From Bacteroidota bacterium (GTDB lineage Bacteria; Bacteroidota; Bacteroidia; Flavobacteriales; Flavobacteriaceae), in the NCBI GenBank assembly GCA_027619415.1, contig JAQCFO010000001.1, positions 62,001-126,000 of the forward strand: a stretch of DNA of 64,000 bases, read 5' to 3'. Every line of letters begins with the position of its first letter. Within the stretch, counting starts at the first letter, position 1. The notes under the pieces are model-generated. The model was not told where the DNA came from. It saw only the letters and a list, made by a program, of their open reading frames with translations, and did no database searches. Positions 1 through 64,000 of the stretch are shown piece by piece. Both the position numbers and the translations under genes were made by a program.

Positions 1-725
1 TACTTATTAAGCACGGCGTTCATGTTTATAGACCTGATTTAATTAAAGATTGTAATCAGATATTTGTTCGTGATATTGGTTTTGTTATAGATAATTTTTT
101 TTTCAAATCTAATATCTTACCTAATAGAGCTAAAGAGTTTAAAGGAGTTGAATCAATCTTAAACGATTTTTCAAATAAGGTAATTTCATTACCTGAAGAC
201 GTTCATATTGAAGGAGGAGACTTGCTTTATCATGATAATTACATTTTCGTTGGTTTTTACAATAAGAAAGATTATCCTAAATTAATTACAGCAAGAACTA
301 ATAGTAATGCATTAGAATATTTAAGAGATTTTTTTCCAAATAAAATAGTAAAAGGATTACAATTAAATAAATCTCTAAATAATCCTTTTGAAAACATCCT
401 GCACTTAGATTGTTGTTTACAAATTGTTGGAAAAGATAAAGCTATTATATACCCAGAAGCTTTCACTAATCAAGAAGATTATAATTGGCTTGTGTCGTTT
501 TTTGGAATGGATAATATTTTTAAGATTTCAAACAATGAAATGTATGAAATGACAAGTAATGTTCTTTCTATAGATTATAATACTGTAATTTCTCAGCCCA
601 TTTTTAAAAGACTTAATAATTGGTTAGAAAGCAAAGGTTTTTCTGTTGAGAAAGTAGATTTGAGTGAAGTTTCTAAACAAGAAGGATTGTTCAGGTGTTC
701 TTCTTTACCTTTAATTAGAAATTAA
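1..725 (+). CDS. Amidinotransferase/dimethylargininase-family guanidino hydrolase (5' partial)
   Basis: The gene runs in from outside the window; reading frame 3 is open from the first base to the TAA at 723-725. The visible part carries the marks of the pentein guanidino-modifying fold (arginine deiminase, DDAH, glycine amidinotransferase). These are a VRD segment near the start, EGGD just before an ARTN segment, HLDC in the middle (histidine) and a terminal FRCSS-LPL segment with the presumed catalytic cysteine. Members hydrolyse or transfer groups on arginine, methylarginine or citrulline. It lies three bases before a second pentein gene (CtlX type) and close to argS, which suggests arginine/citrulline handling. 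The exact substrate cannot be told. The TTG at 222 is inside the EGGD-L motif and is not a real start. Confidence 0.85.
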   Translation, partial: LIKHGVHVYRPDLIKDCNQIFVRDIGFVIDNFFFKSNILPNRAKEFKGVESILNDFSNKVISLPEDVHIEGGDLLYHDNYIFVGFYNKKDYPKLITARTNSNALEYLRDFFPNKIVKGLQLNKSLNNPFENILHLDCCLQIVGKDKAIIYPEAFTNQEDYNWLVSFFGMDNIFKISNNEMYEMTSNVLSIDYNTVISQPIFKRLNNWLESKGFSVEKVDLSEVSKQEGLFRCSSLPLIRN

Positions 726-728
726 ATT

Positions 729-1652
729 ATGAATAAAAATTTACATTCAGTATTGATGGTTAGGCCCTCTTGTTTTAGAGTAAACAACGAAACTTTAAAA
801 AATAATTTTTTTCAATCTAAAATTAATGATATAAGTAATGATTCCATATTAAATCAAGCTATAATGGAGTTTGATAGTTTAGTTGAAAAAATAAAAGCAT
901 CAGGTATAAAAGTATTTGTATATCAAGATAATTTGAAACATGATACTCCAGATTCCATTTTCCCAAACAATTGGATTAGTTTTCATCAAAATAAAACTAT
1001 TGCGATATATCCTATGTTTGCAAACAATCGTAGGCTTGAGAGAAATGAAGATGTGATTGTTTTTTTAGAAAAAAATAATATTGAAATCAACGAAGTTGTT
1101 GATTATAGTGAGGCTGAACATAACAATTTGTTTTTAGAGGGCACCGGAAGTATGGTCCTCGATAGAATTAATAATAAAGCCTACTGCTCTCTTTCTGAAA
1201 GAACAAATGAGAATTTAATTGATGAGTTTTGTAATGATTTTAAATTTATACCTATTATTTTTAATTCATTTCACACAGTTGACTCAAAAAGACAAGTAAT
1301 TTATCATACAAATGTAATGATGTGTGTTGCGGAAAAATATGTTATAATATGTCTCGATTCAATTGATAATGTCCAAGAGAGAAAGAAGGTAATACAGAGC
1401 TTAGAAGATGATAATAAGGAACTTATTATCATCTCAGAGAATCAGTTATCCTCATTTGCAGGTAATATGATTGAATTAAAAGTGAATAATGACAGTATTA
1501 TTATAATGAGTCAAAATGCTTATGAGTCGCTTGATGATGCTCAAATAAAAAAAATAAGTAAGTATTCCGAGATTATTTCATCAAGCGTAGATACTATCGA
1601 AAAGTATGGTGGAGGCAGTGTTAGATGCATGATAGCTGAAATCTTTAACTAG
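729..1652 (+). CDS. ctlX: CtlX-type citrulline utilisation hydrolase (amidinotransferase superfamily)
   Basis: The 307-residue protein resembles the Bacteroidota CtlX family. It begins with an MVRPSCF segment, followed by FPNNWIS, LEGTGS, YHTNV and a C-terminal GGGSVRC segment with the likely nucleophilic cysteine. These residues follow the Asp/Glu, His and Cys layout of pentein hydrolases that act on guanidino or ureido groups. It starts three bases after the stop of another amidinotransferase-family gene, so the two are probably co-transcribed. Its 3' end overlaps the convergent gene at 1645-2046 by eight bases. Family assignment is firm; the physiological substrate, citrulline or another ureido compound, is known only by family name. 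Confidence 0.85.
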   Translation: MNKNLHSVLMVRPSCFRVNNETLKNNFFQSKINDISNDSILNQAIMEFDSLVEKIKASGIKVFVYQDNLKHDTPDSIFPNNWISFHQNKTIAIYPMFANNRRLERNEDVIVFLEKNNIEINEVVDYSEAEHNNLFLEGTGSMVLDRINNKAYCSLSERTNENLIDEFCNDFKFIPIIFNSFHTVDSKRQVIYHTNVMMCVAEKYVIICLDSIDNVQERKKVIQSLEDDNKELIIISENQLSSFAGNMIELKVNNDSIIIMSQNAYESLDDAQIKKISKYSEIISSSVDTIEKYGGGSVRCMIAEIFN

Positions 1653-2046
1653 ATAATCTATACTTAGATATTTTTTTAAAAAAATTATGATCATCTAAAT
1701 CTTTAGCTTTAAGTTTCAAAAAATATTCATCTTTATATAATGAGTATAGATTAGACTCCCCCTTAAAAACTTTTAATTTATAAAATGGAATTATTAGCGC
1801 ATAAGTCTCAAGCAGTACTTTAAATCTAATTATTATCCCCTTGGGTCTGATTTCTATATTACACTTGTTAAGGTTTTTATCTAAATTTAATAAGTTTTCA
1901 ATCTTTTCATTACTGTAGTGAATTAACAGATTTGAAGACCCTATACCTTTCATTTTAATTCTTTCAAAAATTGTGAATTGTTTACCAACTAGTATTTCAA
2001 TTTCATTTGATATTTTAGAATCGTTATATGAAATATTCCTTAGCAT
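1645..2046 (-). CDS. Conserved hypothetical protein
   Basis: A 133-residue soluble protein with no signal peptide or membrane segment. I do not recognise a named domain. The central and C-terminal parts alternate short hydrophobic and charged stretches (IRPKGIIIRFKV, IIPFYKLKVFKG, SLYKDEYFLKLKA), as in a small beta-rich fold. The gene is convergent with ctlX, overlapping its end by eight bases, and divergent from argS. That position between complete housekeeping genes and normal AT-rich codon use support a real gene. Confidence 0.6.
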   Translation of the reverse strand: MLRNISYNDSKISNEIEILVGKQFTIFERIKMKGIGSSNLLIHYSNEKIENLLNLDKNLNKCNIEIRPKGIIIRFKVLLETYALIIPFYKLKVFKGESNLYSLYKDEYFLKLKAKDLDDHNFFKKISKYRLSS

Positions 2047-2107
2047 TTTTATATTTATTAAAAGTCTATAAAGGTATTTAAAAAAAAATATTTATTCATT
2101 TTATAAG

Positions 2108-2115
2108 TATATTTG
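2108..2115 (+). promoter_or_regulatory. Bacteroidota -7 promoter element upstream of argS
   Basis: TATATTTG matches the TAnnTTTG -7 consensus of the Bacteroidota primary sigma factor and lies 15 bases before the argS ATG at 2131. No clear TTG -33 element is seen at the usual distance. Confidence 0.55.
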
Positions 2116-2130
2116 CCTTAAATAATTTTA

Positions 2131-3909
2131 ATGAATATCAATACTATATTAAAAGCAGAGTTATCGCAATTTCTTAGCTCTAAGTATAACATTGATTTTC
2201 ATAATATTGAAATTCAACTTACTAGAAAAGATTTTGAAGGGGATGTTACTGTACTGATTTTCCCCTTAGTCAAATTAATTAAAAAACCGCCAACTGAAAT
2301 TGGAAATGAAATAGGTATTTTTCTTGTAAATAGTTCCAAATATGTTGAAAGTTATAATTTGGTTCAAGGATTTGTAAACTTAGTTATAGATAGTAAATTT
2401 TATATTGAGTTCTTAAATGAAATAATTAAAATTGACGATTTCGGAATTCTTAATCCAACTGCTAGTGATCCGTTATATCTAGTAGAGTATGCATCTCCTA
2501 ACACCAATAAACCACTTCATTTAGGACATGTAAGAAATATTTTGCTAGGTTACTCTATTTCTAAAATATTAGAAGCGTCTGGAAAGAACGTTAATAAAAC
2601 ACAAATAATAAATGATAGAGGAATTCATATATGTAAGTCTATTATCGCATGGTTGAAATATGGAAAAAATACTTCTCCCAAAGATACAGGTGATAAAGGC
2701 GATTTGTTTGTAGGTAAATATTATGTTCTTTTTGATAAAATATATAAAGAAGAAATTTCTGAATTAATTAAAAATGGTCAATCTAAAATTGATGCAGAAA
2801 AAAATGCTCCAATTTTTTTAGAAGCACAAAATTTATTAATTAAATGGGAAGCAGGTGATGAAAAAGTGATGAATCTTTGGCGGAAGATGAATTCTTGGGT
2901 TTATGAAGGTTTTGATAAGACTTATAGTGATTTAGGGGTTAATTTTGATTCTTATTATTACGAAAGTAAAACCTATTTACTTGGAAAAGAAATAATACAA
3001 AAAGGTTTAGATAATGATGTTTTTTTTAAAAAAGATGATGGTTCAGTTTGGATTGATTTAAGTGGAGAAGGTTTAGATGAAAAAATTCTTCTTAGATCTG
3101 ACGGTACATCTGTCTATATGACTCAGGATTTAGGCACTGCTTATTTAAGGTATAAAGATTATCCAAAAATGAATGGGGTTATTTACACAGTTGGGAATGA
3201 GCAAGATTATCATTTTAAAGTATTATTTAAAATTTTAAATAAATTAGGTTTTGATTGGTCAAACCAATTACATCACTTAAGCTATGGCATGGTAGATCTT
3301 CCATCTGGTAAAATGAAAAGTAGAGAAGGTACAGTGGTAGATGCAGATGAATTAATTTTTGAAATGAAAACAAATGCAAGTTTAATCTTAAAAGAGTTAG
3401 GTAAAATTGATGAGTTTTCTGATGATGAAAAAAACGATTTAAATAGAATTATAGGTTTAGGTGCTCTTAAGTATTTTATATTAAAAGTTGATCCTAAAAA
3501 AAGAATACTATTTGACCCTAAAGAATCGATTGATTTTAATGGAAATACAGGTCCGTTTATTCAGTATACATATGCCAGAATTCAATCACTTATTAATAAA
3601 GAAGATTTTTCTAAATCACTTACTGATATTAATTTAAACATCAATAATAAAGAAAAAAATATTTTAAAGTTGTTAACTCAATACCCTTTAGCTATAAAGA
3701 ATTCTGCGGATAACTTGAGTCCATCATTAATAGCTAATTATACTTATGAACTGGTTAAGTCTTTTAATTCATACTATCAGACAACTTCAATTTTAAAGGT
3801 AGATGATGATTTTATAAAAAATTTCAGACTGAACCTTTCCCTTAAAGTCGGATTAGTGATAAAATCTTCAATGTTTCTTCTTGGCATTGAGGTGCCCAAT
3901 AAAATGTAA
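2131..3909 (+). CDS. argS: Arginyl-tRNA synthetase
   Basis: Class I aminoacyl-tRNA synthetase that charges tRNA-Arg with arginine in the cytoplasm. The 592-residue length is normal. An N-terminal Add-1-type domain comes first. The HIGH signature appears as PLHLGH at about residues 128-133 inside the ASPNTNKP context typical of ArgS, and the KMSKS equivalent is KMKSREGT at about residue 393. The C-terminal third is the anticodon-binding DALR domain. The ATG at 2131 follows a good TAnnTTTG element. The gene sits beside two guanidino-hydrolase genes and before ffh. Confidence 0.97.
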   Translation: MNINTILKAELSQFLSSKYNIDFHNIEIQLTRKDFEGDVTVLIFPLVKLIKKPPTEIGNEIGIFLVNSSKYVESYNLVQGFVNLVIDSKFYIEFLNEIIKIDDFGILNPTASDPLYLVEYASPNTNKPLHLGHVRNILLGYSISKILEASGKNVNKTQIINDRGIHICKSIIAWLKYGKNTSPKDTGDKGDLFVGKYYVLFDKIYKEEISELIKNGQSKIDAEKNAPIFLEAQNLLIKWEAGDEKVMNLWRKMNSWVYEGFDKTYSDLGVNFDSYYYESKTYLLGKEIIQKGLDNDVFFKKDDGSVWIDLSGEGLDEKILLRSDGTSVYMTQDLGTAYLRYKDYPKMNGVIYTVGNEQDYHFKVLFKILNKLGFDWSNQLHHLSYGMVDLPSGKMKSREGTVVDADELIFEMKTNASLILKELGKIDEFSDDEKNDLNRIIGLGALKYFILKVDPKKRILFDPKESIDFNGNTGPFIQYTYARIQSLINKEDFSKSLTDINLNINNKEKNILKLLTQYPLAIKNSADNLSPSLIANYTYELVKSFNSYYQTTSILKVDDDFIKNFRLNLSLKVGLVIKSSMFLLGIEVPNKM

Positions 3910-3973
3910 TTTGATTTTTTTTATTAATAAATAAATTCGTTTACTTTTTTAGTTCTAATATTTTCAATATCAT

Positions 3974-3981
3974 TAGATTTG
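3974..3981 (+). promoter_or_regulatory. Bacteroidota -7 promoter element upstream of ffh
   Basis: TAGATTTG fits TAnnTTTG and lies 16 bases before the ffh start at 3998, in the 88-base argS-ffh gap. Confidence 0.5.
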
Positions 3982-3997
3982 TAAGTAAATTATATCA

Positions 3998-5323
3998 ATG
4001 TTTAACAATCTTACAGACAAACTTAATTCTGCATTAAAAATCCTTAAAGGTCATGGGAAGATTACAGAAATTAATGTTGCTGAAACTTTAAAAGAAGTAA
4101 GAAGAGCATTGCTTGAAGCGGATGTTAATTTTAAGACGGCTAAAGAGTTTACCGAGAATGTTAAAGATAAAGCTATCGGTAAAAATGTTTTAACAACTCT
4201 TAATCCAGGTCAATTAATGATTAAGATTGTTAAAGATGAATTAACAAATTTGATGGGTGGGAATTCCGTAGGTCTTAATTTATCGAGTTCTTTAACAATT
4301 ATATTAATGTCTGGTTTACAAGGCTCAGGTAAAACAACATTTAGCGGTAAGCTTGCAAAATATTTAATTAGTAAAAAATCTAAAACTCCTTTATTAGTTG
4401 CATGTGATGTTTATAGACCCGCTGCTATAGATCAATTAAAGATTTTAGGCGAGCAATTAGGAGTTGATGTTTATAGTGATGAAAATGAAAAAAATCCAAT
4501 TAAAATAGCAACTGACTCTATTGCTTATGCTAATAAAAATGGAAAAAACACAGTAATTATAGATACTGCTGGTAGGTTAGCTGTAGATGAAAGAATGATG
4601 AATGAAATAAAAGGTATTCATCAGGCTGTTCGCCCAAATGAAACACTGTTTGTTGTTGACTCAATGACGGGTCAAGATGCTGTTAATACTGCCAAAGCAT
4701 TTAATGATATATTAAATTTTGATGGAGTAATACTTACTAAACTTGATGGAGATACTAGGGGAGGAGCTGCACTTTCAATTAAGTCAGTAGTAAATAAACC
4801 TATAAAGTTTATTGGAACAGGTGAAAAAATGGATGCTATAGATGTGTTTCATCCTGAGAGAATGGCTGATAGAATTTTGGGAATGGGAGATATTGTATCT
4901 CTTGTTGAAAAAGCTCAAGATTTTTATGATGAAAAACAAGCACGTATTTTAAATAAAAAAATTGCAAAAAGTCAATTTGGTTTTGATGATTTTTTAGATC
5001 AAATTAAAAAAATTAAGCAAATGGGAAATCTTAAAGATATGGTTGGGATGATTCCTGGTGCTAGTAAAGCCATGGGCAATACAGAAATTGATAATGATTC
5101 TTTTAAACATATTGAAGCTTTAATTTATTCCATGACACCAAAAGAAAGATCAAATCCTAAAATCATTGATGTTAGTAGAAAAAAAAGAATTTCTAAAGGA
5201 AGTGGACTAAATATTCAGGAATTGAATAAATTAATAAAGCAATTTGAACAGATGTCTAAAATGATGAAAATGATGCAAGGAGGGGGCAATAAATTAACGC
5301 AAATGATGCAAGGAATGAAGTAA
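3998..5323 (+). CDS. ffh: Signal recognition particle protein Ffh (SRP54 GTPase)
   Basis: Binds signal sequences and SRP RNA and delivers nascent membrane proteins to FtsY. The 441 residues show the N domain with its ALLEADV segment, then the G domain: P-loop GLQGSGKTT at about 107-115, DTAGRL at about 189 and TKLDGDTRGG at about 247. The methionine-rich M domain follows (MSKMMKMMQGGG near the C terminus). All catalytic elements are present. It has its own -7 element and is followed after 10 bases by folD, so the two may share a transcript. Confidence 0.98.
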   Translation: MFNNLTDKLNSALKILKGHGKITEINVAETLKEVRRALLEADVNFKTAKEFTENVKDKAIGKNVLTTLNPGQLMIKIVKDELTNLMGGNSVGLNLSSSLTIILMSGLQGSGKTTFSGKLAKYLISKKSKTPLLVACDVYRPAAIDQLKILGEQLGVDVYSDENEKNPIKIATDSIAYANKNGKNTVIIDTAGRLAVDERMMNEIKGIHQAVRPNETLFVVDSMTGQDAVNTAKAFNDILNFDGVILTKLDGDTRGGAALSIKSVVNKPIKFIGTGEKMDAIDVFHPERMADRILGMGDIVSLVEKAQDFYDEKQARILNKKIAKSQFGFDDFLDQIKKIKQMGNLKDMVGMIPGASKAMGNTEIDNDSFKHIEALIYSMTPKERSNPKIIDVSRKKRISKGSGLNIQELNKLIKQFEQMSKMMKMMQGGGNKLTQMMQGMK

Positions 5324-5333
5324 AAATATAATT

Positions 5334-6209
5334 ATGAAGATAATAGACGGAAAAGCTGTTTCAAACTTAATTAAGGATGAAATTAAAGCGGAAGTTGAAG
5401 GCATAATTTCTAAAGGACACAAACCTCCCCATTTAGCTGCTATTTTAGTAGGAGAAGATGGTGCTAGTTTAACTTATGTAGGAAGTAAAGTTAGGTCATG
5501 CAAGCAAATTGGTTTTAATTCTACTTTAGTTAAGTTGTCAGAAGATATTCCTGAATCAGAATTACTAAAAAAAATCCAAGAACTAAACGACAATGATGAT
5601 ATAGATGGTTTTATTGTTCAATTACCATTACCGAGACATATCAATGAAGAAAAGGTATTATTAGCGATTGATCCCAATAAAGATGTTGATGGTTTTCATC
5701 CTACAAATTTTGGGAAAATGGCACTTAATATGAAAACATTTATTCCTGCCACACCTTATGGGATAATGGAATTATTAAAAAGATACGAGATAGACACAGT
5801 TGGTAAGCATACTGTGGTAATTGGAAGAAGTCATATAGTAGGAAGGCCAATTAGTATTTTAATGAATACTAAAGGAAGCCCTGGAGATTCAACAGTAACT
5901 GTTGTTCATAGCAGAACTATAAATATAGAGGAATTTACTAAAAATGCAGATATTATAATCTCAGCTTTAGGTATACCAGATTTTCTGAATGCCAATATGA
6001 TTAAAGAAGGTGTTGTGATTATTGATGTAGGAATATCTAGAGTAAAAGATGATAATCATCCAAAAGGATATGTTATTAAAGGAGATGTTGATTTTGAGTC
6101 TGTAAAATCAAAAGCAAGTTATATTACACCTGTACCAGGTGGAGTAGGGCCTATGACAATAGCTATGTTGTTAAAAAACACCTTACAATCAAGAGAATTC
6201 AAAAGTTAA
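5334..6209 (+). CDS. folD: Bifunctional methylenetetrahydrofolate dehydrogenase / methenyltetrahydrofolate cyclohydrolase
   Basis: Interconverts 5,10-methylene-THF, 5,10-methenyl-THF and 10-formyl-THF in one-carbon metabolism. The 291-residue protein has YVGSK with the catalytic lysine at residue 52, the QLPLPRH segment, the DVDGFHP motif, the nucleotide-binding GRSHIVGRP segment and the C-terminal PGGVGPMT motif. Length is typical. It starts 10 bases after ffh and ends directly against the convergent VOC gene, with no space left for a separate terminator. Confidence 0.97.
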   Translation: MKIIDGKAVSNLIKDEIKAEVEGIISKGHKPPHLAAILVGEDGASLTYVGSKVRSCKQIGFNSTLVKLSEDIPESELLKKIQELNDNDDIDGFIVQLPLPRHINEEKVLLAIDPNKDVDGFHPTNFGKMALNMKTFIPATPYGIMELLKRYEIDTVGKHTVVIGRSHIVGRPISILMNTKGSPGDSTVTVVHSRTINIEEFTKNADIIISALGIPDFLNANMIKEGVVIIDVGISRVKDDNHPKGYVIKGDVDFESVKSKASYITPVPGGVGPMTIAMLLKNTLQSREFKS

Positions 6210-6632
6210 TTATTTAGAGAAAATTTGTTTAGGATCCTTAAATGATTTGAATTCTAAAGCATTTCCAGAAGGATCTTTAAAAAACATTGTAGATTGTTCG
6301 CCAGCTAAACCTTTGAATCTAGTGTGTGGTTTGATGATAAATTTGATTTGTTTGTTGGTTAGGAACTCAACAAAATCATTAAATACTTTCCATTCTAAAA
6401 TAATACCAAAATGAGGAACAGGAACTTCTTTTCCGTCTACAGGATTACTGTTTAATGATACTGATTTATTTTTGTCTAGATGAATTACTAATTGATGACC
6501 AAAAAAGTCAAAATCTACCCAATCATCACTACTCCTTCCTTCTTTACATCCAAGTATTTCTCTGTAATATAGTCTACAACTCTCTAAGTTGTTTACTGAA
6601 ATGGCTAAATGGAAAGGAAATAATTTGTTCAT
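6210..6632 (-). CDS. VOC-family (glyoxalase/bleomycin-resistance fold) protein
   Basis: A 140-residue single-copy vicinal-oxygen-chelate protein. It starts with HLAISVNNLESCRLYYREILG, the usual first beta-alpha-beta unit. The second unit carries VPHFGIIL and a C-terminal FFKDPSGNALEFKSF segment. His near the N terminus, His in VPHFG and Glu in ALEFK are placed as VOC metal ligands. Such proteins are lyases, dioxygenases or resistance factors, and the reaction cannot be told. It lies nine bases after a lipoprotein gene on the same strand and is probably co-transcribed with it. Confidence 0.85.
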   Translation of the reverse strand: MNKLFPFHLAISVNNLESCRLYYREILGCKEGRSSDDWVDFDFFGHQLVIHLDKNKSVSLNSNPVDGKEVPVPHFGIILEWKVFNDFVEFLTNKQIKFIIKPHTRFKGLAGEQSTMFFKDPSGNALEFKSFKDPKQIFSK

Positions 6633-6641
6633 ATTAATAGT

Positions 6642-7187
6642 TTAATACCATCCAATCATAAATTTTTTAATTTTAGAACTTGGTGGAATATTTATTTCTT
6701 CAATTTTATTGTTTGTGCCCAGTCTTAAATCAATTTGAAGGTTGTTTTTATCAATAATAAAGTAGGCGTCAATTTCATCTACAAACACTATGATGTTATT
6801 GATAGTGTTTTGAATTGCAGAAATATTATGTGAATTCTGAATGTCTTCAAAAGTACCATCAACTGTAAGACCATTATCTGTTGAATATTTATTACTTATA
6901 ATTTCAATAGTTTCTATTTTTTCATTGATATCATGTTGTTGTTTAGGAGTTAATGTTAAAAGATGGTGATTTTGTTTGTCAAAAATCAAATAATTATCAT
7001 CACCTGAAAACATATAATCTCCTTCCCCTATTCTTCTCGCAATTGAATCTAAAACAAATATTGAATCTAGATTTTTAACAATTGTTTCTGAATTTATCTT
7101 TCCAACTTTTCCTTTTGCAATTGTATAATCACCATTTACACATCCAAATGTTAAAGTCAACAATAAAATTAGTATGATTTTTTTCAT
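6642..7187 (-). CDS. Hypothetical lipoprotein
   Basis: A 181-residue protein with a short lipoprotein signal peptide (MKKIILILLLTLTFGC, lipobox ending at Cys16). The mature part is charged and carries no motif I recognise. The segment YLIFDKQNHHLLTLTP is followed by strands typical of a small periplasmic beta protein. It should be anchored in the cell envelope. It is divergent from queE and upstream of the VOC gene. Confidence 0.65.
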   Translation of the reverse strand: MKKIILILLLTLTFGCVNGDYTIAKGKVGKINSETIVKNLDSIFVLDSIARRIGEGDYMFSGDDNYLIFDKQNHHLLTLTPKQQHDINEKIETIEIISNKYSTDNGLTVDGTFEDIQNSHNISAIQNTINNIIVFVDEIDAYFIIDKNNLQIDLRLGTNNKIEEINIPPSSKIKKFMIGWY

Positions 7188-7250
7188 GTTTTTATAATAG
7201 ATTGTTAAAAGTAATAATTCCTTTTATATCATAATTGATTTTATGATATA

Positions 7251-7258
7251 TATATTTG
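7251..7258 (+). promoter_or_regulatory. -7 promoter element unusually close to the queE start
   Basis: TATATTTG (TAnnTTTG consensus) ends only four bases before the ATG at 7263. A start site about seven bases downstream of the element would fall at or near the ATG, so the queE message may be leaderless or nearly so. Confidence 0.45.
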
Positions 7259-7262
7259 CTGT

Positions 7263-7895
7263 ATGATTACAATTGATGATACTATAAAAATAAATCAAGG
7301 TATTTTGCTTCCTTTGATGGAGGCATTTTACACAATTCAAGGAGAAGGATTTTATAAAGGATCAGCAGCATATTTCATAAGATTAGGCGGATGTGATATC
7401 GGATGTCATTGGTGTGATGTTAAAGAAAGTTGGGATACAAGTGTTCATCCTCCTACAGACATTGTAAGTATAGTCAAAGAAGCTAAAATACATTCTAAAA
7501 CTGTTGTTATTACTGGGGGAGAACCCTTAATGTGGAATATGTTTCCTTTAACAAAATTATTAAAATATAATAATATTAAAACGCATATTGAAACTTCTGG
7601 AGCTTACAAATTAACTGGTGATTGGGATTGGATCTGTTTGTCACCAAAAAAAAATAAAAACCCTTTAGATGAATTATACAACAGAGCAAATGAATTAAAA
7701 ATGATTATACATAATTTAAATGACTTGAAATTTGCTGAAAATGAATCTAATAAAGTTAATAAAGACTGTATTTTGTACTTGCAACCTGAATGGAGTAAAA
7801 GAGATAAAATTATGCCTGTTATTGTTGACTACGTAATGTGCAACGATAAATGGAGAATTTCACTTCAAACTCACAAGTATCTAAATATCCCTTAA
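7263..7895 (+). CDS. queE: 7-carboxy-7-deazaguanine synthase
   Basis: Radical SAM enzyme that contracts the ring of 6-carboxy-tetrahydropterin to 7-carboxy-7-deazaguanine in queuosine biosynthesis. Its 210 residues begin with the diagnostic EAFYTIQGEG segment. The [4Fe-4S] cluster motif GGCDIGCHWCD (CX3CX2C) follows, then the SAM-binding ITGGEPL and a HIETSG segment. Length is normal. The chosen ATG gives the usual 17-18 residue leader before the LPLMEAFYT block. The gene has its own promoter element and stands alone. Confidence 0.95.
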   Translation: MITIDDTIKINQGILLPLMEAFYTIQGEGFYKGSAAYFIRLGGCDIGCHWCDVKESWDTSVHPPTDIVSIVKEAKIHSKTVVITGGEPLMWNMFPLTKLLKYNNIKTHIETSGAYKLTGDWDWICLSPKKNKNPLDELYNRANELKMIIHNLNDLKFAENESNKVNKDCILYLQPEWSKRDKIMPVIVDYVMCNDKWRISLQTHKYLNIP

Positions 7896-7930
7896 AGTAT
7901 TTTATTTGAATATTAAATAAATAATTTATT

Positions 7931-8698
7931 ATGTACAGAAAAATATCAATTTTATTTTTTATAATAGTTTCTCAATTTTTGTATAGTAACAAAGATATTT
8001 GGGGAAGTATAGGGCATAAAGTAATTGGAGAGATTGCAAGTCAAAACTTGTCGTCGAATGCAACGAATCAGATTGAAAAAATATTAGATGGCCAATCTCT
8101 AGCTTTAGTCAGCACTTGGGCAGATGAAATGAGATCCAATCCTGAATTTAGAAAATATGATGCTTGGCATTATGTCAATATGCCTTTAAACAAGGAGTAT
8201 CCTGAAATACAAAAAAATAACAAAGGAGATATAATTCAAGCAATTAATAAATGTATAGTAGTATTAAAAAATAAAAAATCCTCAAATGAATTGAAATCAT
8301 TTCATTTAAAATATTTAGTTCATTTAGTTGGGGATATTCATCAACCCCTTCACGTTGGAAGGTTCGAAGATAGAGGAGGTAATGATATTAAAATTAATTT
8401 CCTAGGAAAAGCCTCTAACTTGCATAGAGTTTGGGATAGTCAAATGATTGAATATTATAAACTCGATTACAAGAGTTTGGCTGATGAATTAATAATTAAT
8501 AAAAAAATTAAAGTATCTATAAATCCGATAGATTGGTCATATGAATCTCACCAGAAAGTAAAAAAGATTTACTCCGAAATTATTGGTATAGACAATATAA
8601 ATCCTGATTATATTGCAATAAATTCTCCATTTATTAAAAGTCAATTACATAAAGCAGGATTGACACTTGCTAAAGTTTTGAATGATGTTTTTAAATAA
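7931..8698 (+). CDS. S1/P1-type zinc nuclease, secreted
   Basis: A 255-residue secreted phosphodiesterase of the S1/P1 family, which degrades single-stranded nucleic acids with a trinuclear zinc centre. After the signal peptide the mature N terminus has WGSIGH, supplying Trp and His zinc ligands. STWADEMRS and DAWHYVNMP follow. The main zinc block is HLVGDIHQPLHVG, then GGNDIKI, and finally LHRVWDSQMIE. The C terminus (AGLTLAKVLNDVF) is complete. It probably serves extracellular or periplasmic phosphate and nucleotide scavenging. A strong bidirectional terminator lies downstream. Confidence 0.93.
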   Translation: MYRKISILFFIIVSQFLYSNKDIWGSIGHKVIGEIASQNLSSNATNQIEKILDGQSLALVSTWADEMRSNPEFRKYDAWHYVNMPLNKEYPEIQKNNKGDIIQAINKCIVVLKNKKSSNELKSFHLKYLVHLVGDIHQPLHVGRFEDRGGNDIKINFLGKASNLHRVWDSQMIEYYKLDYKSLADELIINKKIKVSINPIDWSYESHQKVKKIYSEIIGIDNINPDYIAINSPFIKSQLHKAGLTLAKVLNDVFK

Positions 8699-8813
8699 AC
8701 ATTTAGTAAAGAATTAACTAAACAATGGGATGCGTATTACAAAAAAAGAGGAAAAGTAGAATGCATTAGAAACTACACTCTTTAAATTGTTAAAAGATAT
8801 TAAGATAATTTAT

Positions 8814-8844
8814 AAAAAAAACGCCTTAATAAAGGCGTTTTTTT
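8814..8844. terminator. Bidirectional intrinsic terminator
   Basis: Seven A residues, the stem ACGCCTT (8821-8827), the loop AATA, the stem AAGGCGT (8832-8838) and a T run. It lies between the convergent S1/P1 nuclease and M28 peptidase genes and can end both transcripts. Confidence 0.85.
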
Positions 8845-8851
8845 ATAAATT

Positions 8852-9895
8852 CTAATTATTCTTAGAAATTGCAACTTTTTCAGGTTTTGGATCTACTATT
8901 AATCTTTTATCTCTATTTGCTATATTCCAGGCGGTATGGAAAATAAGTTTTGATCTCATTTCTAATAAATCATATTCAATTTTATCAGGGGTATCAGTTA
9001 TTTTATGATAATCTTCATGAGTTCCAGTAAAATAAAAAATTATTGGAATACCATTTTTTGCAAAATTATAGTGATCACTTCTATAATAAAACCTGTTAGG
9101 GTCATCTTTATCATTAAATCTATAATCAAGCGTCATGTTAACAGTTTCCTTGTTAGTTTCTTCAGAAAGATTATGAAGATCATTACTGTCATGATTCGAT
9201 CCTATTAAATAAATATAATCTCTATTTTTAGCTTCTCTTGTTGGATCAATTCTTCCGATCATATCTACGTTCAAGTTAACTAAAGTGTTTTCTAAAGGAT
9301 ATATTGGATTGTCAGTATAATATTTTGATCCTAAAAGTCCTTTTTCTTCTCCAGTTACATGAAGAAAAATTATAGATCTTTTAGGTCCCCTTCCTTTGTC
9401 TACAGCTTTTTTAAATGCTTGGGCTATTTCTAATAAAGCAACAGTTCCTGACCCATCATCATCAGCACCATTGTATATTTCGCCATCTTTATCAATCCCA
9501 ACATGATCAAGGTGTGCAGAGAGTATTACATATTCTTCTGGCTTTTCAGAGCCTTTTATTATTGCAATTACATTTTCAGAATCTACAGTAATTCCAGGGT
9601 CACCTCTTCTTCCTCTCAAATTTAATGTCATAGGCTGAAAGTAATCTCCATCGGGATCTCCAGGTTCAATACCGTTTTTTTTATAGAAATCTCTTAAGTA
9701 TTCTACAGCTTTTTTTTGCCCTGCTTTACCAGTGTCTCTTCCTTCAAATTCATCAGAAGCATAAATATAAAGATGTTCGCTTAGTTCTTCAGCGCTAATT
9801 GTTTTTGCAAACTTCTTTGCTTTAGATAACTGTGAAAAAGAAAAGTTTATTGTTATCAACGAGATAACAATAAAGGATAAAATATTTTTTGTCAT
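8852..9895 (-). CDS. M28-family zinc aminopeptidase, secreted
   Basis: A 347-residue exported metallopeptidase with a signal peptide of about 21 residues ending in FSFSQ. Zinc-ligand blocks of family M28 are visible: SAHLDHVG, NGADDDGSG, the catalytic VTGEEKGLLGS, the NVDMIGR segment and a terminal YFTGTHEDYHKITDTPDKI segment. All five metal ligands and the Glu base are in place. It removes N-terminal residues from peptides in the periplasm or outside the cell. Monocistronic, ending at a shared terminator. Confidence 0.93.
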   Translation of the reverse strand: MTKNILSFIVISLITINFSFSQLSKAKKFAKTISAEELSEHLYIYASDEFEGRDTGKAGQKKAVEYLRDFYKKNGIEPGDPDGDYFQPMTLNLRGRRGDPGITVDSENVIAIIKGSEKPEEYVILSAHLDHVGIDKDGEIYNGADDDGSGTVALLEIAQAFKKAVDKGRGPKRSIIFLHVTGEEKGLLGSKYYTDNPIYPLENTLVNLNVDMIGRIDPTREAKNRDYIYLIGSNHDSNDLHNLSEETNKETVNMTLDYRFNDKDDPNRFYYRSDHYNFAKNGIPIIFYFTGTHEDYHKITDTPDKIEYDLLEMRSKLIFHTAWNIANRDKRLIVDPKPEKVAISKNN

Positions 9896-9966
9896 AAGAT
9901 TTAAAATTTAAGTTTAATTACAGTACTATATATAACCAATAATCTAATGTAATTATTTTTTTTATA

Positions 9967-9999
9967 ATTGCGATAAGACGTAGTTTTTTTATCACAATT
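9967..9999. other. Imperfect inverted repeat in the M28/DUF3050 gap
   Basis: TTGCGATAA and TTATCACAA flank about a dozen bases with one mismatched pair. The 150-base gap (9896-10045) otherwise holds the DUF3050 terminator and presumably the M28 promoter. The repeat could be a second stem-loop or an operator for the peptidase. Confidence 0.3.
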
Positions 10000-10014
10000 T
10001 TTTAAAATCAAAAA

Positions 10015-10038
10015 TTTGATAACCCAATCGTTATCAAA
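10015..10038 (-). terminator. Intrinsic terminator of the DUF3050 gene
   Basis: TTTGATAAC (10015-10023) and GTTATCAAA (10030-10038) form a perfect nine-pair stem around a six-base loop, eight bases past the stop. On the minus strand it is followed by TTTTTGATTTT. Confidence 0.7.
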
Positions 10039-10045
10039 TAAAAAA

Positions 10046-10702
10046 TTAATTAATTTTTTGTAAAATATAATCCCATAATTTTATTCTCATCCTTAATGCT
10101 TTTTCTGAAATAATTATTGCTTCATTCCATTTTTTTTCATCATTACCACAAAGATCTTGTATCATTTTAATCGCCATTGGTCCGTGCTTATCTGCATCTA
10201 TTTCTATATGTCTTTCTAAGTAATAAATTAATGAATCAATTTCTATAGTTTTTTCTTGTGATAACTTTTTTACAATTTCAATAAACATATCAGGTATAAG
10301 ATCTTCTCTTCCAAATGTAAATACGCTTGCGATTAAATGATTTTCATTTGAATTAATAACTTCAAAAGTGAAATCCATAAATTCTTTTATTATTTCTGGA
10401 ATTTCAATTTGATTTACTGTTTTTTTATAAGATTTATTTAAACGTATCTCTTGAATAAACTTGTTTATTACGGATAAATCCGCTCCAATTTCTTTCATTG
10501 ATTCTAAGTACAGCTCAAAATGACTTTTAGGATTACCATTTATGTCTATATCACTTTCTTCTGCTAAAACTATTTCATTGACAAGTCTACCAGAAAAATT
10601 ATTTGAATTTGGTAACCAAGGAACATCTACACAAGTTAGATTACGTTGTAAAGCTTTAATTAGAGACATAAAATCCCATACAGCAAAAACATGATTTTCC
10701 AT
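10046..10702 (-). CDS. DUF3050 protein (haem-oxygenase-like fold), start codon unclear
   Basis: From the first ATG the product is 218 residues and matches DUF3050: MENHVFAVWDFMSL at the N terminus, the VPWLPN segment, and the helical HFELYLESM and ERHIEIDADKHG segments. The fold is all-helical, like haem-oxygenase/TenA proteins; its reaction is unknown. The family normally carries about 30-40 more residues. Those residues are here: the open frame continues upstream to about 10850 and encodes KKLENSLSI, then HPLYKQL and LIIFMENHV, as in relatives. That extension has no ATG, GTG or TTG in frame. Either translation starts at a rare codon (an ATT at 10799-10801 is well placed) or the true start has been lost. 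Confidence 0.85.
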   Translation of the reverse strand: MENHVFAVWDFMSLIKALQRNLTCVDVPWLPNSNNFSGRLVNEIVLAEESDIDINGNPKSHFELYLESMKEIGADLSVINKFIQEIRLNKSYKKTVNQIEIPEIIKEFMDFTFEVINSNENHLIASVFTFGREDLIPDMFIEIVKKLSQEKTIEIDSLIYYLERHIEIDADKHGPMAIKMIQDLCGNDEKKWNEAIIISEKALRMRIKLWDYILQKIN

Positions 10703-10874
10703 GAAAATTATTAACTTCTGCTTTGTATTAAGCTGTTTGTAAAGTGGATGATAAATTAACTTTGATCTAGTAATTGATAAACTGTTTTCGAGTTTTTTAA
10801 TATCAGTCGTAAAATAATTTCGGATAAAATTAATACATATATTGTAATTTTAAATAACATAATTCATTAAATTT

Positions 10875-11486
10875 ATGCATTATGACATAATTTTCACTTT
10901 TATTTTATCCTCCTTAGCACTAACTGTTTCACCTGGACCAGATATTTTATTTGTCATTTCTCAAAGTTTTAGTAAAGGAAAAAAACAGGCTATAATGACC
11001 TCTTTAGGATTAACTACTGGAATATTTTTTCATACTTTTTTAGTAATTGTTGGTTTTGCATTATTAATAAAGGAAAATCAAAAATTGTTTTTTATTCTGA
11101 AATTTATAGGGGCTATTTATTTTATTTATCTAGCTGTTACGACTTTTTTAAATAGAAAAAAGAAATATAAAAATCAATTATTATATAAAAAAAAATCAAG
11201 TGATTTTAAAAGAGGACTTTTAATGAATTTATTAAATCCAAAAGTTAGTTTATTTTTTATTGTGTTATTTCCAAGTTTTTTATTTCATGACTATTTAAAT
11301 AATCAAATTCAATTTGCTATTTTGGGAATACTCTTTTGGATTCAGGCTACTTTTGTTTTTGTTACTGTCTCATTATTTGCGACAAGGATTAAACTTTTAA
11401 TAGATAATGATGGTTTATTTGCAAAAAATTCGTTTTGGCTAGAAATATTTATCTATCTTTTTATTACCATATGGATATTCATGTAA
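10875..11486 (+). CDS. LysE/RhtB-family amino-acid exporter
   Basis: A 203-residue inner-membrane protein with about six hydrophobic segments. The N-terminal SPGPDILFVISQSFSKGKKQ segment is the hallmark of the LysE/RhtB family, and LMNLLNPKVSLFF in the middle is the second conserved block. Such proteins export amino acids or similar metabolites. The substrate is not evident. It lies 18 bases before the HMG-CoA lyase gene, so co-transcription is likely. Confidence 0.9.
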   Translation: MHYDIIFTFILSSLALTVSPGPDILFVISQSFSKGKKQAIMTSLGLTTGIFFHTFLVIVGFALLIKENQKLFFILKFIGAIYFIYLAVTTFLNRKKKYKNQLLYKKKSSDFKRGLLMNLLNPKVSLFFIVLFPSFLFHDYLNNQIQFAILGILFWIQATFVFVTVSLFATRIKLLIDNDGLFAKNSFWLEIFIYLFITIWIFM

Positions 11487-11503
11487 TTTAAATTAGCACT
11501 AAT

Positions 11504-12367
11504 ATGTCTTTAATTAAGGTTGTAGAATGTTCTAGGGATGCAATGCAAGGAATCAAAGACTGGATTCCTTCAAAAGATAAAATATCTTATTTACAGTCTG
11601 TTCTTTCTGTTGGTTTTGATGTTGTTGATTTTGGAAGTTTTGTTTCTCCAAGTGCAATTCCTCAAATGAAGGATACTGGCTATGTTTTAGATAATTTGGA
11701 TTTAAGTTTAACAAAATCTAAACTTTTAGCTATCGTTGCTAATTTAAGAGGAGCTAAAGATGCCTGTAATTTTTCTCAAATTAATTATTTAGGTTATCCT
11801 TTTTCAATATCTGAAAATTTTCAAATGCGAAACACTAGCAAAACGATTAAAGAATCAATTCAAGAGTTAGAAAGCATTAAGAACTTAGCTGAAATTAATG
11901 ATAAAAAAATAGTTGTTTATTTATCAATGGGTTTTGGTAATCCATATGGAGATCCCTGGAATTATGGGATAGTAGAAAGTTGGATTGACTTATTAAATAA
12001 AATGGGCATTAAATCTATTTCTCTGTCAGATACAGTTGGATCTGCAAAAGAAACTGATATTTCACAGCTCTTTTCTAATTCCATAATAAAATATCCTGGC
12101 ATTGAATTTGGCGCCCACTTTCATACTAGACCTGATCAATGGTATAAGAAAATTAATGCTGCTTTTGATGCAGGTTGTAGAGTTTTTGACGGAGCTATCC
12201 AAGGATTTGGTGGATGTCCAATGGCTAAAGATGATTTAACGGGAAACTTTCCAACAGAAAAGATAATTACCTATTTTAATTCAAAAAAAATATCTTTAAA
12301 CATTAATTCTCTGAATTTCGAATCATGTTATAATCATGCTTCTAAACTTTTCAATCAACATACTTAA
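11504..12367 (+). CDS. Hydroxymethylglutaryl-CoA lyase
   Basis: Cleaves 3-hydroxy-3-methylglutaryl-CoA to acetoacetate and acetyl-CoA, the last step of leucine and isovalerate breakdown. The 287-residue TIM barrel starts with VECSRDAMQGI, which carries the conserved Arg-Asp pair. VDFGSFVSP and LSDTVGSA follow, then the HFHTRPDQW metal site and the C-terminal signature GFGGCPMAKD with the active cysteine. All are intact. It stands about 30-40 kb from the Liu/Atu-like carboxylase operon in the same window, which could supply its substrate. Confidence 0.93.
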   Translation: MSLIKVVECSRDAMQGIKDWIPSKDKISYLQSVLSVGFDVVDFGSFVSPSAIPQMKDTGYVLDNLDLSLTKSKLLAIVANLRGAKDACNFSQINYLGYPFSISENFQMRNTSKTIKESIQELESIKNLAEINDKKIVVYLSMGFGNPYGDPWNYGIVESWIDLLNKMGIKSISLSDTVGSAKETDISQLFSNSIIKYPGIEFGAHFHTRPDQWYKKINAAFDAGCRVFDGAIQGFGGCPMAKDDLTGNFPTEKIITYFNSKKISLNINSLNFESCYNHASKLFNQHT

Positions 12368-12427
12368 TTGTAATTCAATTAATTAGCTTCTTATCCTTAT
12401 TCTTATTTAGAGTAATTAAAAATAAGC

Positions 12428-12458
12428 TTGTATATTATAGATTTCTATCATATGTTTG
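12428..12458 (+). promoter_or_regulatory. Sigma-ABfr promoter of the porin operon
   Basis: TTG at 12428-12430 and TATGTTTG at 12451-12458, 20 bases apart, fit the TTG-N17-23-TAnnTTTG consensus. The porin ATG is 33 bases downstream. This is the most complete promoter in the window. Confidence 0.65.
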
Positions 12459-12490
12459 CACCTTATTTATAATTAATCTAAATTAAATTA

Positions 12491-13615
12491 ATGAAAAATT
12501 TATTATTACTAGTGTTTATTTTATTAATTTCTAAACCTGTTTTTGGACAATATAATAATTCTGAGAGACAACTACTAAGTCTTCAATCAATGGCTAGTGG
12601 TCTTACTACAGGCGGATATGGAGAAATTACATATAATGATCCAGATTCTGGAGTCTCTGAAATTGATGTTCAAAGACTTGTAATGCTATTTGCTTATAAA
12701 TTTGATGACAGAGTTTCTTTTATTACTGAAATTGAATTTGAACACGTTAAAGAAGTATACGTTGAACAAGCTTTTTTAAATTATGGAGTTTCTGACAATT
12801 TCAATTTAAGAAGTGGTCTAATGCTAGTTCCTATGGGTATTGTAAATGAATACCATGAGCCAACAACTTATAATGGAGTTGAGAGACCTAGTTTAAATAA
12901 TAAATTAGTTCCTACTACATGGAGAGAAATTGGATTAGGAGTTTATGGAAGAATCAATAGTGCATCAATAAGATATCAAGCTTATGTTATGAATGGATTC
13001 ATTTCATATAATGGAGAATATAAATTGAAAGGATCGAATGGTTTAAGATCTGGTAGACAAAAAGGTTCTGAATCTGTTGGGAGTAATGCAAATTTTGCTT
13101 CAAGAATTGACTATTATGGTTTGCTTGGTTTAAAACTTGGGTTAAGTTTTTATAAGGGTAAAACACAAACAACTGATAAAAGTGTTATCGGATCTCAATT
13201 AGGGTTATCTATGTTTGGTTTTGATGCTAGATATGTAAAAAATCGTTTTTCTGCTAGATTTGAATACGTAAGCGCTTCATTATCTGATACTGACAAGTAT
13301 AACTTTGCTTCTGGAAAAGATTTAGGTTCAAAAATGATTGGATATTATATTGAAGGTGCATTCAATTTATTGCCATCTTCAGCAAAACAAAAGCTTGATG
13401 CTTTTGTTAGATATGAAGATTTTGATACACATGCAGAAGTTGCAGGAAATTTAACAAAAAACGATTCGTTTCATAGAAAAGAAACTACTTTTGGCTTCTC
13501 TTATCATTTAGCTGATGGAGCTGTGTTTAAAATGGACTGGCAATCAAAAGGCACGGCTGTTTTAGACAGTGAATCAAAAGGTCAATATAATATGGGTATC
13601 GGAGTATTCTTTTAA
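12491..13615 (+). CDS. Outer-membrane porin (phosphate-selective O/P-like)
   Basis: A 374-residue exported beta-barrel protein with a signal peptide ending near KPVFGQ. The mature part has GGYGEITYN, an FAYKFDDRVSFITEIEFEH pair of strands, EQAFLNYGVSDNFNLRSGL and the terminal GQYNMGIGVFF strand ending in Phe. This is the pattern of the Bacteroidota OprP/OprO-like porins. It should form a diffusion or selective channel; the solute is not known. It is followed after 27 bases by an FMN-binding protein and then a small membrane protein, all on the same strand. The trio suggests a channel linked to an extracytoplasmic flavoprotein, possibly in metal or electron handling. Confidence 0.85.
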   Translation: MKNLLLLVFILLISKPVFGQYNNSERQLLSLQSMASGLTTGGYGEITYNDPDSGVSEIDVQRLVMLFAYKFDDRVSFITEIEFEHVKEVYVEQAFLNYGVSDNFNLRSGLMLVPMGIVNEYHEPTTYNGVERPSLNNKLVPTTWREIGLGVYGRINSASIRYQAYVMNGFISYNGEYKLKGSNGLRSGRQKGSESVGSNANFASRIDYYGLLGLKLGLSFYKGKTQTTDKSVIGSQLGLSMFGFDARYVKNRFSARFEYVSASLSDTDKYNFASGKDLGSKMIGYYIEGAFNLLPSSAKQKLDAFVRYEDFDTHAEVAGNLTKNDSFHRKETTFGFSYHLADGAVFKMDWQSKGTAVLDSESKGQYNMGIGVFF

Positions 13616-13642
13616 AAAAATAAATTAATAATTAATTAGTAG

Positions 13643-14182
13643 ATGGAACTGCTTAGAAAAATAAATTGGAGCTTTGTTTTGTTATATTTTGTAGTTATAC
13701 TATGCAGTTCTTTTACTAACTCTAAGAGTATTTTAAAAAAAGTTAAAAAGGAAATTTCTAAAGTTTTTGTTATTGAAGACTTTGATTTAAATCCAGTTAT
13801 AATTGAACAAAATGAAAGTTTATTTTCAGATTTTTCAAATAATAGACTATTAAAAATTAGTATTGAAAATAAACTTCTTGGTTATGCTTATTTAGGTACT
13901 GCACCAAGTAAGACTGAAACCTTTGAATATTTGGTTCTTTTTGATAATAATTTTATAATTAAGAAAGCAAAAGTTTTGTTGTATCGTGAAAGTTGGGGAG
14001 GAGAAATTGGAAGTAATAGATGGTTGAAGCAATTTGTTCAAAAAGATACAACTCATGAATTTAAGTATAGAGAAAATATTTCAGCAATTTCTGGTGCAAC
14101 AATTTCTGTTAAATCTATGACAAATGCCATCAATCAGTTACTAAGTTCTTTAAGTTTTTTAATTCAAAAGAAAATATTATAG
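13643..14182 (+). CDS. FMN-binding domain protein, membrane-anchored
   Basis: A 179-residue protein with an N-terminal hydrophobic segment of about 20 residues and a periplasmic FMN-binding domain. The flavinylation-type motif ISGATIS lies near residues 149-155. In this domain (NqrC/RnfG/PceC type) FMN is linked through a phosphoester to the threonine by ApbE. The YLVLFDNNFIIKKAKVL and ESWGGEIG segments also fit the family. It probably passes electrons outside the cytoplasm. No ApbE gene is in the window. It sits between a porin and a four-helix membrane protein in one likely operon. Confidence 0.85.
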   Translation: MELLRKINWSFVLLYFVVILCSSFTNSKSILKKVKKEISKVFVIEDFDLNPVIIEQNESLFSDFSNNRLLKISIENKLLGYAYLGTAPSKTETFEYLVLFDNNFIIKKAKVLLYRESWGGEIGSNRWLKQFVQKDTTHEFKYRENISAISGATISVKSMTNAINQLLSSLSFLIQKKIL

Positions 14183-14194
14183 TATTTTTATCCG

Positions 14195-14686
14195 ATGTTT
14201 CAAATTATCAGTCTATCAGATTTGTCAAAAGAGTTAAGGTATTTAATAGCGTCTTTTATTCTTGTTTTAAGTATTGGATTTTTTTCAAGTATTATTTTCG
14301 TAAATCAATCCAATAGTATTCAACCTAATGGACTTGTTGAACATTACAACGGAAATGAATCAGATTTTGAAGTAGAAGTGATGAAGTTTAAAAAGAGTGA
14401 AAGAGAAATATTGACTATAATTCACTCCCATATTTTATCCATGTCTGTTATTTTTTTTATAGTTGGCTTATTACTTTGTTTTACACCAACTAATATTTTT
14501 TTAAAATACTTTTTGGTTATTGAACCTTTTGTTTCTATTCTTTTAACTTTTGGTGGAATTTATTTTCTTTGGCTTGAAATACTGTGGTTTAAATATGTAG
14601 TCATTGCTTCTGGTATTTTAATGACCATGTCTTTTTTATTATCTGTAATTTTAATTATAAAAGATCTCAAACTTATTAAGGTTTAA
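14195..14686 (+). CDS. Four-helix membrane protein of unknown function
   Basis: A 163-residue inner-membrane protein with four predicted helices (about residues 14-34, 72-92, 100-122 and 130-152). A loop of about 40 residues follows helix 1 and a conserved-looking SHILSMS segment opens helix 2; its histidine could bind a cofactor. I do not recognise the family. It begins 12 bases after the FMN-binding gene. Together with the porin it forms a three-gene unit, so an electron-transfer or uptake role linked to that flavoprotein is a reasonable guess. Confidence 0.65.
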   Translation: MFQIISLSDLSKELRYLIASFILVLSIGFFSSIIFVNQSNSIQPNGLVEHYNGNESDFEVEVMKFKKSEREILTIIHSHILSMSVIFFIVGLLLCFTPTNIFLKYFLVIEPFVSILLTFGGIYFLWLEILWFKYVVIASGILMTMSFLLSVILIIKDLKLIKV

Positions 14687-16198
<1,512 letters not shown>

Positions 16199-16205
16199 TA
16201 TTACT

Positions 16206-16841
16206 TTGAAAATAAAAAATTTAATATTTATTGTTTTTTTTTCTATTCTACTTTCTTGTTGTCAATATTTTAAGGCTAAACCCGTTTCTTCTTTGGCTAG
16301 AATTCAAGACGATTATTTTTATTTTGATGATATTAAAGATGTTTTTTCTAAGAATTTATCAAAAGAGGATAGTATAATTTATGTGAAAAATCAAATTTTT
16401 AAATGGGCAAAAAATCATATTCTTTATGATAAGGCTTTAATTAACCTTGATAAAGATGAACAGTCAAAACTATTAGAGCTTGTTCAATCTTATGAAAATG
16501 ATTTATTTTCACATTATTATAAAGAAAAAATGGTTAAAGCTCTTATGGACACTTTAATTTTAGATGATGAAATAAAAAAATATCATAATTTGAATAAATC
16601 AAATTTTAAATTAAATCAGGATTTAATTAAAGGACGATACTTAAAAATCAAAGCAGATAACTACAATATTAAGGATGTTGTTAAAAGGTTTAGAAGATTT
16701 AATATAGATGATATGGAATTCTTGGATTCAATTTCTTTGCAATTTGCTTCTTATTATTTCAATGATTCCGTATGGATTAATAAAAATGTATTTTTTAATA
16801 AACTTCCAGAATTAAACGAAGAAGATATGACTATGGTTTAA
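16206..16841 (+). CDS. N-terminal part of a SurA/PpiC-like lipoprotein (interrupted by TAA)
   Basis: The frame starts at a TTG at 16206, encodes a lipoprotein signal (IFFVFF-type core ending LLSCC) and continues for 211 residues to a TAA at 16839-16841. It resembles the lipoprotein found before SurA in flavobacterial guaB loci: a charged helical chaperone with no catalytic PPIase domain in this part. Beyond the TAA the same frame stays open and encodes the rest of the family (see 16842-17108). So this is probably a truncated product of a gene with a nonsense mutation, though a shortened chaperone could still be made. Confidence 0.7.
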   Translation: MKIKNLIFIVFFSILLSCCQYFKAKPVSSLARIQDDYFYFDDIKDVFSKNLSKEDSIIYVKNQIFKWAKNHILYDKALINLDKDEQSKLLELVQSYENDLFSHYYKEKMVKALMDTLILDDEIKKYHNLNKSNFKLNQDLIKGRYLKIKADNYNIKDVVKRFRRFNIDDMEFLDSISLQFASYYFNDSVWINKNVFFNKLPELNEEDMTMV

Positions 16842-17108
16842 TCTCCAGAAATTAATTTAAATATTAAAAATAGAATTTTAAAAAAATCTCTATTTCACCT
16901 TATAGAAGATTCTTTAGAATTATATTTGATTAAAATCAATGAATCTATTTTTAGAAATGATTTAGCTCCAATTGAGTTTATTAGACCTACCTTAAAACAA
17001 ATTCTTTTAAACAAGAAGAAATTAGAGTTTATTAGTAAATTTGAAAAAGATTTAATTGAAGATGCTATCCAAAAAAAAGAATTTGAATTTTATGAAACAA
17101 ATAAGTAA
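16842..17108 (+). pseudogene. C-terminal part of the interrupted SurA/PpiC-like lipoprotein gene
   Basis: Directly after the TAA at 16839-16841, in the same frame and with no shift, 88 codons continue to the next stop. They encode ILKKSLFHLIEDSLELYLIKI and then APIEFIRPTLKQILLNKKKL, the expected C-terminal end of these lipoproteins (a YLVKI strand, then an IAP.EFV.P.IKQILLNKRK helix). Together 16206-17108 would make a 300-codon gene. One base change (for example CAA, GAA or AAA to TAA) explains it. The end overlaps the start of the next SurA-like gene by 17 bases, as expected for an intact operon layout. Confidence 0.7.
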
Positions 17109-18477
17109 ATATTTTTTTTCCGCCTTTATAATGTTATTTATTAACATTACTTTTTCTCAATCACCTGCCAATTCTGATTTTGTTCACAATAAAATAAAAA
17201 TAGATGGTGTTTCTGCTGTTGTAGGAGATTATGTAATATTAGAATCAGATGTTGATAAAACATTAATTGATCTTCAATCCCAAGGTGTTTCAACTCAAAA
17301 TATAACTAGATGTAGTTTGCTAGGTAAATTAATGGAAGATAAACTATATGCTCATCATGCGGAGCAAGATAGTTTAGAGGTTGATAATAATCAAATTTAT
17401 GCTTATGTTGACAAAACCGTTGATTATTTTATTGATCAGCTTGGTAGCTTAGATAAAGTACTAGAATTTTATAAAAAGAAGGATGAACAATCTTTTAGGA
17501 CGGAACTGTTTGAAATCAACAAGATTAATCAGTTGTCTGAAAAAATGCAAAATACTATAGTTGATGAGGTTGAAGTCACACCCGAAGAAGTAAGACAATT
17601 CTTTAATTCTATCCCGAATTATGAAAGACCAGTTTTTGGTGCAGAATTAGAACTAGCTCAAATTATAATAAATCCAGAAGTCACTAATGAAGATAAAGAA
17701 AAAGTAATCAAACGGTTAGAAATTATTAGAAATGATATTGTAGTAAATGGTTCTTCATTTGCAACCAAAGCTATTTTGTACTCACAAGACCCAGGTTCAA
17801 GATCAACAGGTGGGAAATACACTTTAAACAGAAATAGACCTCAAATGGTGAAAGAATTTAGAGACGTTGCTTATAGGTTAAGAGAAGGTGAGGTTTCATC
17901 TCCCTTTGAGTCACCTAGTGGCTGGCATATAGTAAAAGTTGATAAAATTAGAGGTCAGGAAGTTGATGTTAGACACATATTGTTAATCCCAGAAATCACT
18001 AACGAAGCTTTAATTGAGGCTAAACGAACCATAGATTTAATTAGAAAGAGAATAGTTGAAGGAGAATTAACTTTTGAAGATGCTGCAAAATCTTTGTCTG
18101 ATGAAGAAGAAACTAAAAATAATGGAGGAGTCCTTATTAATCCTACGACTGGAGATACAAGGTTTGAACTTACTAAAATGGATCCTGTTTTGTATAGTCA
18201 AGCACAAAAATTAAAAGATAATGAAATTTCAAATCCATTAATAGAAGAGGATAGAAGAGGGGTTAAGAAGTATAAAATAATAAAAGTGAGTAATAGGTTT
18301 GACGAGCATATAGCTGATTACTCTAAGGATTATATTAAAATAAAAGATTTAGCTCTGAAAGAGAAACAACTTAATAAAATTAAAAATTGGATGGTTGAAA
18401 AGATTGATGAAACATACATCAACATAAATAAAGATAATAAAGATTGTAATTTTATTAATAAATGGGTAAAAAAATAA
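17092..18477 (+). CDS. SurA-like periplasmic peptidyl-prolyl isomerase/chaperone
   Basis: A periplasmic chaperone assisting outer-membrane protein folding. The start chosen is the ATG at 17092, which opens directly with a signal peptide (MKQISKYFFSAFIML, cleaved after NITFSQ). An in-frame upstream start at 17056 would put charged residues before it. The product of 461 residues has the SurA N-terminal region (KIDGVSAVVGDYVILESDV) and two parvulin domains, at about residues 185-295 and 300-400. GGKYTLNR and SGWHIVKVD mark the first, VDVRHILL and NNGGVL the second. It overlaps the preceding interrupted lipoprotein gene by 17 bases and the next gene by 16. Confidence 0.9.
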   Translation: MKQISKYFFSAFIMLFINITFSQSPANSDFVHNKIKIDGVSAVVGDYVILESDVDKTLIDLQSQGVSTQNITRCSLLGKLMEDKLYAHHAEQDSLEVDNNQIYAYVDKTVDYFIDQLGSLDKVLEFYKKKDEQSFRTELFEINKINQLSEKMQNTIVDEVEVTPEEVRQFFNSIPNYERPVFGAELELAQIIINPEVTNEDKEKVIKRLEIIRNDIVVNGSSFATKAILYSQDPGSRSTGGKYTLNRNRPQMVKEFRDVAYRLREGEVSSPFESPSGWHIVKVDKIRGQEVDVRHILLIPEITNEALIEAKRTIDLIRKRIVEGELTFEDAAKSLSDEEETKNNGGVLINPTTGDTRFELTKMDPVLYSQAQKLKDNEISNPLIEEDRRGVKKYKIIKVSNRFDEHIADYSKDYIKIKDLALKEKQLNKIKNWMVEKIDETYININKDNKDCNFINKWVKK

Positions 18478-21400
18478 TTTCCTTTTTAATTTCTACTAGA
18501 CTTACTGCCTTTTTATTTATTCTATTTGCCTTAGCAATGGCTGTAGGAACTTTTATTGAAAGTTACTACAGTACTGATACTGCTAAAATTTTAATTTATA
18601 ATGCATTTTGGTTTGAATTAATAATAGGATTTTTTGTTGTAAATTTTATTTTAAATATCAAAAGATATAATTTGTTAAGGTTTGAAAAATGGCCAGTATT
18701 AACGTTGCATATTTCTTGGATATTAATAATTATAGGTGCTTTTGTAACGCGTTATATAGGTTTCGAAGGTGTCATGCCAATTAGAGAGAATAGTACGTCA
18801 AATATGTTTTTATCTGAAAAAACATATCTAACAGTAATGGTTGATGGTAATGTAAACGGAGAAGTTGTTAGAAAAAAATTAGAAGATGACATGTTACTTT
18901 CTGAGCATGTAAATAATTCTTTTACTTGGAATTATGACTTAAAAAATCAGCCTTTTACTATTGAGTATGTAGATTTTATTGAAAATGCTAAAGAAGATTT
19001 AATTGAAAATGTAAATGGAGATCAATTTCTAAAAATTGTAGAAGCAAGTGGAGGAGATAGGCATGACCATTTCCTTAAATGGGGAGATGTAACTAGTATT
19101 CATAATATTTTATTTGCTTTAAATAACCCCACAGAAGGCGCTATTAATATTAATATTCTTAATGACGAGTTAATTATAAATAGTCCATTTGAAGGAGATT
19201 ATTTAAGAATGGCTGATCAAAAACAAGGTCAGTTAATTGAAAATTCTAATCAAACTCTACAACTAAGGTCATTATATAATGTAGCAGGGTTGCAATTTGT
19301 TTTTCCTGATGATATTATAAATGGAAAATTTGAAATAGTAAAGTCAGAAGAGGCAGGTGTCTTTAATGATGGGTTATTTTTAAAAATATCAACTGAAAAT
19401 GAATCTAAAGTAATTGGTCTTTTAGGAGCTAAGGGAATTGTGAATGATTTTAAACAAATCAGGGTAGGAAATTTAGATTTTTTAATGAAGTATGGTTCTT
19501 TAGAGTATGAATTACCATTTGAAATAAAATTAAATGATTTTATAGCTGAAAAATATCCTGGCACTGAAAAAAGTTACAGTAGTTTTATGAGTAAAGTGAC
19601 TGTTTTAGATGATACTAATTTTGATTATGATATTTATATGAATCATATTTTGAATCATAAAAAATATCGTTTTTTTCAAGCTTCTTTTGATCCAGATGAA
19701 AAAGGAACTGTTTTATCGGTAAACCATGACTTTTACGGAACAGGGATAACCTATATAGGATATTTTTTATTGTATCTAGGATTACTAGGAATTATGTTTT
19801 TTGGAAAAACAAGGTTTAAAGATTTAGCTATTCAATTGGAAAAAGTTAAAATTAAAAAGAAGTCACTTTTAGTTTTCTTTTTAATGTTTTCAAGTATTGC
19901 ATTTTCCCAAGAAAACCATGAACATGCAAAAGCACAAAATTTAAAACAAATTGATTCTTTAATAGTTAATAGTCCAGTAAGTATAGAGCACTCTGCCGAT
20001 TTTGGAAGATTGGTTATACAAGATTCTGGGGGAAGAATGAAACCTTTAAATACTTTTGCATCTGAACTTTTGAGGAAGGTTAGTAAATCTGATAAGTATA
20101 AAGAATTAAATGCAGACCAGGTATTATTATCAATAATTAAAAGCCCATACCTATGGTATAATGTTCCCATTATCTATTTGAAAAAGGGAAACGATAGCAT
20201 AAGAAAAATTGCTGGAAGAGGTAAAAAAGAAAAGTACGCTTCATTTGTTGATTTTTTTGATGACAAGGGTAATTACAAATTATCTACACAACTTGAAAAT
20301 TCTTATAAATCAGCATTACCTAATCAATTTGAAAAAGATTTTATTGAAATAGACAGAAAAATAAATTTACTGTTTTCAGCATTAGAAGGTAAAATTTTAA
20401 AAATATTTCCAATTCCTAACGATGAAAATAATAAATGGGTATCTTTTTCGGAATTAGAGACTAACTCGTTTACTGGTATTGACTCTTTATATGTAAAAAA
20501 TGTATTGCCTTTATATTTAGGTTCCTTAGAAAAAGATATACAATTAGAAGATTATACAAATTCAAAAAAATTATTAGAAAGTATTGAAGGTTTTCAAAAA
20601 AAATACGGTTTAGAAGTTCTTCCCTCTAAAAATAAAATTAAGGCTGAAATATTATATAATAAGTATGATGTTTTTAATAAATTATTTAGCTGGTACATGT
20701 ATATAGGAACTTTAATGTTTGGATTATTAATATTTCAAATATTTTACGAAAATAGACATGTAAACTCCTTAGTTTCTTTTTGTAAAATTTTAATTGTTTC
20801 ACTTTTTGTTTTTCACACTTTAGGACTTGTTTCAAGAGGGTATATTGCTGGTCATGCACCTTGGAGTGATGCCTATGAATCAATGATTTTTGTAGCTTGG
20901 GCAACTGTTGGTATTGGTCTTGCTTTTGGCAGGAAGTCAAATTTAACTATAGCAGCTACTTCGTTTGTAGCTTCAATGATATTAATGATTGCTCATTGGA
21001 GTTGGATGGATCCTGCAATAGCCAATTTAGTCCCAGTTCTTGATAGTTACTGGTTGATGATTCACGTTTCTGTTATAGTAGGAAGTTATGGCCCATTTAC
21101 ACTATCAATGATTCTTGGAATTGTTTCTTTAATTCTGATTTTGATTTCAAACGAAAAAAATAAAAAAAAAATAGAACTTAATTTAAAAGAATTAACCATA
21201 ATTAATGAGCTTTCACTAACTGTTGGACTGATTATGCTAACAATTGGTAATTTTCTTGGAGGACAGTGGGCGAATGAAAGTTGGGGAAGATATTGGGGCT
21301 GGGACCCTAAAGAAACTTGGGCGTTAATTAGTATTTTGATTTATGCTTTTGTGTTACACATGAGACTTGTCCCGGGATTGAGGGGAAAATGGATATTTAA

Positions 21401-21590
21401 TTTAATGACAATCTTAGCTTTCTCTAGTATTATGATGACTTATTTTGGAGTTAATTTTTATTTATCTGGCTTACATTCATATGCTAGTGGGGACAAAGTT
21501 ATTACACCAGATTTCTTATATTATTCATTGGCTTTTGTTTTGATACTAGGATTTTTCTCCTACTTTAAATATATAAAGAACTTTAAATAA
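18462..21590 (+). CDS. ccsBA: Fused ResB-CcsA cytochrome c biogenesis protein (system II)
   Basis: A 1042-residue inner-membrane protein that exports haem and attaches it to apocytochrome c. The N-terminal ResB/CcsB part (about 1-450) has three early membrane helices, a large periplasmic domain and a fourth helix near residue 430. A second periplasmic region leads to the CcsA part (about 740-1042) with conserved histidines and the haem-handling WWD motif WGRYWGWDPKETW near residue 945. Fusion of the two subunits is usual in Bacteroidota. Its start overlaps the SurA-like gene by 16 bases. Confidence 0.95.
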   Translation: MGKKIISFLISTRLTAFLFILFALAMAVGTFIESYYSTDTAKILIYNAFWFELIIGFFVVNFILNIKRYNLLRFEKWPVLTLHISWILIIIGAFVTRYIGFEGVMPIRENSTSNMFLSEKTYLTVMVDGNVNGEVVRKKLEDDMLLSEHVNNSFTWNYDLKNQPFTIEYVDFIENAKEDLIENVNGDQFLKIVEASGGDRHDHFLKWGDVTSIHNILFALNNPTEGAININILNDELIINSPFEGDYLRMADQKQGQLIENSNQTLQLRSLYNVAGLQFVFPDDIINGKFEIVKSEEAGVFNDGLFLKISTENESKVIGLLGAKGIVNDFKQIRVGNLDFLMKYGSLEYELPFEIKLNDFIAEKYPGTEKSYSSFMSKVTVLDDTNFDYDIYMNHILNHKKYRFFQASFDPDEKGTVLSVNHDFYGTGITYIGYFLLYLGLLGIMFFGKTRFKDLAIQLEKVKIKKKSLLVFFLMFSSIAFSQENHEHAKAQNLKQIDSLIVNSPVSIEHSADFGRLVIQDSGGRMKPLNTFASELLRKVSKSDKYKELNADQVLLSIIKSPYLWYNVPIIYLKKGNDSIRKIAGRGKKEKYASFVDFFDDKGNYKLSTQLENSYKSALPNQFEKDFIEIDRKINLLFSALEGKILKIFPIPNDENNKWVSFSELETNSFTGIDSLYVKNVLPLYLGSLEKDIQLEDYTNSKKLLESIEGFQKKYGLEVLPSKNKIKAEILYNKYDVFNKLFSWYMYIGTLMFGLLIFQIFYENRHVNSLVSFCKILIVSLFVFHTLGLVSRGYIAGHAPWSDAYESMIFVAWATVGIGLAFGRKSNLTIAATSFVASMILMIAHWSWMDPAIANLVPVLDSYWLMIHVSVIVGSYGPFTLSMILGIVSLILILISNEKNKKKIELNLKELTIINELSLTVGLIMLTIGNFLGGQWANESWGRYWGWDPKETWALISILIYAFVLHMRLVPGLRGKWIFNLMTILAFSSIMMTYFGVNFYLSGLHSYASGDKVITPDFLYYSLAFVLILGFFSYFKYIKNFK

Positions 21591-21686
21591 AAGAAAAATT
21601 TTAGTTTAATATCATAACACTTTTTAAATATTGTGTATTTTTATTTGTAGGCATAGTTTTTGTAATAATTATTTTAGTTTGAATCG

Positions 21687-22316
21687 ATGAATTATTTTAA
21701 TCTTATTAAAGCACTACCCTTAGTATTTATGCTATGCTCTTTCATTTCCTTTCCTCAAGTTGAAACATCAAAAAGAAAAATAGAATTATTACCCCCAGTT
21801 TCTTCTGTTTTGAAAAATGTACAGATTAGCCCTAACAATCCTAATTACTTTTCAATTTCAAAAAAATCAGAATCTAAAAAAAAGTCTAGTTTATTGTATA
21901 ATGATGAAACTTTTTTAAATCCAGGTGACATTTTTCTTAAAAAACTTAAAAAAGAAAAAGATAAAAAACCTAACGACTATAGTAAAGGTGCTTATCTAGG
22001 CGATGTTTCTACTGTTTCTGAATATGTAAATATTTTATGTAGAGATTTTGAATATGTTGATGGTGATAAGGTCAGGATTTTAGTTAACGACTCCATTGTT
22101 ATTTACAATCTATATTTAGATAATTCTTTTGCTGGCTTTAAACTCCCTTTGAATAAAGGATTTAATAAGATTGAGTTTACTGCTCTTAATCAGGGTGAAT
22201 CTGGACCTAATACTGCTGAACTTAGAGTTTTTGATGATAATCAAAAACTTATCTCATCAAATCAATGGAATCTTTCTACAGGGGCAACTGCTACTTTTAT
22301 TGTTGTTAAGAAATAA
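21687..22316 (+). CDS. Secreted hypothetical protein
   Basis: A 209-residue exported protein with an N-terminal signal (hydrophobic core LPLVFMLCSFISF). A lysine-rich linker follows to about residue 100. The C-terminal domain of about 105 residues has VDGDKVRILVNDSIV, FAGFKLPLNKGFNKIEFTALNQGESGPNTAEL and a WNLSTGATATFIVVK ending. This looks like a beta-sandwich found in secreted flavobacterial proteins, but I know no named function. Separate from ccsBA by 96 bases and convergent with the catabolic island. Confidence 0.7.
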   Translation: MNYFNLIKALPLVFMLCSFISFPQVETSKRKIELLPPVSSVLKNVQISPNNPNYFSISKKSESKKKSSLLYNDETFLNPGDIFLKKLKKEKDKKPNDYSKGAYLGDVSTVSEYVNILCRDFEYVDGDKVRILVNDSIVIYNLYLDNSFAGFKLPLNKGFNKIEFTALNQGESGPNTAELRVFDDNQKLISSNQWNLSTGATATFIVVKK

Positions 22317-22337
22317 TATTTCATTTAAATTTAATTC

Positions 22338-23048
22338 TTAAACAAATGTTATCATATCATCTTTTAGGTGAGGTAACTCGTTAAAAGATAATAGGTTTAT
22401 TTCTTTATTTGAATAAAGTAGTGAAGAAAAAGAGGTGTTTCTCACAGAAAAATTCAAGTCAGCAACTACAATTTCATTATTTATCTTTAATACCTCACTT
22501 ACAATTGAACTTATAGTTCCGCCAGATGAAAAAACGCCAATTGTTTCATCTTTTTTTGTTTCATTTAAAATTAATCTTAGTGCATTTACAGAATTAAATC
22601 TAAATTTTTCCCATGGAATAATACCTTCAATAATTATTTCATTTTTCACCCACTTGTGTAAAAAATATTTAAACCCTAAAATCATATAAGTATGTTGTTT
22701 TTTGGGATTATTTTCTATTTTATCTTTTAATGACTTCAAGTATGGATCATTTATCATCCTAGGAAATTCTATCTTCATAGCTTCAGTTGCCTGATGTTCA
22801 TTTAAATCTTTCAAAACTATTGGTTTAGGAATAGCAATTACAGATTCATTATATTTTTTTGAAACTATTTCAAGAGTATGTTGTTGCCTTCTTAGATCAC
22901 CAACATAAATCTTGTCAAAAACAAGCTTTTCTTTACATAAGTATTTACCTAATTCTGCAGCTTGAAGTTCACCTTTTGATGACAATACATCATAATTATC
23001 ACTTCCTAATGACGCTTGAGCATGTCGAAATAAATAAATTTTACTCAT
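22338..23048 (-). CDS. Histidine phosphatase family protein
   Basis: A 236-residue phosphoglycerate-mutase-like phosphatase. The phosphohistidine motif LFRHAQAS occurs at residues 5-12, and the second catalytic block GVFSSGGTIS lies near residue 176, although this has Ser-Gly where many members have His. Its start overlaps the stop of the APH-like kinase gene by one base (TAATG). It is the last gene of the eight-gene minus-strand unit that begins at 30322. Beside a kinase that may make phosphoacyl-CoA, a phosphatase acting on a related intermediate is plausible but unproven. Confidence 0.85.
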   Translation of the reverse strand: MSKIYLFRHAQASLGSDNYDVLSSKGELQAAELGKYLCKEKLVFDKIYVGDLRRQQHTLEIVSKKYNESVIAIPKPIVLKDLNEHQATEAMKIEFPRMINDPYLKSLKDKIENNPKKQHTYMILGFKYFLHKWVKNEIIIEGIIPWEKFRFNSVNALRLILNETKKDETIGVFSSGGTISSIVSEVLKINNEIVVADLNFSVRNTSFSSLLYSNKEINLLSFNELPHLKDDMITFV

Positions 23049-24109
23049 TAAAAGAGATTTTCTATTCTATTTTTTTGAATTGATTGCCAGCCAGTTTTAC
23101 AAAATATTTCAGCAATTTGATTTAAGTTTTTGAACTTGTCGTTTGTTGTTAATCCTTTATTATACCTGTAATATATCTGTTGTACAATAACTGCAATTTT
23201 AAAAAGTCCAAATACATAATAAAAAACAAAATTGTTTACAGGCTCCCCAGTCTTTTTCTCATACATGTCAACAACTTCCAATCTGGTAGGATTTCCTTTA
23301 AGTGATGTTGGATAATCAAAAGCACTTAAAAGTCCCTTAGGATCTGATGACATTGCCCAATAAGCTATTGATGTTCCTAAGTCCATTAATGGATCTCCAA
23401 TTGTACACATTTCCCAGTCTAAGATTGAATTAATTTTCTTCCATGACTCTAAACTAAACACTACATTATCATACTTGTAGTCGTTGTGTATCAAACTGTG
23501 TTTATATTGTTTAGGTTGATGGTTATGAAGCCATTCCATTATAAAATTAGCCTCTTTAATATCTGAGGTTGCTGCTTTAAGGTATTGTTTACTCCAATTT
23601 CTTACTTGTCTTTCAACGTATCCCTCAGGTTTTCCTAAGTCTGATAATCCTAATTTATTATAGTCTAATTGATGTAGTTCGACCATTGTATTTAACCAGG
23701 TTTTTGAAATTGTAGAATAATCTTTTTCTAGAATAGTTTTTTCTTTTAATTCTTTTGGTGTAATAATCCTTCCATTTACTTTTTCCATCAAATAAAAAGG
23801 AGTTCCAATAATTTTTATATCATTTGAGTAAGCATAAGCAATTGGAGCTTTATCAAATCCATTATTTAAACCTTTGAGAACTTTATATTCGCGGCCCATA
23901 TCATGACCATAAACAGCGCCTTTTGGAGGTTTTCTAATTACATATTCTTTTTCTTCAATATTTAATAGATAAGTTAGGTTTGAAAAACCATTTGAATATT
24001 GCAAAACACCTAAATCACTTTTTATATTTGAAATTAGATTGTTTTCTTTTAAAAACTTTTTGAGATTGATTTCATTTAACTCTTCTCCTTTTCTCACTTT
24101 TCGTTCCAT
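23048..24109 (-). CDS. APH-like phosphotransferase, ACAD10/11-kinase type
   Basis: A 353-residue kinase-fold protein closely matching the N-terminal domain of animal ACAD10/ACAD11. The nucleotide loop region FSNLTYLL is followed by YVIRKPPKG. The Brenner motif HNDYKYDN has catalytic Asp at residue 210, and DWEMCTIGDPLMDLG follows with the metal ligand. ACAD11 kinase domains phosphorylate the 4-hydroxyl of 4-hydroxyacyl-CoAs; the partner dehydrogenase domain then removes phosphate to give an enoyl-CoA. The matching ACAD is two genes upstream (24868-26076), so this looks like the split bacterial form. The older label aminoglycoside phosphotransferase would be misleading. Confidence 0.88.
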   Translation of the reverse strand: MERKVRKGEELNEINLKKFLKENNLISNIKSDLGVLQYSNGFSNLTYLLNIEEKEYVIRKPPKGAVYGHDMGREYKVLKGLNNGFDKAPIAYAYSNDIKIIGTPFYLMEKVNGRIITPKELKEKTILEKDYSTISKTWLNTMVELHQLDYNKLGLSDLGKPEGYVERQVRNWSKQYLKAATSDIKEANFIMEWLHNHQPKQYKHSLIHNDYKYDNVVFSLESWKKINSILDWEMCTIGDPLMDLGTSIAYWAMSSDPKGLLSAFDYPTSLKGNPTRLEVVDMYEKKTGEPVNNFVFYYVFGLFKIAVIVQQIYYRYNKGLTTNDKFKNLNQIAEIFCKTGWQSIQKNRIENLF

Positions 24110-24119
24110 ACTTATCTAT

Positions 24120-24878
24120 CTATGCAGTTAGTCCACCATCAACTGAAATCGCCTGACCAGTTATGAAACTTGCTTCATCAGAACATAACCATAACATAGT
24201 ATTAACTTGTTCCATTACATTAGCAAAGCGTTTCATTGGAACATTTGCCTTTAATTTTTCTGAAATACCTTCTTTTATTTTATCCATAGCTTCAGGATCA
24301 AACATAGGAGTGACAGTAAATACTGGACATATAGCATTAACTCTAATGTTGTTTTTAGCATATTCCATAGCTACGGTTTTTGTAATGCCAATTACTGCAT
24401 GTTTACTTGCCGAATAGGCAGTGGCATTTGGCAAACCTCTAATACCAGCTATTGAAGAAGTATTTAGAATAACACCACTTCCTTGTTTTAGCATAATTGG
24501 AATTTGATTTTTAATACAATAAAATACACCTGTTGAATTAACTGACATGGTTTTGTCCCAAGATTCTATAGTTATATCTGTTATTTTTGTAAAATCTCCA
24601 CCAACTCCTGCATTATTAATAGCAACATCTAATCGTCCATATTTTTTTATAATGAAATTCATTAGGTTTTGAACCATAATATAATCTGATACATCAGTTT
24701 TAAAAAAGACAGCTTTTCCGTTATTTTTAATTATTTCCGAAACAGTTTTTAAACCATTAACCTCATTTATGTCAGAGACAACAATTGTTCCACCTTCTTT
24801 GGAAAAAGCTAATGCAGCAGCTTTTCCAATTCCTGATCCACTTCCTGTTATTAAAACTATTTTATATTTATATCTCAT
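24120..24878 (-). CDS. Short-chain dehydrogenase/reductase
   Basis: A 252-residue classical SDR. The cofactor loop is TGSGSGIGKA, followed by NNAGVGG. The catalytic set is Ser in NTSSIAG and YSASK with Tyr and Lys; VDGGLTA ends the protein. An Asp at the end of the second beta strand (VVSDI) favours NAD(H). It lies between the APH-like kinase and ACAD11-like genes and overlaps the latter by 11 bases, so it probably oxidises a hydroxyl on the same intermediates. Confidence 0.9.
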   Translation of the reverse strand: MRYKYKIVLITGSGSGIGKAAALAFSKEGGTIVVSDINEVNGLKTVSEIIKNNGKAVFFKTDVSDYIMVQNLMNFIIKKYGRLDVAINNAGVGGDFTKITDITIESWDKTMSVNSTGVFYCIKNQIPIMLKQGSGVILNTSSIAGIRGLPNATAYSASKHAVIGITKTVAMEYAKNNIRVNAICPVFTVTPMFDPEAMDKIKEGISEKLKANVPMKRFANVMEQVNTMLWLCSDEASFITGQAISVDGGLTA

Positions 24879-26076
24879 GTTCTTTTGCTAAATTTCTACC
24901 AAGTTGAAACATATGGACTTCATCTGGTCCGTCAGCTAATCTAATACATCTAGCATATACGTAGAATCCCGCTAGAGGAGTGTCTTGACTAACACCCATG
25001 CCGCCATGAACCTGTATAGCCCTATCAATTACATCACAAGCCATTTGTGGGACTGTAATTTTTATCATAGCTATTAAGTTTTTAGCTTCTTTCGCACCAA
25101 ATCTATCTATTTTATCTGCTGCTGCTAAAGTGAGTAATCTTGCTTGTTGAATTTCACATTCTGATTTAGCTATTTCTTGACGAATACTACTAAATTTAAT
25201 TAAATTTCTTCCAAAAGCAGTTCTTTGATTAGCTCTTTTACACATTAAGTCAAGTGATCTTTGAGCAGCACCAATCAACCTCATACAGTGATGAACTCGC
25301 CCAGGACCTAATCTACCTTGTGCAATTTCAAAACCTCTGCCTTCACCTAGTAGTATGTTGCTTAAAGGAACTCTGACGTTTTTTAATTCAATTTCTGCAT
25401 GACCTTCAGGAGAATCAACACTTCCAAAAACTTGCATTGGTCTTAAAATCTTAACACCTGGAGTATTTGCAGGAACTAAAATCATACTTTGCTGAACATG
25501 TTTAGCAGCTTCAGGATCTGTTTTCCCCATAACAATATATACTTTACAATGAGGATTCATAGCTCCAGAAGACCACCATTTTCTACCGTTAATAACATAA
25601 TCATCCCCATCCCTTTCAATAGAAGTTTGAATATTTGTAGCATCAGAAGAAGCAACTGCAGGTTCTGTCATTAAAAATGCTGACCTTATTTCACCATTCA
25701 TAATCGGTTTTAGCCACTGTTCTTTTTGATTATCAGTACCATATTTAGCTATGGTCTCCATATTTCCAGTATCCGGTGCAGAGCAATTAAACACTTCAGA
25801 AGCAAAGGCTAATCTTCCCATTTTTTCAGCCAGAGGAGCATATTCTAAGTTTGTTAATCCTGGACTTAGATTACCATAACCTTTGGGAAGGAATAGATTC
25901 CATAATCCTTGTTGTTTAGCCATTACTTTCCAGTTTTCCATTTCTGGATAATTTTCCCAAAGATTAATCTTGCTAAATTCATATACTTTTTGCTCGTGAG
26001 GAAAGAGGTGTTTCTCCATAAATTGATCTACTTTTTTTATCAGATCTAATGTTTTTTGTGGATATTCGAAGTTCAT
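24868..26076 (-). CDS. Acyl-CoA dehydrogenase, ACAD10/11 type
   Basis: A 402-residue flavoenzyme of the acyl-CoA dehydrogenase fold. Many segments match vertebrate ACAD10/11: LTNLEYAPLAEKMGR, EVFNCSAPDTGNME, MTEPAVASSDATNIQ, GRKWWSSGA, GRGFEIAQGRLGPGR and LADGPDEVH. In animals this domain works with a fused kinase to turn 4-hydroxyacyl-CoA into 2-enoyl-CoA. Here the kinase is a separate gene at 23048-24109. A standard dehydrogenation of an unusual acyl-CoA is the alternative. Confidence 0.9.
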   Translation of the reverse strand: MNFEYPQKTLDLIKKVDQFMEKHLFPHEQKVYEFSKINLWENYPEMENWKVMAKQQGLWNLFLPKGYGNLSPGLTNLEYAPLAEKMGRLAFASEVFNCSAPDTGNMETIAKYGTDNQKEQWLKPIMNGEIRSAFLMTEPAVASSDATNIQTSIERDGDDYVINGRKWWSSGAMNPHCKVYIVMGKTDPEAAKHVQQSMILVPANTPGVKILRPMQVFGSVDSPEGHAEIELKNVRVPLSNILLGEGRGFEIAQGRLGPGRVHHCMRLIGAAQRSLDLMCKRANQRTAFGRNLIKFSSIRQEIAKSECEIQQARLLTLAAADKIDRFGAKEAKNLIAMIKITVPQMACDVIDRAIQVHGGMGVSQDTPLAGFYVYARCIRLADGPDEVHMFQLGRNLAKEHEI

Positions 26077-26085
26077 TTTTTATTT

Positions 26086-26871
26086 TTATTGCATTGGAAT
26101 TAAAGGAGCATTCATTAAACCTCCATCATTAACTATTGAAGTACCTGTCATATAAGAGCTTGCGTCTGATGCCAAAAATACCGCTAATCCAGCCATTTCA
26201 TCTGGTGTTGACCCTCGACCTAAAGATACGTTTTTTAAAAAACCATTTTTAGAAACCTCATTTTCAAGTATACCAGCACTTAATTTTGTTTTCACATATC
26301 CAGGACAAATCATGTTAACTCTTATGTTATGTCTTCCCCACTCAATAGATTGATTTTTCCCTGCCATTATAAGTGCTGTTTTACTAATGTTATAAGCAGC
26401 CATGAAAGGAGATGGGTGTAACCCTTCAATTGAACTGATGTGTATAATGCTTCCCCCACCTTGTTTTTTCATATGTGGGTAGACTAAATTACTTAACTCG
26501 ATTGCAGAATTAACGTTGATATCCATAGTCTTTTGATATAAGTCTTCTGGCATTTTACTAATTGGTCCAAAATAGGGATTTGTTCCTGCATTATTAATTA
26601 AAATATCGATTCTACCATATTTTTTTATGACTTTTTCGACAAGTTTCAATCTGTCATCTTTTTTAGCAACATGGCATTCGATTCCAGATACTGAAAAACC
26701 AAGCTTTGTAAACTCTTCTGCTACTTGGTCGACTGCTTCTTGTTTTCTACTACTAACTACAATAATAGCTCCAAACTCAGCAAGTCCTAAAGCCATAGCT
26801 TTTCCAATACCTTTCGATGCTCCTGTTATGACAGCAACTTTATTAGTTAAATCAAATTTTTCTTTTATCAT
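26086..26871 (-). CDS. Short-chain dehydrogenase/reductase
   Basis: A 261-residue classical SDR with TGASKGIGKA, NNAGTNP, the catalytic serine in HISSIEG, YNISK and a terminal NDGGLMNAP. The segment SSRKQ after strand 2 has Arg, suggesting NADP(H). The substrate is unknown; a secondary alcohol or ketone on the island's lipid substrate is likely. It lies between the ACAD11-like gene and the first sulfatase, with gaps of about 10 bases on each side, well inside the operon. Confidence 0.9.
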   Translation of the reverse strand: MIKEKFDLTNKVAVITGASKGIGKAMALGLAEFGAIIVVSSRKQEAVDQVAEEFTKLGFSVSGIECHVAKKDDRLKLVEKVIKKYGRIDILINNAGTNPYFGPISKMPEDLYQKTMDINVNSAIELSNLVYPHMKKQGGGSIIHISSIEGLHPSPFMAAYNISKTALIMAGKNQSIEWGRHNIRVNMICPGYVKTKLSAGILENEVSKNGFLKNVSLGRGSTPDEMAGLAVFLASDASSYMTGTSIVNDGGLMNAPLIPMQ

Positions 26872-26882
26872 TTTTTATTTTT

Positions 26883-28529
26883 TTAGTTAGCCCAATATAT
26901 ATATTCGTCTTTTGTATTAACTTCTTGGTTTTGTGTTTTGTCAATAAATATGGGTGCATCAAGTAAACTCGGCCAAATTGGTTTAGATTGCTCAGATATT
27001 TTATCATTTAAAACTTCTTCAAGTTCTTTCATTTTATCGAGATTCATTTTGCTTAAGTCAGTTTTTTCTGTAGGATCAACATTTAGGTTAAATAACCATT
27101 TTTTATTTTGAATTAAATCTACTTGTAATTTCCATCCATTTTTTATTAAAAATGAGTAATTTCCGGACTTATTAAAAAGTATTCTTTCTGGTTCTCCATC
27201 TTTTTCACCACTTAAATAGGGGAGTATATCAACACCATCTAGTTCAGATTTTTTGTAATAATCAGCCTTAGCAATATTTGAAAATGTTGAAAAAATATCC
27301 ATATTAGAAACACGTCCATCATATATGCTTCCAGCAGGAATTTTACTAGGGTAGTTGACTATAAAAGGCACGTGAATTCCTCCTTCAAAATTAGTTAACT
27401 TCCACCCTCTGAATGGCTTGTTCAAATCAGGTAATCCAATATAACCTGGAGCTCCGTTATCACTTGTGAATACAATAATTGTATTATTATCAATTCCGTT
27501 ATCTTTTAATGCTTTCCGAATTTCACCAACTCCTCTGTCTACTGACATTACCATTGAAGCTAATACTCTCTCTTCATGATTTTTAATATAATCTAACCTT
27601 TCGTAATCCTCTTTTTTTGCTTGTAATGGACTGTGAACTGCCCAATAGGCCATATATAAAAAGAAAGGTCTATTCTTGTTTTTTTTAATAGCTTTAACAG
27701 CTTCAGATGTTAAATAATCTGTTAGATGACCTTTTGGTTTCATTCGTGGGCCTTCATTAAAATTAACCGCATAAGGCAAATTTCCCCATAGAAGTTTGTC
27801 AATTGGATCAAATTCTAGTTTTGCATTTATAACATTAGGATCATCTTCAGGTAAAAAAAGAGAGCCTTGGTCCATTCTTAAGCTCTCGTCAAAACCGTGT
27901 TTTCTTGGTAAAAATTCTTTAGAGTGTCCTAAGTGCCATTTTCCAATATGTATATTATGATAACCTTGTGGCTTTAACATTTCAGAAATTGTTGTTTCTG
28001 ATCTAGGAAGTCCCATTTTTTCAATTTCAATTATATTTTTTTCTTTATCGTCATGATATATAAAAGGAGCTACACCATTGTCTTTTGAAAAAAGATTTAA
28101 ACCTTTCATGAAGGTTGAAGCAGTGGGAGTGAATTCATATCCAAACCTTGTAGGAAATCTTCCTGTAAGTAAAGATGCTCTTGAGGGTGAACAAACAGCG
28201 CTTGATGAATATCCATTGGTACACAATACCCCATCATTAGCTAACTTATCTATGTTTGGTGTTTTAAAACTTCCATTAGACATACCACCACCATAAGCGC
28301 TTATTTGATTAAACCCTAAATCATCAACTAAAATGACTATAACATTTGGTTTGTCACTAGTTCTTATTTCTGGCCCTTTTTCCCAATTTACTATAATATT
28401 TTTCCCAATGGGGTTTTTCCAATCACCAATATACTTAGGCATTTTATACCAATTTTGATAAAACCATATCGAAAAGACTGCGATAAATAACAAAAAACCT
28501 ACAAAGAATTTTAGAAGTTTATTTTTCAT
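26883..28529 (-). CDS. Membrane-anchored type I sulfatase
   Basis: A 548-residue formylglycine-dependent sulfatase. An N-terminal helix (about residues 7-25) anchors it, with the domain outside the cytoplasm. VDDLGFNQ supplies the first metal aspartates. The activation motif is CSPSR, with Cys113 to be converted to formylglycine, followed by LLTGR. GKWHLG, VHSPLQA and FTSDNGAP complete the active site. It removes sulfate esters from a small or lipid substrate. No formylglycine-generating enzyme is in the window. It sits in the 30322-22338 unit, beside an NMO-family gene and an SDR. Confidence 0.93.
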   Translation of the reverse strand: MKNKLLKFFVGFLLFIAVFSIWFYQNWYKMPKYIGDWKNPIGKNIIVNWEKGPEIRTSDKPNVIVILVDDLGFNQISAYGGGMSNGSFKTPNIDKLANDGVLCTNGYSSSAVCSPSRASLLTGRFPTRFGYEFTPTASTFMKGLNLFSKDNGVAPFIYHDDKEKNIIEIEKMGLPRSETTISEMLKPQGYHNIHIGKWHLGHSKEFLPRKHGFDESLRMDQGSLFLPEDDPNVINAKLEFDPIDKLLWGNLPYAVNFNEGPRMKPKGHLTDYLTSEAVKAIKKNKNRPFFLYMAYWAVHSPLQAKKEDYERLDYIKNHEERVLASMVMSVDRGVGEIRKALKDNGIDNNTIIVFTSDNGAPGYIGLPDLNKPFRGWKLTNFEGGIHVPFIVNYPSKIPAGSIYDGRVSNMDIFSTFSNIAKADYYKKSELDGVDILPYLSGEKDGEPERILFNKSGNYSFLIKNGWKLQVDLIQNKKWLFNLNVDPTEKTDLSKMNLDKMKELEEVLNDKISEQSKPIWPSLLDAPIFIDKTQNQEVNTKDEYIYWAN

Positions 28530-28531
28530 TT

Positions 28532-29491
28532 TTATAACTTATACTCTTTTAAGATATCTGCACAACTTTCAATTGATTTTATTCCATTAACACCCTTTCC
28601 TGCTTGCCAAAATTTGATTGAATCATCAAATGCAGTTTTACTATAATTTTTTAATCCTTTATTCATTAAATACATTCTTGCGTATTTTTTAAGTTTATCA
28701 CTTCTAAGCATAAAATTAATAATTGGACCGGTTCTAAGCCCTCCTTTCATTATATCTTTAGTTTTTATAACAGATGAGTTGTTTCCAGCTATTTTGTTTG
28801 TCCATACTATATCTTTTTCATTAGAATCTACAATAGCTTGTTTATAACTGTTAGTAACTATGCATTCTTCAGATGCAAGAAATCTAGTACCAAGCTGAAC
28901 TCCAGCATAACCCATTTCTAACACCTTTTTGTAGTCTTCCTTATTTCCAACACCTCCGGCACATATTAAAGGAATTTTAACATCTTTCAAGTCTTCTATA
29001 AACTTTTCAGCAGATTGAATACCAGTTTGTCCACCCGCTCTCCAGTTTATACAATTTAGTCCGTCAACTCCGCAATCAACCATAGCAAGAGCAACTTTTT
29101 TATTTGGGACATCATGATAAACTTTAATTCCATTTTGTTTTGCAACTTTTACAATTTCATTAGGCTTTCCTAGTGAGGTTAGAAAGAATTTTACACCTTC
29201 TTCAATGGAAATGTCCATCCATTTTTTCATTTGATCATGATACTTTTGATTAGCACCTCCAAAAATTGTAAAGTTAACCCCAAAGGGTTTTTTAGTTAAT
29301 TTTTTAATAAGTTTAAGTCCTTCTCTGAAATCATGACCATATAAAAAAGTTAAAGAAAGTGGTTGAACTACACCAAAACCACCAGCTTCTGAAACAGCTG
29401 CTATTAACTCAGGATTAGAACCTGGGTACATTGGCCCACAAACAACTGGTATTGATGCTCCAGTGTCATTTAGAAAAGTTTTTGTTTTCAT
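28532..29491 (-). CDS. Nitronate monooxygenase-family flavoprotein
   Basis: A 319-residue FMN TIM-barrel protein of the NMO/2-nitropropane dioxygenase family. It begins with PVVCGPMYPGSN and has AVSEAGGFGVVQ, then a phosphate-binding LICAGGVGNKEDY and LGTRFLASEE. True nitronate oxidation is only one role of this family; the mycobacterial IpdC protein, which acts on a steroid CD-ring CoA thioester, belongs here too. Given the neighbouring ACAD, SDR and sulfatase genes, a role as a CoA-thioester oxidoreductase fits better than nitronate detoxification. A second copy lies at 43130-44098. Confidence 0.88.
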   Translation of the reverse strand: MKTKTFLNDTGASIPVVCGPMYPGSNPELIAAVSEAGGFGVVQPLSLTFLYGHDFREGLKLIKKLTKKPFGVNFTIFGGANQKYHDQMKKWMDISIEEGVKFFLTSLGKPNEIVKVAKQNGIKVYHDVPNKKVALAMVDCGVDGLNCINWRAGGQTGIQSAEKFIEDLKDVKIPLICAGGVGNKEDYKKVLEMGYAGVQLGTRFLASEECIVTNSYKQAIVDSNEKDIVWTNKIAGNNSSVIKTKDIMKGGLRTGPIINFMLRSDKLKKYARMYLMNKGLKNYSKTAFDDSIKFWQAGKGVNGIKSIESCADILKEYKL

Positions 29492-29494
29492 AAT

Positions 29495-30322
29495 CTATTT
29501 TGTAGAATATAAGTTAAATGTTTTTTTTAATCCAGCATCTCTGTGTTTTAGTGCTTCTTTATATCCAGGCATTTTTTCAAGATCAAGCATATTCCTTGCA
29601 AGGGGATATTCCATGATCCCTAAAGCTTGCCAATTTCCCTTAGTATCGTTTGGAACATTAAATTCAATTAAAGGTTCACCATTAAATCTTCCAACATATG
29701 TTATGTCACCTCCCATTAAAAGTACACTTCTTGAAGCGATATTGCCATATTTTTTATAATAGGCTTCTTTTCCGCTTATCACGATAGACAGATCACTGTA
29801 TTTAGCTGTTTCTCTGGCTTCTAATAGGTTAATCATGTAAGCTTTTTTATTAGAAGTCTCATTTAAAAGTCGTTCAGTTTGTTTTTTGCTTGGAAGAATC
29901 TCACTATTATTGTTTTCAATCAGCTCTTCTATTGATGAATTTTTAAATAATTTAAAAAGATATCCAACTGGCCTAAATAGTTTTAAAAAATTAAGTAATA
30001 ATCTAGATGGATTTTTAGGTAATACCATAAAAACTTGTAAAGCTTTTATGGTATTGAATTCTAATTTATTATTAAAAGCTTTTTCTAATATTTCTTTATT
30101 TTCAAACTCAATAATTGCTGCATTAGTCCAAAAATCTTCTTTTCCAATATTAGTATATTGACAATTAAACCAGTGAAGACAATTAATTTTATTATTTGAT
30201 ATACTAATTAGAAATTCTGAGCTATTTGAAAATTTAGAAAATTTAAAGAAATAGAATAATATAATTTTATTTGTATTTTCGGTATTTAAGAAATTAGATG
30301 GGTTGGGAATAAAATTAGTCAT
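29495..30322 (-). CDS. Unknown protein with a C-terminal DUF1330-like dimeric alpha/beta-barrel domain
   Basis: A 275-residue soluble protein, first gene of the eight-gene minus-strand unit controlled from the TetR-divergent promoter. The C-terminal half (about 160-275) looks like a DUF1330-type ferredoxin-like barrel: INLLEARETAKYSDL, AYYKKYG, IMEYPLARNMLDLEKMPGY and HRDAGLKKT are the usual landmarks. The N-terminal half may be a second, diverged copy of the fold (LHWFNCQY, NAAIIEFENKEILEKAF). Such barrels often bind or isomerise hydrophobic or aromatic compounds. I do not know a function for this architecture. Confidence 0.7.
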   Translation of the reverse strand: MTNFIPNPSNFLNTENTNKIILFYFFKFSKFSNSSEFLISISNNKINCLHWFNCQYTNIGKEDFWTNAAIIEFENKEILEKAFNNKLEFNTIKALQVFMVLPKNPSRLLLNFLKLFRPVGYLFKLFKNSSIEELIENNNSEILPSKKQTERLLNETSNKKAYMINLLEARETAKYSDLSIVISGKEAYYKKYGNIASRSVLLMGGDITYVGRFNGEPLIEFNVPNDTKGNWQALGIMEYPLARNMLDLEKMPGYKEALKHRDAGLKKTFNLYSTK

Positions 30323-30358
30323 AAATTGTTCTTAATATTATAAGCATGTTCTTTAAAT

Positions 30359-30376
30359 TTAGTATTTTTATACTAA
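30359..30376. promoter_or_regulatory. Palindromic operator TTAGTAT-N4-ATACTAA (copy 1)
   Basis: Perfect 7+7 palindrome with spacer TTTT. It lies in the divergent promoter between the TetR gene (GTG at 30401, 24 bases away) and the minus-strand unit starting at 30322 (36 bases away). This is the expected place for an autoregulated TetR operator. It shares sequence and spacing with the copies at 36659, 40530, 44110, 58100 and 60364. Confidence 0.8.
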
Positions 30377-30400
30377 TTAAACAAAATTTAATATCAAAAT

Positions 30401-31048
30401 GTGAGTAGTACAAGAATTAAAATTGTTGAGTCATCTATATTGTTATTTAATAATAAGGGTTTAGCTAATGTAAGGCTTCAAGACATAGCTGAATATAATA
30501 ATATTAGTCCTGGAAATTTAACTTATCATTTTAAAACAAAAAGAGATTTAATGGATTATATAATCTATTATATGATAAGAAAATTGGTGGAAAATGAGGT
30601 GAATCAAAAGGAGTTACTTAAAGAATTATCGTTATATAAAATTTTTAAAAATCATCTTATTTTTTTGATTAGTTATCGTTTTTTCTTTAGAGATATTTTA
30701 GAGATTATTAATTTGGTTCCTAATGCTAAATCTGTTTTTAGAGATGTTATAAGAGGAAATGAGAAGTTTACCACAACATACGTTAACATTGCTATTGAAA
30801 ACGGTTTTATGCTTAAAGAATCACACAAAGGTCAGTATTCAACTTTTGCAAAAAATAGCTGGGCAATAGTTAATTCATCATTAACTAAATGGGAAGTTTT
30901 AGAAGATTCTAAATCAAAGTATTCAAATACTATAATGGAAATTATGGAGCATCATTATCCATATTTGACTAAAGAAGGAATAGATAGATATGAAAAAAGA
31001 AAAAAGGAGATATCGAAAAAAATAGCAAATGATTTTAAAGCCCTTTAA
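30401..31048 (+). CDS. TetR/AcrR-family transcriptional regulator, likely island repressor
   Basis: A 215-residue regulator with an N-terminal helix-turn-helix at about residues 22-45 (RLQDIAEYNNISPGNLTYHF) and an all-helical ligand domain. It starts at GTG 30401; the ATG two bases upstream is followed at once by TGA. The C-terminal segment YPYLTKEGIDRYEK resembles that of the second TetR (53039), so they are paralogues. A perfect TTAGTAT-N4-ATACTAA palindrome lies in its promoter and the same site precedes five other island units. It is therefore the best candidate for the common repressor, released by a pathway intermediate. Confidence 0.9.
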   Translation: MSSTRIKIVESSILLFNNKGLANVRLQDIAEYNNISPGNLTYHFKTKRDLMDYIIYYMIRKLVENEVNQKELLKELSLYKIFKNHLIFLISYRFFFRDILEIINLVPNAKSVFRDVIRGNEKFTTTYVNIAIENGFMLKESHKGQYSTFAKNSWAIVNSSLTKWEVLEDSKSKYSNTIMEIMEHHYPYLTKEGIDRYEKRKKEISKKIANDFKAL

Positions 31049-31053
31049 TCTAT

Positions 31054-31866
31054 TTATATCGGATAGTAATCTGGTTTTATTATAGTTGGAAATGTAATTC
31101 TAAAAGTTTCAGCACCAGAGAAGTTTGGGGCTAATAAACGTTCTCTTGTAAATTCTCCGCTAATGCCTTTAAAAATGCCTGTTCCACCAATTACAGTACC
31201 ATTAAAAACTTCACCTTTTATTCCCCATACAAACAGCATAGTTCCTGTAATTGTATCTTTTGAAGGTTCATTAACATCACCACGATTTTTAGATCTAAAT
31301 GCGAATGTAGCTGTTTGTTCTAAAATTATTTTATTCTCTAGTTTTTTACATTCTTTAACACTTTTAATATAAGCTTCTATTATTTGCTCTTTTGAACTTG
31401 TAGGAATCAGTTTCCTGTTAATAGAGCTCGCTATAAACTCACTTGAAATATCAGTGAAAAACCTATTAAATGCTGTAAAGTTTCCAATAACTCGATTGGG
31501 ATATTTTGCAACCTGAACTAATGGATCATCTTTTTCTAATTTTAAACCACCTGAAGTTTTTTCTATGAAATGAGGATCTTTTGGATCTAATTCTAGTGGG
31601 CTACAACACTCATTGTCTTGGATAGTACTATTGCTGTAAATTGGACCACCACCATGTAATATTAAACCATTACTATTTACTTCTTTTTTAGAAAGTGAAA
31701 ATAATTTCAATTTTATTGAATAAGGAATAAAAGGAATTCTAGAAAGAATAAATTTTCTTTTTATTAATGGTAAGCTACTTACCATTTCAAGATTAAAAGT
31801 TTGTCCAAATAACGGTCCGTTTGAAACTGATTCAATTGTTAAGTTGTTGTTTTTTATATCTTTCAT
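31054..31866 (-). CDS. Unknown protein with an allene-oxide-cyclase/dirigent-like C-terminal segment
   Basis: A 270-residue soluble protein with no signal peptide. The C-terminal third (about 190-270) has GTMLFVWG and then GTVIGGTGIFKGISGEFTRE. This last motif resembles the GG-GxFxGxxG turn of allene oxide cyclase and dirigent-like beta barrels, which bind hydrophobic substrates. The N-terminal part is unassigned. It is the last gene of the 36651-31054 unit, right after the membrane-fused sulfatase, and converges with the TetR gene at a six-base gap. A lipid-binding or cyclase role is a guess from fold resemblance. Confidence 0.65.
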   Translation of the reverse strand: MKDIKNNNLTIESVSNGPLFGQTFNLEMVSSLPLIKRKFILSRIPFIPYSIKLKLFSLSKKEVNSNGLILHGGGPIYSNSTIQDNECCSPLELDPKDPHFIEKTSGGLKLEKDDPLVQVAKYPNRVIGNFTAFNRFFTDISSEFIASSINRKLIPTSSKEQIIEAYIKSVKECKKLENKIILEQTATFAFRSKNRGDVNEPSKDTITGTMLFVWGIKGEVFNGTVIGGTGIFKGISGEFTRERLLAPNFSGAETFRITFPTIIKPDYYPI

Positions 31867-31867
31867 T

Positions 31868-34189
31868 TTACCAAGGAAAATAATATTTTTTAGAATTTAC
31901 TGAATTACTTACTGGAATATAAACATCAGCGTTTGAATCCCATTTTGATTTTTTTAATGTCATATTCCATTTATTCCATTTTTCAGTTAGTTCTTGAGCT
32001 TTTTTAGGGTATTTTGATATTAAATTAATTTTTTCTGAAGGATCTTCATCAATTTTAGTTAATATCTCGAAATTTTCTTTTTCGTTTATATGCAGTTTGA
32101 AATTTTCAGAAATTATAGATTTCACATAACCGGTTTTCCAAAATAATTCTTTGTGAGGAATACTCTCATTTGAACTTAAATAGGGTAGTAGCGAAACACC
32201 ATCAAACTTATTATTTTTTGATGGCGAGTTAACAGCATCTAAAATAGTAGGCACTATATCAAGTAAACTAACCATATTTGAATAATTCTCTTGGGGTTTG
32301 ATTTTTTCTGGCCATTCCATCATCATCGGAACAATAGTGCCTCCTTCAAAATTAGACATCTTTCCTCCAATGTAGGGTGAATTATCTGTGGCTCTAGTAT
32401 AAGTAGCCCCACCATTGTCACTTGTAAAAATAATTAATGTATTTTCCGCAATTCCTTCATCATTAAGAGCTTTTTTAATTTCACCAATACTATCATCTAA
32501 ATTCTTTATCATAGCATAATAAACTCTTTTATTATGATCCTTAATGTGTGAGAACTGGTCATAATATTTTTTTTGAGCCTGAAAAGGTCCATGAGGAGCC
32601 ATATGAGATAAGTGTAGAAAAAATGGTATATTTTTATTTACTTTAATGTAATCAACAGCTCTTTTTGTAAAAACATCTGTTAAATATTCTGAATTTTTTG
32701 GAATTGTTTTTTTTCCATTTTCTAGAGTGTGATAATTAGTTACCTGCCAAGTTATAAAGTCAGCAAAATCCCATGTATGTCTAGATTCTATAATATTATC
32801 CTGATTAATTGGAGCGTATAGTGATCCAGCCCCTGAAATTCCATAATGAAAGTCAAATCCAAAATTTGTAGCATTAAATTTTGAATGTGTTCCCATATGC
32901 CACTTTCCAATTACAGAAGTCTGGTAACCCATTTTCTTTAAATAATCTCCTATTGTATTTACAAAAGGATTTAAACCTCTTTTATTAATAGGAGTATCAT
33001 TTTCATACCATTTTTTGAAATTATCTTGATGTCCAAATCTTTTAAAATCTGCTTTTCTAACCCTAGGACTATAATTAAATAGATCCGGTAAGAATTCAAA
33101 TCCATATCTCTGTTGATAGTTGCCTGTTAAAAATGCAGCTCTTGAAGGCGCACATACTGAAGCTGTTGCATAAGCTCTAGAAAAATTAATTCCGTTTTTA
33201 GCTATTTGATCAATATTTTTAGTCTCTATTAATGTATTACCATTATATGAAATGTCGTTGTACCCTAAATCGTCTGCAACAATTAAAATTACATTAGGAC
33301 TAACTGTTTTATTCAATGATAGATCTGTGTATACTGCAGGATTAGAGTCAGAAAAAACAAATGAATTATAAAATGATATAAATGAAAAAATTATGATAAT
33401 TGAAAAACCAGTATAAACAAGCTTTAGCTTATTTTTAAGGTAAAACCATATCACTTCGCTTAACAACAGTGTAGGTAAAAAATATTTCCAGGTCCTTGTA
33501 AATTCATCTTCAAAAAATCCTATTGGAGAGTCAACTCCTATTTCAAAATGGTAAAGATGAATCTCGATAAGCTGAATAATCCAAGCTAACATGGATCCTG
33601 AAATGGAGATAAAAAGTATTTTTTTAATTGAACCTTTTAGTTTTTTATTAGCTACTTTATTTATATAGTACAACCCTGGAAAAACAAGAATTATAAAAAG
33701 TAGTATTATTCTAAAAAAAGACTTGTCGCTTACTGTTGTTGGCAATGCAAACAGAACGTAATTAGTCGTAATTAAAGCAGTTGTTATTATTGCAAATGAG
33801 TAGAGTAGAAGCTTACTGAAATTATTTGCTAAACTTTTTTTTTTAATTATAAAATATATACCAATACATCCTAACACAAGATGAAAAAATCCAGGTGCAG
33901 GAGTTTCAAATCCAGAACTCAAGTTTGATTGAATAACTGCGTAAGCTATTCCGATATTAAAAATTGAAAATATAATTAAAAAAGGTTTGTGTAAATTATT
34001 AAGATTAAAAAATTTCCAAATATATAATGCGAAAAGTCCAAGGGAAAATGCGGCTACGCCATACATTTTCGCAAAACCTAAAGTAAGTTGACTGACATTA
34101 TTAAATTCAGGTATTTTATCAGCAGCAAAAAACAAAACTATCCCTGCTAGAATTTCAAAAAATGCTATTAAAAGAAAAAACCTTTTCAT
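31868..34189 (-). CDS. Sulfatase fused to a polytopic membrane domain
   Basis: A 773-residue protein in two parts. Residues 1 to about 285 contain roughly eight or nine hydrophobic helices, a membrane domain I do not recognise. Residues from about 297 onward form a complete type I sulfatase: VADDLGYND, then CAPSR with the formylglycine cysteine at residue 346. AFLTGN, GKWHMGTHSK, HMAPHGPFQ and FTSDNGGA follow. Most sulfatases carry only a signal peptide or a single anchor, so this long membrane module is unusual. It may place the active site at the membrane surface or handle a lipid substrate. The start overlaps the preceding membrane-protein gene by one base. Confidence 0.9.
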   Translation of the reverse strand: MKRFFLLIAFFEILAGIVLFFAADKIPEFNNVSQLTLGFAKMYGVAAFSLGLFALYIWKFFNLNNLHKPFLIIFSIFNIGIAYAVIQSNLSSGFETPAPGFFHLVLGCIGIYFIIKKKSLANNFSKLLLYSFAIITTALITTNYVLFALPTTVSDKSFFRIILLFIILVFPGLYYINKVANKKLKGSIKKILFISISGSMLAWIIQLIEIHLYHFEIGVDSPIGFFEDEFTRTWKYFLPTLLLSEVIWFYLKNKLKLVYTGFSIIIIFSFISFYNSFVFSDSNPAVYTDLSLNKTVSPNVILIVADDLGYNDISYNGNTLIETKNIDQIAKNGINFSRAYATASVCAPSRAAFLTGNYQQRYGFEFLPDLFNYSPRVRKADFKRFGHQDNFKKWYENDTPINKRGLNPFVNTIGDYLKKMGYQTSVIGKWHMGTHSKFNATNFGFDFHYGISGAGSLYAPINQDNIIESRHTWDFADFITWQVTNYHTLENGKKTIPKNSEYLTDVFTKRAVDYIKVNKNIPFFLHLSHMAPHGPFQAQKKYYDQFSHIKDHNKRVYYAMIKNLDDSIGEIKKALNDEGIAENTLIIFTSDNGGATYTRATDNSPYIGGKMSNFEGGTIVPMMMEWPEKIKPQENYSNMVSLLDIVPTILDAVNSPSKNNKFDGVSLLPYLSSNESIPHKELFWKTGYVKSIISENFKLHINEKENFEILTKIDEDPSEKINLISKYPKKAQELTEKWNKWNMTLKKSKWDSNADVYIPVSNSVNSKKYYFPW

Positions 34190-34662
34190 TATTGTTTTCT
34201 TTTTTTAAAAGATAATACAAATAACAATATAAAAACAACAGGACCAATTCTTCTTAAATATAATCCTGGTGGAGTTTTGGAATAGTAAATACTCATATCA
34301 CTTTCCATGATAAAATTTGAGATAAATGGTCCGCCAATTAGTTGAAAGAAGTATATTAAAAAAAGTAATGGAATTAGATTGTTATATCTTAATATAATAA
34401 CAAACCCCACAATTGATAATAATAATTGGTTTAGCCCCCATAGGTGACCAAAAAAGTATATTATTTGATTAGGATCTGGAATACCAACTAATTCTTTTAA
34501 ACCAGCTATTTGCATTAAACCAGCATCTTGAAGAAAAAGATGTATTAAGCTTCTTGCAAAAAAAAGGATATTAAAAAAAAGTAAACTATATATGATAATT
34601 TTGTAGCCCTTAAAACTATTATCAGCTTTTTTTGGAAACAATATTTTAAAAAAATTATTCAT
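34189..34662 (-). CDS. Small polytopic membrane protein
   Basis: A 157-residue inner-membrane protein with about four helices (roughly residues 20-40, 75-95, 98-115 and 135-152). An N-terminal cytoplasmic stretch precedes them and a KKRKQ tail ends it. No family recognised. It sits tightly between a DJ-1/PfpI-like gene (eight-base overlap) and the membrane-fused sulfatase (one-base overlap). It may therefore form a complex with the sulfatase's membrane domain. Confidence 0.65.
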   Translation of the reverse strand: MNNFFKILFPKKADNSFKGYKIIIYSLLFFNILFFARSLIHLFLQDAGLMQIAGLKELVGIPDPNQIIYFFGHLWGLNQLLLSIVGFVIILRYNNLIPLLFLIYFFQLIGGPFISNFIMESDMSIYYSKTPPGLYLRRIGPVVFILLFVLSFKKRKQ

Positions 34663-35512
34663 TTTTATTTTTTAAGATTTCCATCATCTTTTGAGGTGTT
34701 TCGTGTCCAGCATTTTGATTTTGTCCAGTTACAAACTTAGCTTCGTCGTCGTAGACTGTTAGATTAGCAAATACATCTCTAAATGCTGTTTTACTCTCAA
34801 ATATTACACCTGCTTTTATTAACTCATCTTCAGGGTGTTGTGGTGTAAAGTCAATTCCTAATTCTTTGATTTGTTTACTTGTAACCCCTGTCATTCTTTT
34901 GTTTTCTATAATTAAGTTACCCAAAGAATCTTTGGCTTTAATAAAACCCAAAACTCCGTGACATACAGCCCCTATTACAGTTTTTTTGTTGTAATAGGCT
35001 TGACTAATTTTTTTTCCAAGAATTTCAGAGTAACCTAAATCATAGGCTGCTCCCCATCCACCAGAAATAAATACTAAATCATACTGATTCATTTCTAAAT
35101 CATCAATTAATATTGAGTTTTTAACTTTTTTCAGAAGAATATTATCATCAAGATACCTATCATCTTCTTTAGTCTTAATTGCATAAAAAAATGATTCAGG
35201 ATCAATAGGGATTTCACCTCCTTTTATACTTGCTATATCAACTTCAATTCCTGAATTAATGAATTCATAATATGGTACGGTTAATTCTGATGCAAATACT
35301 CCAGTTAATTTACCATCAGTCTCCCCAGGCTTACTTAATACACTATGGCTTGTAGAAATAATTACAGCTTTTTTATTTTTAAAATCATAGTTTTTACTTC
35401 CTTCAAAGACTGGATGTAAACCTGCGTTATTTAACAATGTAGGTAAGAAAATAAAAAATATTATTATTATTCCAGAAATAAGTCCAATTATTTTTAAAGT
35501 TTTTTTTTTCAT
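34655..35512 (-). CDS. DJ-1/PfpI-family (class I glutamine amidotransferase-like) protein
   Basis: A 285-residue protein with one N-terminal membrane helix (about 6-26) and a DJ-1/PfpI domain. The domain has KAVIISTSHS, VDIASIKGGEIPIDPES, DLVFISGGWGAAYDL and the nucleophile elbow GAVCHGVLG with the reactive cysteine. TPQHPEDELI and TGQNQNAGHETP close it. Family members include chaperones, glyoxalases and isocyanide or ketone hydratases. The start shares one base with the stop of the hydrolase upstream, so translation is coupled. The role in the island is unknown; a carbonyl-processing step is possible. Confidence 0.85.
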   Translation of the reverse strand: MKKKTLKIIGLISGIIIIFFIFLPTLLNNAGLHPVFEGSKNYDFKNKKAVIISTSHSVLSKPGETDGKLTGVFASELTVPYYEFINSGIEVDIASIKGGEIPIDPESFFYAIKTKEDDRYLDDNILLKKVKNSILIDDLEMNQYDLVFISGGWGAAYDLGYSEILGKKISQAYYNKKTVIGAVCHGVLGFIKAKDSLGNLIIENKRMTGVTSKQIKELGIDFTPQHPEDELIKAGVIFESKTAFRDVFANLTVYDDEAKFVTGQNQNAGHETPQKMMEILKNKNE

Positions 35513-36651
35513 TAAATTTTATTTTTCACTATAAATTTATGCATTCTATCTGCCATCATTTCACCAATATCTTCTTGAATAAAATGATTGGCTTCTTTGA
35601 ATTGCTCATGATTCTGACCTTTAGCCCCTGGAACCATTTTTATAAATCTGTTCTGAATTCTTGGAGTTCCAAGCAGCTTATCCTGTAATCCAATTAAAGA
35701 TAAAAAAGGTTTTTCAAATTTTTTTAAACCCTCAATTGCTTTTAAAGTCTGTCCTGTAATACCAGCATTCATTGAAGGTAATGTTCTAGGTCCTGCCATG
35801 TAAATGAAAGAGGGGAATGGAGCGCTGTAAGCATTGAGAATATCATCACTTTTTTTAAAATTTCTTGAAAAAGATAATTTCATAATACTTTTAATATCAA
35901 CCATTGGAGCCGTTAAACAGTAGAGTATCCATGCTTGAAAGCTTTCTACAGCAAACCCTCCAAGAGAATAATAAGCCATAGCACCAACAAAACTTTTGAT
36001 TTTAGTGTTAATTTCAATTGTTTCTGGAATATATAGAGGATTTGTTTCTTTAGTAAAATTTGGAAGTTCAGCATTAGCTGCAATTATTCCTGAAAATAAA
36101 TTAGGGTTTTCACCAGCAATTCTAAGCCCAATAAGACTTCCCCAATCTTGGCAAAAAAGAGTCATGTTCTTTAACTTAAGCCCATTAATAAAAGTCAGAA
36201 TATTTTCACAATGTGTTTCATATGTATGATATTTAATTGAAATAGGCTTATCTGATTTACCCATACCTATTAGATCTGGTGCAATACACCTATATCCTTT
36301 AGATACCAAGTCATGAATCATTGTGCGGTACAAGTAGGACCATACAGGTTGACCATGAAGAAGTAACAAGATTTTGCCATCACTTGGGCCTGCATCTACA
36401 TAATGAATTTTTATTCCATGTAAATCAAAATAGTTTTCATTAAAATTATAGTCAGGTAGATTTAAAAAACATTTTGAAGGGGTTTTTACATATTCAATTC
36501 CGTTTTGTGTTTTATGAATTTTAACATTATTATCCCAATATACTTTTTCTGGAAGTGGAGCAATATTTTGTATTTTGCGACCTTTGGCTTCTCTATCAAT
36601 TTTTATTGAAGAACCAATTAGTTTTACAATTAATTTTTTAAGCTTCCTCAT
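35512..36651 (-). CDS. Alpha/beta hydrolase, haloalkane-dehalogenase-like
   Basis: A 379-residue hydrolase with the landmarks of haloalkane dehalogenases: HGQPVWSYLYR (oxyanion His-Gly and halide region), PDLIGMGKSDKP, the nucleophile elbow LFCQDWGSLIG with Asp followed by Trp, and a C-terminal EANHFIQED with the catalytic His. The Asp nucleophile means it is not an ordinary esterase; epoxide or C-halogen cleavage are possible. It carries about 50 extra N-terminal residues. It is the first gene of the 36651-31054 unit, and a perfect operator palindrome lies seven bases before its start. Confidence 0.88.
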   Translation of the reverse strand: MRKLKKLIVKLIGSSIKIDREAKGRKIQNIAPLPEKVYWDNNVKIHKTQNGIEYVKTPSKCFLNLPDYNFNENYFDLHGIKIHYVDAGPSDGKILLLLHGQPVWSYLYRTMIHDLVSKGYRCIAPDLIGMGKSDKPISIKYHTYETHCENILTFINGLKLKNMTLFCQDWGSLIGLRIAGENPNLFSGIIAANAELPNFTKETNPLYIPETIEINTKIKSFVGAMAYYSLGGFAVESFQAWILYCLTAPMVDIKSIMKLSFSRNFKKSDDILNAYSAPFPSFIYMAGPRTLPSMNAGITGQTLKAIEGLKKFEKPFLSLIGLQDKLLGTPRIQNRFIKMVPGAKGQNHEQFKEANHFIQEDIGEMMADRMHKFIVKNKI

Positions 36652-36658
36652 ATAATAA

Positions 36659-36676
36659 TTAGTATTAAAATACTAA
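36659..36676. promoter_or_regulatory. Palindromic operator TTAGTAT-N4-ATACTAA (copy 2)
   Basis: Perfect 14/14 match, spacer TAAA, seven bases upstream of the start of the haloalkane-dehalogenase-like gene on the minus strand. Binding here would block transcription start or early elongation of the 36651-31054 unit. Confidence 0.75.
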
Positions 36677-36700
36677 TTTAAATAAAAATGTATACAAAAA

Positions 36701-37216
36701 CTATTTAATCACAATACTTTTTTGAAGAGACTTGTAATAATCTATAGATTCTTTGTCTTTTTTCTCTACAAGTATTCTGATGATCATAAAACCTTTTTCA
36801 ACAGGTGATTGTATAGTATTTTCTTTTAAATTATTATTTAGAGATAGTTTGAGATCCAGTTTATTGGTGTTAAATTCCTGATCATTTTTCACATACCAGT
36901 TAATTGTGTTTGGTTTGTAAAACGAAACAGACCAATAGGTAGAATCAGGCATATTTCCTTTTAAATTCAAATCTTTTTTAGATAGATCATAAAAACTAAC
37001 AGAATATAAAAAATCAGGATTTGGCATTACTACATCTCTAGACTGATCGCTTGGAATGTCAAAATGTTTTATTTCATTATCCTTTATGTTTTGATTTTTT
37101 TCAATTTTATAATGAAAGACTTCGTAAACTAATTTTGGAATATAATTTATTGTTAATTGATATGAAACAAAGCTCATCAATAATAAAAACAATAAATAGA
37201 AAAATATTTTTTTCAT
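36701..37216 (-). CDS. DUF1254-family membrane-anchored protein
   Basis: A 171-residue protein with an N-terminal helix and a DUF1254 domain (RDVVMPNPDFLYSVSFYDL, MPDSTYWSVSFY). It overlaps the DUF1214 gene before it by four bases. In many bacteria DUF1254 and DUF1214 are fused in one protein; here they are two small anchored partners. Their function is unknown. Both are the last genes of the 40517-36701 unit. Confidence 0.82.
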   Translation of the reverse strand: MKKIFFYLLFLLLMSFVSYQLTINYIPKLVYEVFHYKIEKNQNIKDNEIKHFDIPSDQSRDVVMPNPDFLYSVSFYDLSKKDLNLKGNMPDSTYWSVSFYKPNTINWYVKNDQEFNTNKLDLKLSLNNNLKENTIQSPVEKGFMIIRILVEKKDKESIDYYKSLQKSIVIK

Positions 37217-37788
37217 TTTTCTATTCTTTTAATTAAGGGAAGTTCTATAGAATCTAAGTTGATATATACTTCTTTATCGGGGTTATATAATCTTAAAGTA
37301 ATATGAAATTGTTTTTCATTTCCAGAGGGCAACCAATTTGAATTCTTTCTTGAAGAGGATATGGTTATTGGATAATTTTTTTCAAAATTTTCTTTATTAA
37401 TAGTATAAACATCAGTTTTGTTATTTACTAGATAATAATCCTCGCCATATAATGTGTAACTCCAATACCTGCCAGCTGGGGGATTTCCAGTTATTTCATA
37501 ATCGAAATCAGAGGATAAATTTTTACCCATGTTATCTTTACTTGACAAGAAATAAATAGCTTCTTTTTCATCAAGAGCAAAAACACCAATTCTAGAGACG
37601 TATGCTCTTTGGAAATTGTTTTGTAAATCCATATTGGGATTTACAATCCAGTTTCCGTTTTTTATTGAGAATTCGTTATTCTGTACTGAGGAATTAATAT
37701 TTGAAACAGCTACAAATATTCCAATTAAAAATGAAACTATAATTAGCGTTGGTATTATTATAAGTTTGATTTTAAACAAGGATTTCAT
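37213..37788 (-). CDS. DUF1214-family membrane-anchored protein
   Basis: A 191-residue protein with one N-terminal helix (about 8-28) and a DUF1214 domain: PPAGRYWSYTLYGEDYYLV, the NSNWLPSGN segment and HITLRLYNPDKEVY are typical. It should sit in the periplasm, tethered to the inner membrane. It precedes the DUF1254 gene with a four-base overlap, so the pair is translationally coupled. Such pairs occur next to catabolic genes in other phyla, but no reaction is established to my knowledge. Confidence 0.83.
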   Translation of the reverse strand: MKSLFKIKLIIIPTLIIVSFLIGIFVAVSNINSSVQNNEFSIKNGNWIVNPNMDLQNNFQRAYVSRIGVFALDEKEAIYFLSSKDNMGKNLSSDFDYEITGNPPAGRYWSYTLYGEDYYLVNNKTDVYTINKENFEKNYPITISSSRKNSNWLPSGNEKQFHITLRLYNPDKEVYINLDSIELPLIKRIEK

Positions 37789-37790
37789 TT

Positions 37791-38840
37791 CTATTTAACT
37801 ATAAATTTATCACCATCATTTGCTAAGTAAATTTTTCCTTGAAAGCCTTTAGTTTCCTTTTTATATAAATTTTTGATAACAATGTTATCAGGTGCAGGAA
37901 TCAAATGAGTCAATATGAGTGTTTTTACATTTGCTTTATTAGCCAGTTTGATGATTTCTTTTGGACTAGCATGATAATCTTGAATGTCAGTGACAATACG
38001 AGAATTTCTTTTCATTGATTTATTATCAAGAATTGTAGCTGTTTTTTTTAATAAAGAATTTAGAATTACCTCGTGAATTAATAAATCAGCATTTTCAGCC
38101 ATTTCAAAAACAACTTTGTTTGCTTTAGTATCTCCACTTATAACGATTTTTTTGTTATTGAATTCAATCGAGTATCCAACTGCTGGAATAACCGGATAAT
38201 GATCAACATTAAAAGCGGTTATTTTTACTCCATCTTTATTATAAATAATTTGTTTGTCTAAATTTTCAAATTCATTAGGAATTCCTAATGCATATTTAGT
38301 ATTCATTAATTCTGGACCGTGATGATCAACTCTATATTTATTTTCTAATTTTAAAAAGGATTTATTACTATCTAATATTTCTTTAAGACCAGTAGGCCCA
38401 TAAACATTCAAATCTTGATTTCTACCCAAAACCCAGGATCTATTAATCATATAAGGAAGGTCTATATAATGATCTGAATGATAGTGAGTGATAAAAATAC
38501 CATCTAATTGATTTAATGGTAAATTCATATTCTCAGCCTTTTGGACAACGCCATCGCCAACATCAAAAAGGAAAAATTTTTCATTTAGAAATACTGCTGT
38601 TCCAGAATTTGCTCTTTGAGCGCCTAAAGGGGAGCCTGTTCCTATTGTGAAGACAGCAATTTCATCTTTTTTGAAGTTAAATCTGTTTTGATTTTTATCT
38701 ATGTTGTAATTAATTAAGTAAGTTGAAAATTTTTCAGGAAAAAAACTAATAATAGAAATAGATAGAAATATTGAAAACAATAAAAGCGAGAAACTTAATT
38801 TTTTTTTCATTGTTAAATTTTCATTAATTTTTTCGCCCAA
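37791..38840 (-). CDS. MBL-fold metallohydrolase, exported or membrane-anchored
   Basis: A 349-residue metallo-beta-lactamase-fold hydrolase. An N-terminal hydrophobic segment (about 13-29) suggests export or anchoring. The zinc motif is THYHSDHYIDLP, followed by SGDTKANKV with the bridging Asp, and HEVIL and LTHLIP carry the later histidines. It resembles the RNase Z/arylsulfatase branch, where secreted members hydrolyse phosphate or sulfate esters. With two sulfatases on the island, an alkyl or aryl sulfatase role is attractive but not shown. The start overlaps the SDR before it by 28 bases. Confidence 0.85.
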   Translation of the reverse strand: MGEKINENLTMKKKLSFSLLLFSIFLSISIISFFPEKFSTYLINYNIDKNQNRFNFKKDEIAVFTIGTGSPLGAQRANSGTAVFLNEKFFLFDVGDGVVQKAENMNLPLNQLDGIFITHYHSDHYIDLPYMINRSWVLGRNQDLNVYGPTGLKEILDSNKSFLKLENKYRVDHHGPELMNTKYALGIPNEFENLDKQIIYNKDGVKITAFNVDHYPVIPAVGYSIEFNNKKIVISGDTKANKVVFEMAENADLLIHEVILNSLLKKTATILDNKSMKRNSRIVTDIQDYHASPKEIIKLANKANVKTLILTHLIPAPDNIVIKNLYKKETKGFQGKIYLANDGDKFIVK

Positions 38841-39628
38841 TTAACTAGGTATTTCATTGATAGTCTGTGTGAAAATCTTGAAAGGAAATATATGAATTTA
38901 GCGTCTGGCCCAATAACTATTCTAGTTTTCTTTTTTTGGATAGCATAAATAATTTTATCTGCAGTTTGATCAGCAGTTGTTGGAAAATGAGCATCAAGTT
39001 TTTTTAACTGTTCTTCACTTAAGTTTTGACCTTCAATATTTCTAACGATATTAGTTTTAATTCCGCCTGGATGAACACATGTTACAATAACTCCTGTTTT
39101 GTTGCATAATTCTTCTGCTGCTAAAGCTTCACTAAATCCTCTTATAGCAAATTTGGAGGTGCTGTAAACCGATTGATATGGAGTTCCTAAAACCCCCATG
39201 ATACTGGAAAGATTTACAACACTTGATTCCTTTTGTTTTCTTAGTTCTGGTAAAAAAGCTAAGGTTCCATAAATCATTCCCCATAAATTAACTCCTAGGA
39301 CTTTATTGTAAGCCTCCATAGTTGTTTCTGATGCAGAAGAATTTCCGTTAGTTATTCCTGCATTATTAATAACAATATCTACTTTTTTATAATGTTGAAT
39401 TACATTTTTTGCAAATTGATCAAAATCCTCTTTATTAGATACATCAAATATCTCAGTATATATTTCACTTTTGGATCCGATTAACTTAATAGTTTCTTTA
39501 AGTGCATTTTCATTAAAATCGTTTAATGCTAATTTAGCTCCATTTTGGTATAATTTTATCGCAAGAGATCTTCCTATTCCTGATCCTGCTCCAGTAATAA
39601 CAACTATTTTATTTTTTATTTTTTTCAT
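38813..39628 (-). CDS. Short-chain dehydrogenase/reductase
   Basis: A 271-residue SDR with TGAGSGIGRS, NNAGITN, a catalytic serine in NLSSIMG, YSTSK, and HPGGIKTN after it. The ALNDF segment after strand 2 favours NAD(H). The C terminus is longer than in the FabG type and ends in a basic, hydrophobic stretch (YFLSRFSHRLSMKYLVNWAKKLMKI). That stretch might touch the membrane, as in retinol- or steroid-type SDRs. It lies between the sterol-desaturase-family gene and the MBL-fold gene. Confidence 0.9.
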   Translation of the reverse strand: MKKIKNKIVVITGAGSGIGRSLAIKLYQNGAKLALNDFNENALKETIKLIGSKSEIYTEIFDVSNKEDFDQFAKNVIQHYKKVDIVINNAGITNGNSSASETTMEAYNKVLGVNLWGMIYGTLAFLPELRKQKESSVVNLSSIMGVLGTPYQSVYSTSKFAIRGFSEALAAEELCNKTGVIVTCVHPGGIKTNIVRNIEGQNLSEEQLKKLDAHFPTTADQTADKIIYAIQKKKTRIVIGPDAKFIYFLSRFSHRLSMKYLVNWAKKLMKI

Positions 39629-39635
39629 ATATTTT

Positions 39636-40517
39636 TTAAGAATCGTAGTCTTTATAGTCTTTCGAAGGATCGAAATCCATATCCGTTTTAACTGAACTTA
39701 ATTCACTTCTTGAATCTTTAGATCTAATAATCGGAAATAATAATTGAACATACCAAGGTTCTTTCATTTTGTTCCAGGCACCAAATTTTGTAGGATATTT
39801 TCTAGTTATTTTAGCAGTTCCAAATAAAATATCCCAAAAAAATAATAAATTACCATAGTTTCCATTAGGATTAGATACTCCATCCTTAGAAGTTAAACCA
39901 TGGTGAGCGTAATGTGTACAAGGAGTGGAGATGGTTCGTTCAACTATCCAAGCCAGTGGGTGTAAAATCTTGTATTTATATAAAAATCTATCCCATCTAA
40001 TTTCACTATGAGCAAGTAAGATAATAGTCATTTTTACAGGTAAATAATATAAATAAACTTCTGTCATACCTACATAGATTAAAAGCGCAGAAAACCAGAT
40101 TCCTGGCATAAATGCATAATATAAAACAGCATTTCTATAAGTCACTAAAACACCCATTTCTTCAACAACATGATGAGGGCGGTGAAGCTTCCACATAAAT
40201 GAATTTTCATGTGAGAGTCTATGCCATAAATATTGAGTAAGATCATCTAAGATTATAAAAGCTAAAATATGCCATAAAAAAAATGCATTTATAAAATAGT
40301 CTTCAAAAGAAGGGAACCAAAAATTCATTGTAAATAAAACAAAAACTAGAATGGCTGGTTGAATTAACGTAGGCAAAACAGTCAGGGAGATAAGTTCAAT
40401 AGTTAGATCGTTTTTAGACCTTTTGTCATTAAAGTATAATCCGCCAAATGATTCAATGACACCTAAACTTACTAGTATAATTAAAGGGATTAACTTACTA
40501 ATGCTTTCATTTTCCAT
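39636..40517 (-). CDS. Fatty acid hydroxylase/sterol desaturase superfamily di-iron membrane protein
   Basis: A 293-residue polytopic protein with the eight-histidine pattern of this family: HRLSH (HX3H), HRPHH (HX2HH) and HYAHH near the C-terminal side. Four or more membrane helices surround it. Members insert hydroxyl groups or double bonds into lipids, sterols or carotenoids using O2. It is the first gene of the 40517-36701 unit, and an operator copy lies 12 bases before the start. It is probably an early oxidation step on a hydrophobic island substrate. Confidence 0.9.
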   Translation of the reverse strand: MENESISKLIPLIILVSLGVIESFGGLYFNDKRSKNDLTIELISLTVLPTLIQPAILVFVLFTMNFWFPSFEDYFINAFFLWHILAFIILDDLTQYLWHRLSHENSFMWKLHRPHHVVEEMGVLVTYRNAVLYYAFMPGIWFSALLIYVGMTEVYLYYLPVKMTIILLAHSEIRWDRFLYKYKILHPLAWIVERTISTPCTHYAHHGLTSKDGVSNPNGNYGNLLFFWDILFGTAKITRKYPTKFGAWNKMKEPWYVQLLFPIIRSKDSRSELSSVKTDMDFDPSKDYKDYDS

Positions 40518-40529
40518 AGTCGATTAAAA

Positions 40530-40547
40530 ATAGTAAATAAATACTAA
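40530..40547. promoter_or_regulatory. Palindromic operator, variant copy 3
   Basis: ATAGTAA-N4-ATACTAA matches the TTAGTAT-N4-ATACTAA palindrome at 12 of 14 positions, with one perfect half. It sits 12 bases upstream of the desaturase-family gene on the minus strand. Confidence 0.55.
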
Positions 40548-40595
40548 TTAAATTAAGGGTGATTTTAAATTAGTTTAATTTAAATAACAATCAGT

Positions 40596-41780
40596 TTAAA
40601 CCCTCTCAATTACAATTGAACTAGCACCACCACCACCATTACAAATTACGGCACATCCTACAGACGCATCTTTAGTTTGCAATACATTATTTAGTGTGGT
40701 TACTATTCTAGCGCCTGAAGCACCTAATGGATGGCCTAATGAAACTGCTCCTCCGTGAACGTTTACTTTATTAATATCGATATCTAATATTTTATTAAAG
40801 GCTAATGGAACGACAGAAAAGGCTTCATTTACTTCGAAAAAATCAACATCATTAGTAGACATTTTTGCTAGTTTTAATGCTTTTGGTGCTGCAATGGTTG
40901 GAGCAGTAGTAAACCACTGTGGGGCTTGTGCTGCATCAGCAAAAGACAGTATTTTAGCAATTGGTTTTAAATCAAACTTTTTAACAGCTTCTACACTTGC
41001 TAAAATTAATGCAGAAGCTCCGTCATTAATAGTAGAAGCATTAGCGGCAGTTACTGTTCCGTCTTTAGAAAATGCAGCTCTTAATTGTGGAATTTTTTCA
41101 AATTTTACATTTTTGTATTCTTCATCTTCATCGACAATTATAGGATTTCCTTTTCGTTGAGGGATAGAAACTCCTATGATTTCTTTTTTAAAAACTCCAC
41201 TTTTAGTAGTTGCTTCAGAATTTTTATAAGACCTAATGGCAAAAGCATCTTGTTCTTCTCTAGAAATATCATATTTTTCTGCTGTTTTGTCTGCAAATAC
41301 TCCCATAGCAATTTCATCGTATGGATCAAGTAATCCGTCTTTGTGTAAGCCGTCAATTAGTTCTGAATTACCATATTTATAGCCAAACCTAGCTTTTGGC
41401 ACGTAGTAAGGGATGTTAGACATGTTTTCCATACCTCCTGCAACTAAAACATCAGCTTGACCTAACATAATGCTTTGAGCAGCAAACATGATTGATTTTA
41501 ATCCAGAAGAACAAACTTTGTTAACTGTTGTGCATGGGACTGAATTAGGAATATTAGCAGCTAAAGCTGATTGTCGAGCTGGTGCTTGACCTAAGTTAGC
41601 AGAGCATACATTTCCCATAAATACTTCATCAATGTTTTTTGAATCTATATTTGCGTTATCTAGAGCTCCTTTAATAGCAATGGAACCTAATTTAGTGGCC
41701 GAAATATTTGCAAAAACACCTCCAAAACTTCCTAATGGTGTTCTGACAGCTGAAACTATATATACTTCTTTTTTAGTCAT
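40596..41780 (-). CDS. Thiolase (acetyl-CoA C-acyltransferase)
   Basis: A 394-residue thiolase. The acyl-accepting cysteine is Cys90 in NKVCSSGLKS. The second block is HGGAVSLGHPLGASGAR with the active His, and ICNGGGGASS has the second Cys. All three catalytic residues are present. It cleaves 3-oxoacyl-CoA or condenses acetyl-CoA. The gene is divergent from the isovaleryl-CoA-dehydrogenase-like gene. It is not preceded by the TTAGTAT operator; its promoter region instead holds two other inverted repeats. Confidence 0.95.
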   Translation of the reverse strand: MTKKEVYIVSAVRTPLGSFGGVFANISATKLGSIAIKGALDNANIDSKNIDEVFMGNVCSANLGQAPARQSALAANIPNSVPCTTVNKVCSSGLKSIMFAAQSIMLGQADVLVAGGMENMSNIPYYVPKARFGYKYGNSELIDGLHKDGLLDPYDEIAMGVFADKTAEKYDISREEQDAFAIRSYKNSEATTKSGVFKKEIIGVSIPQRKGNPIIVDEDEEYKNVKFEKIPQLRAAFSKDGTVTAANASTINDGASALILASVEAVKKFDLKPIAKILSFADAAQAPQWFTTAPTIAAPKALKLAKMSTNDVDFFEVNEAFSVVPLAFNKILDIDINKVNVHGGAVSLGHPLGASGARIVTTLNNVLQTKDASVGCAVICNGGGGASSIVIERV

Positions 41781-41836
41781 AGTGTTTTAGATTTTCATTA
41801 AAAATAATTTATTTTATATGAATTAACAATTTAAAA

Positions 41837-41862
41837 CATTAATCAATGTTGTTAATGCAACA
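41837..41862. promoter_or_regulatory. Two interlocking inverted repeats in the thiolase/ACAD divergent promoter
   Basis: CATTAA (41837-41842) pairs with TTAATG (41852-41857), and TGTTG (41847-41851) pairs with CAACA (41858-41862). They lie in the 162-base gap between divergent fatty-acid genes that lack the island palindrome. This could be an operator for a different regulator. Confidence 0.4.
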
Positions 41863-41942
41863 ATTAAATTGTATTTTAAATTAAAATCTTTATTTTTATA
41901 AAAAAATAATCTCCATATTAAACATATAAGAATATTAAATAA

Positions 41943-43124
41943 ATGCAATTAAAAAACACACAATTTGGCTTAAATGAAGAACAGGAAGCTGTATTAGATG
42001 CTGCTGATAAATTTGGGAAAAAAGAATTATATCCGTTAGCTGAAAAAATGGATAATGAAGAGTGGTGGCCAGAGGGTATTTTTAAAAAGATGGGCGATGC
42101 GGGATTAATTGGTTTAACTGTCGGTCCTGAGTTTGGTGGGGCAGGAATGAGTTATATGCAGGCAGGTTTGGTTTGTCAAGCATTTGGTAGATGGAACCAC
42201 GCGATGGCATTAAGTTGGGTTGCTCACGATAATTTATGTTTAGATAATATTTACCGAAATGGTTCACAATATATTAAAGAAAAATTTTTACCTGGACTTT
42301 GCAGTGGAGAATTAGTAGGTGCTTTAGGATTAACGGAACCAGGAGCAGGGTCTGATGCGTTGGGATCAATGCGAACTACAGCAAAAAAAGAAGGAGATTA
42401 TTATATTTTAAATGGTAGTAAAACATACATAACTAACGGTTCAATTGCTGATGTTATTATAGTTTACGCAAAAACAGACATTAACAAAGGCAATAAAGGG
42501 ATTACTGCTTTTGTAGTTGAAACCAATAACCCAGGGTTTATGGTTGTGTCAAAATTAAAGAAAATGGGTTTTAGAGGAAGTCAAACATCAGAATTGTTTT
42601 TTGAAAATTTTAAAGTTTCTGTAAATAATATTTTAGGAAAAGAAGGTCAAGGTCATGTTGTTGCAATGAATGGACTTGATTTTGAACGCGCAATGATAGC
42701 GCCTATTTCTCTTGGAATAAGTGAAAGAGCTTTAGAAATTTCTGTAGAGTATGCTAAAATAAGAGAGCAATTTGGAAAACCTATTTCAAGCTTTCAAATG
42801 ATTCAGTCTAAGTTGGCTGATATGTATACTTGGGTTCAATCTATTAGAGCATTGGTATACGTAGTTTTATCGGAATGCGATGCAATAGATAAGAAAGAAG
42901 GGGGTAGAGGGGCAATTCATATGAACACAGCTGCTTCAGTAATGCATGCTGCTAGTACTTCTAATAGAGTTTTAGATGAGACACTTCAAATTCACGGAGG
43001 AATGGGTTATATGTGGGAAAGTGAAGCCAATCGTTTGTATCGCGCAAATAAATTATTAGAAATTGGAGCGGGGACTACAGAAGTTAGAAAGATGATTATT
43101 AGTAAAGTTCTTCTAGGTCAATAA
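41943..43124 (+). CDS. Isovaleryl-CoA dehydrogenase-like acyl-CoA dehydrogenase
   Basis: A 393-residue flavoenzyme oxidising an acyl-CoA to 2-enoyl-CoA. The segments GALGLTEPGAGSDALG, YILNGSKTYITNG and IHGGMGYMWESEANRLYR and the C-terminal EIGAGTTEVRKM are ACAD signatures. The catalytic Glu is at residue 248 in NGLDFER, the location used by isovaleryl-CoA dehydrogenases and absent at that place in most straight-chain enzymes. So it fits the LiuA/AtuD branch (isovaleryl- or citronellyl-CoA). This suits the carboxylase operon at 53 kb and the HMG-CoA lyase at 11.5 kb. Confidence 0.9.
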   Translation: MQLKNTQFGLNEEQEAVLDAADKFGKKELYPLAEKMDNEEWWPEGIFKKMGDAGLIGLTVGPEFGGAGMSYMQAGLVCQAFGRWNHAMALSWVAHDNLCLDNIYRNGSQYIKEKFLPGLCSGELVGALGLTEPGAGSDALGSMRTTAKKEGDYYILNGSKTYITNGSIADVIIVYAKTDINKGNKGITAFVVETNNPGFMVVSKLKKMGFRGSQTSELFFENFKVSVNNILGKEGQGHVVAMNGLDFERAMIAPISLGISERALEISVEYAKIREQFGKPISSFQMIQSKLADMYTWVQSIRALVYVVLSECDAIDKKEGGRGAIHMNTAASVMHAASTSNRVLDETLQIHGGMGYMWESEANRLYRANKLLEIGAGTTEVRKMIISKVLLGQ

Positions 43125-43129
43125 AAAAA

Positions 43130-44098
43130 TTAACTATATTTTTTCAACATTTCTGTTTGTTCGTTAATTGAATTTGTAAACTCTTCTTTTAATGAATTTA
43201 TTAAATCTTTACAGCTAGGAGAATCCTTTATTGAAGTTACTCCTTGTCCAGCAGACCAAATAGTTTTCCAAGCTTTTGCTTCTGTATCCATTTCTTTGCC
43301 AAAATCTATTTTACCTTTTTTACTCCAAGTTTCTTCAGTAATTCCCATAGCTTCTAAGCTTGGTTTTAAGAAGTTTGCTGCTACTCCAGAAACTGAAGCA
43401 GTATATATAATGTCACTTGCTTTAGAGTTGATAATCATGTCTTTATACTCTTCTTCAGCCATACTTTCTTTAGTGTTTATAAATCTAGTACCCATGTAAG
43501 CTAGATCTGCACCCATTTGTATTGCAGAAGCAATATCTCTTCCACTTGATATACATCCTGAAAGTAAAATTGTTTTTTTGAAAAAAGATCGAACTTCAGA
43601 AATGAAAGGCATAGGGTTAATGGTGCCTCCGTGTCCTCCAGCACCTGCAGCAACTAGTATCAGCCCGTCAACTCCAGCTTCAGATGCTTTTTCTGCATGT
43701 CTTTTTTTAATAACATCATGAAACACCAGTCCTCCATAAGAATGTACTGCATCAACTAGTTGGCTTACTGCTCCTAGTGATGTTATTATAATTGGAACTT
43801 TATGTTTAACACACAGAGCTAAATCAGCCTGAACCCTTGGATTAGTTTGATGAACTATAAGATTTACACCATAAGGAGCTGCTTTTTTTCCAGTTTCTTT
43901 TTCAAATTTATTTAGTTCTGTTTTTATTTCAATTAACCACTCTTCAAAGCCTTCTGAAGTTCTTTGATTTAATGCTGGAAAAGTACCTAAAATCCCATTT
44001 TTACAACATTCTATTACTAATTCTGGCCCTGAAATTAAAAACATTGGTGCTGCAACAGCAGGAATGTTTAATTCATTTATAAATCGTGGTTTACTCAT
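43130..44098 (-). CDS. Nitronate monooxygenase-family flavoprotein (second copy)
   Basis: A 322-residue FMN TIM-barrel protein. VAAPMFLISGPELVIECC opens it, AAGAGGHGGTINP lies in the middle, ILLSGCISSGRDIASA provides the phosphate site, and MGTRFINTKES ends the barrel. It differs clearly from the copy at 28532-29491, so the two probably act on different substrates. It has an operator copy 11 bases before its start and is monocistronic, convergent with the isovaleryl-CoA-dehydrogenase-like gene. As with the other copy, an IpdC-like CoA-thioester role is possible. Confidence 0.88.
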   Translation of the reverse strand: MSKPRFINELNIPAVAAPMFLISGPELVIECCKNGILGTFPALNQRTSEGFEEWLIEIKTELNKFEKETGKKAAPYGVNLIVHQTNPRVQADLALCVKHKVPIIITSLGAVSQLVDAVHSYGGLVFHDVIKKRHAEKASEAGVDGLILVAAGAGGHGGTINPMPFISEVRSFFKKTILLSGCISSGRDIASAIQMGADLAYMGTRFINTKESMAEEEYKDMIINSKASDIIYTASVSGVAANFLKPSLEAMGITEETWSKKGKIDFGKEMDTEAKAWKTIWSAGQGVTSIKDSPSCKDLINSLKEEFTNSINEQTEMLKKYS

Positions 44099-44109
44099 TG
44101 TTTAATTTT

Positions 44110-44127
44110 ATAGTATAAATATCCTAA
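44110..44127. promoter_or_regulatory. Palindromic operator, variant copy 4
   Basis: ATAGTAT-N4-ATCCTAA matches the consensus at 12 of 14 positions with the same 4-base spacer. It lies 11 bases upstream of the NMO-family gene on the minus strand. Confidence 0.5.
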
Positions 44128-44160
44128 TTTATTTTCAATTTTTGAAGATCTTTAACAAAA

Positions 44161-44190
44161 AAAAGAGCAATATTTCTATTGCTCTTTTTT
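44161..44190 (-). terminator. Intrinsic terminator after the TonB receptor gene
   Basis: AGAGCAATA (44164-44172) and TATTGCTCT (44177-44185) form a nine-pair stem with loop TTTC, flanked by A and T runs. It is well placed to end the minus-strand receptor transcript. Confidence 0.85.
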
Positions 44191-44210
44191 TTATAATAAT
44201 TTATTAATTC

Positions 44211-46937
44211 TTAAAAGTCACGTTTTAATGAGAACATAACTTGTCTTCCTAGTGTTGGCATATTTGGAAGCATACTGTACGCCTCGTCCATAAGATTAAC
44301 AATATTCATACTAACTTTAGTCTTAGCATTTATATCATATCCTAGGTTAGTGTCAACAATGTTTCTGCTTTCTACAGTACCTGAGTAGAAGTTACCCATA
44401 CTAGCTTCGAAACCACCGTCATACTTGTATGCAACTCCTAAGTTCCATTTCCTACCATTGTCATAAGCAAAACCAGCTTTAGCTCTGTGTTTAGAATGAT
44501 TTAAGTGCCAAGATCCAGTTTCTGTTAATGATCCTAAATCGTCTTTTTCAAATACGGTTTGACTAACAGTAGAGTAGTTTGCATGTAAAGTTAAATTATC
44601 TGTAGCTCTAAATTTTAAACCGCTTTCAAATCCCCAGTAATTAACTTTACCGTAATTTTTATAACCTAACATGATATTTGGTTCTCCATTATTAGGAGCT
44701 TGATCAGTTTCGATAACACCTATTGTTCCTTGTGCTGCAATATAACTACCAAAACTAGCATAAGAGTTCGCTAATATACTAGCATAATATTCACCATATA
44801 CAGGTCCGTAGGTAGGAGTGAACGCATTTGTAAAGAATGGAAATAGTGTATTTCCAAGATCTGCACTTAAATTAGGAAGAGCAACTAGTGGACTTAATTG
44901 TTCAATAGCAACAAAATTTTCTTTAATAGAATTGTACACATTAAAACTAAATGTCATTTTATCAGAAATCATTCCTTTATAGCCAAATTCATAATGAGTT
45001 TCTTTTCCAAGCGTAGCAGTATTTCCATCTTCAAGAGGTCCAAATGGATTTCCACTTAAATCAAACATAGCTCCTTGTGAAAACGCACCTAGTCCAGCAA
45101 CTCCTGCTAAAGTGTTTTGAGAAGTTAAAAAAGGGATAAAGCCTTGTAAAGGTGTGCCAACTAAAGCAGGAGCTATATTTGCTGTAGCAACAGCAAAAGC
45201 AGTAACTATTGGCATTCCAATTCCTGAATTCGATGGTATTCCTGGAATTAACCATGATGTTGTTGGATTAGAAAAAGTTTGACCTTCTTTGTTTCCATAA
45301 ATCCATACATTTCCGTATCCACCTGGTATTTTTTGAACAGCTAAATCAACATAAAAATTTAAAGCACTTGGTGCTATAAAAGCTTTGTTGAAAGTTAATC
45401 TCATATTGTGTCTATTGCTTGGATTATAAACAAGCGCTGCTCTGGGTGCAAATGAAGATTCCCCTATTTGCGGGTACTTATCGTATCTACCAGCAAGCTG
45501 TAAATTAACCTTGTCTGAAAGTTTTGTTTTTGTTGAAAAATAAGCTCCATAAACATTATAATTATCATTGTCTTCATATCTTCCAAAAGTACCAGTACCA
45601 GTATTAAACTTCGCACTTTTATTCTCAACTCCAATAGACATGTCTGTATTGATTTCGTCGAAAGCTAGCTCATACTGAAGCTGAAACTGAGATTGTTTAC
45701 TCTCAACACCAGAAGTTACACCTGTTCTATAATTGAATCCACGATATTTGTCTTCAGATGGATTAGATGTATCTGAATAATTATATTGCATGAATAAATT
45801 TCCAGATTGAATTCTAGTTTGAATAAAACCAGTTCTTTGTTGAGCTCTAGTCTCGCCAGTTGAATTGATTAAAATATTTGCTGCAACTTCATTAATTCCT
45901 GCAACGGTTGTAATTGAAAGATCGTTAGAAGGTCTGTAGTATATCGTAGCATCAGCACCTCTTTGAGAGTTTCTTTCCTGTAATTTACCATCAATATTTC
46001 TAACTACTCTACCTGAGGCTGCGTCTTTTATTTCACTTTGAAATTGAGAAAGTGTAGATTCTGCATAATCAAAATCTTCGTTTTCACCATATTTTAAGTT
46101 AAACTTATATCCGAATGTATTTTCATCATTACTAACAGCGTGTCTAAAGTCCATTTTGTACATATTCACATCAAAACTTCCACCTTTATTAAATCCGCCT
46201 GCTTGTAGATTGATTGTTGTTCCTGGGTGTTTAAAAGGGTCTTTACTTAAATAATGAACTACACCAGCTCCAACTCCAGGACCATAAAGTGCAGATGCAG
46301 GACCCATAACAACTTCAACTCTTTCTAAATCAATATTACTTAGGTTACTAACATCAGCGTCAAAGAAATTTATTCCTGTTACATTTAAAGCTCTATAATC
46401 AAGCATCACAAGAGTCGAGGTAGTAAATAAATCTACATTGTCTCTTAAAGCAACCGTTGATCTGTTTGCACCATGTTTATCAATTTGTACACCTACCATA
46501 TCATCTAAAAGAACAATAGAGTTAAAAGCAGATTTATTTTCAATTTCTTTAGCTCCTATTATTTGAATTGATGAAGCAGCATTAATAGCTTTTTCAGCTT
46601 TTCTAGATCCAGAAATTATAACTTCGTCAAGATATTCTCCTCTTGAAAGGCTTATATTAATGATTTGATTTTCAGCTTTAACTAGTAAAGTTTGTGCTTC
46701 AAAACCAAGAGAGCTTATCTCAAAAGTCCAAGGTAAATCTTTGTCAGACGATATTGTAAAGACTCCATTGTCACCAGTTACTACACCTGTTGTAGTTCCT
46801 TGAATGATTACATTAACTCCATAAAGAGCATCTACACCATCTGTAATTTTACCTGTTACAGTGTTAGTTTGTGCGTTAACCATAAAAAATGTGGTTAATA
46901 ACAACATCAAACTAGATAAATAAAATTTAATTTTCAT
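44211..46937 (-). CDS. TonB-dependent outer-membrane receptor (no SusD partner)
   Basis: A 908-residue outer-membrane transporter. A signal peptide ends near MVNAQ. A CarboxypepD_reg-like domain follows (VTGKITDGVDALYGVNVIIQGTT), then the plug domain (NAASSIQIIGAKEIENKS, VEVVMGPASALYGPG) and a 22-strand barrel ending in SLKRDF. No SusD-like lipoprotein gene adjoins it, so glycan uptake of the SusCD kind is unlikely. A smaller or hydrophobic molecule, perhaps the island's growth substrate, is more likely. It ends at a strong terminator and starts downstream of the acyl-CoA ligase/hydrolase unit. Confidence 0.93.
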   Translation of the reverse strand: MKIKFYLSSLMLLLTTFFMVNAQTNTVTGKITDGVDALYGVNVIIQGTTTGVVTGDNGVFTISSDKDLPWTFEISSLGFEAQTLLVKAENQIINISLSRGEYLDEVIISGSRKAEKAINAASSIQIIGAKEIENKSAFNSIVLLDDMVGVQIDKHGANRSTVALRDNVDLFTTSTLVMLDYRALNVTGINFFDADVSNLSNIDLERVEVVMGPASALYGPGVGAGVVHYLSKDPFKHPGTTINLQAGGFNKGGSFDVNMYKMDFRHAVSNDENTFGYKFNLKYGENEDFDYAESTLSQFQSEIKDAASGRVVRNIDGKLQERNSQRGADATIYYRPSNDLSITTVAGINEVAANILINSTGETRAQQRTGFIQTRIQSGNLFMQYNYSDTSNPSEDKYRGFNYRTGVTSGVESKQSQFQLQYELAFDEINTDMSIGVENKSAKFNTGTGTFGRYEDNDNYNVYGAYFSTKTKLSDKVNLQLAGRYDKYPQIGESSFAPRAALVYNPSNRHNMRLTFNKAFIAPSALNFYVDLAVQKIPGGYGNVWIYGNKEGQTFSNPTTSWLIPGIPSNSGIGMPIVTAFAVATANIAPALVGTPLQGFIPFLTSQNTLAGVAGLGAFSQGAMFDLSGNPFGPLEDGNTATLGKETHYEFGYKGMISDKMTFSFNVYNSIKENFVAIEQLSPLVALPNLSADLGNTLFPFFTNAFTPTYGPVYGEYYASILANSYASFGSYIAAQGTIGVIETDQAPNNGEPNIMLGYKNYGKVNYWGFESGLKFRATDNLTLHANYSTVSQTVFEKDDLGSLTETGSWHLNHSKHRAKAGFAYDNGRKWNLGVAYKYDGGFEASMGNFYSGTVESRNIVDTNLGYDINAKTKVSMNIVNLMDEAYSMLPNMPTLGRQVMFSLKRDF

Positions 46938-47034
46938 AATTGTTTTTTTTGGTTTGTTTTAAATCTTTTTTTTATTCAAAAAAATAATATAAACATTATT
47001 AAAATGCTAATATAATTAAAACTTTATACTTTTT

Positions 47035-48072
47035 TTAAGAATTCACCATTATGTGCGGTAATATGATACTATTTATTTGATTTTTAAAGTTTTTATTAAA
47101 ATCATGTCCCATACCTTTTATAATAACCAGTTGAGATCCGTGAATTAAGGATGCCATTTTTTCTGAGTGACTAGGTTTGATTAATAAATCATCTGAACCA
47201 TGAATAATTAAGGTAGGAGTTTCGATTTTCTTTAACTTCCTATATCTTGATCCAGATTTTTTTATTGCTTTTGTGTGTTGATTGAAAGCAGTTTTGTTAA
47301 ATCCATTTCTGTGTTTTATTTCATAAAGAGTTTTTAATATCTGTTTTTCTGAATTAAAAACTTGATTACCAGCCCCATGCCATAAATGATCTAATTTAAA
47401 ATGAAACTTTAAAACTTTATCAATATCTCTTTTGGTATTTCTATAGTTAAATATCATTTTTTTTAACTGACCAAATCTTTTTGAATCAGGTTTTTCAGCT
47501 TCAGGATCAAATAAATGACCTGTTGACATAAGTGAGGTGAATGAAAGCAGTTTCTCTGGATAATTAATCGCAATTATTTGTCCAATCATTCCACCCGTTG
47601 AATAGCCAATAATGTGAAATTTTTTAATATTTAAATGATTAGCAACCGCTAGTGTATCTTTAGCCATCTCTTGAAGACTATATGAATTGTATTTGGACCA
47701 ATCACGTATCCAGTCAGATTGCCCCAATCCTCTATTATCAAATCTTATAACTCTAAAGTTGTTTTTTAGAATTGTTCGTATCATTTGATCTGGCCACTGG
47801 ATCATTGTTTCTGCCGCTCCATTAATCAATAAAACTGTTGCTACAGGATTGCCCGTTTGACATAATTCTTCATAAAATAATTTAACATCTATGTTTTTTG
47901 CATATCCAGTTTTTCCCGTAATTAGTTCAGGAATATCTTTTGATTTAGCTATAGAAATGAGTTTGTTTATATACGAATCGAGAACATTATCTTCTGATTT
48001 AGTTTTTAGATAAAAGCCTAAAATAAAAGCGATAAAAATTAATAAAAAAAGTGCCATTAAATTTATTCCCAA
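47035..48072 (-). CDS. Alpha/beta hydrolase with N-terminal membrane anchor
   Basis: A 345-residue serine hydrolase. An N-terminal hydrophobic segment (about 4-22) suggests anchoring. The oxyanion region is LINGAAETMIQW, DNRGLGQSD follows, the nucleophile elbow is GYSTGGMIG, HGSDDLLIKPS carries the Asp and GMGHDF the His. An esterase or lipase acting on a lipid ester is likely. It overlaps the end of the acyl-CoA ligase gene by 10 bases, suggesting the acid it frees may be activated by that ligase. Confidence 0.88.
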   Translation of the reverse strand: MGINLMALFLLIFIAFILGFYLKTKSEDNVLDSYINKLISIAKSKDIPELITGKTGYAKNIDVKLFYEELCQTGNPVATVLLINGAAETMIQWPDQMIRTILKNNFRVIRFDNRGLGQSDWIRDWSKYNSYSLQEMAKDTLAVANHLNIKKFHIIGYSTGGMIGQIIAINYPEKLLSFTSLMSTGHLFDPEAEKPDSKRFGQLKKMIFNYRNTKRDIDKVLKFHFKLDHLWHGAGNQVFNSEKQILKTLYEIKHRNGFNKTAFNQHTKAIKKSGSRYRKLKKIETPTLIIHGSDDLLIKPSHSEKMASLIHGSQLVIIKGMGHDFNKNFKNQINSIILPHIMVNS

Positions 48073-49727
48073 ATAACAGATTCATTATTTTTTTCCCAAT
48101 CAGCATAGTTCTCAGAAAATTTCTCATCAATTTTTGCTCTTTTAATTTTAAGAGTAGGAGTGGTCATTCCATTTTCAGGCAACCAATCTTCTTTTACTAA
48201 TATAATTTTAGAGATTTTTTTGTAACCAACTAGATCGTTGTTAACTTTCTCTAAAATATTAACTAATTTTTTGGTTGTACGTTCTTTATTTTTAATAGCT
48301 AATTCTGCAGGAACTGCTAAAAGAATGGGTTGAACACAGTTAAGACCAACAATACATGTTTGAGAGAATTCAGAAACATTTCCAAAATATGCTTCTAAAA
48401 CTCCTGGTTCTATATACTTCCCTTTAGCTGTTTTGAACATATCTTTAATTCTACCAGTTATATACAGGAAACCATCATTATCAATACGTCCTTTATCACC
48501 AGTATGCAACCATCCGTCTTTTAAGGTTTCTTGAGTTACCTGCTCATTTTTATAGTAACAACTTAATAAGAATGGACCTTTCATTAAGATTTCTCCCTGG
48601 TCACTGATTTTTAATTCTACACCTGGAACTGCTTGTCCTACTGATCCCCTTCCTAAAGGTTGGTACGGGTTTAAATTTGTACATGTAGCGCAGTTTTCTG
48701 TCATACCGTACCCATTTGTAATATATATACCTATACTTCTGTACCAGTCTAATAACTCTAATGGCATTGCTGCAGCTCCGGTTACTAAAGCTTTAGCCCT
48801 AGACATTCCTAAAGCACCTTTTAGTTTCTTTTTAATTAACCAGGAAACTATCGGTATTTTTAGAAGTTTTGAAAGCTTTTTTTGTGGCATTTTCATTAAT
48901 ATTTTTTCTTGAAACTTTGTGTAAATCCTTGGAACACCTTGGAAAGCCGTTGGTTTTATATCATTTAAATTTTGTCCAAAAGTTTCTAAAGATTCCACAA
49001 ATGAAAGCGTTCCACCATACCTAAAAGCAGTATGTTCTATAACAATTCTTTCGAAAATATGATTTAATGGCATGTATGAAATAAAGTCATTATTTCCCTT
49101 CATGTCTACTCTAAGGGGATTTCCGTTTTCTGTAATTCTTTTAGTGTTATAAAGTGTCTCATATGTAAGAACAACTCCTTTTGGATCTCCGGTTGTTCCA
49201 GAAGTAAAAATTATAGTCCAAATGTCTTTTAAATTTGGAATAAAATTTTCTGTTTGTGAATCAAATTTATTTATAAAATCATACCACTGATGTCCTGTGC
49301 TAATTTTAGAATGGTCTTTATAATGAGGGAATGCTATTGTAGGCATGTCGCTACTAACGCCTTTTTTTATTTCTTCCCAGTCTTCTAATTTTCCTACAAA
49401 AAGAGCTTTAACATCACCAAATTCTAATAAATTACCTACTTCTTTGGAATTTAAGGTTGGAAAAAATGGAACAGAAATGTATCCAGCCATTGAAATAGCT
49501 AAATCAGCTATAATCCATTCTCTACAATTCTTAGAAATTAATCCAATATGACTGTCTTTTTCTAAACCTAAACTTTTTAATCCATTAGCGAGTTTTCTTG
49601 CCATTAACCCAACTTCATTCCAAGTATAGGTCTCCCATAGGTTTCCAAATGGTTGTTTAAGAAATGGTTTGTCAGAAAGTTCTTTTTCCCATCTGTAAAA
49701 AGGAAAATCAAATAACTCGTTGTTCAT
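48063..49727 (-). CDS. AMP-forming long-chain acyl-CoA synthetase
   Basis: A 554-residue adenylate-forming enzyme that makes acyl-CoA from a free acid, ATP and CoA. The P-loop-like motif is FTSGTTGDPKGV, GYGMTENC is motif II, GWLHTGDKGRID is motif III, and GRIKDMFKTAKGKYIEP carries the catalytic lysine region. It resembles the FACL/FAA1 branch of acyl-CoA ligases. It is coupled to the downstream hydrolase gene. It would be the entry step to CoA-bound breakdown on this island. The substrate is unknown. Confidence 0.93.
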   Translation of the reverse strand: MNNELFDFPFYRWEKELSDKPFLKQPFGNLWETYTWNEVGLMARKLANGLKSLGLEKDSHIGLISKNCREWIIADLAISMAGYISVPFFPTLNSKEVGNLLEFGDVKALFVGKLEDWEEIKKGVSSDMPTIAFPHYKDHSKISTGHQWYDFINKFDSQTENFIPNLKDIWTIIFTSGTTGDPKGVVLTYETLYNTKRITENGNPLRVDMKGNNDFISYMPLNHIFERIVIEHTAFRYGGTLSFVESLETFGQNLNDIKPTAFQGVPRIYTKFQEKILMKMPQKKLSKLLKIPIVSWLIKKKLKGALGMSRAKALVTGAAAMPLELLDWYRSIGIYITNGYGMTENCATCTNLNPYQPLGRGSVGQAVPGVELKISDQGEILMKGPFLLSCYYKNEQVTQETLKDGWLHTGDKGRIDNDGFLYITGRIKDMFKTAKGKYIEPGVLEAYFGNVSEFSQTCIVGLNCVQPILLAVPAELAIKNKERTTKKLVNILEKVNNDLVGYKKISKIILVKEDWLPENGMTTPTLKIKRAKIDEKFSENYADWEKNNESVIWE

Positions 49728-49728
49728 A

Positions 49729-49940
49729 TTATTGTTGTTTTGTTGTTTTAATTTTCAGATTCCAATCCTTCCATTTATTCTAATCTGAACTATCAAGATT
49801 AATTTTCCTGTAAACAATTTTTTCAGAAAGTTCTTCAATACTTGAATAAATCAAATATAAAATATTTTCTTGTATAATTAAACTAGGGTGTTTTACGTTG
49901 TGCATAAAAATAAGCCTTTTTATATTTTCATAATTTTTTA
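49729..49940 (-). pseudogene. Remnant of a GH43/GH32-like beta-propeller protein gene
   Basis: In the 223-base gap between the ligase and monooxygenase genes, one minus-strand frame reads KRLIFMHNVKHPSLIIQ, then LYLIYSSIEELSEKIVYRKINLD. After a TAG (49780-49782) the same frame continues with NKWKDWNLKI to a TAA at 49729-49731. The pattern (HPSL-LY-IYS, then a donor-side RKINLD and WKDW) is one repeat of a five-bladed propeller protein of the GH43/32 type. At most about 60 codons survive, with no intact ends. It is most likely a decayed fragment; 41 codons from the ATG at 49905 could in principle be translated. Confidence 0.5.
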
Positions 49941-49950
49941 ACTGATTTTA

Positions 49951-51435
49951 TTATTTCTTAGTAGGTATAATATTGTAATCTGAAATTTTAATTTTTCTTG
50001 TTTTTAATCTGTAGGATATTGTTGTTCCAGGCCAAATAGTTACGTTTTTTTTGTTTTCCCCAGCAATATACCAGCTTTGACATCCTCCAGTATACCAAAT
50101 CATTTTCTTTAATCTTTTTTGAATTTTTTTATTAAATTTTTTAAATACAGATTCTTTAAGGTTTAAATATGAATTGGGTTTGTTTTTTAGATTTTTCAAA
50201 TAATCTAAAGCATAACTATATTGAGATTCCATTACATGAATTATCGAAGTATGGGAAAGTCCAGTGTTTGGCCCAACTAAAAAAAGAAAATTAGGCATAT
50301 CATTTGAAGCCATTCCATAATACGCTTCACCTCCATTTATGTTCCATTCTTCAAATAGTTTCTTATTGTTAATTCCTTCTAGTTCGAACATGTGTGAAAA
50401 CTGACCTGTTTTAAATCCAGTTCCGTAGATTATTGCATCTAATTCGTGAAATACATCATTATCATCGATGATTCCGTTTTCCTTAATTTCTTTAATATTT
50501 TCAGTTACAAGGCTTACGTTATCTTTTTGAATTGCGCCATAATATAAATTTGAATATAATATTCTTTTGCAACCTATTTCGTAGTCAGGAGTTAATTTGT
50601 CTTTCATTTTTTCATTTCTTACAGACTTGTTTAAAAAATCTATAGATTCTTTCTTAAGTGCTTTAGCTGCAATACTATTTTTATATTTAAACATTCCTCT
50701 TAACTCTAGGGTCCAATAAATAAATTCCCTCAATATTCGATTATAAAAAGGGTGTTTTTTAAATCTTTGCTTGCTTTTGTCTGATATTTCTGTATTTATT
50801 CTAGGAGAAATCCAAGGTGCTGTTCTTTGAAAAACAGTCATATGTTTAGGTTGCTCTGCAATATGTGGAATTATTTGAATTGAACTAGCTCCAGTTCCAA
50901 TTACTGCAATTCTTTTATTTTTTAAATCATAAGCGTGATTCCAGTTTGAAGAATGAAAAGATTCTCCTTTGAAGTTATTTATACCTTTTATTTTTGGCAT
51001 TAAAGGTTCATTTAGTCCACCTACCGCAGTTAAAAGCATTCTTGCAATAATTATCTCTCCGTTAGAATCTTTTATTTCCCATTTCCCGATTTTGCTATTA
51101 AACCTTGCCGATTCTACACATTTATTTTTCTTTAAATGATGTTCAAGTTTATATTTTTTTACACAATGCTTAAGGTAATTTAATATTTCAACGTGAGGAG
51201 CGCATAGATTGCTCCAGTCTGGATTGAGTTCAAAAGAAAAAGAATATAAAAAAGATGGAATGTCGCAGGCACATCCAGGGTAATTGTTGTCTCTCCAGGT
51301 TCCTCCAACTTCATTAGACCTTTCTAAAAGTAAAAATGAATTGTGTCCATTTTCTTTTAATTTAATTGCCATTCCAATTCCGGCAAATCCTGCTCCAATT
51401 ATTACTGTATCCAAGTGAGTATTCTTAGTTTTCAT
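49951..51435 (-). CDS. Flavin-containing monooxygenase, Baeyer-Villiger type
   Basis: A 494-residue FAD/NADPH oxygenase. The FAD Rossmann motif is GAGFAGIGMA near residue 13. The BVMO fingerprint appears as FKGESFHSSNWN, matching FxGxxxHxxxW but with Asn in place of the final Pro or Asp. The NADPH motif is IGTGASSIQ, and YGTGFKTGQF lies later. BVMOs insert oxygen next to a ketone to make an ester or lactone, a typical step in the breakdown of steroids, terpenoids and cyclic ketones. A neighbouring alpha/beta hydrolase could open the ester. Confidence 0.9.
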   Translation of the reverse strand: MKTKNTHLDTVIIGAGFAGIGMAIKLKENGHNSFLLLERSNEVGGTWRDNNYPGCACDIPSFLYSFSFELNPDWSNLCAPHVEILNYLKHCVKKYKLEHHLKKNKCVESARFNSKIGKWEIKDSNGEIIIARMLLTAVGGLNEPLMPKIKGINNFKGESFHSSNWNHAYDLKNKRIAVIGTGASSIQIIPHIAEQPKHMTVFQRTAPWISPRINTEISDKSKQRFKKHPFYNRILREFIYWTLELRGMFKYKNSIAAKALKKESIDFLNKSVRNEKMKDKLTPDYEIGCKRILYSNLYYGAIQKDNVSLVTENIKEIKENGIIDDNDVFHELDAIIYGTGFKTGQFSHMFELEGINNKKLFEEWNINGGEAYYGMASNDMPNFLFLVGPNTGLSHTSIIHVMESQYSYALDYLKNLKNKPNSYLNLKESVFKKFNKKIQKRLKKMIWYTGGCQSWYIAGENKKNVTIWPGTTISYRLKTRKIKISDYNIIPTKK

Positions 51436-51528
51436 TTTTTTAAATAAGAAATATTGATTATTGTATGCAATATACTAAAATTAACAAATAAAATTATATT
51501 TGAAATATAGTTTTTTAAATTAAAAAAA

Positions 51529-52935
51529 TTAATTGGATTGATTTAATTTCTCTCTTATTTCATTATATCTAGACTTTGTTATTGGGTATTTGATTATAAA
51601 AAAAATGGATGTTAAATAAATTACCATTAATATTGGCCCTCCAATTAAGCCTAGTTTAGATATTGTTTCTGGAGAGATTTCGCTAATATCAGATTGGGTT
51701 GGAAAAGCAATTATTTTTAATAAAATTCCTGCAAAAAAGTATCCCACACCAACTGTTAATTTATAAGCAAAGGACATGGTTGAAAAAAATAACCCTTCAT
51801 GTCTTTGGTCGGTTATCGATTCATATTCATCAACGACATCCGCCATCATTGAATTAGCAAGACTCATAGCAGTCCATAGAAAAGTAAAGCCAATAGTAGA
51901 AAGAGTCAGGTAAGAAATTAAAAGATACCGAGATTCATTTGAAGGAAATAGGTCGAGTAATCTTAAGTTATATGGGCTCGATATAAAGAATCCGAATAGA
52001 GCAGTGCTTATTATTACAGCTGTTTTTTTATCATATAATCTTCCAAGTCTTGGCGCGATGAATAAAGAAAGAACACCAGCTATTCCTCCTGAAAAAATAA
52101 TGGCAGCGATTCCGTTTTGATCTAATTCGAAAAAGTAAGACAAGAAATAGGTTGTTAGAGAGTTGCCTATTCCAAAAGCAATATAGATCATCATTGTAAA
52201 TAATACTATTGAATTGAACGATTTCATTTTTACAGCTACTAAAATATTTTTCAGTAAAGATCCTATGCTTTCTCTTTTATTCATTTTTGGAAGAGAAGGA
52301 ATTGTGTGTTTTGTCCCGAAGACACTTATTAAGATTGTGCAGACCATTAAAATAGCACATATCAGAGCGAATTTAGGATAAGCTTCAACGTTTTGTAATC
52401 CAGTAGACATTCCTTCTTTAGGAATAAAAATAAATATCAATCCAAAAAGACAAACAAATGGAGAAACTAGTGTGGTGAACATAATTCGAAAACTCGTAAT
52501 AACCGTTCTTTCATCATAGTCTGATGAAAGTTCAGCTCCTAAAGACATTCCTGGCACTAAAAAAAGGGTTAGAAATAATCTAATTAGTATGGAAAAAATA
52601 GTCATCCATAAAAACAAATTAAATTCACTAATTCCAGATGGAGGCAAGAATAACAGGTAAGTTGATATTCCTAAAGGAAAGGCGGACATTAGCATTATAG
52701 GGTGTCTTCTTCCCCATTTAGTTGATTTAAAATTATCAGAAATAGTTCCAATTATTGGATCTGAAATTGCGTCAAACATAATGGCAATTAAAGTAGCAGA
52801 TCCAGTATAAATTGGATCAAGACCAAGGATTTGACTGAAATAAAAAAAAACAAAAATAGAATACAGCACATCTTTAATTCCAACCGAAATAAAGCCAATC
52901 CCATAAAAAATTTTAGTCTTATTATTAATCCTCAT
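51529..52935 (-). CDS. GPH-type (MelB-like) major facilitator transporter
   Basis: A 468-residue inner-membrane transporter with about 12 helices. The conserved cytoplasmic loop segment is STKWGRRHPIMLMSA after helix 2, and DAISDPIIGTISDN precedes it, both typical of the glycoside-pentoside-hexuronide:cation symporter family. The C-terminal half has DQRHEGLFFSTM. Family members carry sugars, but related proteins occur in lipid and steroid catabolic clusters. Next to the monooxygenase and divergent from the second TetR gene, it could take up the island substrate. Confidence 0.9.
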   Translation of the reverse strand: MRINNKTKIFYGIGFISVGIKDVLYSIFVFFYFSQILGLDPIYTGSATLIAIMFDAISDPIIGTISDNFKSTKWGRRHPIMLMSAFPLGISTYLLFLPPSGISEFNLFLWMTIFSILIRLFLTLFLVPGMSLGAELSSDYDERTVITSFRIMFTTLVSPFVCLFGLIFIFIPKEGMSTGLQNVEAYPKFALICAILMVCTILISVFGTKHTIPSLPKMNKRESIGSLLKNILVAVKMKSFNSIVLFTMMIYIAFGIGNSLTTYFLSYFFELDQNGIAAIIFSGGIAGVLSLFIAPRLGRLYDKKTAVIISTALFGFFISSPYNLRLLDLFPSNESRYLLISYLTLSTIGFTFLWTAMSLANSMMADVVDEYESITDQRHEGLFFSTMSFAYKLTVGVGYFFAGILLKIIAFPTQSDISEISPETISKLGLIGGPILMVIYLTSIFFIIKYPITKSRYNEIREKLNQSN

Positions 52936-52988
52936 TTTTTTTTGTTAAGTTATTATAATATCATCATATATTCTAATACAGTATGTCA

Positions 52989-53017
52989 AATACAAATTTT
53001 TATAATATATTTGTATT
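52989..53017. promoter_or_regulatory. Inverted repeat in the TetR2/MFS divergent promoter
   Basis: AATACAAAT (52989-52997) and ATTTGTATT (53009-53017) are perfect complements 11 bases apart. The right arm overlaps the TATATTTG -7 element (53006-53013) of the TetR gene at 53039. A repressor bound here would block that promoter. The sequence differs from the TTAGTAT family. Confidence 0.5.
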
Positions 53018-53038
53018 AATTACATAGTTATTGCTGTA

Positions 53039-53665
53039 ATGAATAAAACTAAGCGACGTATAATTTTAAGCGCAATTAATCTTTACAACAAAAGAGGTTT
53101 TACTAATGTTTTGAATCAAGATGTTGCTAAGGAATCCGAAATTAGCTTAAGTAATTTTAACTATCATTTTCCTGCAAAAAAAGATTTAATATTGGCTGTA
53201 TGTGCTTATTTAAGTCAAGAGCTCGAAATTAGAATCTCTAGAGATAAACTTTTTTCAGGAAATTTCATTGGACTTGAAATCACTAAAATATTTTTAGAAT
53301 TTGAAAGAGATTTTAAATTTTTTTACCTTGATACTTTTAATATCGTAAATTGTTATCCAGCTCTAAAATTAGAGATGATTAGGCAAGTGAATAATGCGGT
53401 TGAAATGATTAAAAACTTAAACTTTATGTCGATTGGAAAGGGATATTTAAAACCTGAATCAGTTGATAACCCAGGTTTATATGATAATGTAGCACATCAG
53501 ATATGGATGCAAAGTTTTTTTTGGTATGCTCAATCAGATTTTAGAAATCTAAATGATAGTGCAATTATTAAAAAAGGATTGGAGTCAAGTTATGCAATAA
53601 TTTACCCTTATCTTACAGAGTTAGGAATTGAAAAATATAAAGAATATTTAAAAAATATTAAATGA
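53039..53665 (+). CDS. TetR/AcrR-family regulator of the acyl-CoA carboxylase operon
   Basis: A 208-residue regulator. The helix-turn-helix covers about residues 22-45 (LNQDVAKESEISLSNFNYHF), followed by a helical ligand domain. The C-terminal segment YPYLTELGIEKYKE is close to that of the TetR at 30401, so the two are paralogues. Its stop overlaps the start of the carboxyltransferase gene (four bases), placing it as the first gene of the 53039-58058 operon. It may sense a branched-chain or terpenoid acyl-CoA and regulate its own operon through the repeat at 52989-53017. Confidence 0.88.
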   Translation: MNKTKRRIILSAINLYNKRGFTNVLNQDVAKESEISLSNFNYHFPAKKDLILAVCAYLSQELEIRISRDKLFSGNFIGLEITKIFLEFERDFKFFYLDTFNIVNCYPALKLEMIRQVNNAVEMIKNLNFMSIGKGYLKPESVDNPGLYDNVAHQIWMQSFFWYAQSDFRNLNDSAIIKKGLESSYAIIYPYLTELGIEKYKEYLKNIK

Positions 53666-55263
53666 GAAAGCTTAGATCTAATATTAATGTTAACGGTAAA
53701 TCGTTCAAGTCCAATTTTAATCAAATGATAGGTTTTGTTAATGATTTAAACGATCATTTGGCTATAAGTAGAGAACAAGGTTCTGAGAAACAAATTGAAA
53801 GGTCGAGATCAAGGGGAAAATTTTTAGCTAGAGAAAGAATAGAATTTTTATTAGACAAGGACAGTCCATTTCTTGAACTCTTGCCGTTGGCAGGAATGCT
53901 TAACAAAGATGGGTTTGGCGCTGGAGGAACTAACGTTGCAGGTATTGGACTTGTCAGTAGAAAATTATGTATGATAAATTCTAATGTTGGCACAAGAAAA
54001 GGTGGAGCTATAGATTTTGCCACTAGTTTTAAAGGATTACGAATTGCTCAAATTACATTAGAAAATAAGTTACCGACTATAAATCTTGTTGAGAGTGGAG
54101 GTGCTAACCTGCCAGATCAAGATAGAGTGTTTAGTCTTGCAGGAGCTTCATTTAGAGAAATCACACAAAGATCTAAGGCTGGACTTTCAACAATTTCTAT
54201 TGTTTTTGGAAATGCAACAGCTGGTGGAGCATATGTCCCAGGAATGTCAGATTATTCTATTTTTCAAGAGAAAGTAGCTAAAGTATTTTTAGCTGGACCT
54301 CCACTTGTAAAAATGGCAACAAATGAAATATCTACAGATGAAGAATTAGGTGGAGCAGAAATGCATAGTAAAGTTTCTGGTGTTTCAGATTATTTAGCTA
54401 AAGACGAGCTTGATGGTATTAGAATTGCCAGAGAAATTATGGAAACAATATTAGCTACTAAGCCAGAGTTTTGTCCAGAAAATAGTATAAAAGAACCTAT
54501 TTATTCAAAAGAAGAAATTTTAGGAATAGTTTCTGCCGATATTAAAAAGCCGTTTGATGTTAGAGAATTAATTTTAAGAATAGTTGACGGTTCAGAATTT
54601 TCTGAATTTAAAGCTGAATATGGTTCGACTATGGTTTGTGGTTGGACTAAAATTCATGGCTATCCAGTCGGAATTATTGCAAATAATGGTGTAATTTTTT
54701 CCGAAGCTGCTAATAAAACCTCTCAATTTATTCAACTTTCAAACAAGAACAATACTCCATTGATTTTTATACATAATACAACTGGGTTTATGGTTGGCAA
54801 AGATTATGAACAAGCAGGGATAATTAAAAATGGAGCAAAGTTGATTAATTTGGTTTCTAATAGTGAAGTTCCTCATATAAGTTTAATGATTGGCTCTTCA
54901 TTTGGAGCCGGAAATTATGGAATGAATGGAAGATCATTTAATCCTAGATTTTTATTTGCTTATCCAAACTCTAAACTTGGAGTAATGGGTGCAGAACAAT
55001 TAGCTGGAGTTATGGAAATAATTAAAAGACAGTCTGCTAAATCATTAGGTGTTACACTCAATGAAGAGAAGATTCAAAAAGAAAAACAAGAAATGATAGA
55101 TGAAGCTAATTTTAAGGCAACCGCCTGGTATTCAACATCTGAACTTTGGGATGATGGTGTAATTGATCCAAGGGAGACTAGAAATTATTTAGGATATGCT
55201 TTAGCTGTAGTGTATAATCAAGAAATCAAAGGATCAAATTCCTATGGTGTCTTTAGAATGTAA
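53662..55263 (+). CDS. Acyl-CoA carboxylase, carboxyltransferase (beta) subunit
   Basis: A 533-residue carboxyltransferase. GKFLARERIEFLLD opens the domain, VESGGANLPDQDRVF and NATAGGAYVPGMSD form the acyl-CoA site, and IHNTTGFMVG and IGSSFGAGNYGMNGR the carboxybiotin side. The GGANLP segment and the length are closer to methylcrotonyl/geranyl-CoA carboxylases (LiuB, AtuC) than to propionyl-CoA carboxylases. It is the second gene of an operon with the biotin subunit and a crotonase, the Liu/Atu layout. The substrate is not settled. Confidence 0.92.
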   Translation: MRKLRSNINVNGKSFKSNFNQMIGFVNDLNDHLAISREQGSEKQIERSRSRGKFLARERIEFLLDKDSPFLELLPLAGMLNKDGFGAGGTNVAGIGLVSRKLCMINSNVGTRKGGAIDFATSFKGLRIAQITLENKLPTINLVESGGANLPDQDRVFSLAGASFREITQRSKAGLSTISIVFGNATAGGAYVPGMSDYSIFQEKVAKVFLAGPPLVKMATNEISTDEELGGAEMHSKVSGVSDYLAKDELDGIRIAREIMETILATKPEFCPENSIKEPIYSKEEILGIVSADIKKPFDVRELILRIVDGSEFSEFKAEYGSTMVCGWTKIHGYPVGIIANNGVIFSEAANKTSQFIQLSNKNNTPLIFIHNTTGFMVGKDYEQAGIIKNGAKLINLVSNSEVPHISLMIGSSFGAGNYGMNGRSFNPRFLFAYPNSKLGVMGAEQLAGVMEIIKRQSAKSLGVTLNEEKIQKEKQEMIDEANFKATAWYSTSELWDDGVIDPRETRNYLGYALAVVYNQEIKGSNSYGVFRM

Positions 55264-55268
55264 ATTAA

Positions 55269-57245
55269 ATGAAAAACAATCAAATTAAAACTTTATTAAT
55301 TGCCAATAGAGGTGAAATCGCTTCAAGAGTTATAAAAACATGTAAATCCTTAGGCATTAAAACTGTAGCGATTTATTCAGAAATTGATAGATATTCTTTA
55401 TTTGTTTCAGATGCAGATATTGCGGTTTGTATTGGATCAAATGAACCAAGTAAGTCTTATTTAGATCAAGATAAAATCATTTCTGTTGCAAAAGCTCAAC
55501 ATGTGGACGCTATTCACCCTGGCTATGGTTTTCTTTCTGAAAATATTACTTTTTCTGAAAAATGTAAAAAAAATAAAATCATATTTATAGGGCCTAATAG
55601 TGAAGCTATAAAATCAATGTCATCAAAATCTGAAGCTAAAAATATAATGATTGCAAATAAAGTCCCTGTAGTTCCTGGTTACAGTGGAAAAGATCAATCC
55701 TTATTAAACTTAAAAAAAGAAGCTAAAAAAATTGGTTTTCCTCTGCTAATTAAAGCTGTTTCAGGTGGTGGTGGTAAAGGTATGCGAATTGTAAGTGAAA
55801 TGAGTGATTTTGAAAGTGCATTAAAAGCTGCAAAAAGGGAATCTTTAAGCTCATTTTCTAATGACAAAATTATATTAGAAAAATATATTGAAAACGGACG
55901 TCATATTGAGTTTCAAATATTTGGAGACAACTATGGAAACGTGATTCATATTTTAGAAAGAGAATGTACTATTCAAAGACGTTATCAAAAAGTAATGGAA
56001 GAAAGTCCTTCCCCATTTTTAAGTAAAGACTTAAGGAAAAAAATGGGTGAAACGGCGGTTACTGCTGCTAAAAGTATTAATTATAATAACGCAGGTACTG
56101 TAGAGTTTATTGTTGACAACGATTCTGGAGAATTTTATTTTTTAGAAGTCAATACAAGATTACAGGTTGAACATCCAGTAACTGAATTAATTACAGGTTT
56201 AGATTTAGTTAAATTACAAATTGATGTTGCAAAAGGAAAAAAATTAAATTTAAAACAAAGTGATGTAAAATCTGATGGATATGCAATTGAATTAAGACTC
56301 TATGCAGAGAATCCATATAATAATTTTTTTCCAGAAACAGGTACTATCAAAAAATTCAGTATTCCGTCTGTTGATGGTTTAAGGATTGATTCTGCTGTTT
56401 GCGATAACTCGATAATTTCTGCTTATTATGATCCTTTGATAGCTAAGATCATAGTCAAAGGATCAGATAGAGAAGAAGCTTTCTCTAAAATGTCTTATTC
56501 ACTTTCTAATTTAGTTTGTTTGGGTATTCAAACAAATCAATCTTTTCTTAAAGAACTTATTGATAAAGATGAGGTTAGAAAAGGTAACTACACTACTAAT
56601 TTTATTGAAAAAAATTCTGATTTAATAAAAATAACGTATTCTAAAAGTCAGAAAATGAAAATACTAATTGCAGGTTCATTAATTAATTGGTCGGACAGAA
56701 ATTCCTCTAGAAAACTTTTATCTAATATACCTTCAGGTTGGAGAAATAGTTTTTATTCATTTCAAAAAGATTCTTTTTTCTTTGATGATAAAGACTATAT
56801 TTCATCTTACAGATGTTTATATAATTCATTTGAATTTATATTTGACGATACTGCTTTAAAGGTAAGTTTGATAAATATTAATGATCAAGAAATTTCAATC
56901 GAATTAGATGGTTGTATTAATAAATATTCTTATTTAAAAAATGAGGATATTATATTAATTCACAATCAAGATATTGGCAATATTTGTTTAGTAACGAATT
57001 CTAGATTTCCTGATTTAGATACTGAAATTAAAGATGGCAGCTATTTGTCTCCTATGCCTTCTCAAATTATTAAAGTTTTGGTTAAAGAAGGAGATAAGAT
57101 TAAAGAAAATGATGAATTAATTATTATAAGTTCAATGAAAATGGAGAGTACTATTTCTGCTCATTCTAATGGAATAGTGAAAGATATTTTTGTAAAAGAA
57201 GGACAAAATATAGAATCAAATTTTAAATTAATTAATATAGAGTAA
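55269..57245 (+). CDS. Acyl-CoA carboxylase, biotin carboxylase/carrier (alpha) subunit
   Basis: A 658-residue ATP- and bicarbonate-dependent subunit. The N-terminal biotin carboxylase domain has IANRGEIASRVI, HPGYGFLSEN, the glycine-rich ATP loop SGGGGKGMRIV and EVNTRLQVEHPVTE. A linker domain of about 130 residues follows, and the C-terminal carrier has SSMKME with the biotinylated lysine at residue 624. The three-part layout matches methylcrotonyl- and geranyl-CoA carboxylase alpha subunits. It starts five bases after the beta subunit. Confidence 0.95.
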   Translation: MKNNQIKTLLIANRGEIASRVIKTCKSLGIKTVAIYSEIDRYSLFVSDADIAVCIGSNEPSKSYLDQDKIISVAKAQHVDAIHPGYGFLSENITFSEKCKKNKIIFIGPNSEAIKSMSSKSEAKNIMIANKVPVVPGYSGKDQSLLNLKKEAKKIGFPLLIKAVSGGGGKGMRIVSEMSDFESALKAAKRESLSSFSNDKIILEKYIENGRHIEFQIFGDNYGNVIHILERECTIQRRYQKVMEESPSPFLSKDLRKKMGETAVTAAKSINYNNAGTVEFIVDNDSGEFYFLEVNTRLQVEHPVTELITGLDLVKLQIDVAKGKKLNLKQSDVKSDGYAIELRLYAENPYNNFFPETGTIKKFSIPSVDGLRIDSAVCDNSIISAYYDPLIAKIIVKGSDREEAFSKMSYSLSNLVCLGIQTNQSFLKELIDKDEVRKGNYTTNFIEKNSDLIKITYSKSQKMKILIAGSLINWSDRNSSRKLLSNIPSGWRNSFYSFQKDSFFFDDKDYISSYRCLYNSFEFIFDDTALKVSLININDQEISIELDGCINKYSYLKNEDIILIHNQDIGNICLVTNSRFPDLDTEIKDGSYLSPMPSQIIKVLVKEGDKIKENDELIIISSMKMESTISAHSNGIVKDIFVKEGQNIESNFKLINIE

Positions 57246-58058
57246 ATGAATTTGTTTTATAAAAAAGATGTTTTAAATTTTGATAAGCAACATTTTGCTT
57301 ATTTAATTATTGATTTTAATAATCATGTTTTGTCAATAACATTAAATAGGCCTGAAAAGAAAAATGCTTTACACCCGCAGCTTTTAAATGAATTAGCTTA
57401 CGCATTCGAGTATGCTAATTATGAAAATTCTGTAAGAGCTGTATTGATTAAAGCAAAAGGAGATGTTTTTTGTTCTGGAATGGATCTTAAAGCATTAACA
57501 GGTGATATAGAAAAGAATAATTCAACAATTCCCTCTCCAAATTCAAAGATTTTAATTGGAGAGTTATTTAATAAACTTTATAAACCTAAACTTTGTCAAC
57601 TTGAAGGAGATGTCTATGCTGGCGGATTTTTAATCTTAGCAGGTTGTAACTATGTTATTTCAAAAAAGAATGTAAAACTAGGTCTTCCAGAAGTTAAAAG
57701 AGGTATTTATCCAATGCAGGTAATGGAATCTTTATCTAAGTTTATATCAATTAGAAATGTAATTGATTGGTGTATTAGAGGATATAATTTGGATGTAAAA
57801 ACTGCATTAAAATGGGGGTTGATTTCTGAAATTATTTCTAAAGAAAAAATTGATAAAGTTGTAAGAAATTGGCTAGATGAAGTCACTAGTAATTCTCCTG
57901 AAGCAATAAAGTATGGGTTAAAAGCAATCGATAAAATTAGCTCTATTGAATCTAATCACAAATATCTATCAGAAATGTTAGATAAAGTCTTAAGTTCTGA
58001 TGATGCTAAAGAAGGTATTAATGCATTTAAAGAAAAAAGAAAACCCATTTGGAAATAA
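57246..58058 (+). CDS. Enoyl-CoA hydratase/isomerase-family protein (LiuC/AtuE-like position)
   Basis: A 270-residue crotonase-fold protein with a short N-terminal extension. The oxyanion segment is VFCSGMDLKAL. The first classical catalytic Glu is replaced by Leu (AGGFLIL), and the second is kept in GLPEVKRG. It begins immediately after the carboxylase alpha subunit. In Liu and Atu operons this position holds a methylglutaconyl- or isohexenylglutaconyl-CoA hydratase, which is the best guess here. It is the last gene before an operator copy. Confidence 0.88.
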   Translation: MNLFYKKDVLNFDKQHFAYLIIDFNNHVLSITLNRPEKKNALHPQLLNELAYAFEYANYENSVRAVLIKAKGDVFCSGMDLKALTGDIEKNNSTIPSPNSKILIGELFNKLYKPKLCQLEGDVYAGGFLILAGCNYVISKKNVKLGLPEVKRGIYPMQVMESLSKFISIRNVIDWCIRGYNLDVKTALKWGLISEIISKEKIDKVVRNWLDEVTSNSPEAIKYGLKAIDKISSIESNHKYLSEMLDKVLSSDDAKEGINAFKEKRKPIWK

Positions 58059-58099
58059 TTTTATAAAAACATTATGCATGCATAGTATTAATTCATATT

Positions 58100-58117
58100 T
58101 TAGTATTTAATTACTAA
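58100..58117. promoter_or_regulatory. Palindromic operator TTAGTAT-N4-TTACTAA (copy 5)
   Basis: Matches the consensus at 13 of 14 positions with the same spacing. It lies 16 bases before the start of the oxidoreductase gene at 58134, in the 75-base gap after the carboxylase operon. Confidence 0.7.
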
Positions 58118-58133
58118 TAATTAAAAACACAAT

Positions 58134-59129
58134 ATGATTGATAATAAATTTGTAAAATTAATGAAACGTCCTTCTGGATTTCCTTCCAAGGATACATGGT
58201 CACATGAAAAGGAACAGGTTAAAGCTATAAAAGATGGAGAAATTTTAATTAAAAACTTGTATGTTTCATTAGATCCTGCAATGAGGGGATGGTTGAATGA
58301 AGCTAGATCTTATATTCCTCCAGTTAAAATTGGAGAAGTTATGAGAGCTGGAACTATAGGAGAAGTGATTGAGTCAAAAAATTCAAAATTTAAAAAAGGT
58401 GATATTCTATCTGGTTGGGGTGGTGTTCAACAATATTCTATTTCTGATGGAAAGGGATATTTCAAGATTAATCCAAGTCAAATTCCGTTACAAACTTATA
58501 TAGGAACTTTGGGAATGCCAGGAATGACAGCATATTTTGGAATTCTTGAAGTTGGAAAAATTAAAGAAGGTGATGCCGTTTTGGTTTCTGCAGCAGCTGG
58601 TGCAGTTGGAGGTATTGTAGGCCAAATTGCTAAGATCAAGGGATGCAAAGTTATTGGTATAGCAGGAGGTAAAGAAAAGTGCGATTATGTAATAAATGAA
58701 CTAGGTTTTGATGGATGTATAGATTATAAAAATGAAAGTGTAAAAAGAGGAATTAAAAGAGAATGCCCTAATGGTATAGATGTTTATTTTGATAATGTTG
58801 GTGGTGAGATTTTAGATTCAGCTTTAGTTTTTTTAAGGATGGGAGCTAGAATTGTTATTTGTGGAGCAATTTCTCAATACAATGAAATGTCAGCAAAAGG
58901 ACCTGATAATTATTTATCACTTCTTGTTAATAGAGCGACTATGAAGGGAATGGTTGTTTTTGATTATGTTAATAAATACCCATTAGCTACTAAGGAAATG
59001 ACTCAATGGATTATTGATGGGAGTTTGAAATCTAAAGAAGATGTATACGATGGAATAGAAAACTTTTATGAAATTTTTAAAAAGTTATTTAACGGAGAAA
59101 AAAAAGGTAAGTTAATTTTAAAACTATAA
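58134..59129 (+). CDS. NADP-dependent zinc-free oxidoreductase (MDR, CurA/PTGR-like)
   Basis: A 331-residue medium-chain reductase without the zinc ligands of alcohol dehydrogenases. [11 protein letters not shown] and VGEV-type segments lie near the N terminus. The NADPH-binding motif is [16 protein letters not shown], and IDYKNES and [12 protein letters not shown] follow. Related enzymes reduce the double bond of alpha,beta-unsaturated ketones or enoyl compounds. It is the first gene of a unit with a thiolase and has an operator copy just upstream. Confidence 0.9.
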
Positions 59130-59131
59130 AT

Positions 59132-60313
59132 ATGAGAGAAGCATTAATTGTTTCAACAGCAAGAACACCACTTGGAAAATCTTACAGAGGAGCATTTAAC
59201 AACACAACAGCACCAACTATGGCTGGGTGGGCTATTGAAGAAGCTGTTAAAAGATCACGAATTGATCCCGGTAAAGTCGATGATGTAATTATGGGTGCTG
59301 CTCTTCAGCAAGGCACGTCACATGGAAATATCGCTAGAAATGCAGCTTTGGCTGCAGGTCTTCCAGTTACTGTAAGTGGAATGAGTATTGACAGACAATG
59401 TTCTTCAGGAATGATGGCAATTGCTATAGCAGCCAAACAGATCATATCCGATGGAATGAATATTGTAGTCGGGGGTGGGTTAGATTCTATAAGTTTAGTT
59501 CAAACCCAAAAGATGAATTTAGATAGGTATGTAGATAAAAAATTAGTAGCTAAACATAATCATATTTATATGCCAATGCTCCAAACAGCTGAAGTAGTAG
59601 CTAAAAGATATAAGATTTCTAGAGAGGATCAAGATCAATATGCTTTAGAAAGTCAATTAAAAACAGCTAAGGGACAGGAAGATGGTAAGTTTGATGACGA
59701 AATTATTTCTGTTACAACTTCAATGGGAATTATGGATAAAGAAACTAAAGAAGTTTCATTTATTGATAAAACACTTTCTAAAGATGAATGTAATAGACCT
59801 TCTACAACTATTGAAGCATTAAGATCTTTAAAACCTGTTGTTGAAGATGGCTCAATTACTGCTGGTAATGCTAGTCAACTTTCCGATGGAGCTTCTGCTT
59901 GTGTATTGATGGAATCTAATATTGCAGCTAAGCATAATGTGACTCCACTTGGGATATATAGAGGAATAGCTGTATCAGGTTGTGAACCAGATGAAATGGG
60001 TATAGGTCCAATTTATGCTGTTCCTAAACTTTTAAAGCAAAACGGTCTGAAAATGAGTGATATTGGATTATGGGAGTTAAATGAAGCATTTGCGGTACAA
60101 GTTATTTACTGTAGAGATGTATTGGGTATTCCAAATGAAATACTTAATGTAAATGGTGGATCTATTTCAATAGGTCATCCTTATGGAATGAGCGGTTCTA
60201 GAATGGTAGCTCATGCTCTTATTGAAGGTAAAAGAAGAGGAGCAAAATATGTTGTTTCGACTATGTGTGTTGGTGGCGGAATGGGTGCAGCTGGTTTATT
60301 TGAAGTAATATAA
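59132..60313 (+). CDS. Thiolase (acetyl-CoA acetyltransferase type)
   Basis: A 393-residue thiolase with Cys90 in DRQCSSGMM, the [15 protein letters not shown] block and the C-terminal [10 protein letters not shown]. All catalytic residues are present. It begins two bases after the reductase gene. Together with the SDR, MaoC and AbfD-like genes that follow, it could finish a crotonyl-CoA to acetyl-CoA route, or cleave a larger 3-oxoacyl-CoA. Confidence 0.95.
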
Positions 60314-60363
60314 TGAAGAAATTAAAGTCTACACAATAAATAAGTAATGCTTTTTTTCTTAAA

Positions 60364-60381
60364 TTAGTATCGAAATACTAA
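60364..60381. promoter_or_regulatory. Palindromic operator TTAGTAT-N4-ATACTAA (copy 6)
   Basis: Perfect 14/14 match, spacer CGAA, 24 bases upstream of the SDR gene at 60406. It gives the AbfD-containing unit its own control site. Confidence 0.78.
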
Positions 60382-60405
60382 TTAATTGAATTTAAAATTA
60401 AAATT

Positions 60406-61146
60406 ATGAAAAGATTAGAAGGTCAAGTTGCAATTGTTACAGGAGGAGCCCGTGGAATTGGTAAAGGTATATGTGAGGTGTTTTGTAGAGAGGGCGCTAC
60501 AGTTGCTCTTTGGGATGTTCTTGATGGAAGCGAAACAGTAAATGAAATCTCAAATAATGGTGGTAAAATATTTTATCAAAAAGTCGATGTAACATCTCAA
60601 GAATCTGTTGATAATGCTATTGCTGAAATCATAAAAGAGCACGGAAAAATTGAGATTTTAATTAATAATGCTGGTATTATTAGAGATAAGTCATTTTTAA
60701 AAATGTCAGAGGAAGAATGGGATTCAGTTATTAACGTAAACCTTAAATCTCTTTTTGTAGTAACTAAATCAGTTATTCCTTATATGAAAGAAAATGGATA
60801 TGGAAGAATTGTTTCTGCTTCTTCAATAAATGGATCTGCGGGAGCTTTCGGTCAAACTAATTATTGTGCTACTAAAGCTGGTATTTCTGGATTTACAAGA
60901 GCACTTTGTAAAGAAGTTGGTAAATATGGTATAACTGCTAACGCAGTTGCCCCTGGGTTTGTAAAGTCTGTAATGTCAGATAGTATGCCGGAAGAAGTAA
61001 TAAATGCTGGAATAAAAATGATTCCTGTTGGAAGAATAGGAACTCCTGAGGATATGGGGCATGCATACTTATTTCTTGCTTCAAAAGAATCTGGATTTGT
61101 AAGCGGAATTACTCTTCATGCAAACGGAGGAGCAATGCCAATGTAA
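60406..61146 (+). CDS. SDR, 3-oxoacyl-ACP/acetoacetyl-CoA reductase-like (FabG/PhaB type)
   Basis: A 246-residue classical SDR with TGGARGIGKG, NNAGIIRDKSFLKM, the catalytic serine in SASSINGS, YCATK and a terminal HANGGAMPM. The NNAGI-RD-F-KM pattern is typical of FabG/PhaB enzymes that work on 3-hydroxyacyl-CoA or -ACP. Here it probably oxidises a 3-hydroxyacyl-CoA made by the MaoC hydratase that follows. It is the first gene of the unit under operator copy 6. Confidence 0.92.
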   Translation: MKRLEGQVAIVTGGARGIGKGICEVFCREGATVALWDVLDGSETVNEISNNGGKIFYQKVDVTSQESVDNAIAEIIKEHGKIEILINNAGIIRDKSFLKMSEEEWDSVINVNLKSLFVVTKSVIPYMKENGYGRIVSASSINGSAGAFGQTNYCATKAGISGFTRALCKEVGKYGITANAVAPGFVKSVMSDSMPEEVINAGIKMIPVGRIGTPEDMGHAYLFLASKESGFVSGITLHANGGAMPM

Positions 61147-61165
61147 AATTTTAAAATATATAACT

Positions 61166-61642
61166 ATGAATAATAAGGAAGCTTATAAAACTCATTTTAA
61201 AAATTTAGAAGAAATGAGTAAAAGTGTAGGAAAAGAATTGGGAGTTTCAAATTGGATCGAAATTTCACAAGAGAAAATAGACTTGTTTGCAAAAGTAACT
61301 GAAGATGAACAGTGGATTCATATTGATAAAGATAAGTCTGAAAAACACTCTCCCTATAAAACTACAATAGCACATGGTTTTATGATTTTATCTCTAGCAT
61401 CAAGATTTTCATATGACACACTAACTATAGGAAGTGTTAAAATGGGAATTAATTATGGATTAGATAGAGTTCGATTTACTAGCGCAACTCCATCTGGGGG
61501 TATGGTTAGAGGAAGAGTTTCTTTGTTAGAATGCGATATGAAAATGGGTGGCGCTAAGTATAAGTTAGGAGTCACGGTAGAACTTAAAGGTCAAGAAAAA
61601 CCAGTTTGTGTTGCTGAAACAATAGCAATGGCTTACGAATAG
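61166..61642 (+). CDS. MaoC-family (R)-specific enoyl-CoA hydratase
   Basis: A 158-residue hot-dog-fold hydratase. The start at ATG 61166 follows the SDR stop by 19 bases; an earlier in-frame start at 61118 would overlap the SDR and add residues unlike the family. The catalytic Asp and His are in TEDEQWIHID, followed by the AHGFMILSL hydratase motif and RVRFTSATPSGG. It hydrates trans-2-enoyl-CoA to the (R)-3-hydroxy form, which would suit the FabG/PhaB-like SDR upstream. Confidence 0.92.
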   Translation: MNNKEAYKTHFKNLEEMSKSVGKELGVSNWIEISQEKIDLFAKVTEDEQWIHIDKDKSEKHSPYKTTIAHGFMILSLASRFSYDTLTIGSVKMGINYGLDRVRFTSATPSGGMVRGRVSLLECDMKMGGAKYKLGVTVELKGQEKPVCVAETIAMAYE

Positions 61643-61654
61643 AAAAAAAATATT

Positions 61655-62434
61655 ATGGAAAAAGCTGTTTTAATTGAAATTGAAAAAAACATTGCTGTAA
61701 TTACTTTAAATAGACCTGAAAGGTATAATGCAGTTAATCAAGATTTGCTTGATGGTTTTAATGAGTCTTTCTCAATAGTTGAAAATGATGATAGTATTAG
61801 AGCAGTTGTTTTAACCGGAAAAGGTAAAGGTTTTTGTGCTGGTGCAGACATGTCAACTTTTGGACTTATTACACCTGAACAAAGCAGAGATTATATAATT
61901 GAAAAATACAAGCCTTTAGTGAAACGTTTTTTAGCGTTAAAAAAACCAATTATTGGTGCAATAAATGGGTCTGCTGCAGGAGTTGGTGCAGCTTTTGCTC
62001 TTGCTTGTGATTTTAGAGTAATGAGTAAAGAAAGTTCAATTCTTTATGCCTTTATAAATATTGGTTTAGGTCCTGATGGGGGGGCAAGTTGGTTGCTTTC
62101 AAGGCAAGTTGGGTATAGTAAAGCTTTAGAAATTGCCTCCAATGGGAAAAAAGTTTTAGGTGAAGAATGCTTGAGCTTAGGCTTGACAAATAAAATAGTT
62201 GATAGTTCAGAAATTTTGAATAGTGCCAAAAAATGGGCATTTGAACTTTCTGAAAAAGCTACTGTCGCTATAGGAATTACAAAACAAGATATGATTTTTT
62301 CGTTAGATAATAATTTGTATGATACTATTGAATTTGAAGCGAAAGAGCAAGTAGCTGCATTTTATAGCGATGATTTAAAAGAAGGTGTAAATGCATTTTT
62401 AGAAAAAAGAAAAGCAAAATTTTCTGGAAAGTAA
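61655..62434 (+). CDS. Crotonase-family enoyl-CoA isomerase, PaaG-like
   Basis: A 259-residue crotonase-fold protein with the oxyanion site GFCAGADMS. Both Glu residues of true hydratases are missing (AFALAC and AFINIGLG at their places). An Asp in GPDGGASWLL is kept, as in PaaG-type isomerases. So a shift of a double bond is more likely than hydration. It lies between MaoC and the AbfD-like gene; its stop overlaps the next start by one base. Confidence 0.88.
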   Translation: MEKAVLIEIEKNIAVITLNRPERYNAVNQDLLDGFNESFSIVENDDSIRAVVLTGKGKGFCAGADMSTFGLITPEQSRDYIIEKYKPLVKRFLALKKPIIGAINGSAAGVGAAFALACDFRVMSKESSILYAFINIGLGPDGGASWLLSRQVGYSKALEIASNGKKVLGEECLSLGLTNKIVDSSEILNSAKKWAFELSEKATVAIGITKQDMIFSLDNNLYDTIEFEAKEQVAAFYSDDLKEGVNAFLEKRKAKFSGK

Positions 62435-63942
62435 TGAGGAAAATTCAAAATGGTGAAGATTATATAAATTCTCTTAAAGGAAGAGGTCTGAGTGTTTATT
62501 TATTTGGTGAAAAAGTTATAGAACCAGTTGACCATGACATGATAAGACCATCTATTAACGCTGTAGCTCAAACTTATGATTTAGCCATTTCTAATCCGAA
62601 ACTCGCTTCTGTTATATCTCCATTTACAGGAGAAAGAATAAGTAGATTCCTTCATATATGTACAAGTGTAGAAGATTTAGTGAATCAAAATAAAATGCAA
62701 AGAAAATTAGGTCAGTTAACAGGAACTTGTTTTCAAAGGTGCGTTGGAATGGATGCTTTCAATTCTTTATACTCTACTACTTTTGAAATGGACGAGCAAA
62801 ACAATACTGACTATCATGAAAAATTAAAACTTTTTTTAACAGAAATGCACAAATATAATTTTGTTGTTGGTGGTGCTATGACTGATGTGAAAGGGGATAG
62901 AAGTTTAGCCCCGCATCAGCAAGAAGACAAAGATATGTTTGTTCATATTACAAAAAGATCTGAAAAGGGTGTTTATATATCAGGAGCTAAAGCTCATCAA
63001 ACAGGCTGTATTAATTCTCATTGGATGATGATTATGCCAACAATGCGTCTTGGCAAAAAAGACAAAGATTATGCAATTATTGGAGCAGTTCCAGTTGATG
63101 CGAAAGGGATTACGTATATATATGGAAGACAGTCATGTGATACTAGAAGCATGGAAGGGGGAGATATTGACGTTGGAAATGCAAAATTTGGAGGACAAGA
63201 AGCGATGGTAATTTTTGAAAATGTTTTTATTCCCCATAGCTTAATTTTTATGGATGGTGAGTATGATTTTGCTTCTATGTTGGTAGAAAGATTTACAACT
63301 TATCACCGAAGAAGCTATGTATGTAAATCAGGGGTTGGTGATGTTTTGATAGGTGCTGCAGCTGCAGTTTCAGAAATGAATGGTGTTCAAAATGCCTCTC
63401 ATATTAAAGATAAATTAGTTGAAATGTCTCATTTAAATGAAACTATTTATGGTACAGGTATTGCTTCATCTTACCAGGGATTTAAAACTAAATCAGGTTG
63501 TTATCAATGTGATGACATGCTTTCAAATGTATGTAAACATCATGTAACTAAACTTCCATTTCAAATTTCCCAAATTGCTCAAGATTTAGGCGGTGGTAAC
63601 GTATCAACCTTACCTTCTGAAAAAGATTTAAATCATCCAAAAATTGGAAAATTGTTGAAAAAGTATTTAAAAGGAAATAAAGATTATTCAAGTGAAGATA
63701 GAATAAGAGTTCTTAGGCTAATTGAGAATATGACGATGGGTAGAAATGCTGTCGGTTATTTAACTGAGAGTATACATGGTGCTGGGTCTCCTCAAGCACA
63801 AAGAATTCAAATTGGAAGGATGATGCAGTTAGAATATAAAAAAAGATTAGCTAAAGTTTTAGCTGGAATCAATATAACTAATAGTAAAAATGACTTAGTT
63901 AATGAATTAGGTGATTATTTTGAAAGAGTATTTAAAGTTTAA
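62434..63942 (+). CDS. 4-Hydroxybutyryl-CoA dehydratase/vinylacetyl-CoA isomerase-like protein (AbfD/HpaB superfamily)
   Basis: A 502-residue flavo-iron-sulfur protein. The [4Fe-4S] cysteines fall at Cys99 and Cys103 (GTCFQRCVG), the same numbers as in clostridial AbfD. The second pair, His291 and Cys297 followed by Lys298 (YHRRSYVCK), matches AbfD His292/Cys299/Lys300 with a small gap. Thr190 in HQTGC, Glu256 and Glu445 in LTESIHGAGSP are also in place. True HpaB oxygenases lack the cluster ligands, so the dehydratase branch is favoured. It would turn 4-hydroxybutyryl-CoA, or a larger 4-hydroxyacyl-CoA, into crotonyl-type CoA that MaoC, SDR and thiolase can process. Confidence 0.88.
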   Translation: MRKIQNGEDYINSLKGRGLSVYLFGEKVIEPVDHDMIRPSINAVAQTYDLAISNPKLASVISPFTGERISRFLHICTSVEDLVNQNKMQRKLGQLTGTCFQRCVGMDAFNSLYSTTFEMDEQNNTDYHEKLKLFLTEMHKYNFVVGGAMTDVKGDRSLAPHQQEDKDMFVHITKRSEKGVYISGAKAHQTGCINSHWMMIMPTMRLGKKDKDYAIIGAVPVDAKGITYIYGRQSCDTRSMEGGDIDVGNAKFGGQEAMVIFENVFIPHSLIFMDGEYDFASMLVERFTTYHRRSYVCKSGVGDVLIGAAAAVSEMNGVQNASHIKDKLVEMSHLNETIYGTGIASSYQGFKTKSGCYQCDDMLSNVCKHHVTKLPFQISQIAQDLGGGNVSTLPSEKDLNHPKIGKLLKKYLKGNKDYSSEDRIRVLRLIENMTMGRNAVGYLTESIHGAGSPQAQRIQIGRMMQLEYKKRLAKVLAGINITNSKNDLVNELGDYFERVFKV

Positions 63943-63948
63943 TTATAT

Positions 63949-64000
63949 ATGGAAACACAAGTAAATGTAGATTTAACCGATTTCAGATTGGAGACTAGAG
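63949..64000 (+). CDS. Acyl-CoA dehydrogenase-like protein (3' partial)
   Basis: An ATG six bases after the AbfD-like gene opens a frame that runs off the window. The 17 visible codons (TDFRLETR) resemble the first helix of FadE-type acyl-CoA dehydrogenases, where an FRxETRAWL segment is common. The call rests on this short stretch and on context only. Confidence 0.5.
   Translation, partial: METQVNVDLTDFRLETR

Follow-up and report, generated by a model that had tools for sequence, protein, structure and literature searches.

The window, by which we mean the whole 64,000-nucleotide stretch of DNA analyzed here, belongs to a flavobacterium of the small-genome, marine type. Five genes follow one another on its minus strand, encoding SDR2 (26086..26871), an ACAD (24868..26076), SDR1 (24120..24878), an APH-fold kinase of the ACAD10/11 type (23048..24109), and a histidine-phosphatase-fold protein (22338..23048), with gaps of 9, −11, 10, and −1 bp, a spacing that amounts to operon-like packing. 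The phosphatase gene lies downstream of the kinase gene and overlaps it by 1 bp, and the next gene upstream of SDR2 in the same run encodes a sulfatase (26883..28529, also minus strand). The 402-aa ACAD has N-terminal, middle, and C-terminal ACAD domains, and the 353-aa kinase matches Pfam APH (E = 1.4e-36). A preliminary description of this DNA had reported the kinase and ACAD as neighboring genes, and open reading frames are found at exactly 23048-24109 and 24868-26076. It had also placed the ACAD two genes away from the kinase; the proximity stands, with a single gene, SDR1, intervening.

Gene neighbors differ between congeners. Of 17 readable congener loci, 11 have SDR1 between the ACAD and kinase genes and 6 lack it; of 16 readable loci, 14 have SDR2 upstream of the ACAD gene, and 2 contain neither the phosphatase nor SDR2. 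Because two congeners keep the ACAD and kinase alone, we regard the SDRs and phosphatase as accessory; the earlier view that they complete the unit describes the run in the window, where all three are present, but not the congeners that lack them. An SDR2 homologue is also found upstream of the ACAD gene in L062-L072, in a neighborhood reading that left out 17 Pseudomonas-type loci, and a homologue of the sulfatase is absent from congener loci L040-L045.

The dehydrogenase and the kinase

In sequence comparison, the ACAD scores 454.5/452.2 bits against mouse ACAD11, 448.8 against human ACAD11, and 412.6 against 4hr3, whereas the best ordinary ACAD reaches 147.7 bits. By sequence, it is an enzyme of the ACAD10/11-LvaC type, well separated from ordinary ACADs. 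In mouse ACAD11, R626, H634, and R637 make up the 4-phosphate pocket, with R631 and the catalytic D753 as further key residues (PMC12440821). The counterparts of R626, R631, H634, R637, and D753 in the window are R255, R260, H263, R266, and D382, all of them invariant across 12 genomes of the genus (the window plus 11). Over 108 loci, the pocket residues and catalytic Asp are retained in 71 of 71 ACADs scoring above 300 bits, which form two score classes (37/37 and 34/34 with the pocket residues); among 24 lower-scoring ACADs, the pocket residues occur in one only, an ACAD11 fragment at a contig edge (L098). D382 is predicted from the alignment to be the catalytic Asp that replaces the usual Glu, and its column in the 24 low-scoring rows holds Glu in 15, with Asp only in the L098 fragment. 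No ACAD relatives were found in the viral contigs searched. The scores, the pocket residues, and the co-occurrence described below rule out an ordinary β-oxidation ACAD beside an unrelated kinase.

The kinase is closest to 9o56 (259.7 bits), followed by 3dxp (158.5) and the mouse ACAD11 kinase domain (145.9/142.2), with the next match at 22 bits or less; the strong matches in the PDB comprise only four distinct sequences, two of them from mouse ACAD11. D220, N225, R86, and R176 of ACAD11 correspond to D210, N215, R73, and R167, which are invariant in the genus and common to all 107 aligned kinase rows (the window included; L048 and L059, one contig, both counted). From the alignment, D210 would be the catalytic Asp, N215 the Asn that follows it, and R73 and R167 the CoA-contact positions. 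These features suggest an APH-fold kinase of the ACAD10/11-LvaA type that probably acts on 4-hydroxyacyl-CoA. NCBIfam gives sub-threshold matches only, such as thiamine kinase. Since the kinase is nearer to 9o56 (260 bits) than to the ACAD11 kinase (146), its substrate may differ; a literature search found no paper on 9o56. No kinase–ACAD fusion occurs among the ORFs of the 108 loci, and long ORFs considered as kinase fusions contained no detectable second domain. The preliminary description had taken the two proteins for the halves of ACAD11, to be judged by their kinase and phosphate-pocket residues: both score far above chance against ACAD11, and all of these residues are in place.

With family membership, the pocket and catalytic residues, linkage, and packing established here, we consider it highly probable that the kinase and ACAD are a split bacterial ACAD10/11, equivalent to LvaA/LvaC, that performs 4-hydroxyacyl-CoA dehydroxylation, a statement confined to the core reaction. 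In the direction that we propose, the kinase would transfer a phosphate from ATP to the 4-hydroxyl of a 4-hydroxyacyl-CoA, and the ACAD, with FAD and D382, would eliminate this phosphate in an internal, redox-neutral reaction, yielding a 2-enoyl-CoA that could then enter β-oxidation. The most likely role of the SDRs is to generate the 4-hydroxy group from a 4-oxoacyl-CoA or to interconvert the two; for SDR1, this 4-oxo/4-hydroxy interconversion is suggested by analogy with LvaD.

This mechanism is the best reading and an already known one: published precedents are LvaA/LvaC, ACAD10/11, and a cluster in Pseudomonas citronellolis that includes an SDR and a histidine phosphatase. Animals fuse the kinase and dehydrogenase into ACAD11, which removes hydroxyl groups from fatty acids. 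The mechanism is not new because bacterial orthologues from another species have, according to PMC11342911, replaced both domains of ACAD10 in vitro. Mammalian ACAD11/ACAD10 share with the window proteins the ACAD phosphate pocket, R631, the catalytic D753, and kinase residues D220, N225, R86, and R176. Whereas the mammalian form is one chain, the counterpart here is split into two separate genes, and in place of a HAD domain, which is absent here, a histidine-phosphatase-fold gene lies beside the kinase. A recently understood human enzyme pair is thereby extended to a small-genome flavobacterial genus, in which the split genes provide cleanly separate proteins for biochemistry.

The histidine-phosphatase-fold partner

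Members of branch 1 of the histidine phosphatase superfamily have a nucleophilic His in an RH(G/A) motif, a second Arg, and an acid Glu, and their second catalytic His follows a core β strand. The core residues R8, H9, R54, and E84 are kept in 45 of 45 kinase-linked rows (the window included; L048 and L059, one contig, both counted), and in the same 45 rows the position of the second catalytic His is occupied by Ser (S175). In control genomes, this column is His in all 20 other readable histidine phosphatases, a set from loci for 30 of 63 matched stretches in which L169 and L188 are the same gene and from which L162, L176, and L178, unreadable at the motif, were left out. The uniform Ser could have been an artifact of a Ser-type search model, but when 11 canonical members were used to build a model and this was run over the 108 loci, it recovered 42 of 44 Ser-type genes; the only other histidine phosphatase that it picked up is in L101, where a Ser-type gene is present too. 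The protein is thus, as judged from these alignments, a member of a kinase-linked subfamily with Ser for the second catalytic His. Its predicted structure is a well-formed fold (pLDDT 94.6) with S175 directly after strand 169-174; no PDB relative was found by sequence at E 0.01. A late histidine, H227, conserved in 42 of 45 rows, might compensate for the missing one. The phosphatase lies within 4 kb in 27 of 80 kinase loci and was not found in Flavobacteriaceae loci L060-L072, so we reject the notion that its linkage is universal.

The Ser substitution suggests a partner with reduced activity or a regulatory task, comparable to the degenerate HAD domain in ACAD10; its most likely target is the phosphorylated intermediate, which it would either act on or hold in check. 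Its core residues and fold being intact, there is a serious possibility, short of probable, that the phosphatase is active and hydrolyzes the 4-phosphate, in a futile cycle or as clean-up, with net flow set by the kinase–phosphatase balance. Phosphate removal from 4-phosphovaleryl-CoA is proposed for the P. citronellolis phosphatase in PMC6692424; the invariant Ser, where every control has His, argues the other way. More tentatively, the Ser175 protein could be a regulatory subunit devoted to the kinase, a phosphatase that has lost some or all of its activity and serves to sense 4-phosphoacyl-CoA or to keep its level down. If so, it would be a bacterial analogue, of independent evolutionary origin, of the degenerate HAD domain by which the ACAD10 kinase is held in check; evolution may have equipped this kinase type with a crippled phosphatase on two occasions, and the role would explain why the two genes stay together in many phyla.

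The lipid-breakdown gene block and the candidate substrate

Besides this Ser-for-His partner, what goes beyond the known pairs is the location of the genes in a large block devoted to lipid breakdown. A TonB-dependent receptor (44211..46937, minus strand) has homologues within 5 kb of the ACAD gene in L040-L045. For the α/β hydrolase and AMP-forming acyl-CoA ligase (47035..49727, minus strand), a hydrolase homologue occurs in four of these six loci and a ligase homologue in the four whose stretch extends that far. The plus strand encodes a 2-alkenal-type reductase, a thiolase, a FabG-like SDR4, and a MaoC hydratase (58134..61642), and homologues of the reductase, SDR4, and MaoC protein share the SDR2-ACAD-kinase-SDR1 run in L062, L064, L067, L068, and L070. 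At the window's end lies a 4-hydroxybutyryl-CoA dehydratase of the AbfD type (62434..63942, plus strand), which scores 769 and 547 bits against 6vjr and 1u8v and keeps the Fe-S ligand positions C99, C103, H291, and C297; the PDB scores rule out the HpaB-type monooxygenase suggested by Pfam/NCBIfam names. This enzyme type removes a 4-hydroxyl by an Fe-S/FAD route unlike that of the kinase and ACAD, and one gene block therefore holds two chemically different means to this end. An 82% identical homologue lies between the ACAD11-like and kinase genes of L124, a Bacteroidetes relative, and of 22 genomes of the genus only 2, one of them the window's own, encode the dehydratase at full length.

This context leads us to guess that, rather than levulinate, the enzymes perhaps handle an acyl side chain of larger size, branched or cyclic, which the TonB receptor would import and the ligase encoded in the same block would activate. 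A plain levulinate/4-hydroxyvalerate system working on C5 acids is, in our view, unlikely. The lva operon of Pseudomonas putida (LvaA, LvaB, LvaC, LvaD, and LvaE), as presented in PMC11342911, PMC6692424, and PMC9399607, likewise has a separate kinase, ACAD, SDR, and CoA ligase and a phosphorylated intermediate (LvaA and LvaC compared by description), and the enzyme set is identical if the kinase is read as LvaA, the ACAD as LvaC, the SDR as LvaD, and the ligase as LvaE. The closest published layout that we found is described in PMC6692424: in P. citronellolis LA18T, LvaA-, LvaC-, and LvaD-like genes and a gene for a histidine phosphatase form a single cluster that lacks lvaB and adjoins the two genes with the strongest upregulation on levulinate; the window differs from it in gene order and organism. 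That locus was not recognized among 25 genomes of one Pseudomonas group. Next to the window kinase and ACAD, there is room for the SDRs and phosphatase but for no further gene, such as one for LvaB. Against a C5 system, no lvaF/lvaG-type acetate permease or sigma54 regulator is named among the ORFs scanned, and the window instead encodes the TonB receptor, TetR-type regulators, sulfatases, a BVMO-like flavoprotein, and a MaoC protein. Just beyond it, the first of two ACADs has Tcur3483 and the FadE26-type 4x28 as its closest matches, and the second has isovaleryl-CoA dehydrogenase, with Tcur3481 lower.

Linkage and distribution

Linkage of the kinase and ACAD is strong. In a family sample of 110 genomes, 11 have both genes, none the kinase only, 1 the ACAD only, and 98 neither, and all 11 kinase-bearing genomes have the two genes 32-61 bp (8 genomes) or one gene length, 761-763 bp (3 genomes), apart. 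The kinase is present in 19 of 22 draft genomes of the genus, and in a 60-genome sample of relatives the system occurs in 0 of 38 genomes outside it. The genome-contig scan and family sample show it in other Flavobacteriaceae and many phyla, and we therefore reject the idea that it is unique to the genus. Of the 80 kinase loci in that scan, 35 have no ACAD11-type gene at a distance of up to 4 kb. Nineteen Pseudomonas-type kinase loci lack a linked ACAD; 12 of the genomes concerned were examined for an unlinked copy, and all 12 carry an ACAD11-type gene elsewhere. It is very improbable that the kinase has an unrelated small molecule as its substrate and lies beside the ACAD incidentally: APH-fold kinases are highly diverse, the NCBIfam matches are sub-threshold, and 20 of 80 kinase loci, some on short contigs, have neither an ACAD11-type gene nor the phosphatase nearby, but co-occurrence at close range in 11 of 11 kinase-bearing family genomes, the Pseudomonas copies, and the CoA-contact arginines kept in every kinase row argue against it.

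On a Cupriavidus plasmid (L051), 1 of 10 plasmid stretches, the ACAD was seen and the kinase was not. The order ACAD-SDR-kinase-phosphatase occurs on Pseudoalteromonas plasmids and, with one extra gene each, on Deinococcus and Streptomyces plasmids.

The ACAD and the APH-fold kinase

The window lies on a 135-kb contig of a 1.66-Mb draft genome, with a GC content of 0.26-0.33 along its length. A minus-strand gene run begins with a sulfatase (26883-28529) and proceeds through SDR2 (26086-26871), the ACAD (24868-26076), SDR1 (24120-24878), and the APH-fold kinase (23048-24109) to a histidine-phosphatase-fold protein (22338-23048), with successive spacings of 11, 9, -11, 10, and -1 bp. Two further minus-strand ORFs of 275 and 270 residues (29495-30322 and 31054-31866), which many congeners keep upstream of the cluster, returned no Pfam or NCBIfam matches.

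Against PDB sequences, the ACAD scores 454.5 and 452.2 bits to mouse ACAD11 and 448.8 bits to human ACAD11, followed by 4hr3, a "putative acyl-CoA dehydrogenase" (412.6 bits), and then an ordinary ACAD (147.7 bits). According to PMC12440821, the 4-phosphate pocket of ACAD11 comprises R626, H634, and R637, R631 orients the substrate, D753 is catalytic, and H597 is helpful but not critical. These residues align with R255, H263, R266, R260, D382, and H226 of the window protein, respectively, all of which are invariant across 12 genus genomes, the window included. Across the ACADs of 108 retrieved loci, all five key residues are intact in 37 of 37 scoring at least 600 bits and in 34 of 34 scoring 300-600 bits, with the H597 column deviating once in each class; below 300 bits they occur in 1 of 24, a contig-edge fragment (L098). 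A second, more distant ACAD11-like class (L060 and L076-L124; about 360-430 bits, ~38-45% identity to the window ACAD) has the same phosphate pocket and possibly represents a separate substrate class.

The kinase, the only APH-family match in its genome at E 0.001, most resembles 9o56, an "aminoglycoside phosphotransferase" (259.7 bits), 3dxp, a "putative acyl-CoA dehydrogenase" (158.5 bits), and mouse ACAD11 (145.9 and 142.2 bits); two others score 22 bits or less. ACAD11 residues D220, N225, R86, and R176 correspond in the alignment to D210, N215, R73, and R167, which are common to all 107 aligned kinase rows (the window is included, and one contig is counted twice, as L048 and L059). The preliminary description had matched the two proteins to the halves of ACAD11, and these scores bear it out. 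Since every aligned pocket and kinase residue is present, the mechanism it proposed, phosphorylation of a 4-hydroxyacyl-CoA by the kinase and removal of the phosphate by the ACAD, stands as a prediction from sequence.

Linkage of the pair and its accessory genes

The kinase is present in 19 of 60 relatives (own genome counted), all among the 22 genus genomes; the ACAD11-type gene occurs in 19 of these 22, three times as a contig-edge fragment, and was not found in the 38 relatives outside the genus in this sample. An independent family sample of 110 genomes contained the kinase in 11 and the ACAD in 12, with both in all 11 (Fisher p 2.8e-14, or 2.8e-11 when the window's genus and one close relative are left out, kinship being ignored in both). 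The two genes are separated by 32-61 bp in eight of these 11 genomes and by 761-763 bp in three, a gap filled by an SDR in both of the three that were read. A genome-contig scan gave at least 570 confirmed kinase relatives; in the best 80 loci, an ACAD11-type gene lies within 4 kb of the kinase in 45, 15 more have the phosphatase alone, and 20 have neither. Nineteen Pseudomonas-type kinase loci have no ACAD nearby, and genome-wide searches for 12 of them located an ACAD11-type gene elsewhere in every case (57-59% identity, pocket intact).

In the 17 congener loci with both genes readable, an SDR separates ACAD and kinase in 11 and nothing does in six. The phosphatase lies downstream of the kinase, and SDR2 precedes the ACAD, each in 14 of 16 readable loci; L044 and L045 lack both. 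Because these genes can be missing and the middle SDR varies, the ACAD and the kinase are the core. The unit proposed earlier, completed by a histidine phosphatase and two SDRs, is found in the window run, but its added members are accessory, being missing in some congeners. In the six congener loci with no middle SDR (L040-L045), an NMO-family gene, an SDR, and a TonB receptor gene lie within 5 kb of the pair, an acyl-CoA ligase comes next in the four whose stretch extends to it, and an alpha/beta hydrolase is present in four; the window counterparts of these neighbors are at 43-50 kb.

Related arrangements are known. Pseudomonas putida LvaA and LvaC are described as akin to ACAD10/11 in PMC11342911 and PMC12440821, the former adding that both ACAD10 domains are replaceable by orthologues from another bacterium; the lva operon is also treated in PMC9399607. 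The Pseudomonas citronellolis cluster described in PMC6692424 shares a kinase, histidine phosphatase, ACAD, and SDR with the window and lacks LvaB, and the authors of that paper propose the phospho-intermediate as a possible target of the phosphatase.

The histidine-phosphatase-fold partner

Among 10 plasmid stretches, Pseudoalteromonas (L053) shows the annotated order ACAD-SDR-kinase-histidine phosphatase, and Deinococcus (L050) and Streptomyces (L054) each show it with one additional gene; a Cupriavidus plasmid (L051) carries the ACAD without the kinase. The phosphatase lies within 4 kb of the kinase in 27 of the best 80 loci (of at least 570 relatives), spanning many phyla, and none was found farther away in those loci.

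All 45 aligned phosphatase rows (window included, L048 and L059 both counted) retain R8, H9, R54, and E84, and all 45 have Ser, mostly in a TSGG motif, at the S175 site, which we take to be the second catalytic His position from superfamily knowledge together with alignment against other histidine phosphatases. The search model was built from Ser-type members; a control model of 11 canonical members, run on the same 108 loci, recovered 42 of the 44 genes of Ser type plus a single further histidine phosphatase, which lies beside the Ser-type gene in L101. In control genomes, the position is His in 20 of 20 other readable histidine phosphatases, and each of the six distinct Ser-type genes lies next to one of the system's kinases or ACADs. 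In each of 25 genomes from one Pseudomonas group, a single Ser-type match appears at E 1e-30; all 25 read FTSGG, and 24 have the kinase in the fetched flank. AlphaFold2 predicts a histidine-phosphatase fold with confidence (pLDDT 94.6) and places S175 directly after a strand; PGAM5, phosphoserine phosphatases, and PhoE are among the closest solved folds. By analogy, we infer that the Ser-type partner may parallel the degenerate HAD domain of ACAD10. Searches of the open-licence literature turned up nothing on the Ser change or on a regulatory role for the phosphatase. This Ser-for-His partner merits bench work, as does the link with 4-hydroxybutyryl-CoA dehydratase.

The surrounding lipid-breakdown block

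That dehydratase is encoded by the last window gene (62434-63942, plus strand), with 769 bits to 6vjr and 547 to 1u8v. The Pfam and NCBIfam family names suggest an HpaB monooxygenase, a reading overruled by scores of at most 105 bits to HpaB-type enzymes. The Fe-S ligand positions of AbfD (C99, C103, H292, and C299) are kept as C99, C103, H291, and C297. Of the 22 genus genomes, two have the gene at full length (its own and one of the other 21) and G019 has it only in pieces; it is missing from the 38 genomes sampled beyond the genus. Two adjacent ACAD genes (L151:5949-8273) lie shortly beyond the end of the window. The second is closest to isovaleryl-CoA dehydrogenase (112 bits; Tcur3481, 94), the first to Tcur3483 (156 bits) and 4x28 (141 bits), and both are nearest to NCBIfam pimeloyl-CoA dehydrogenase subunit models, below cut-off. 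The first resembles the heteromeric side-chain dehydrogenases 6wy9 and 4x28.

Between 22 and 64 kb, the window encodes sulfatases, hydrolases, a fatty-acid-hydroxylase-family protein, thiolases, ACADs, a TonB receptor, a ligase, a BVMO-like flavoprotein, a biotin-dependent carboxylase pair, enoyl-CoA hydratases, a MaoC protein, and SDRs. A gene run in L124, from a Bacteroidetes single-cell genome, reads SDR4-SDR2-MaoC-enoyl-CoA hydratase-ACAD11-like-4-hydroxybutyryl-CoA dehydratase-kinase-ACAD-ACAD; here the dehydratase (82% identity to the window's) has the ACAD11-like gene on one side and the kinase on the other (L124:5263-9053). Five other loci (L062, L064, L067, L068, and L070) have SDR2-ACAD-kinase-SDR1, then homologues of the 2-alkenal-type reductase, SDR4, and MaoC encoded in the window. 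These gene orders support one pathway for the block. The block's two minus-strand sulfatases (26883-28529 and 31868-34189) hint at sulfated substrates.
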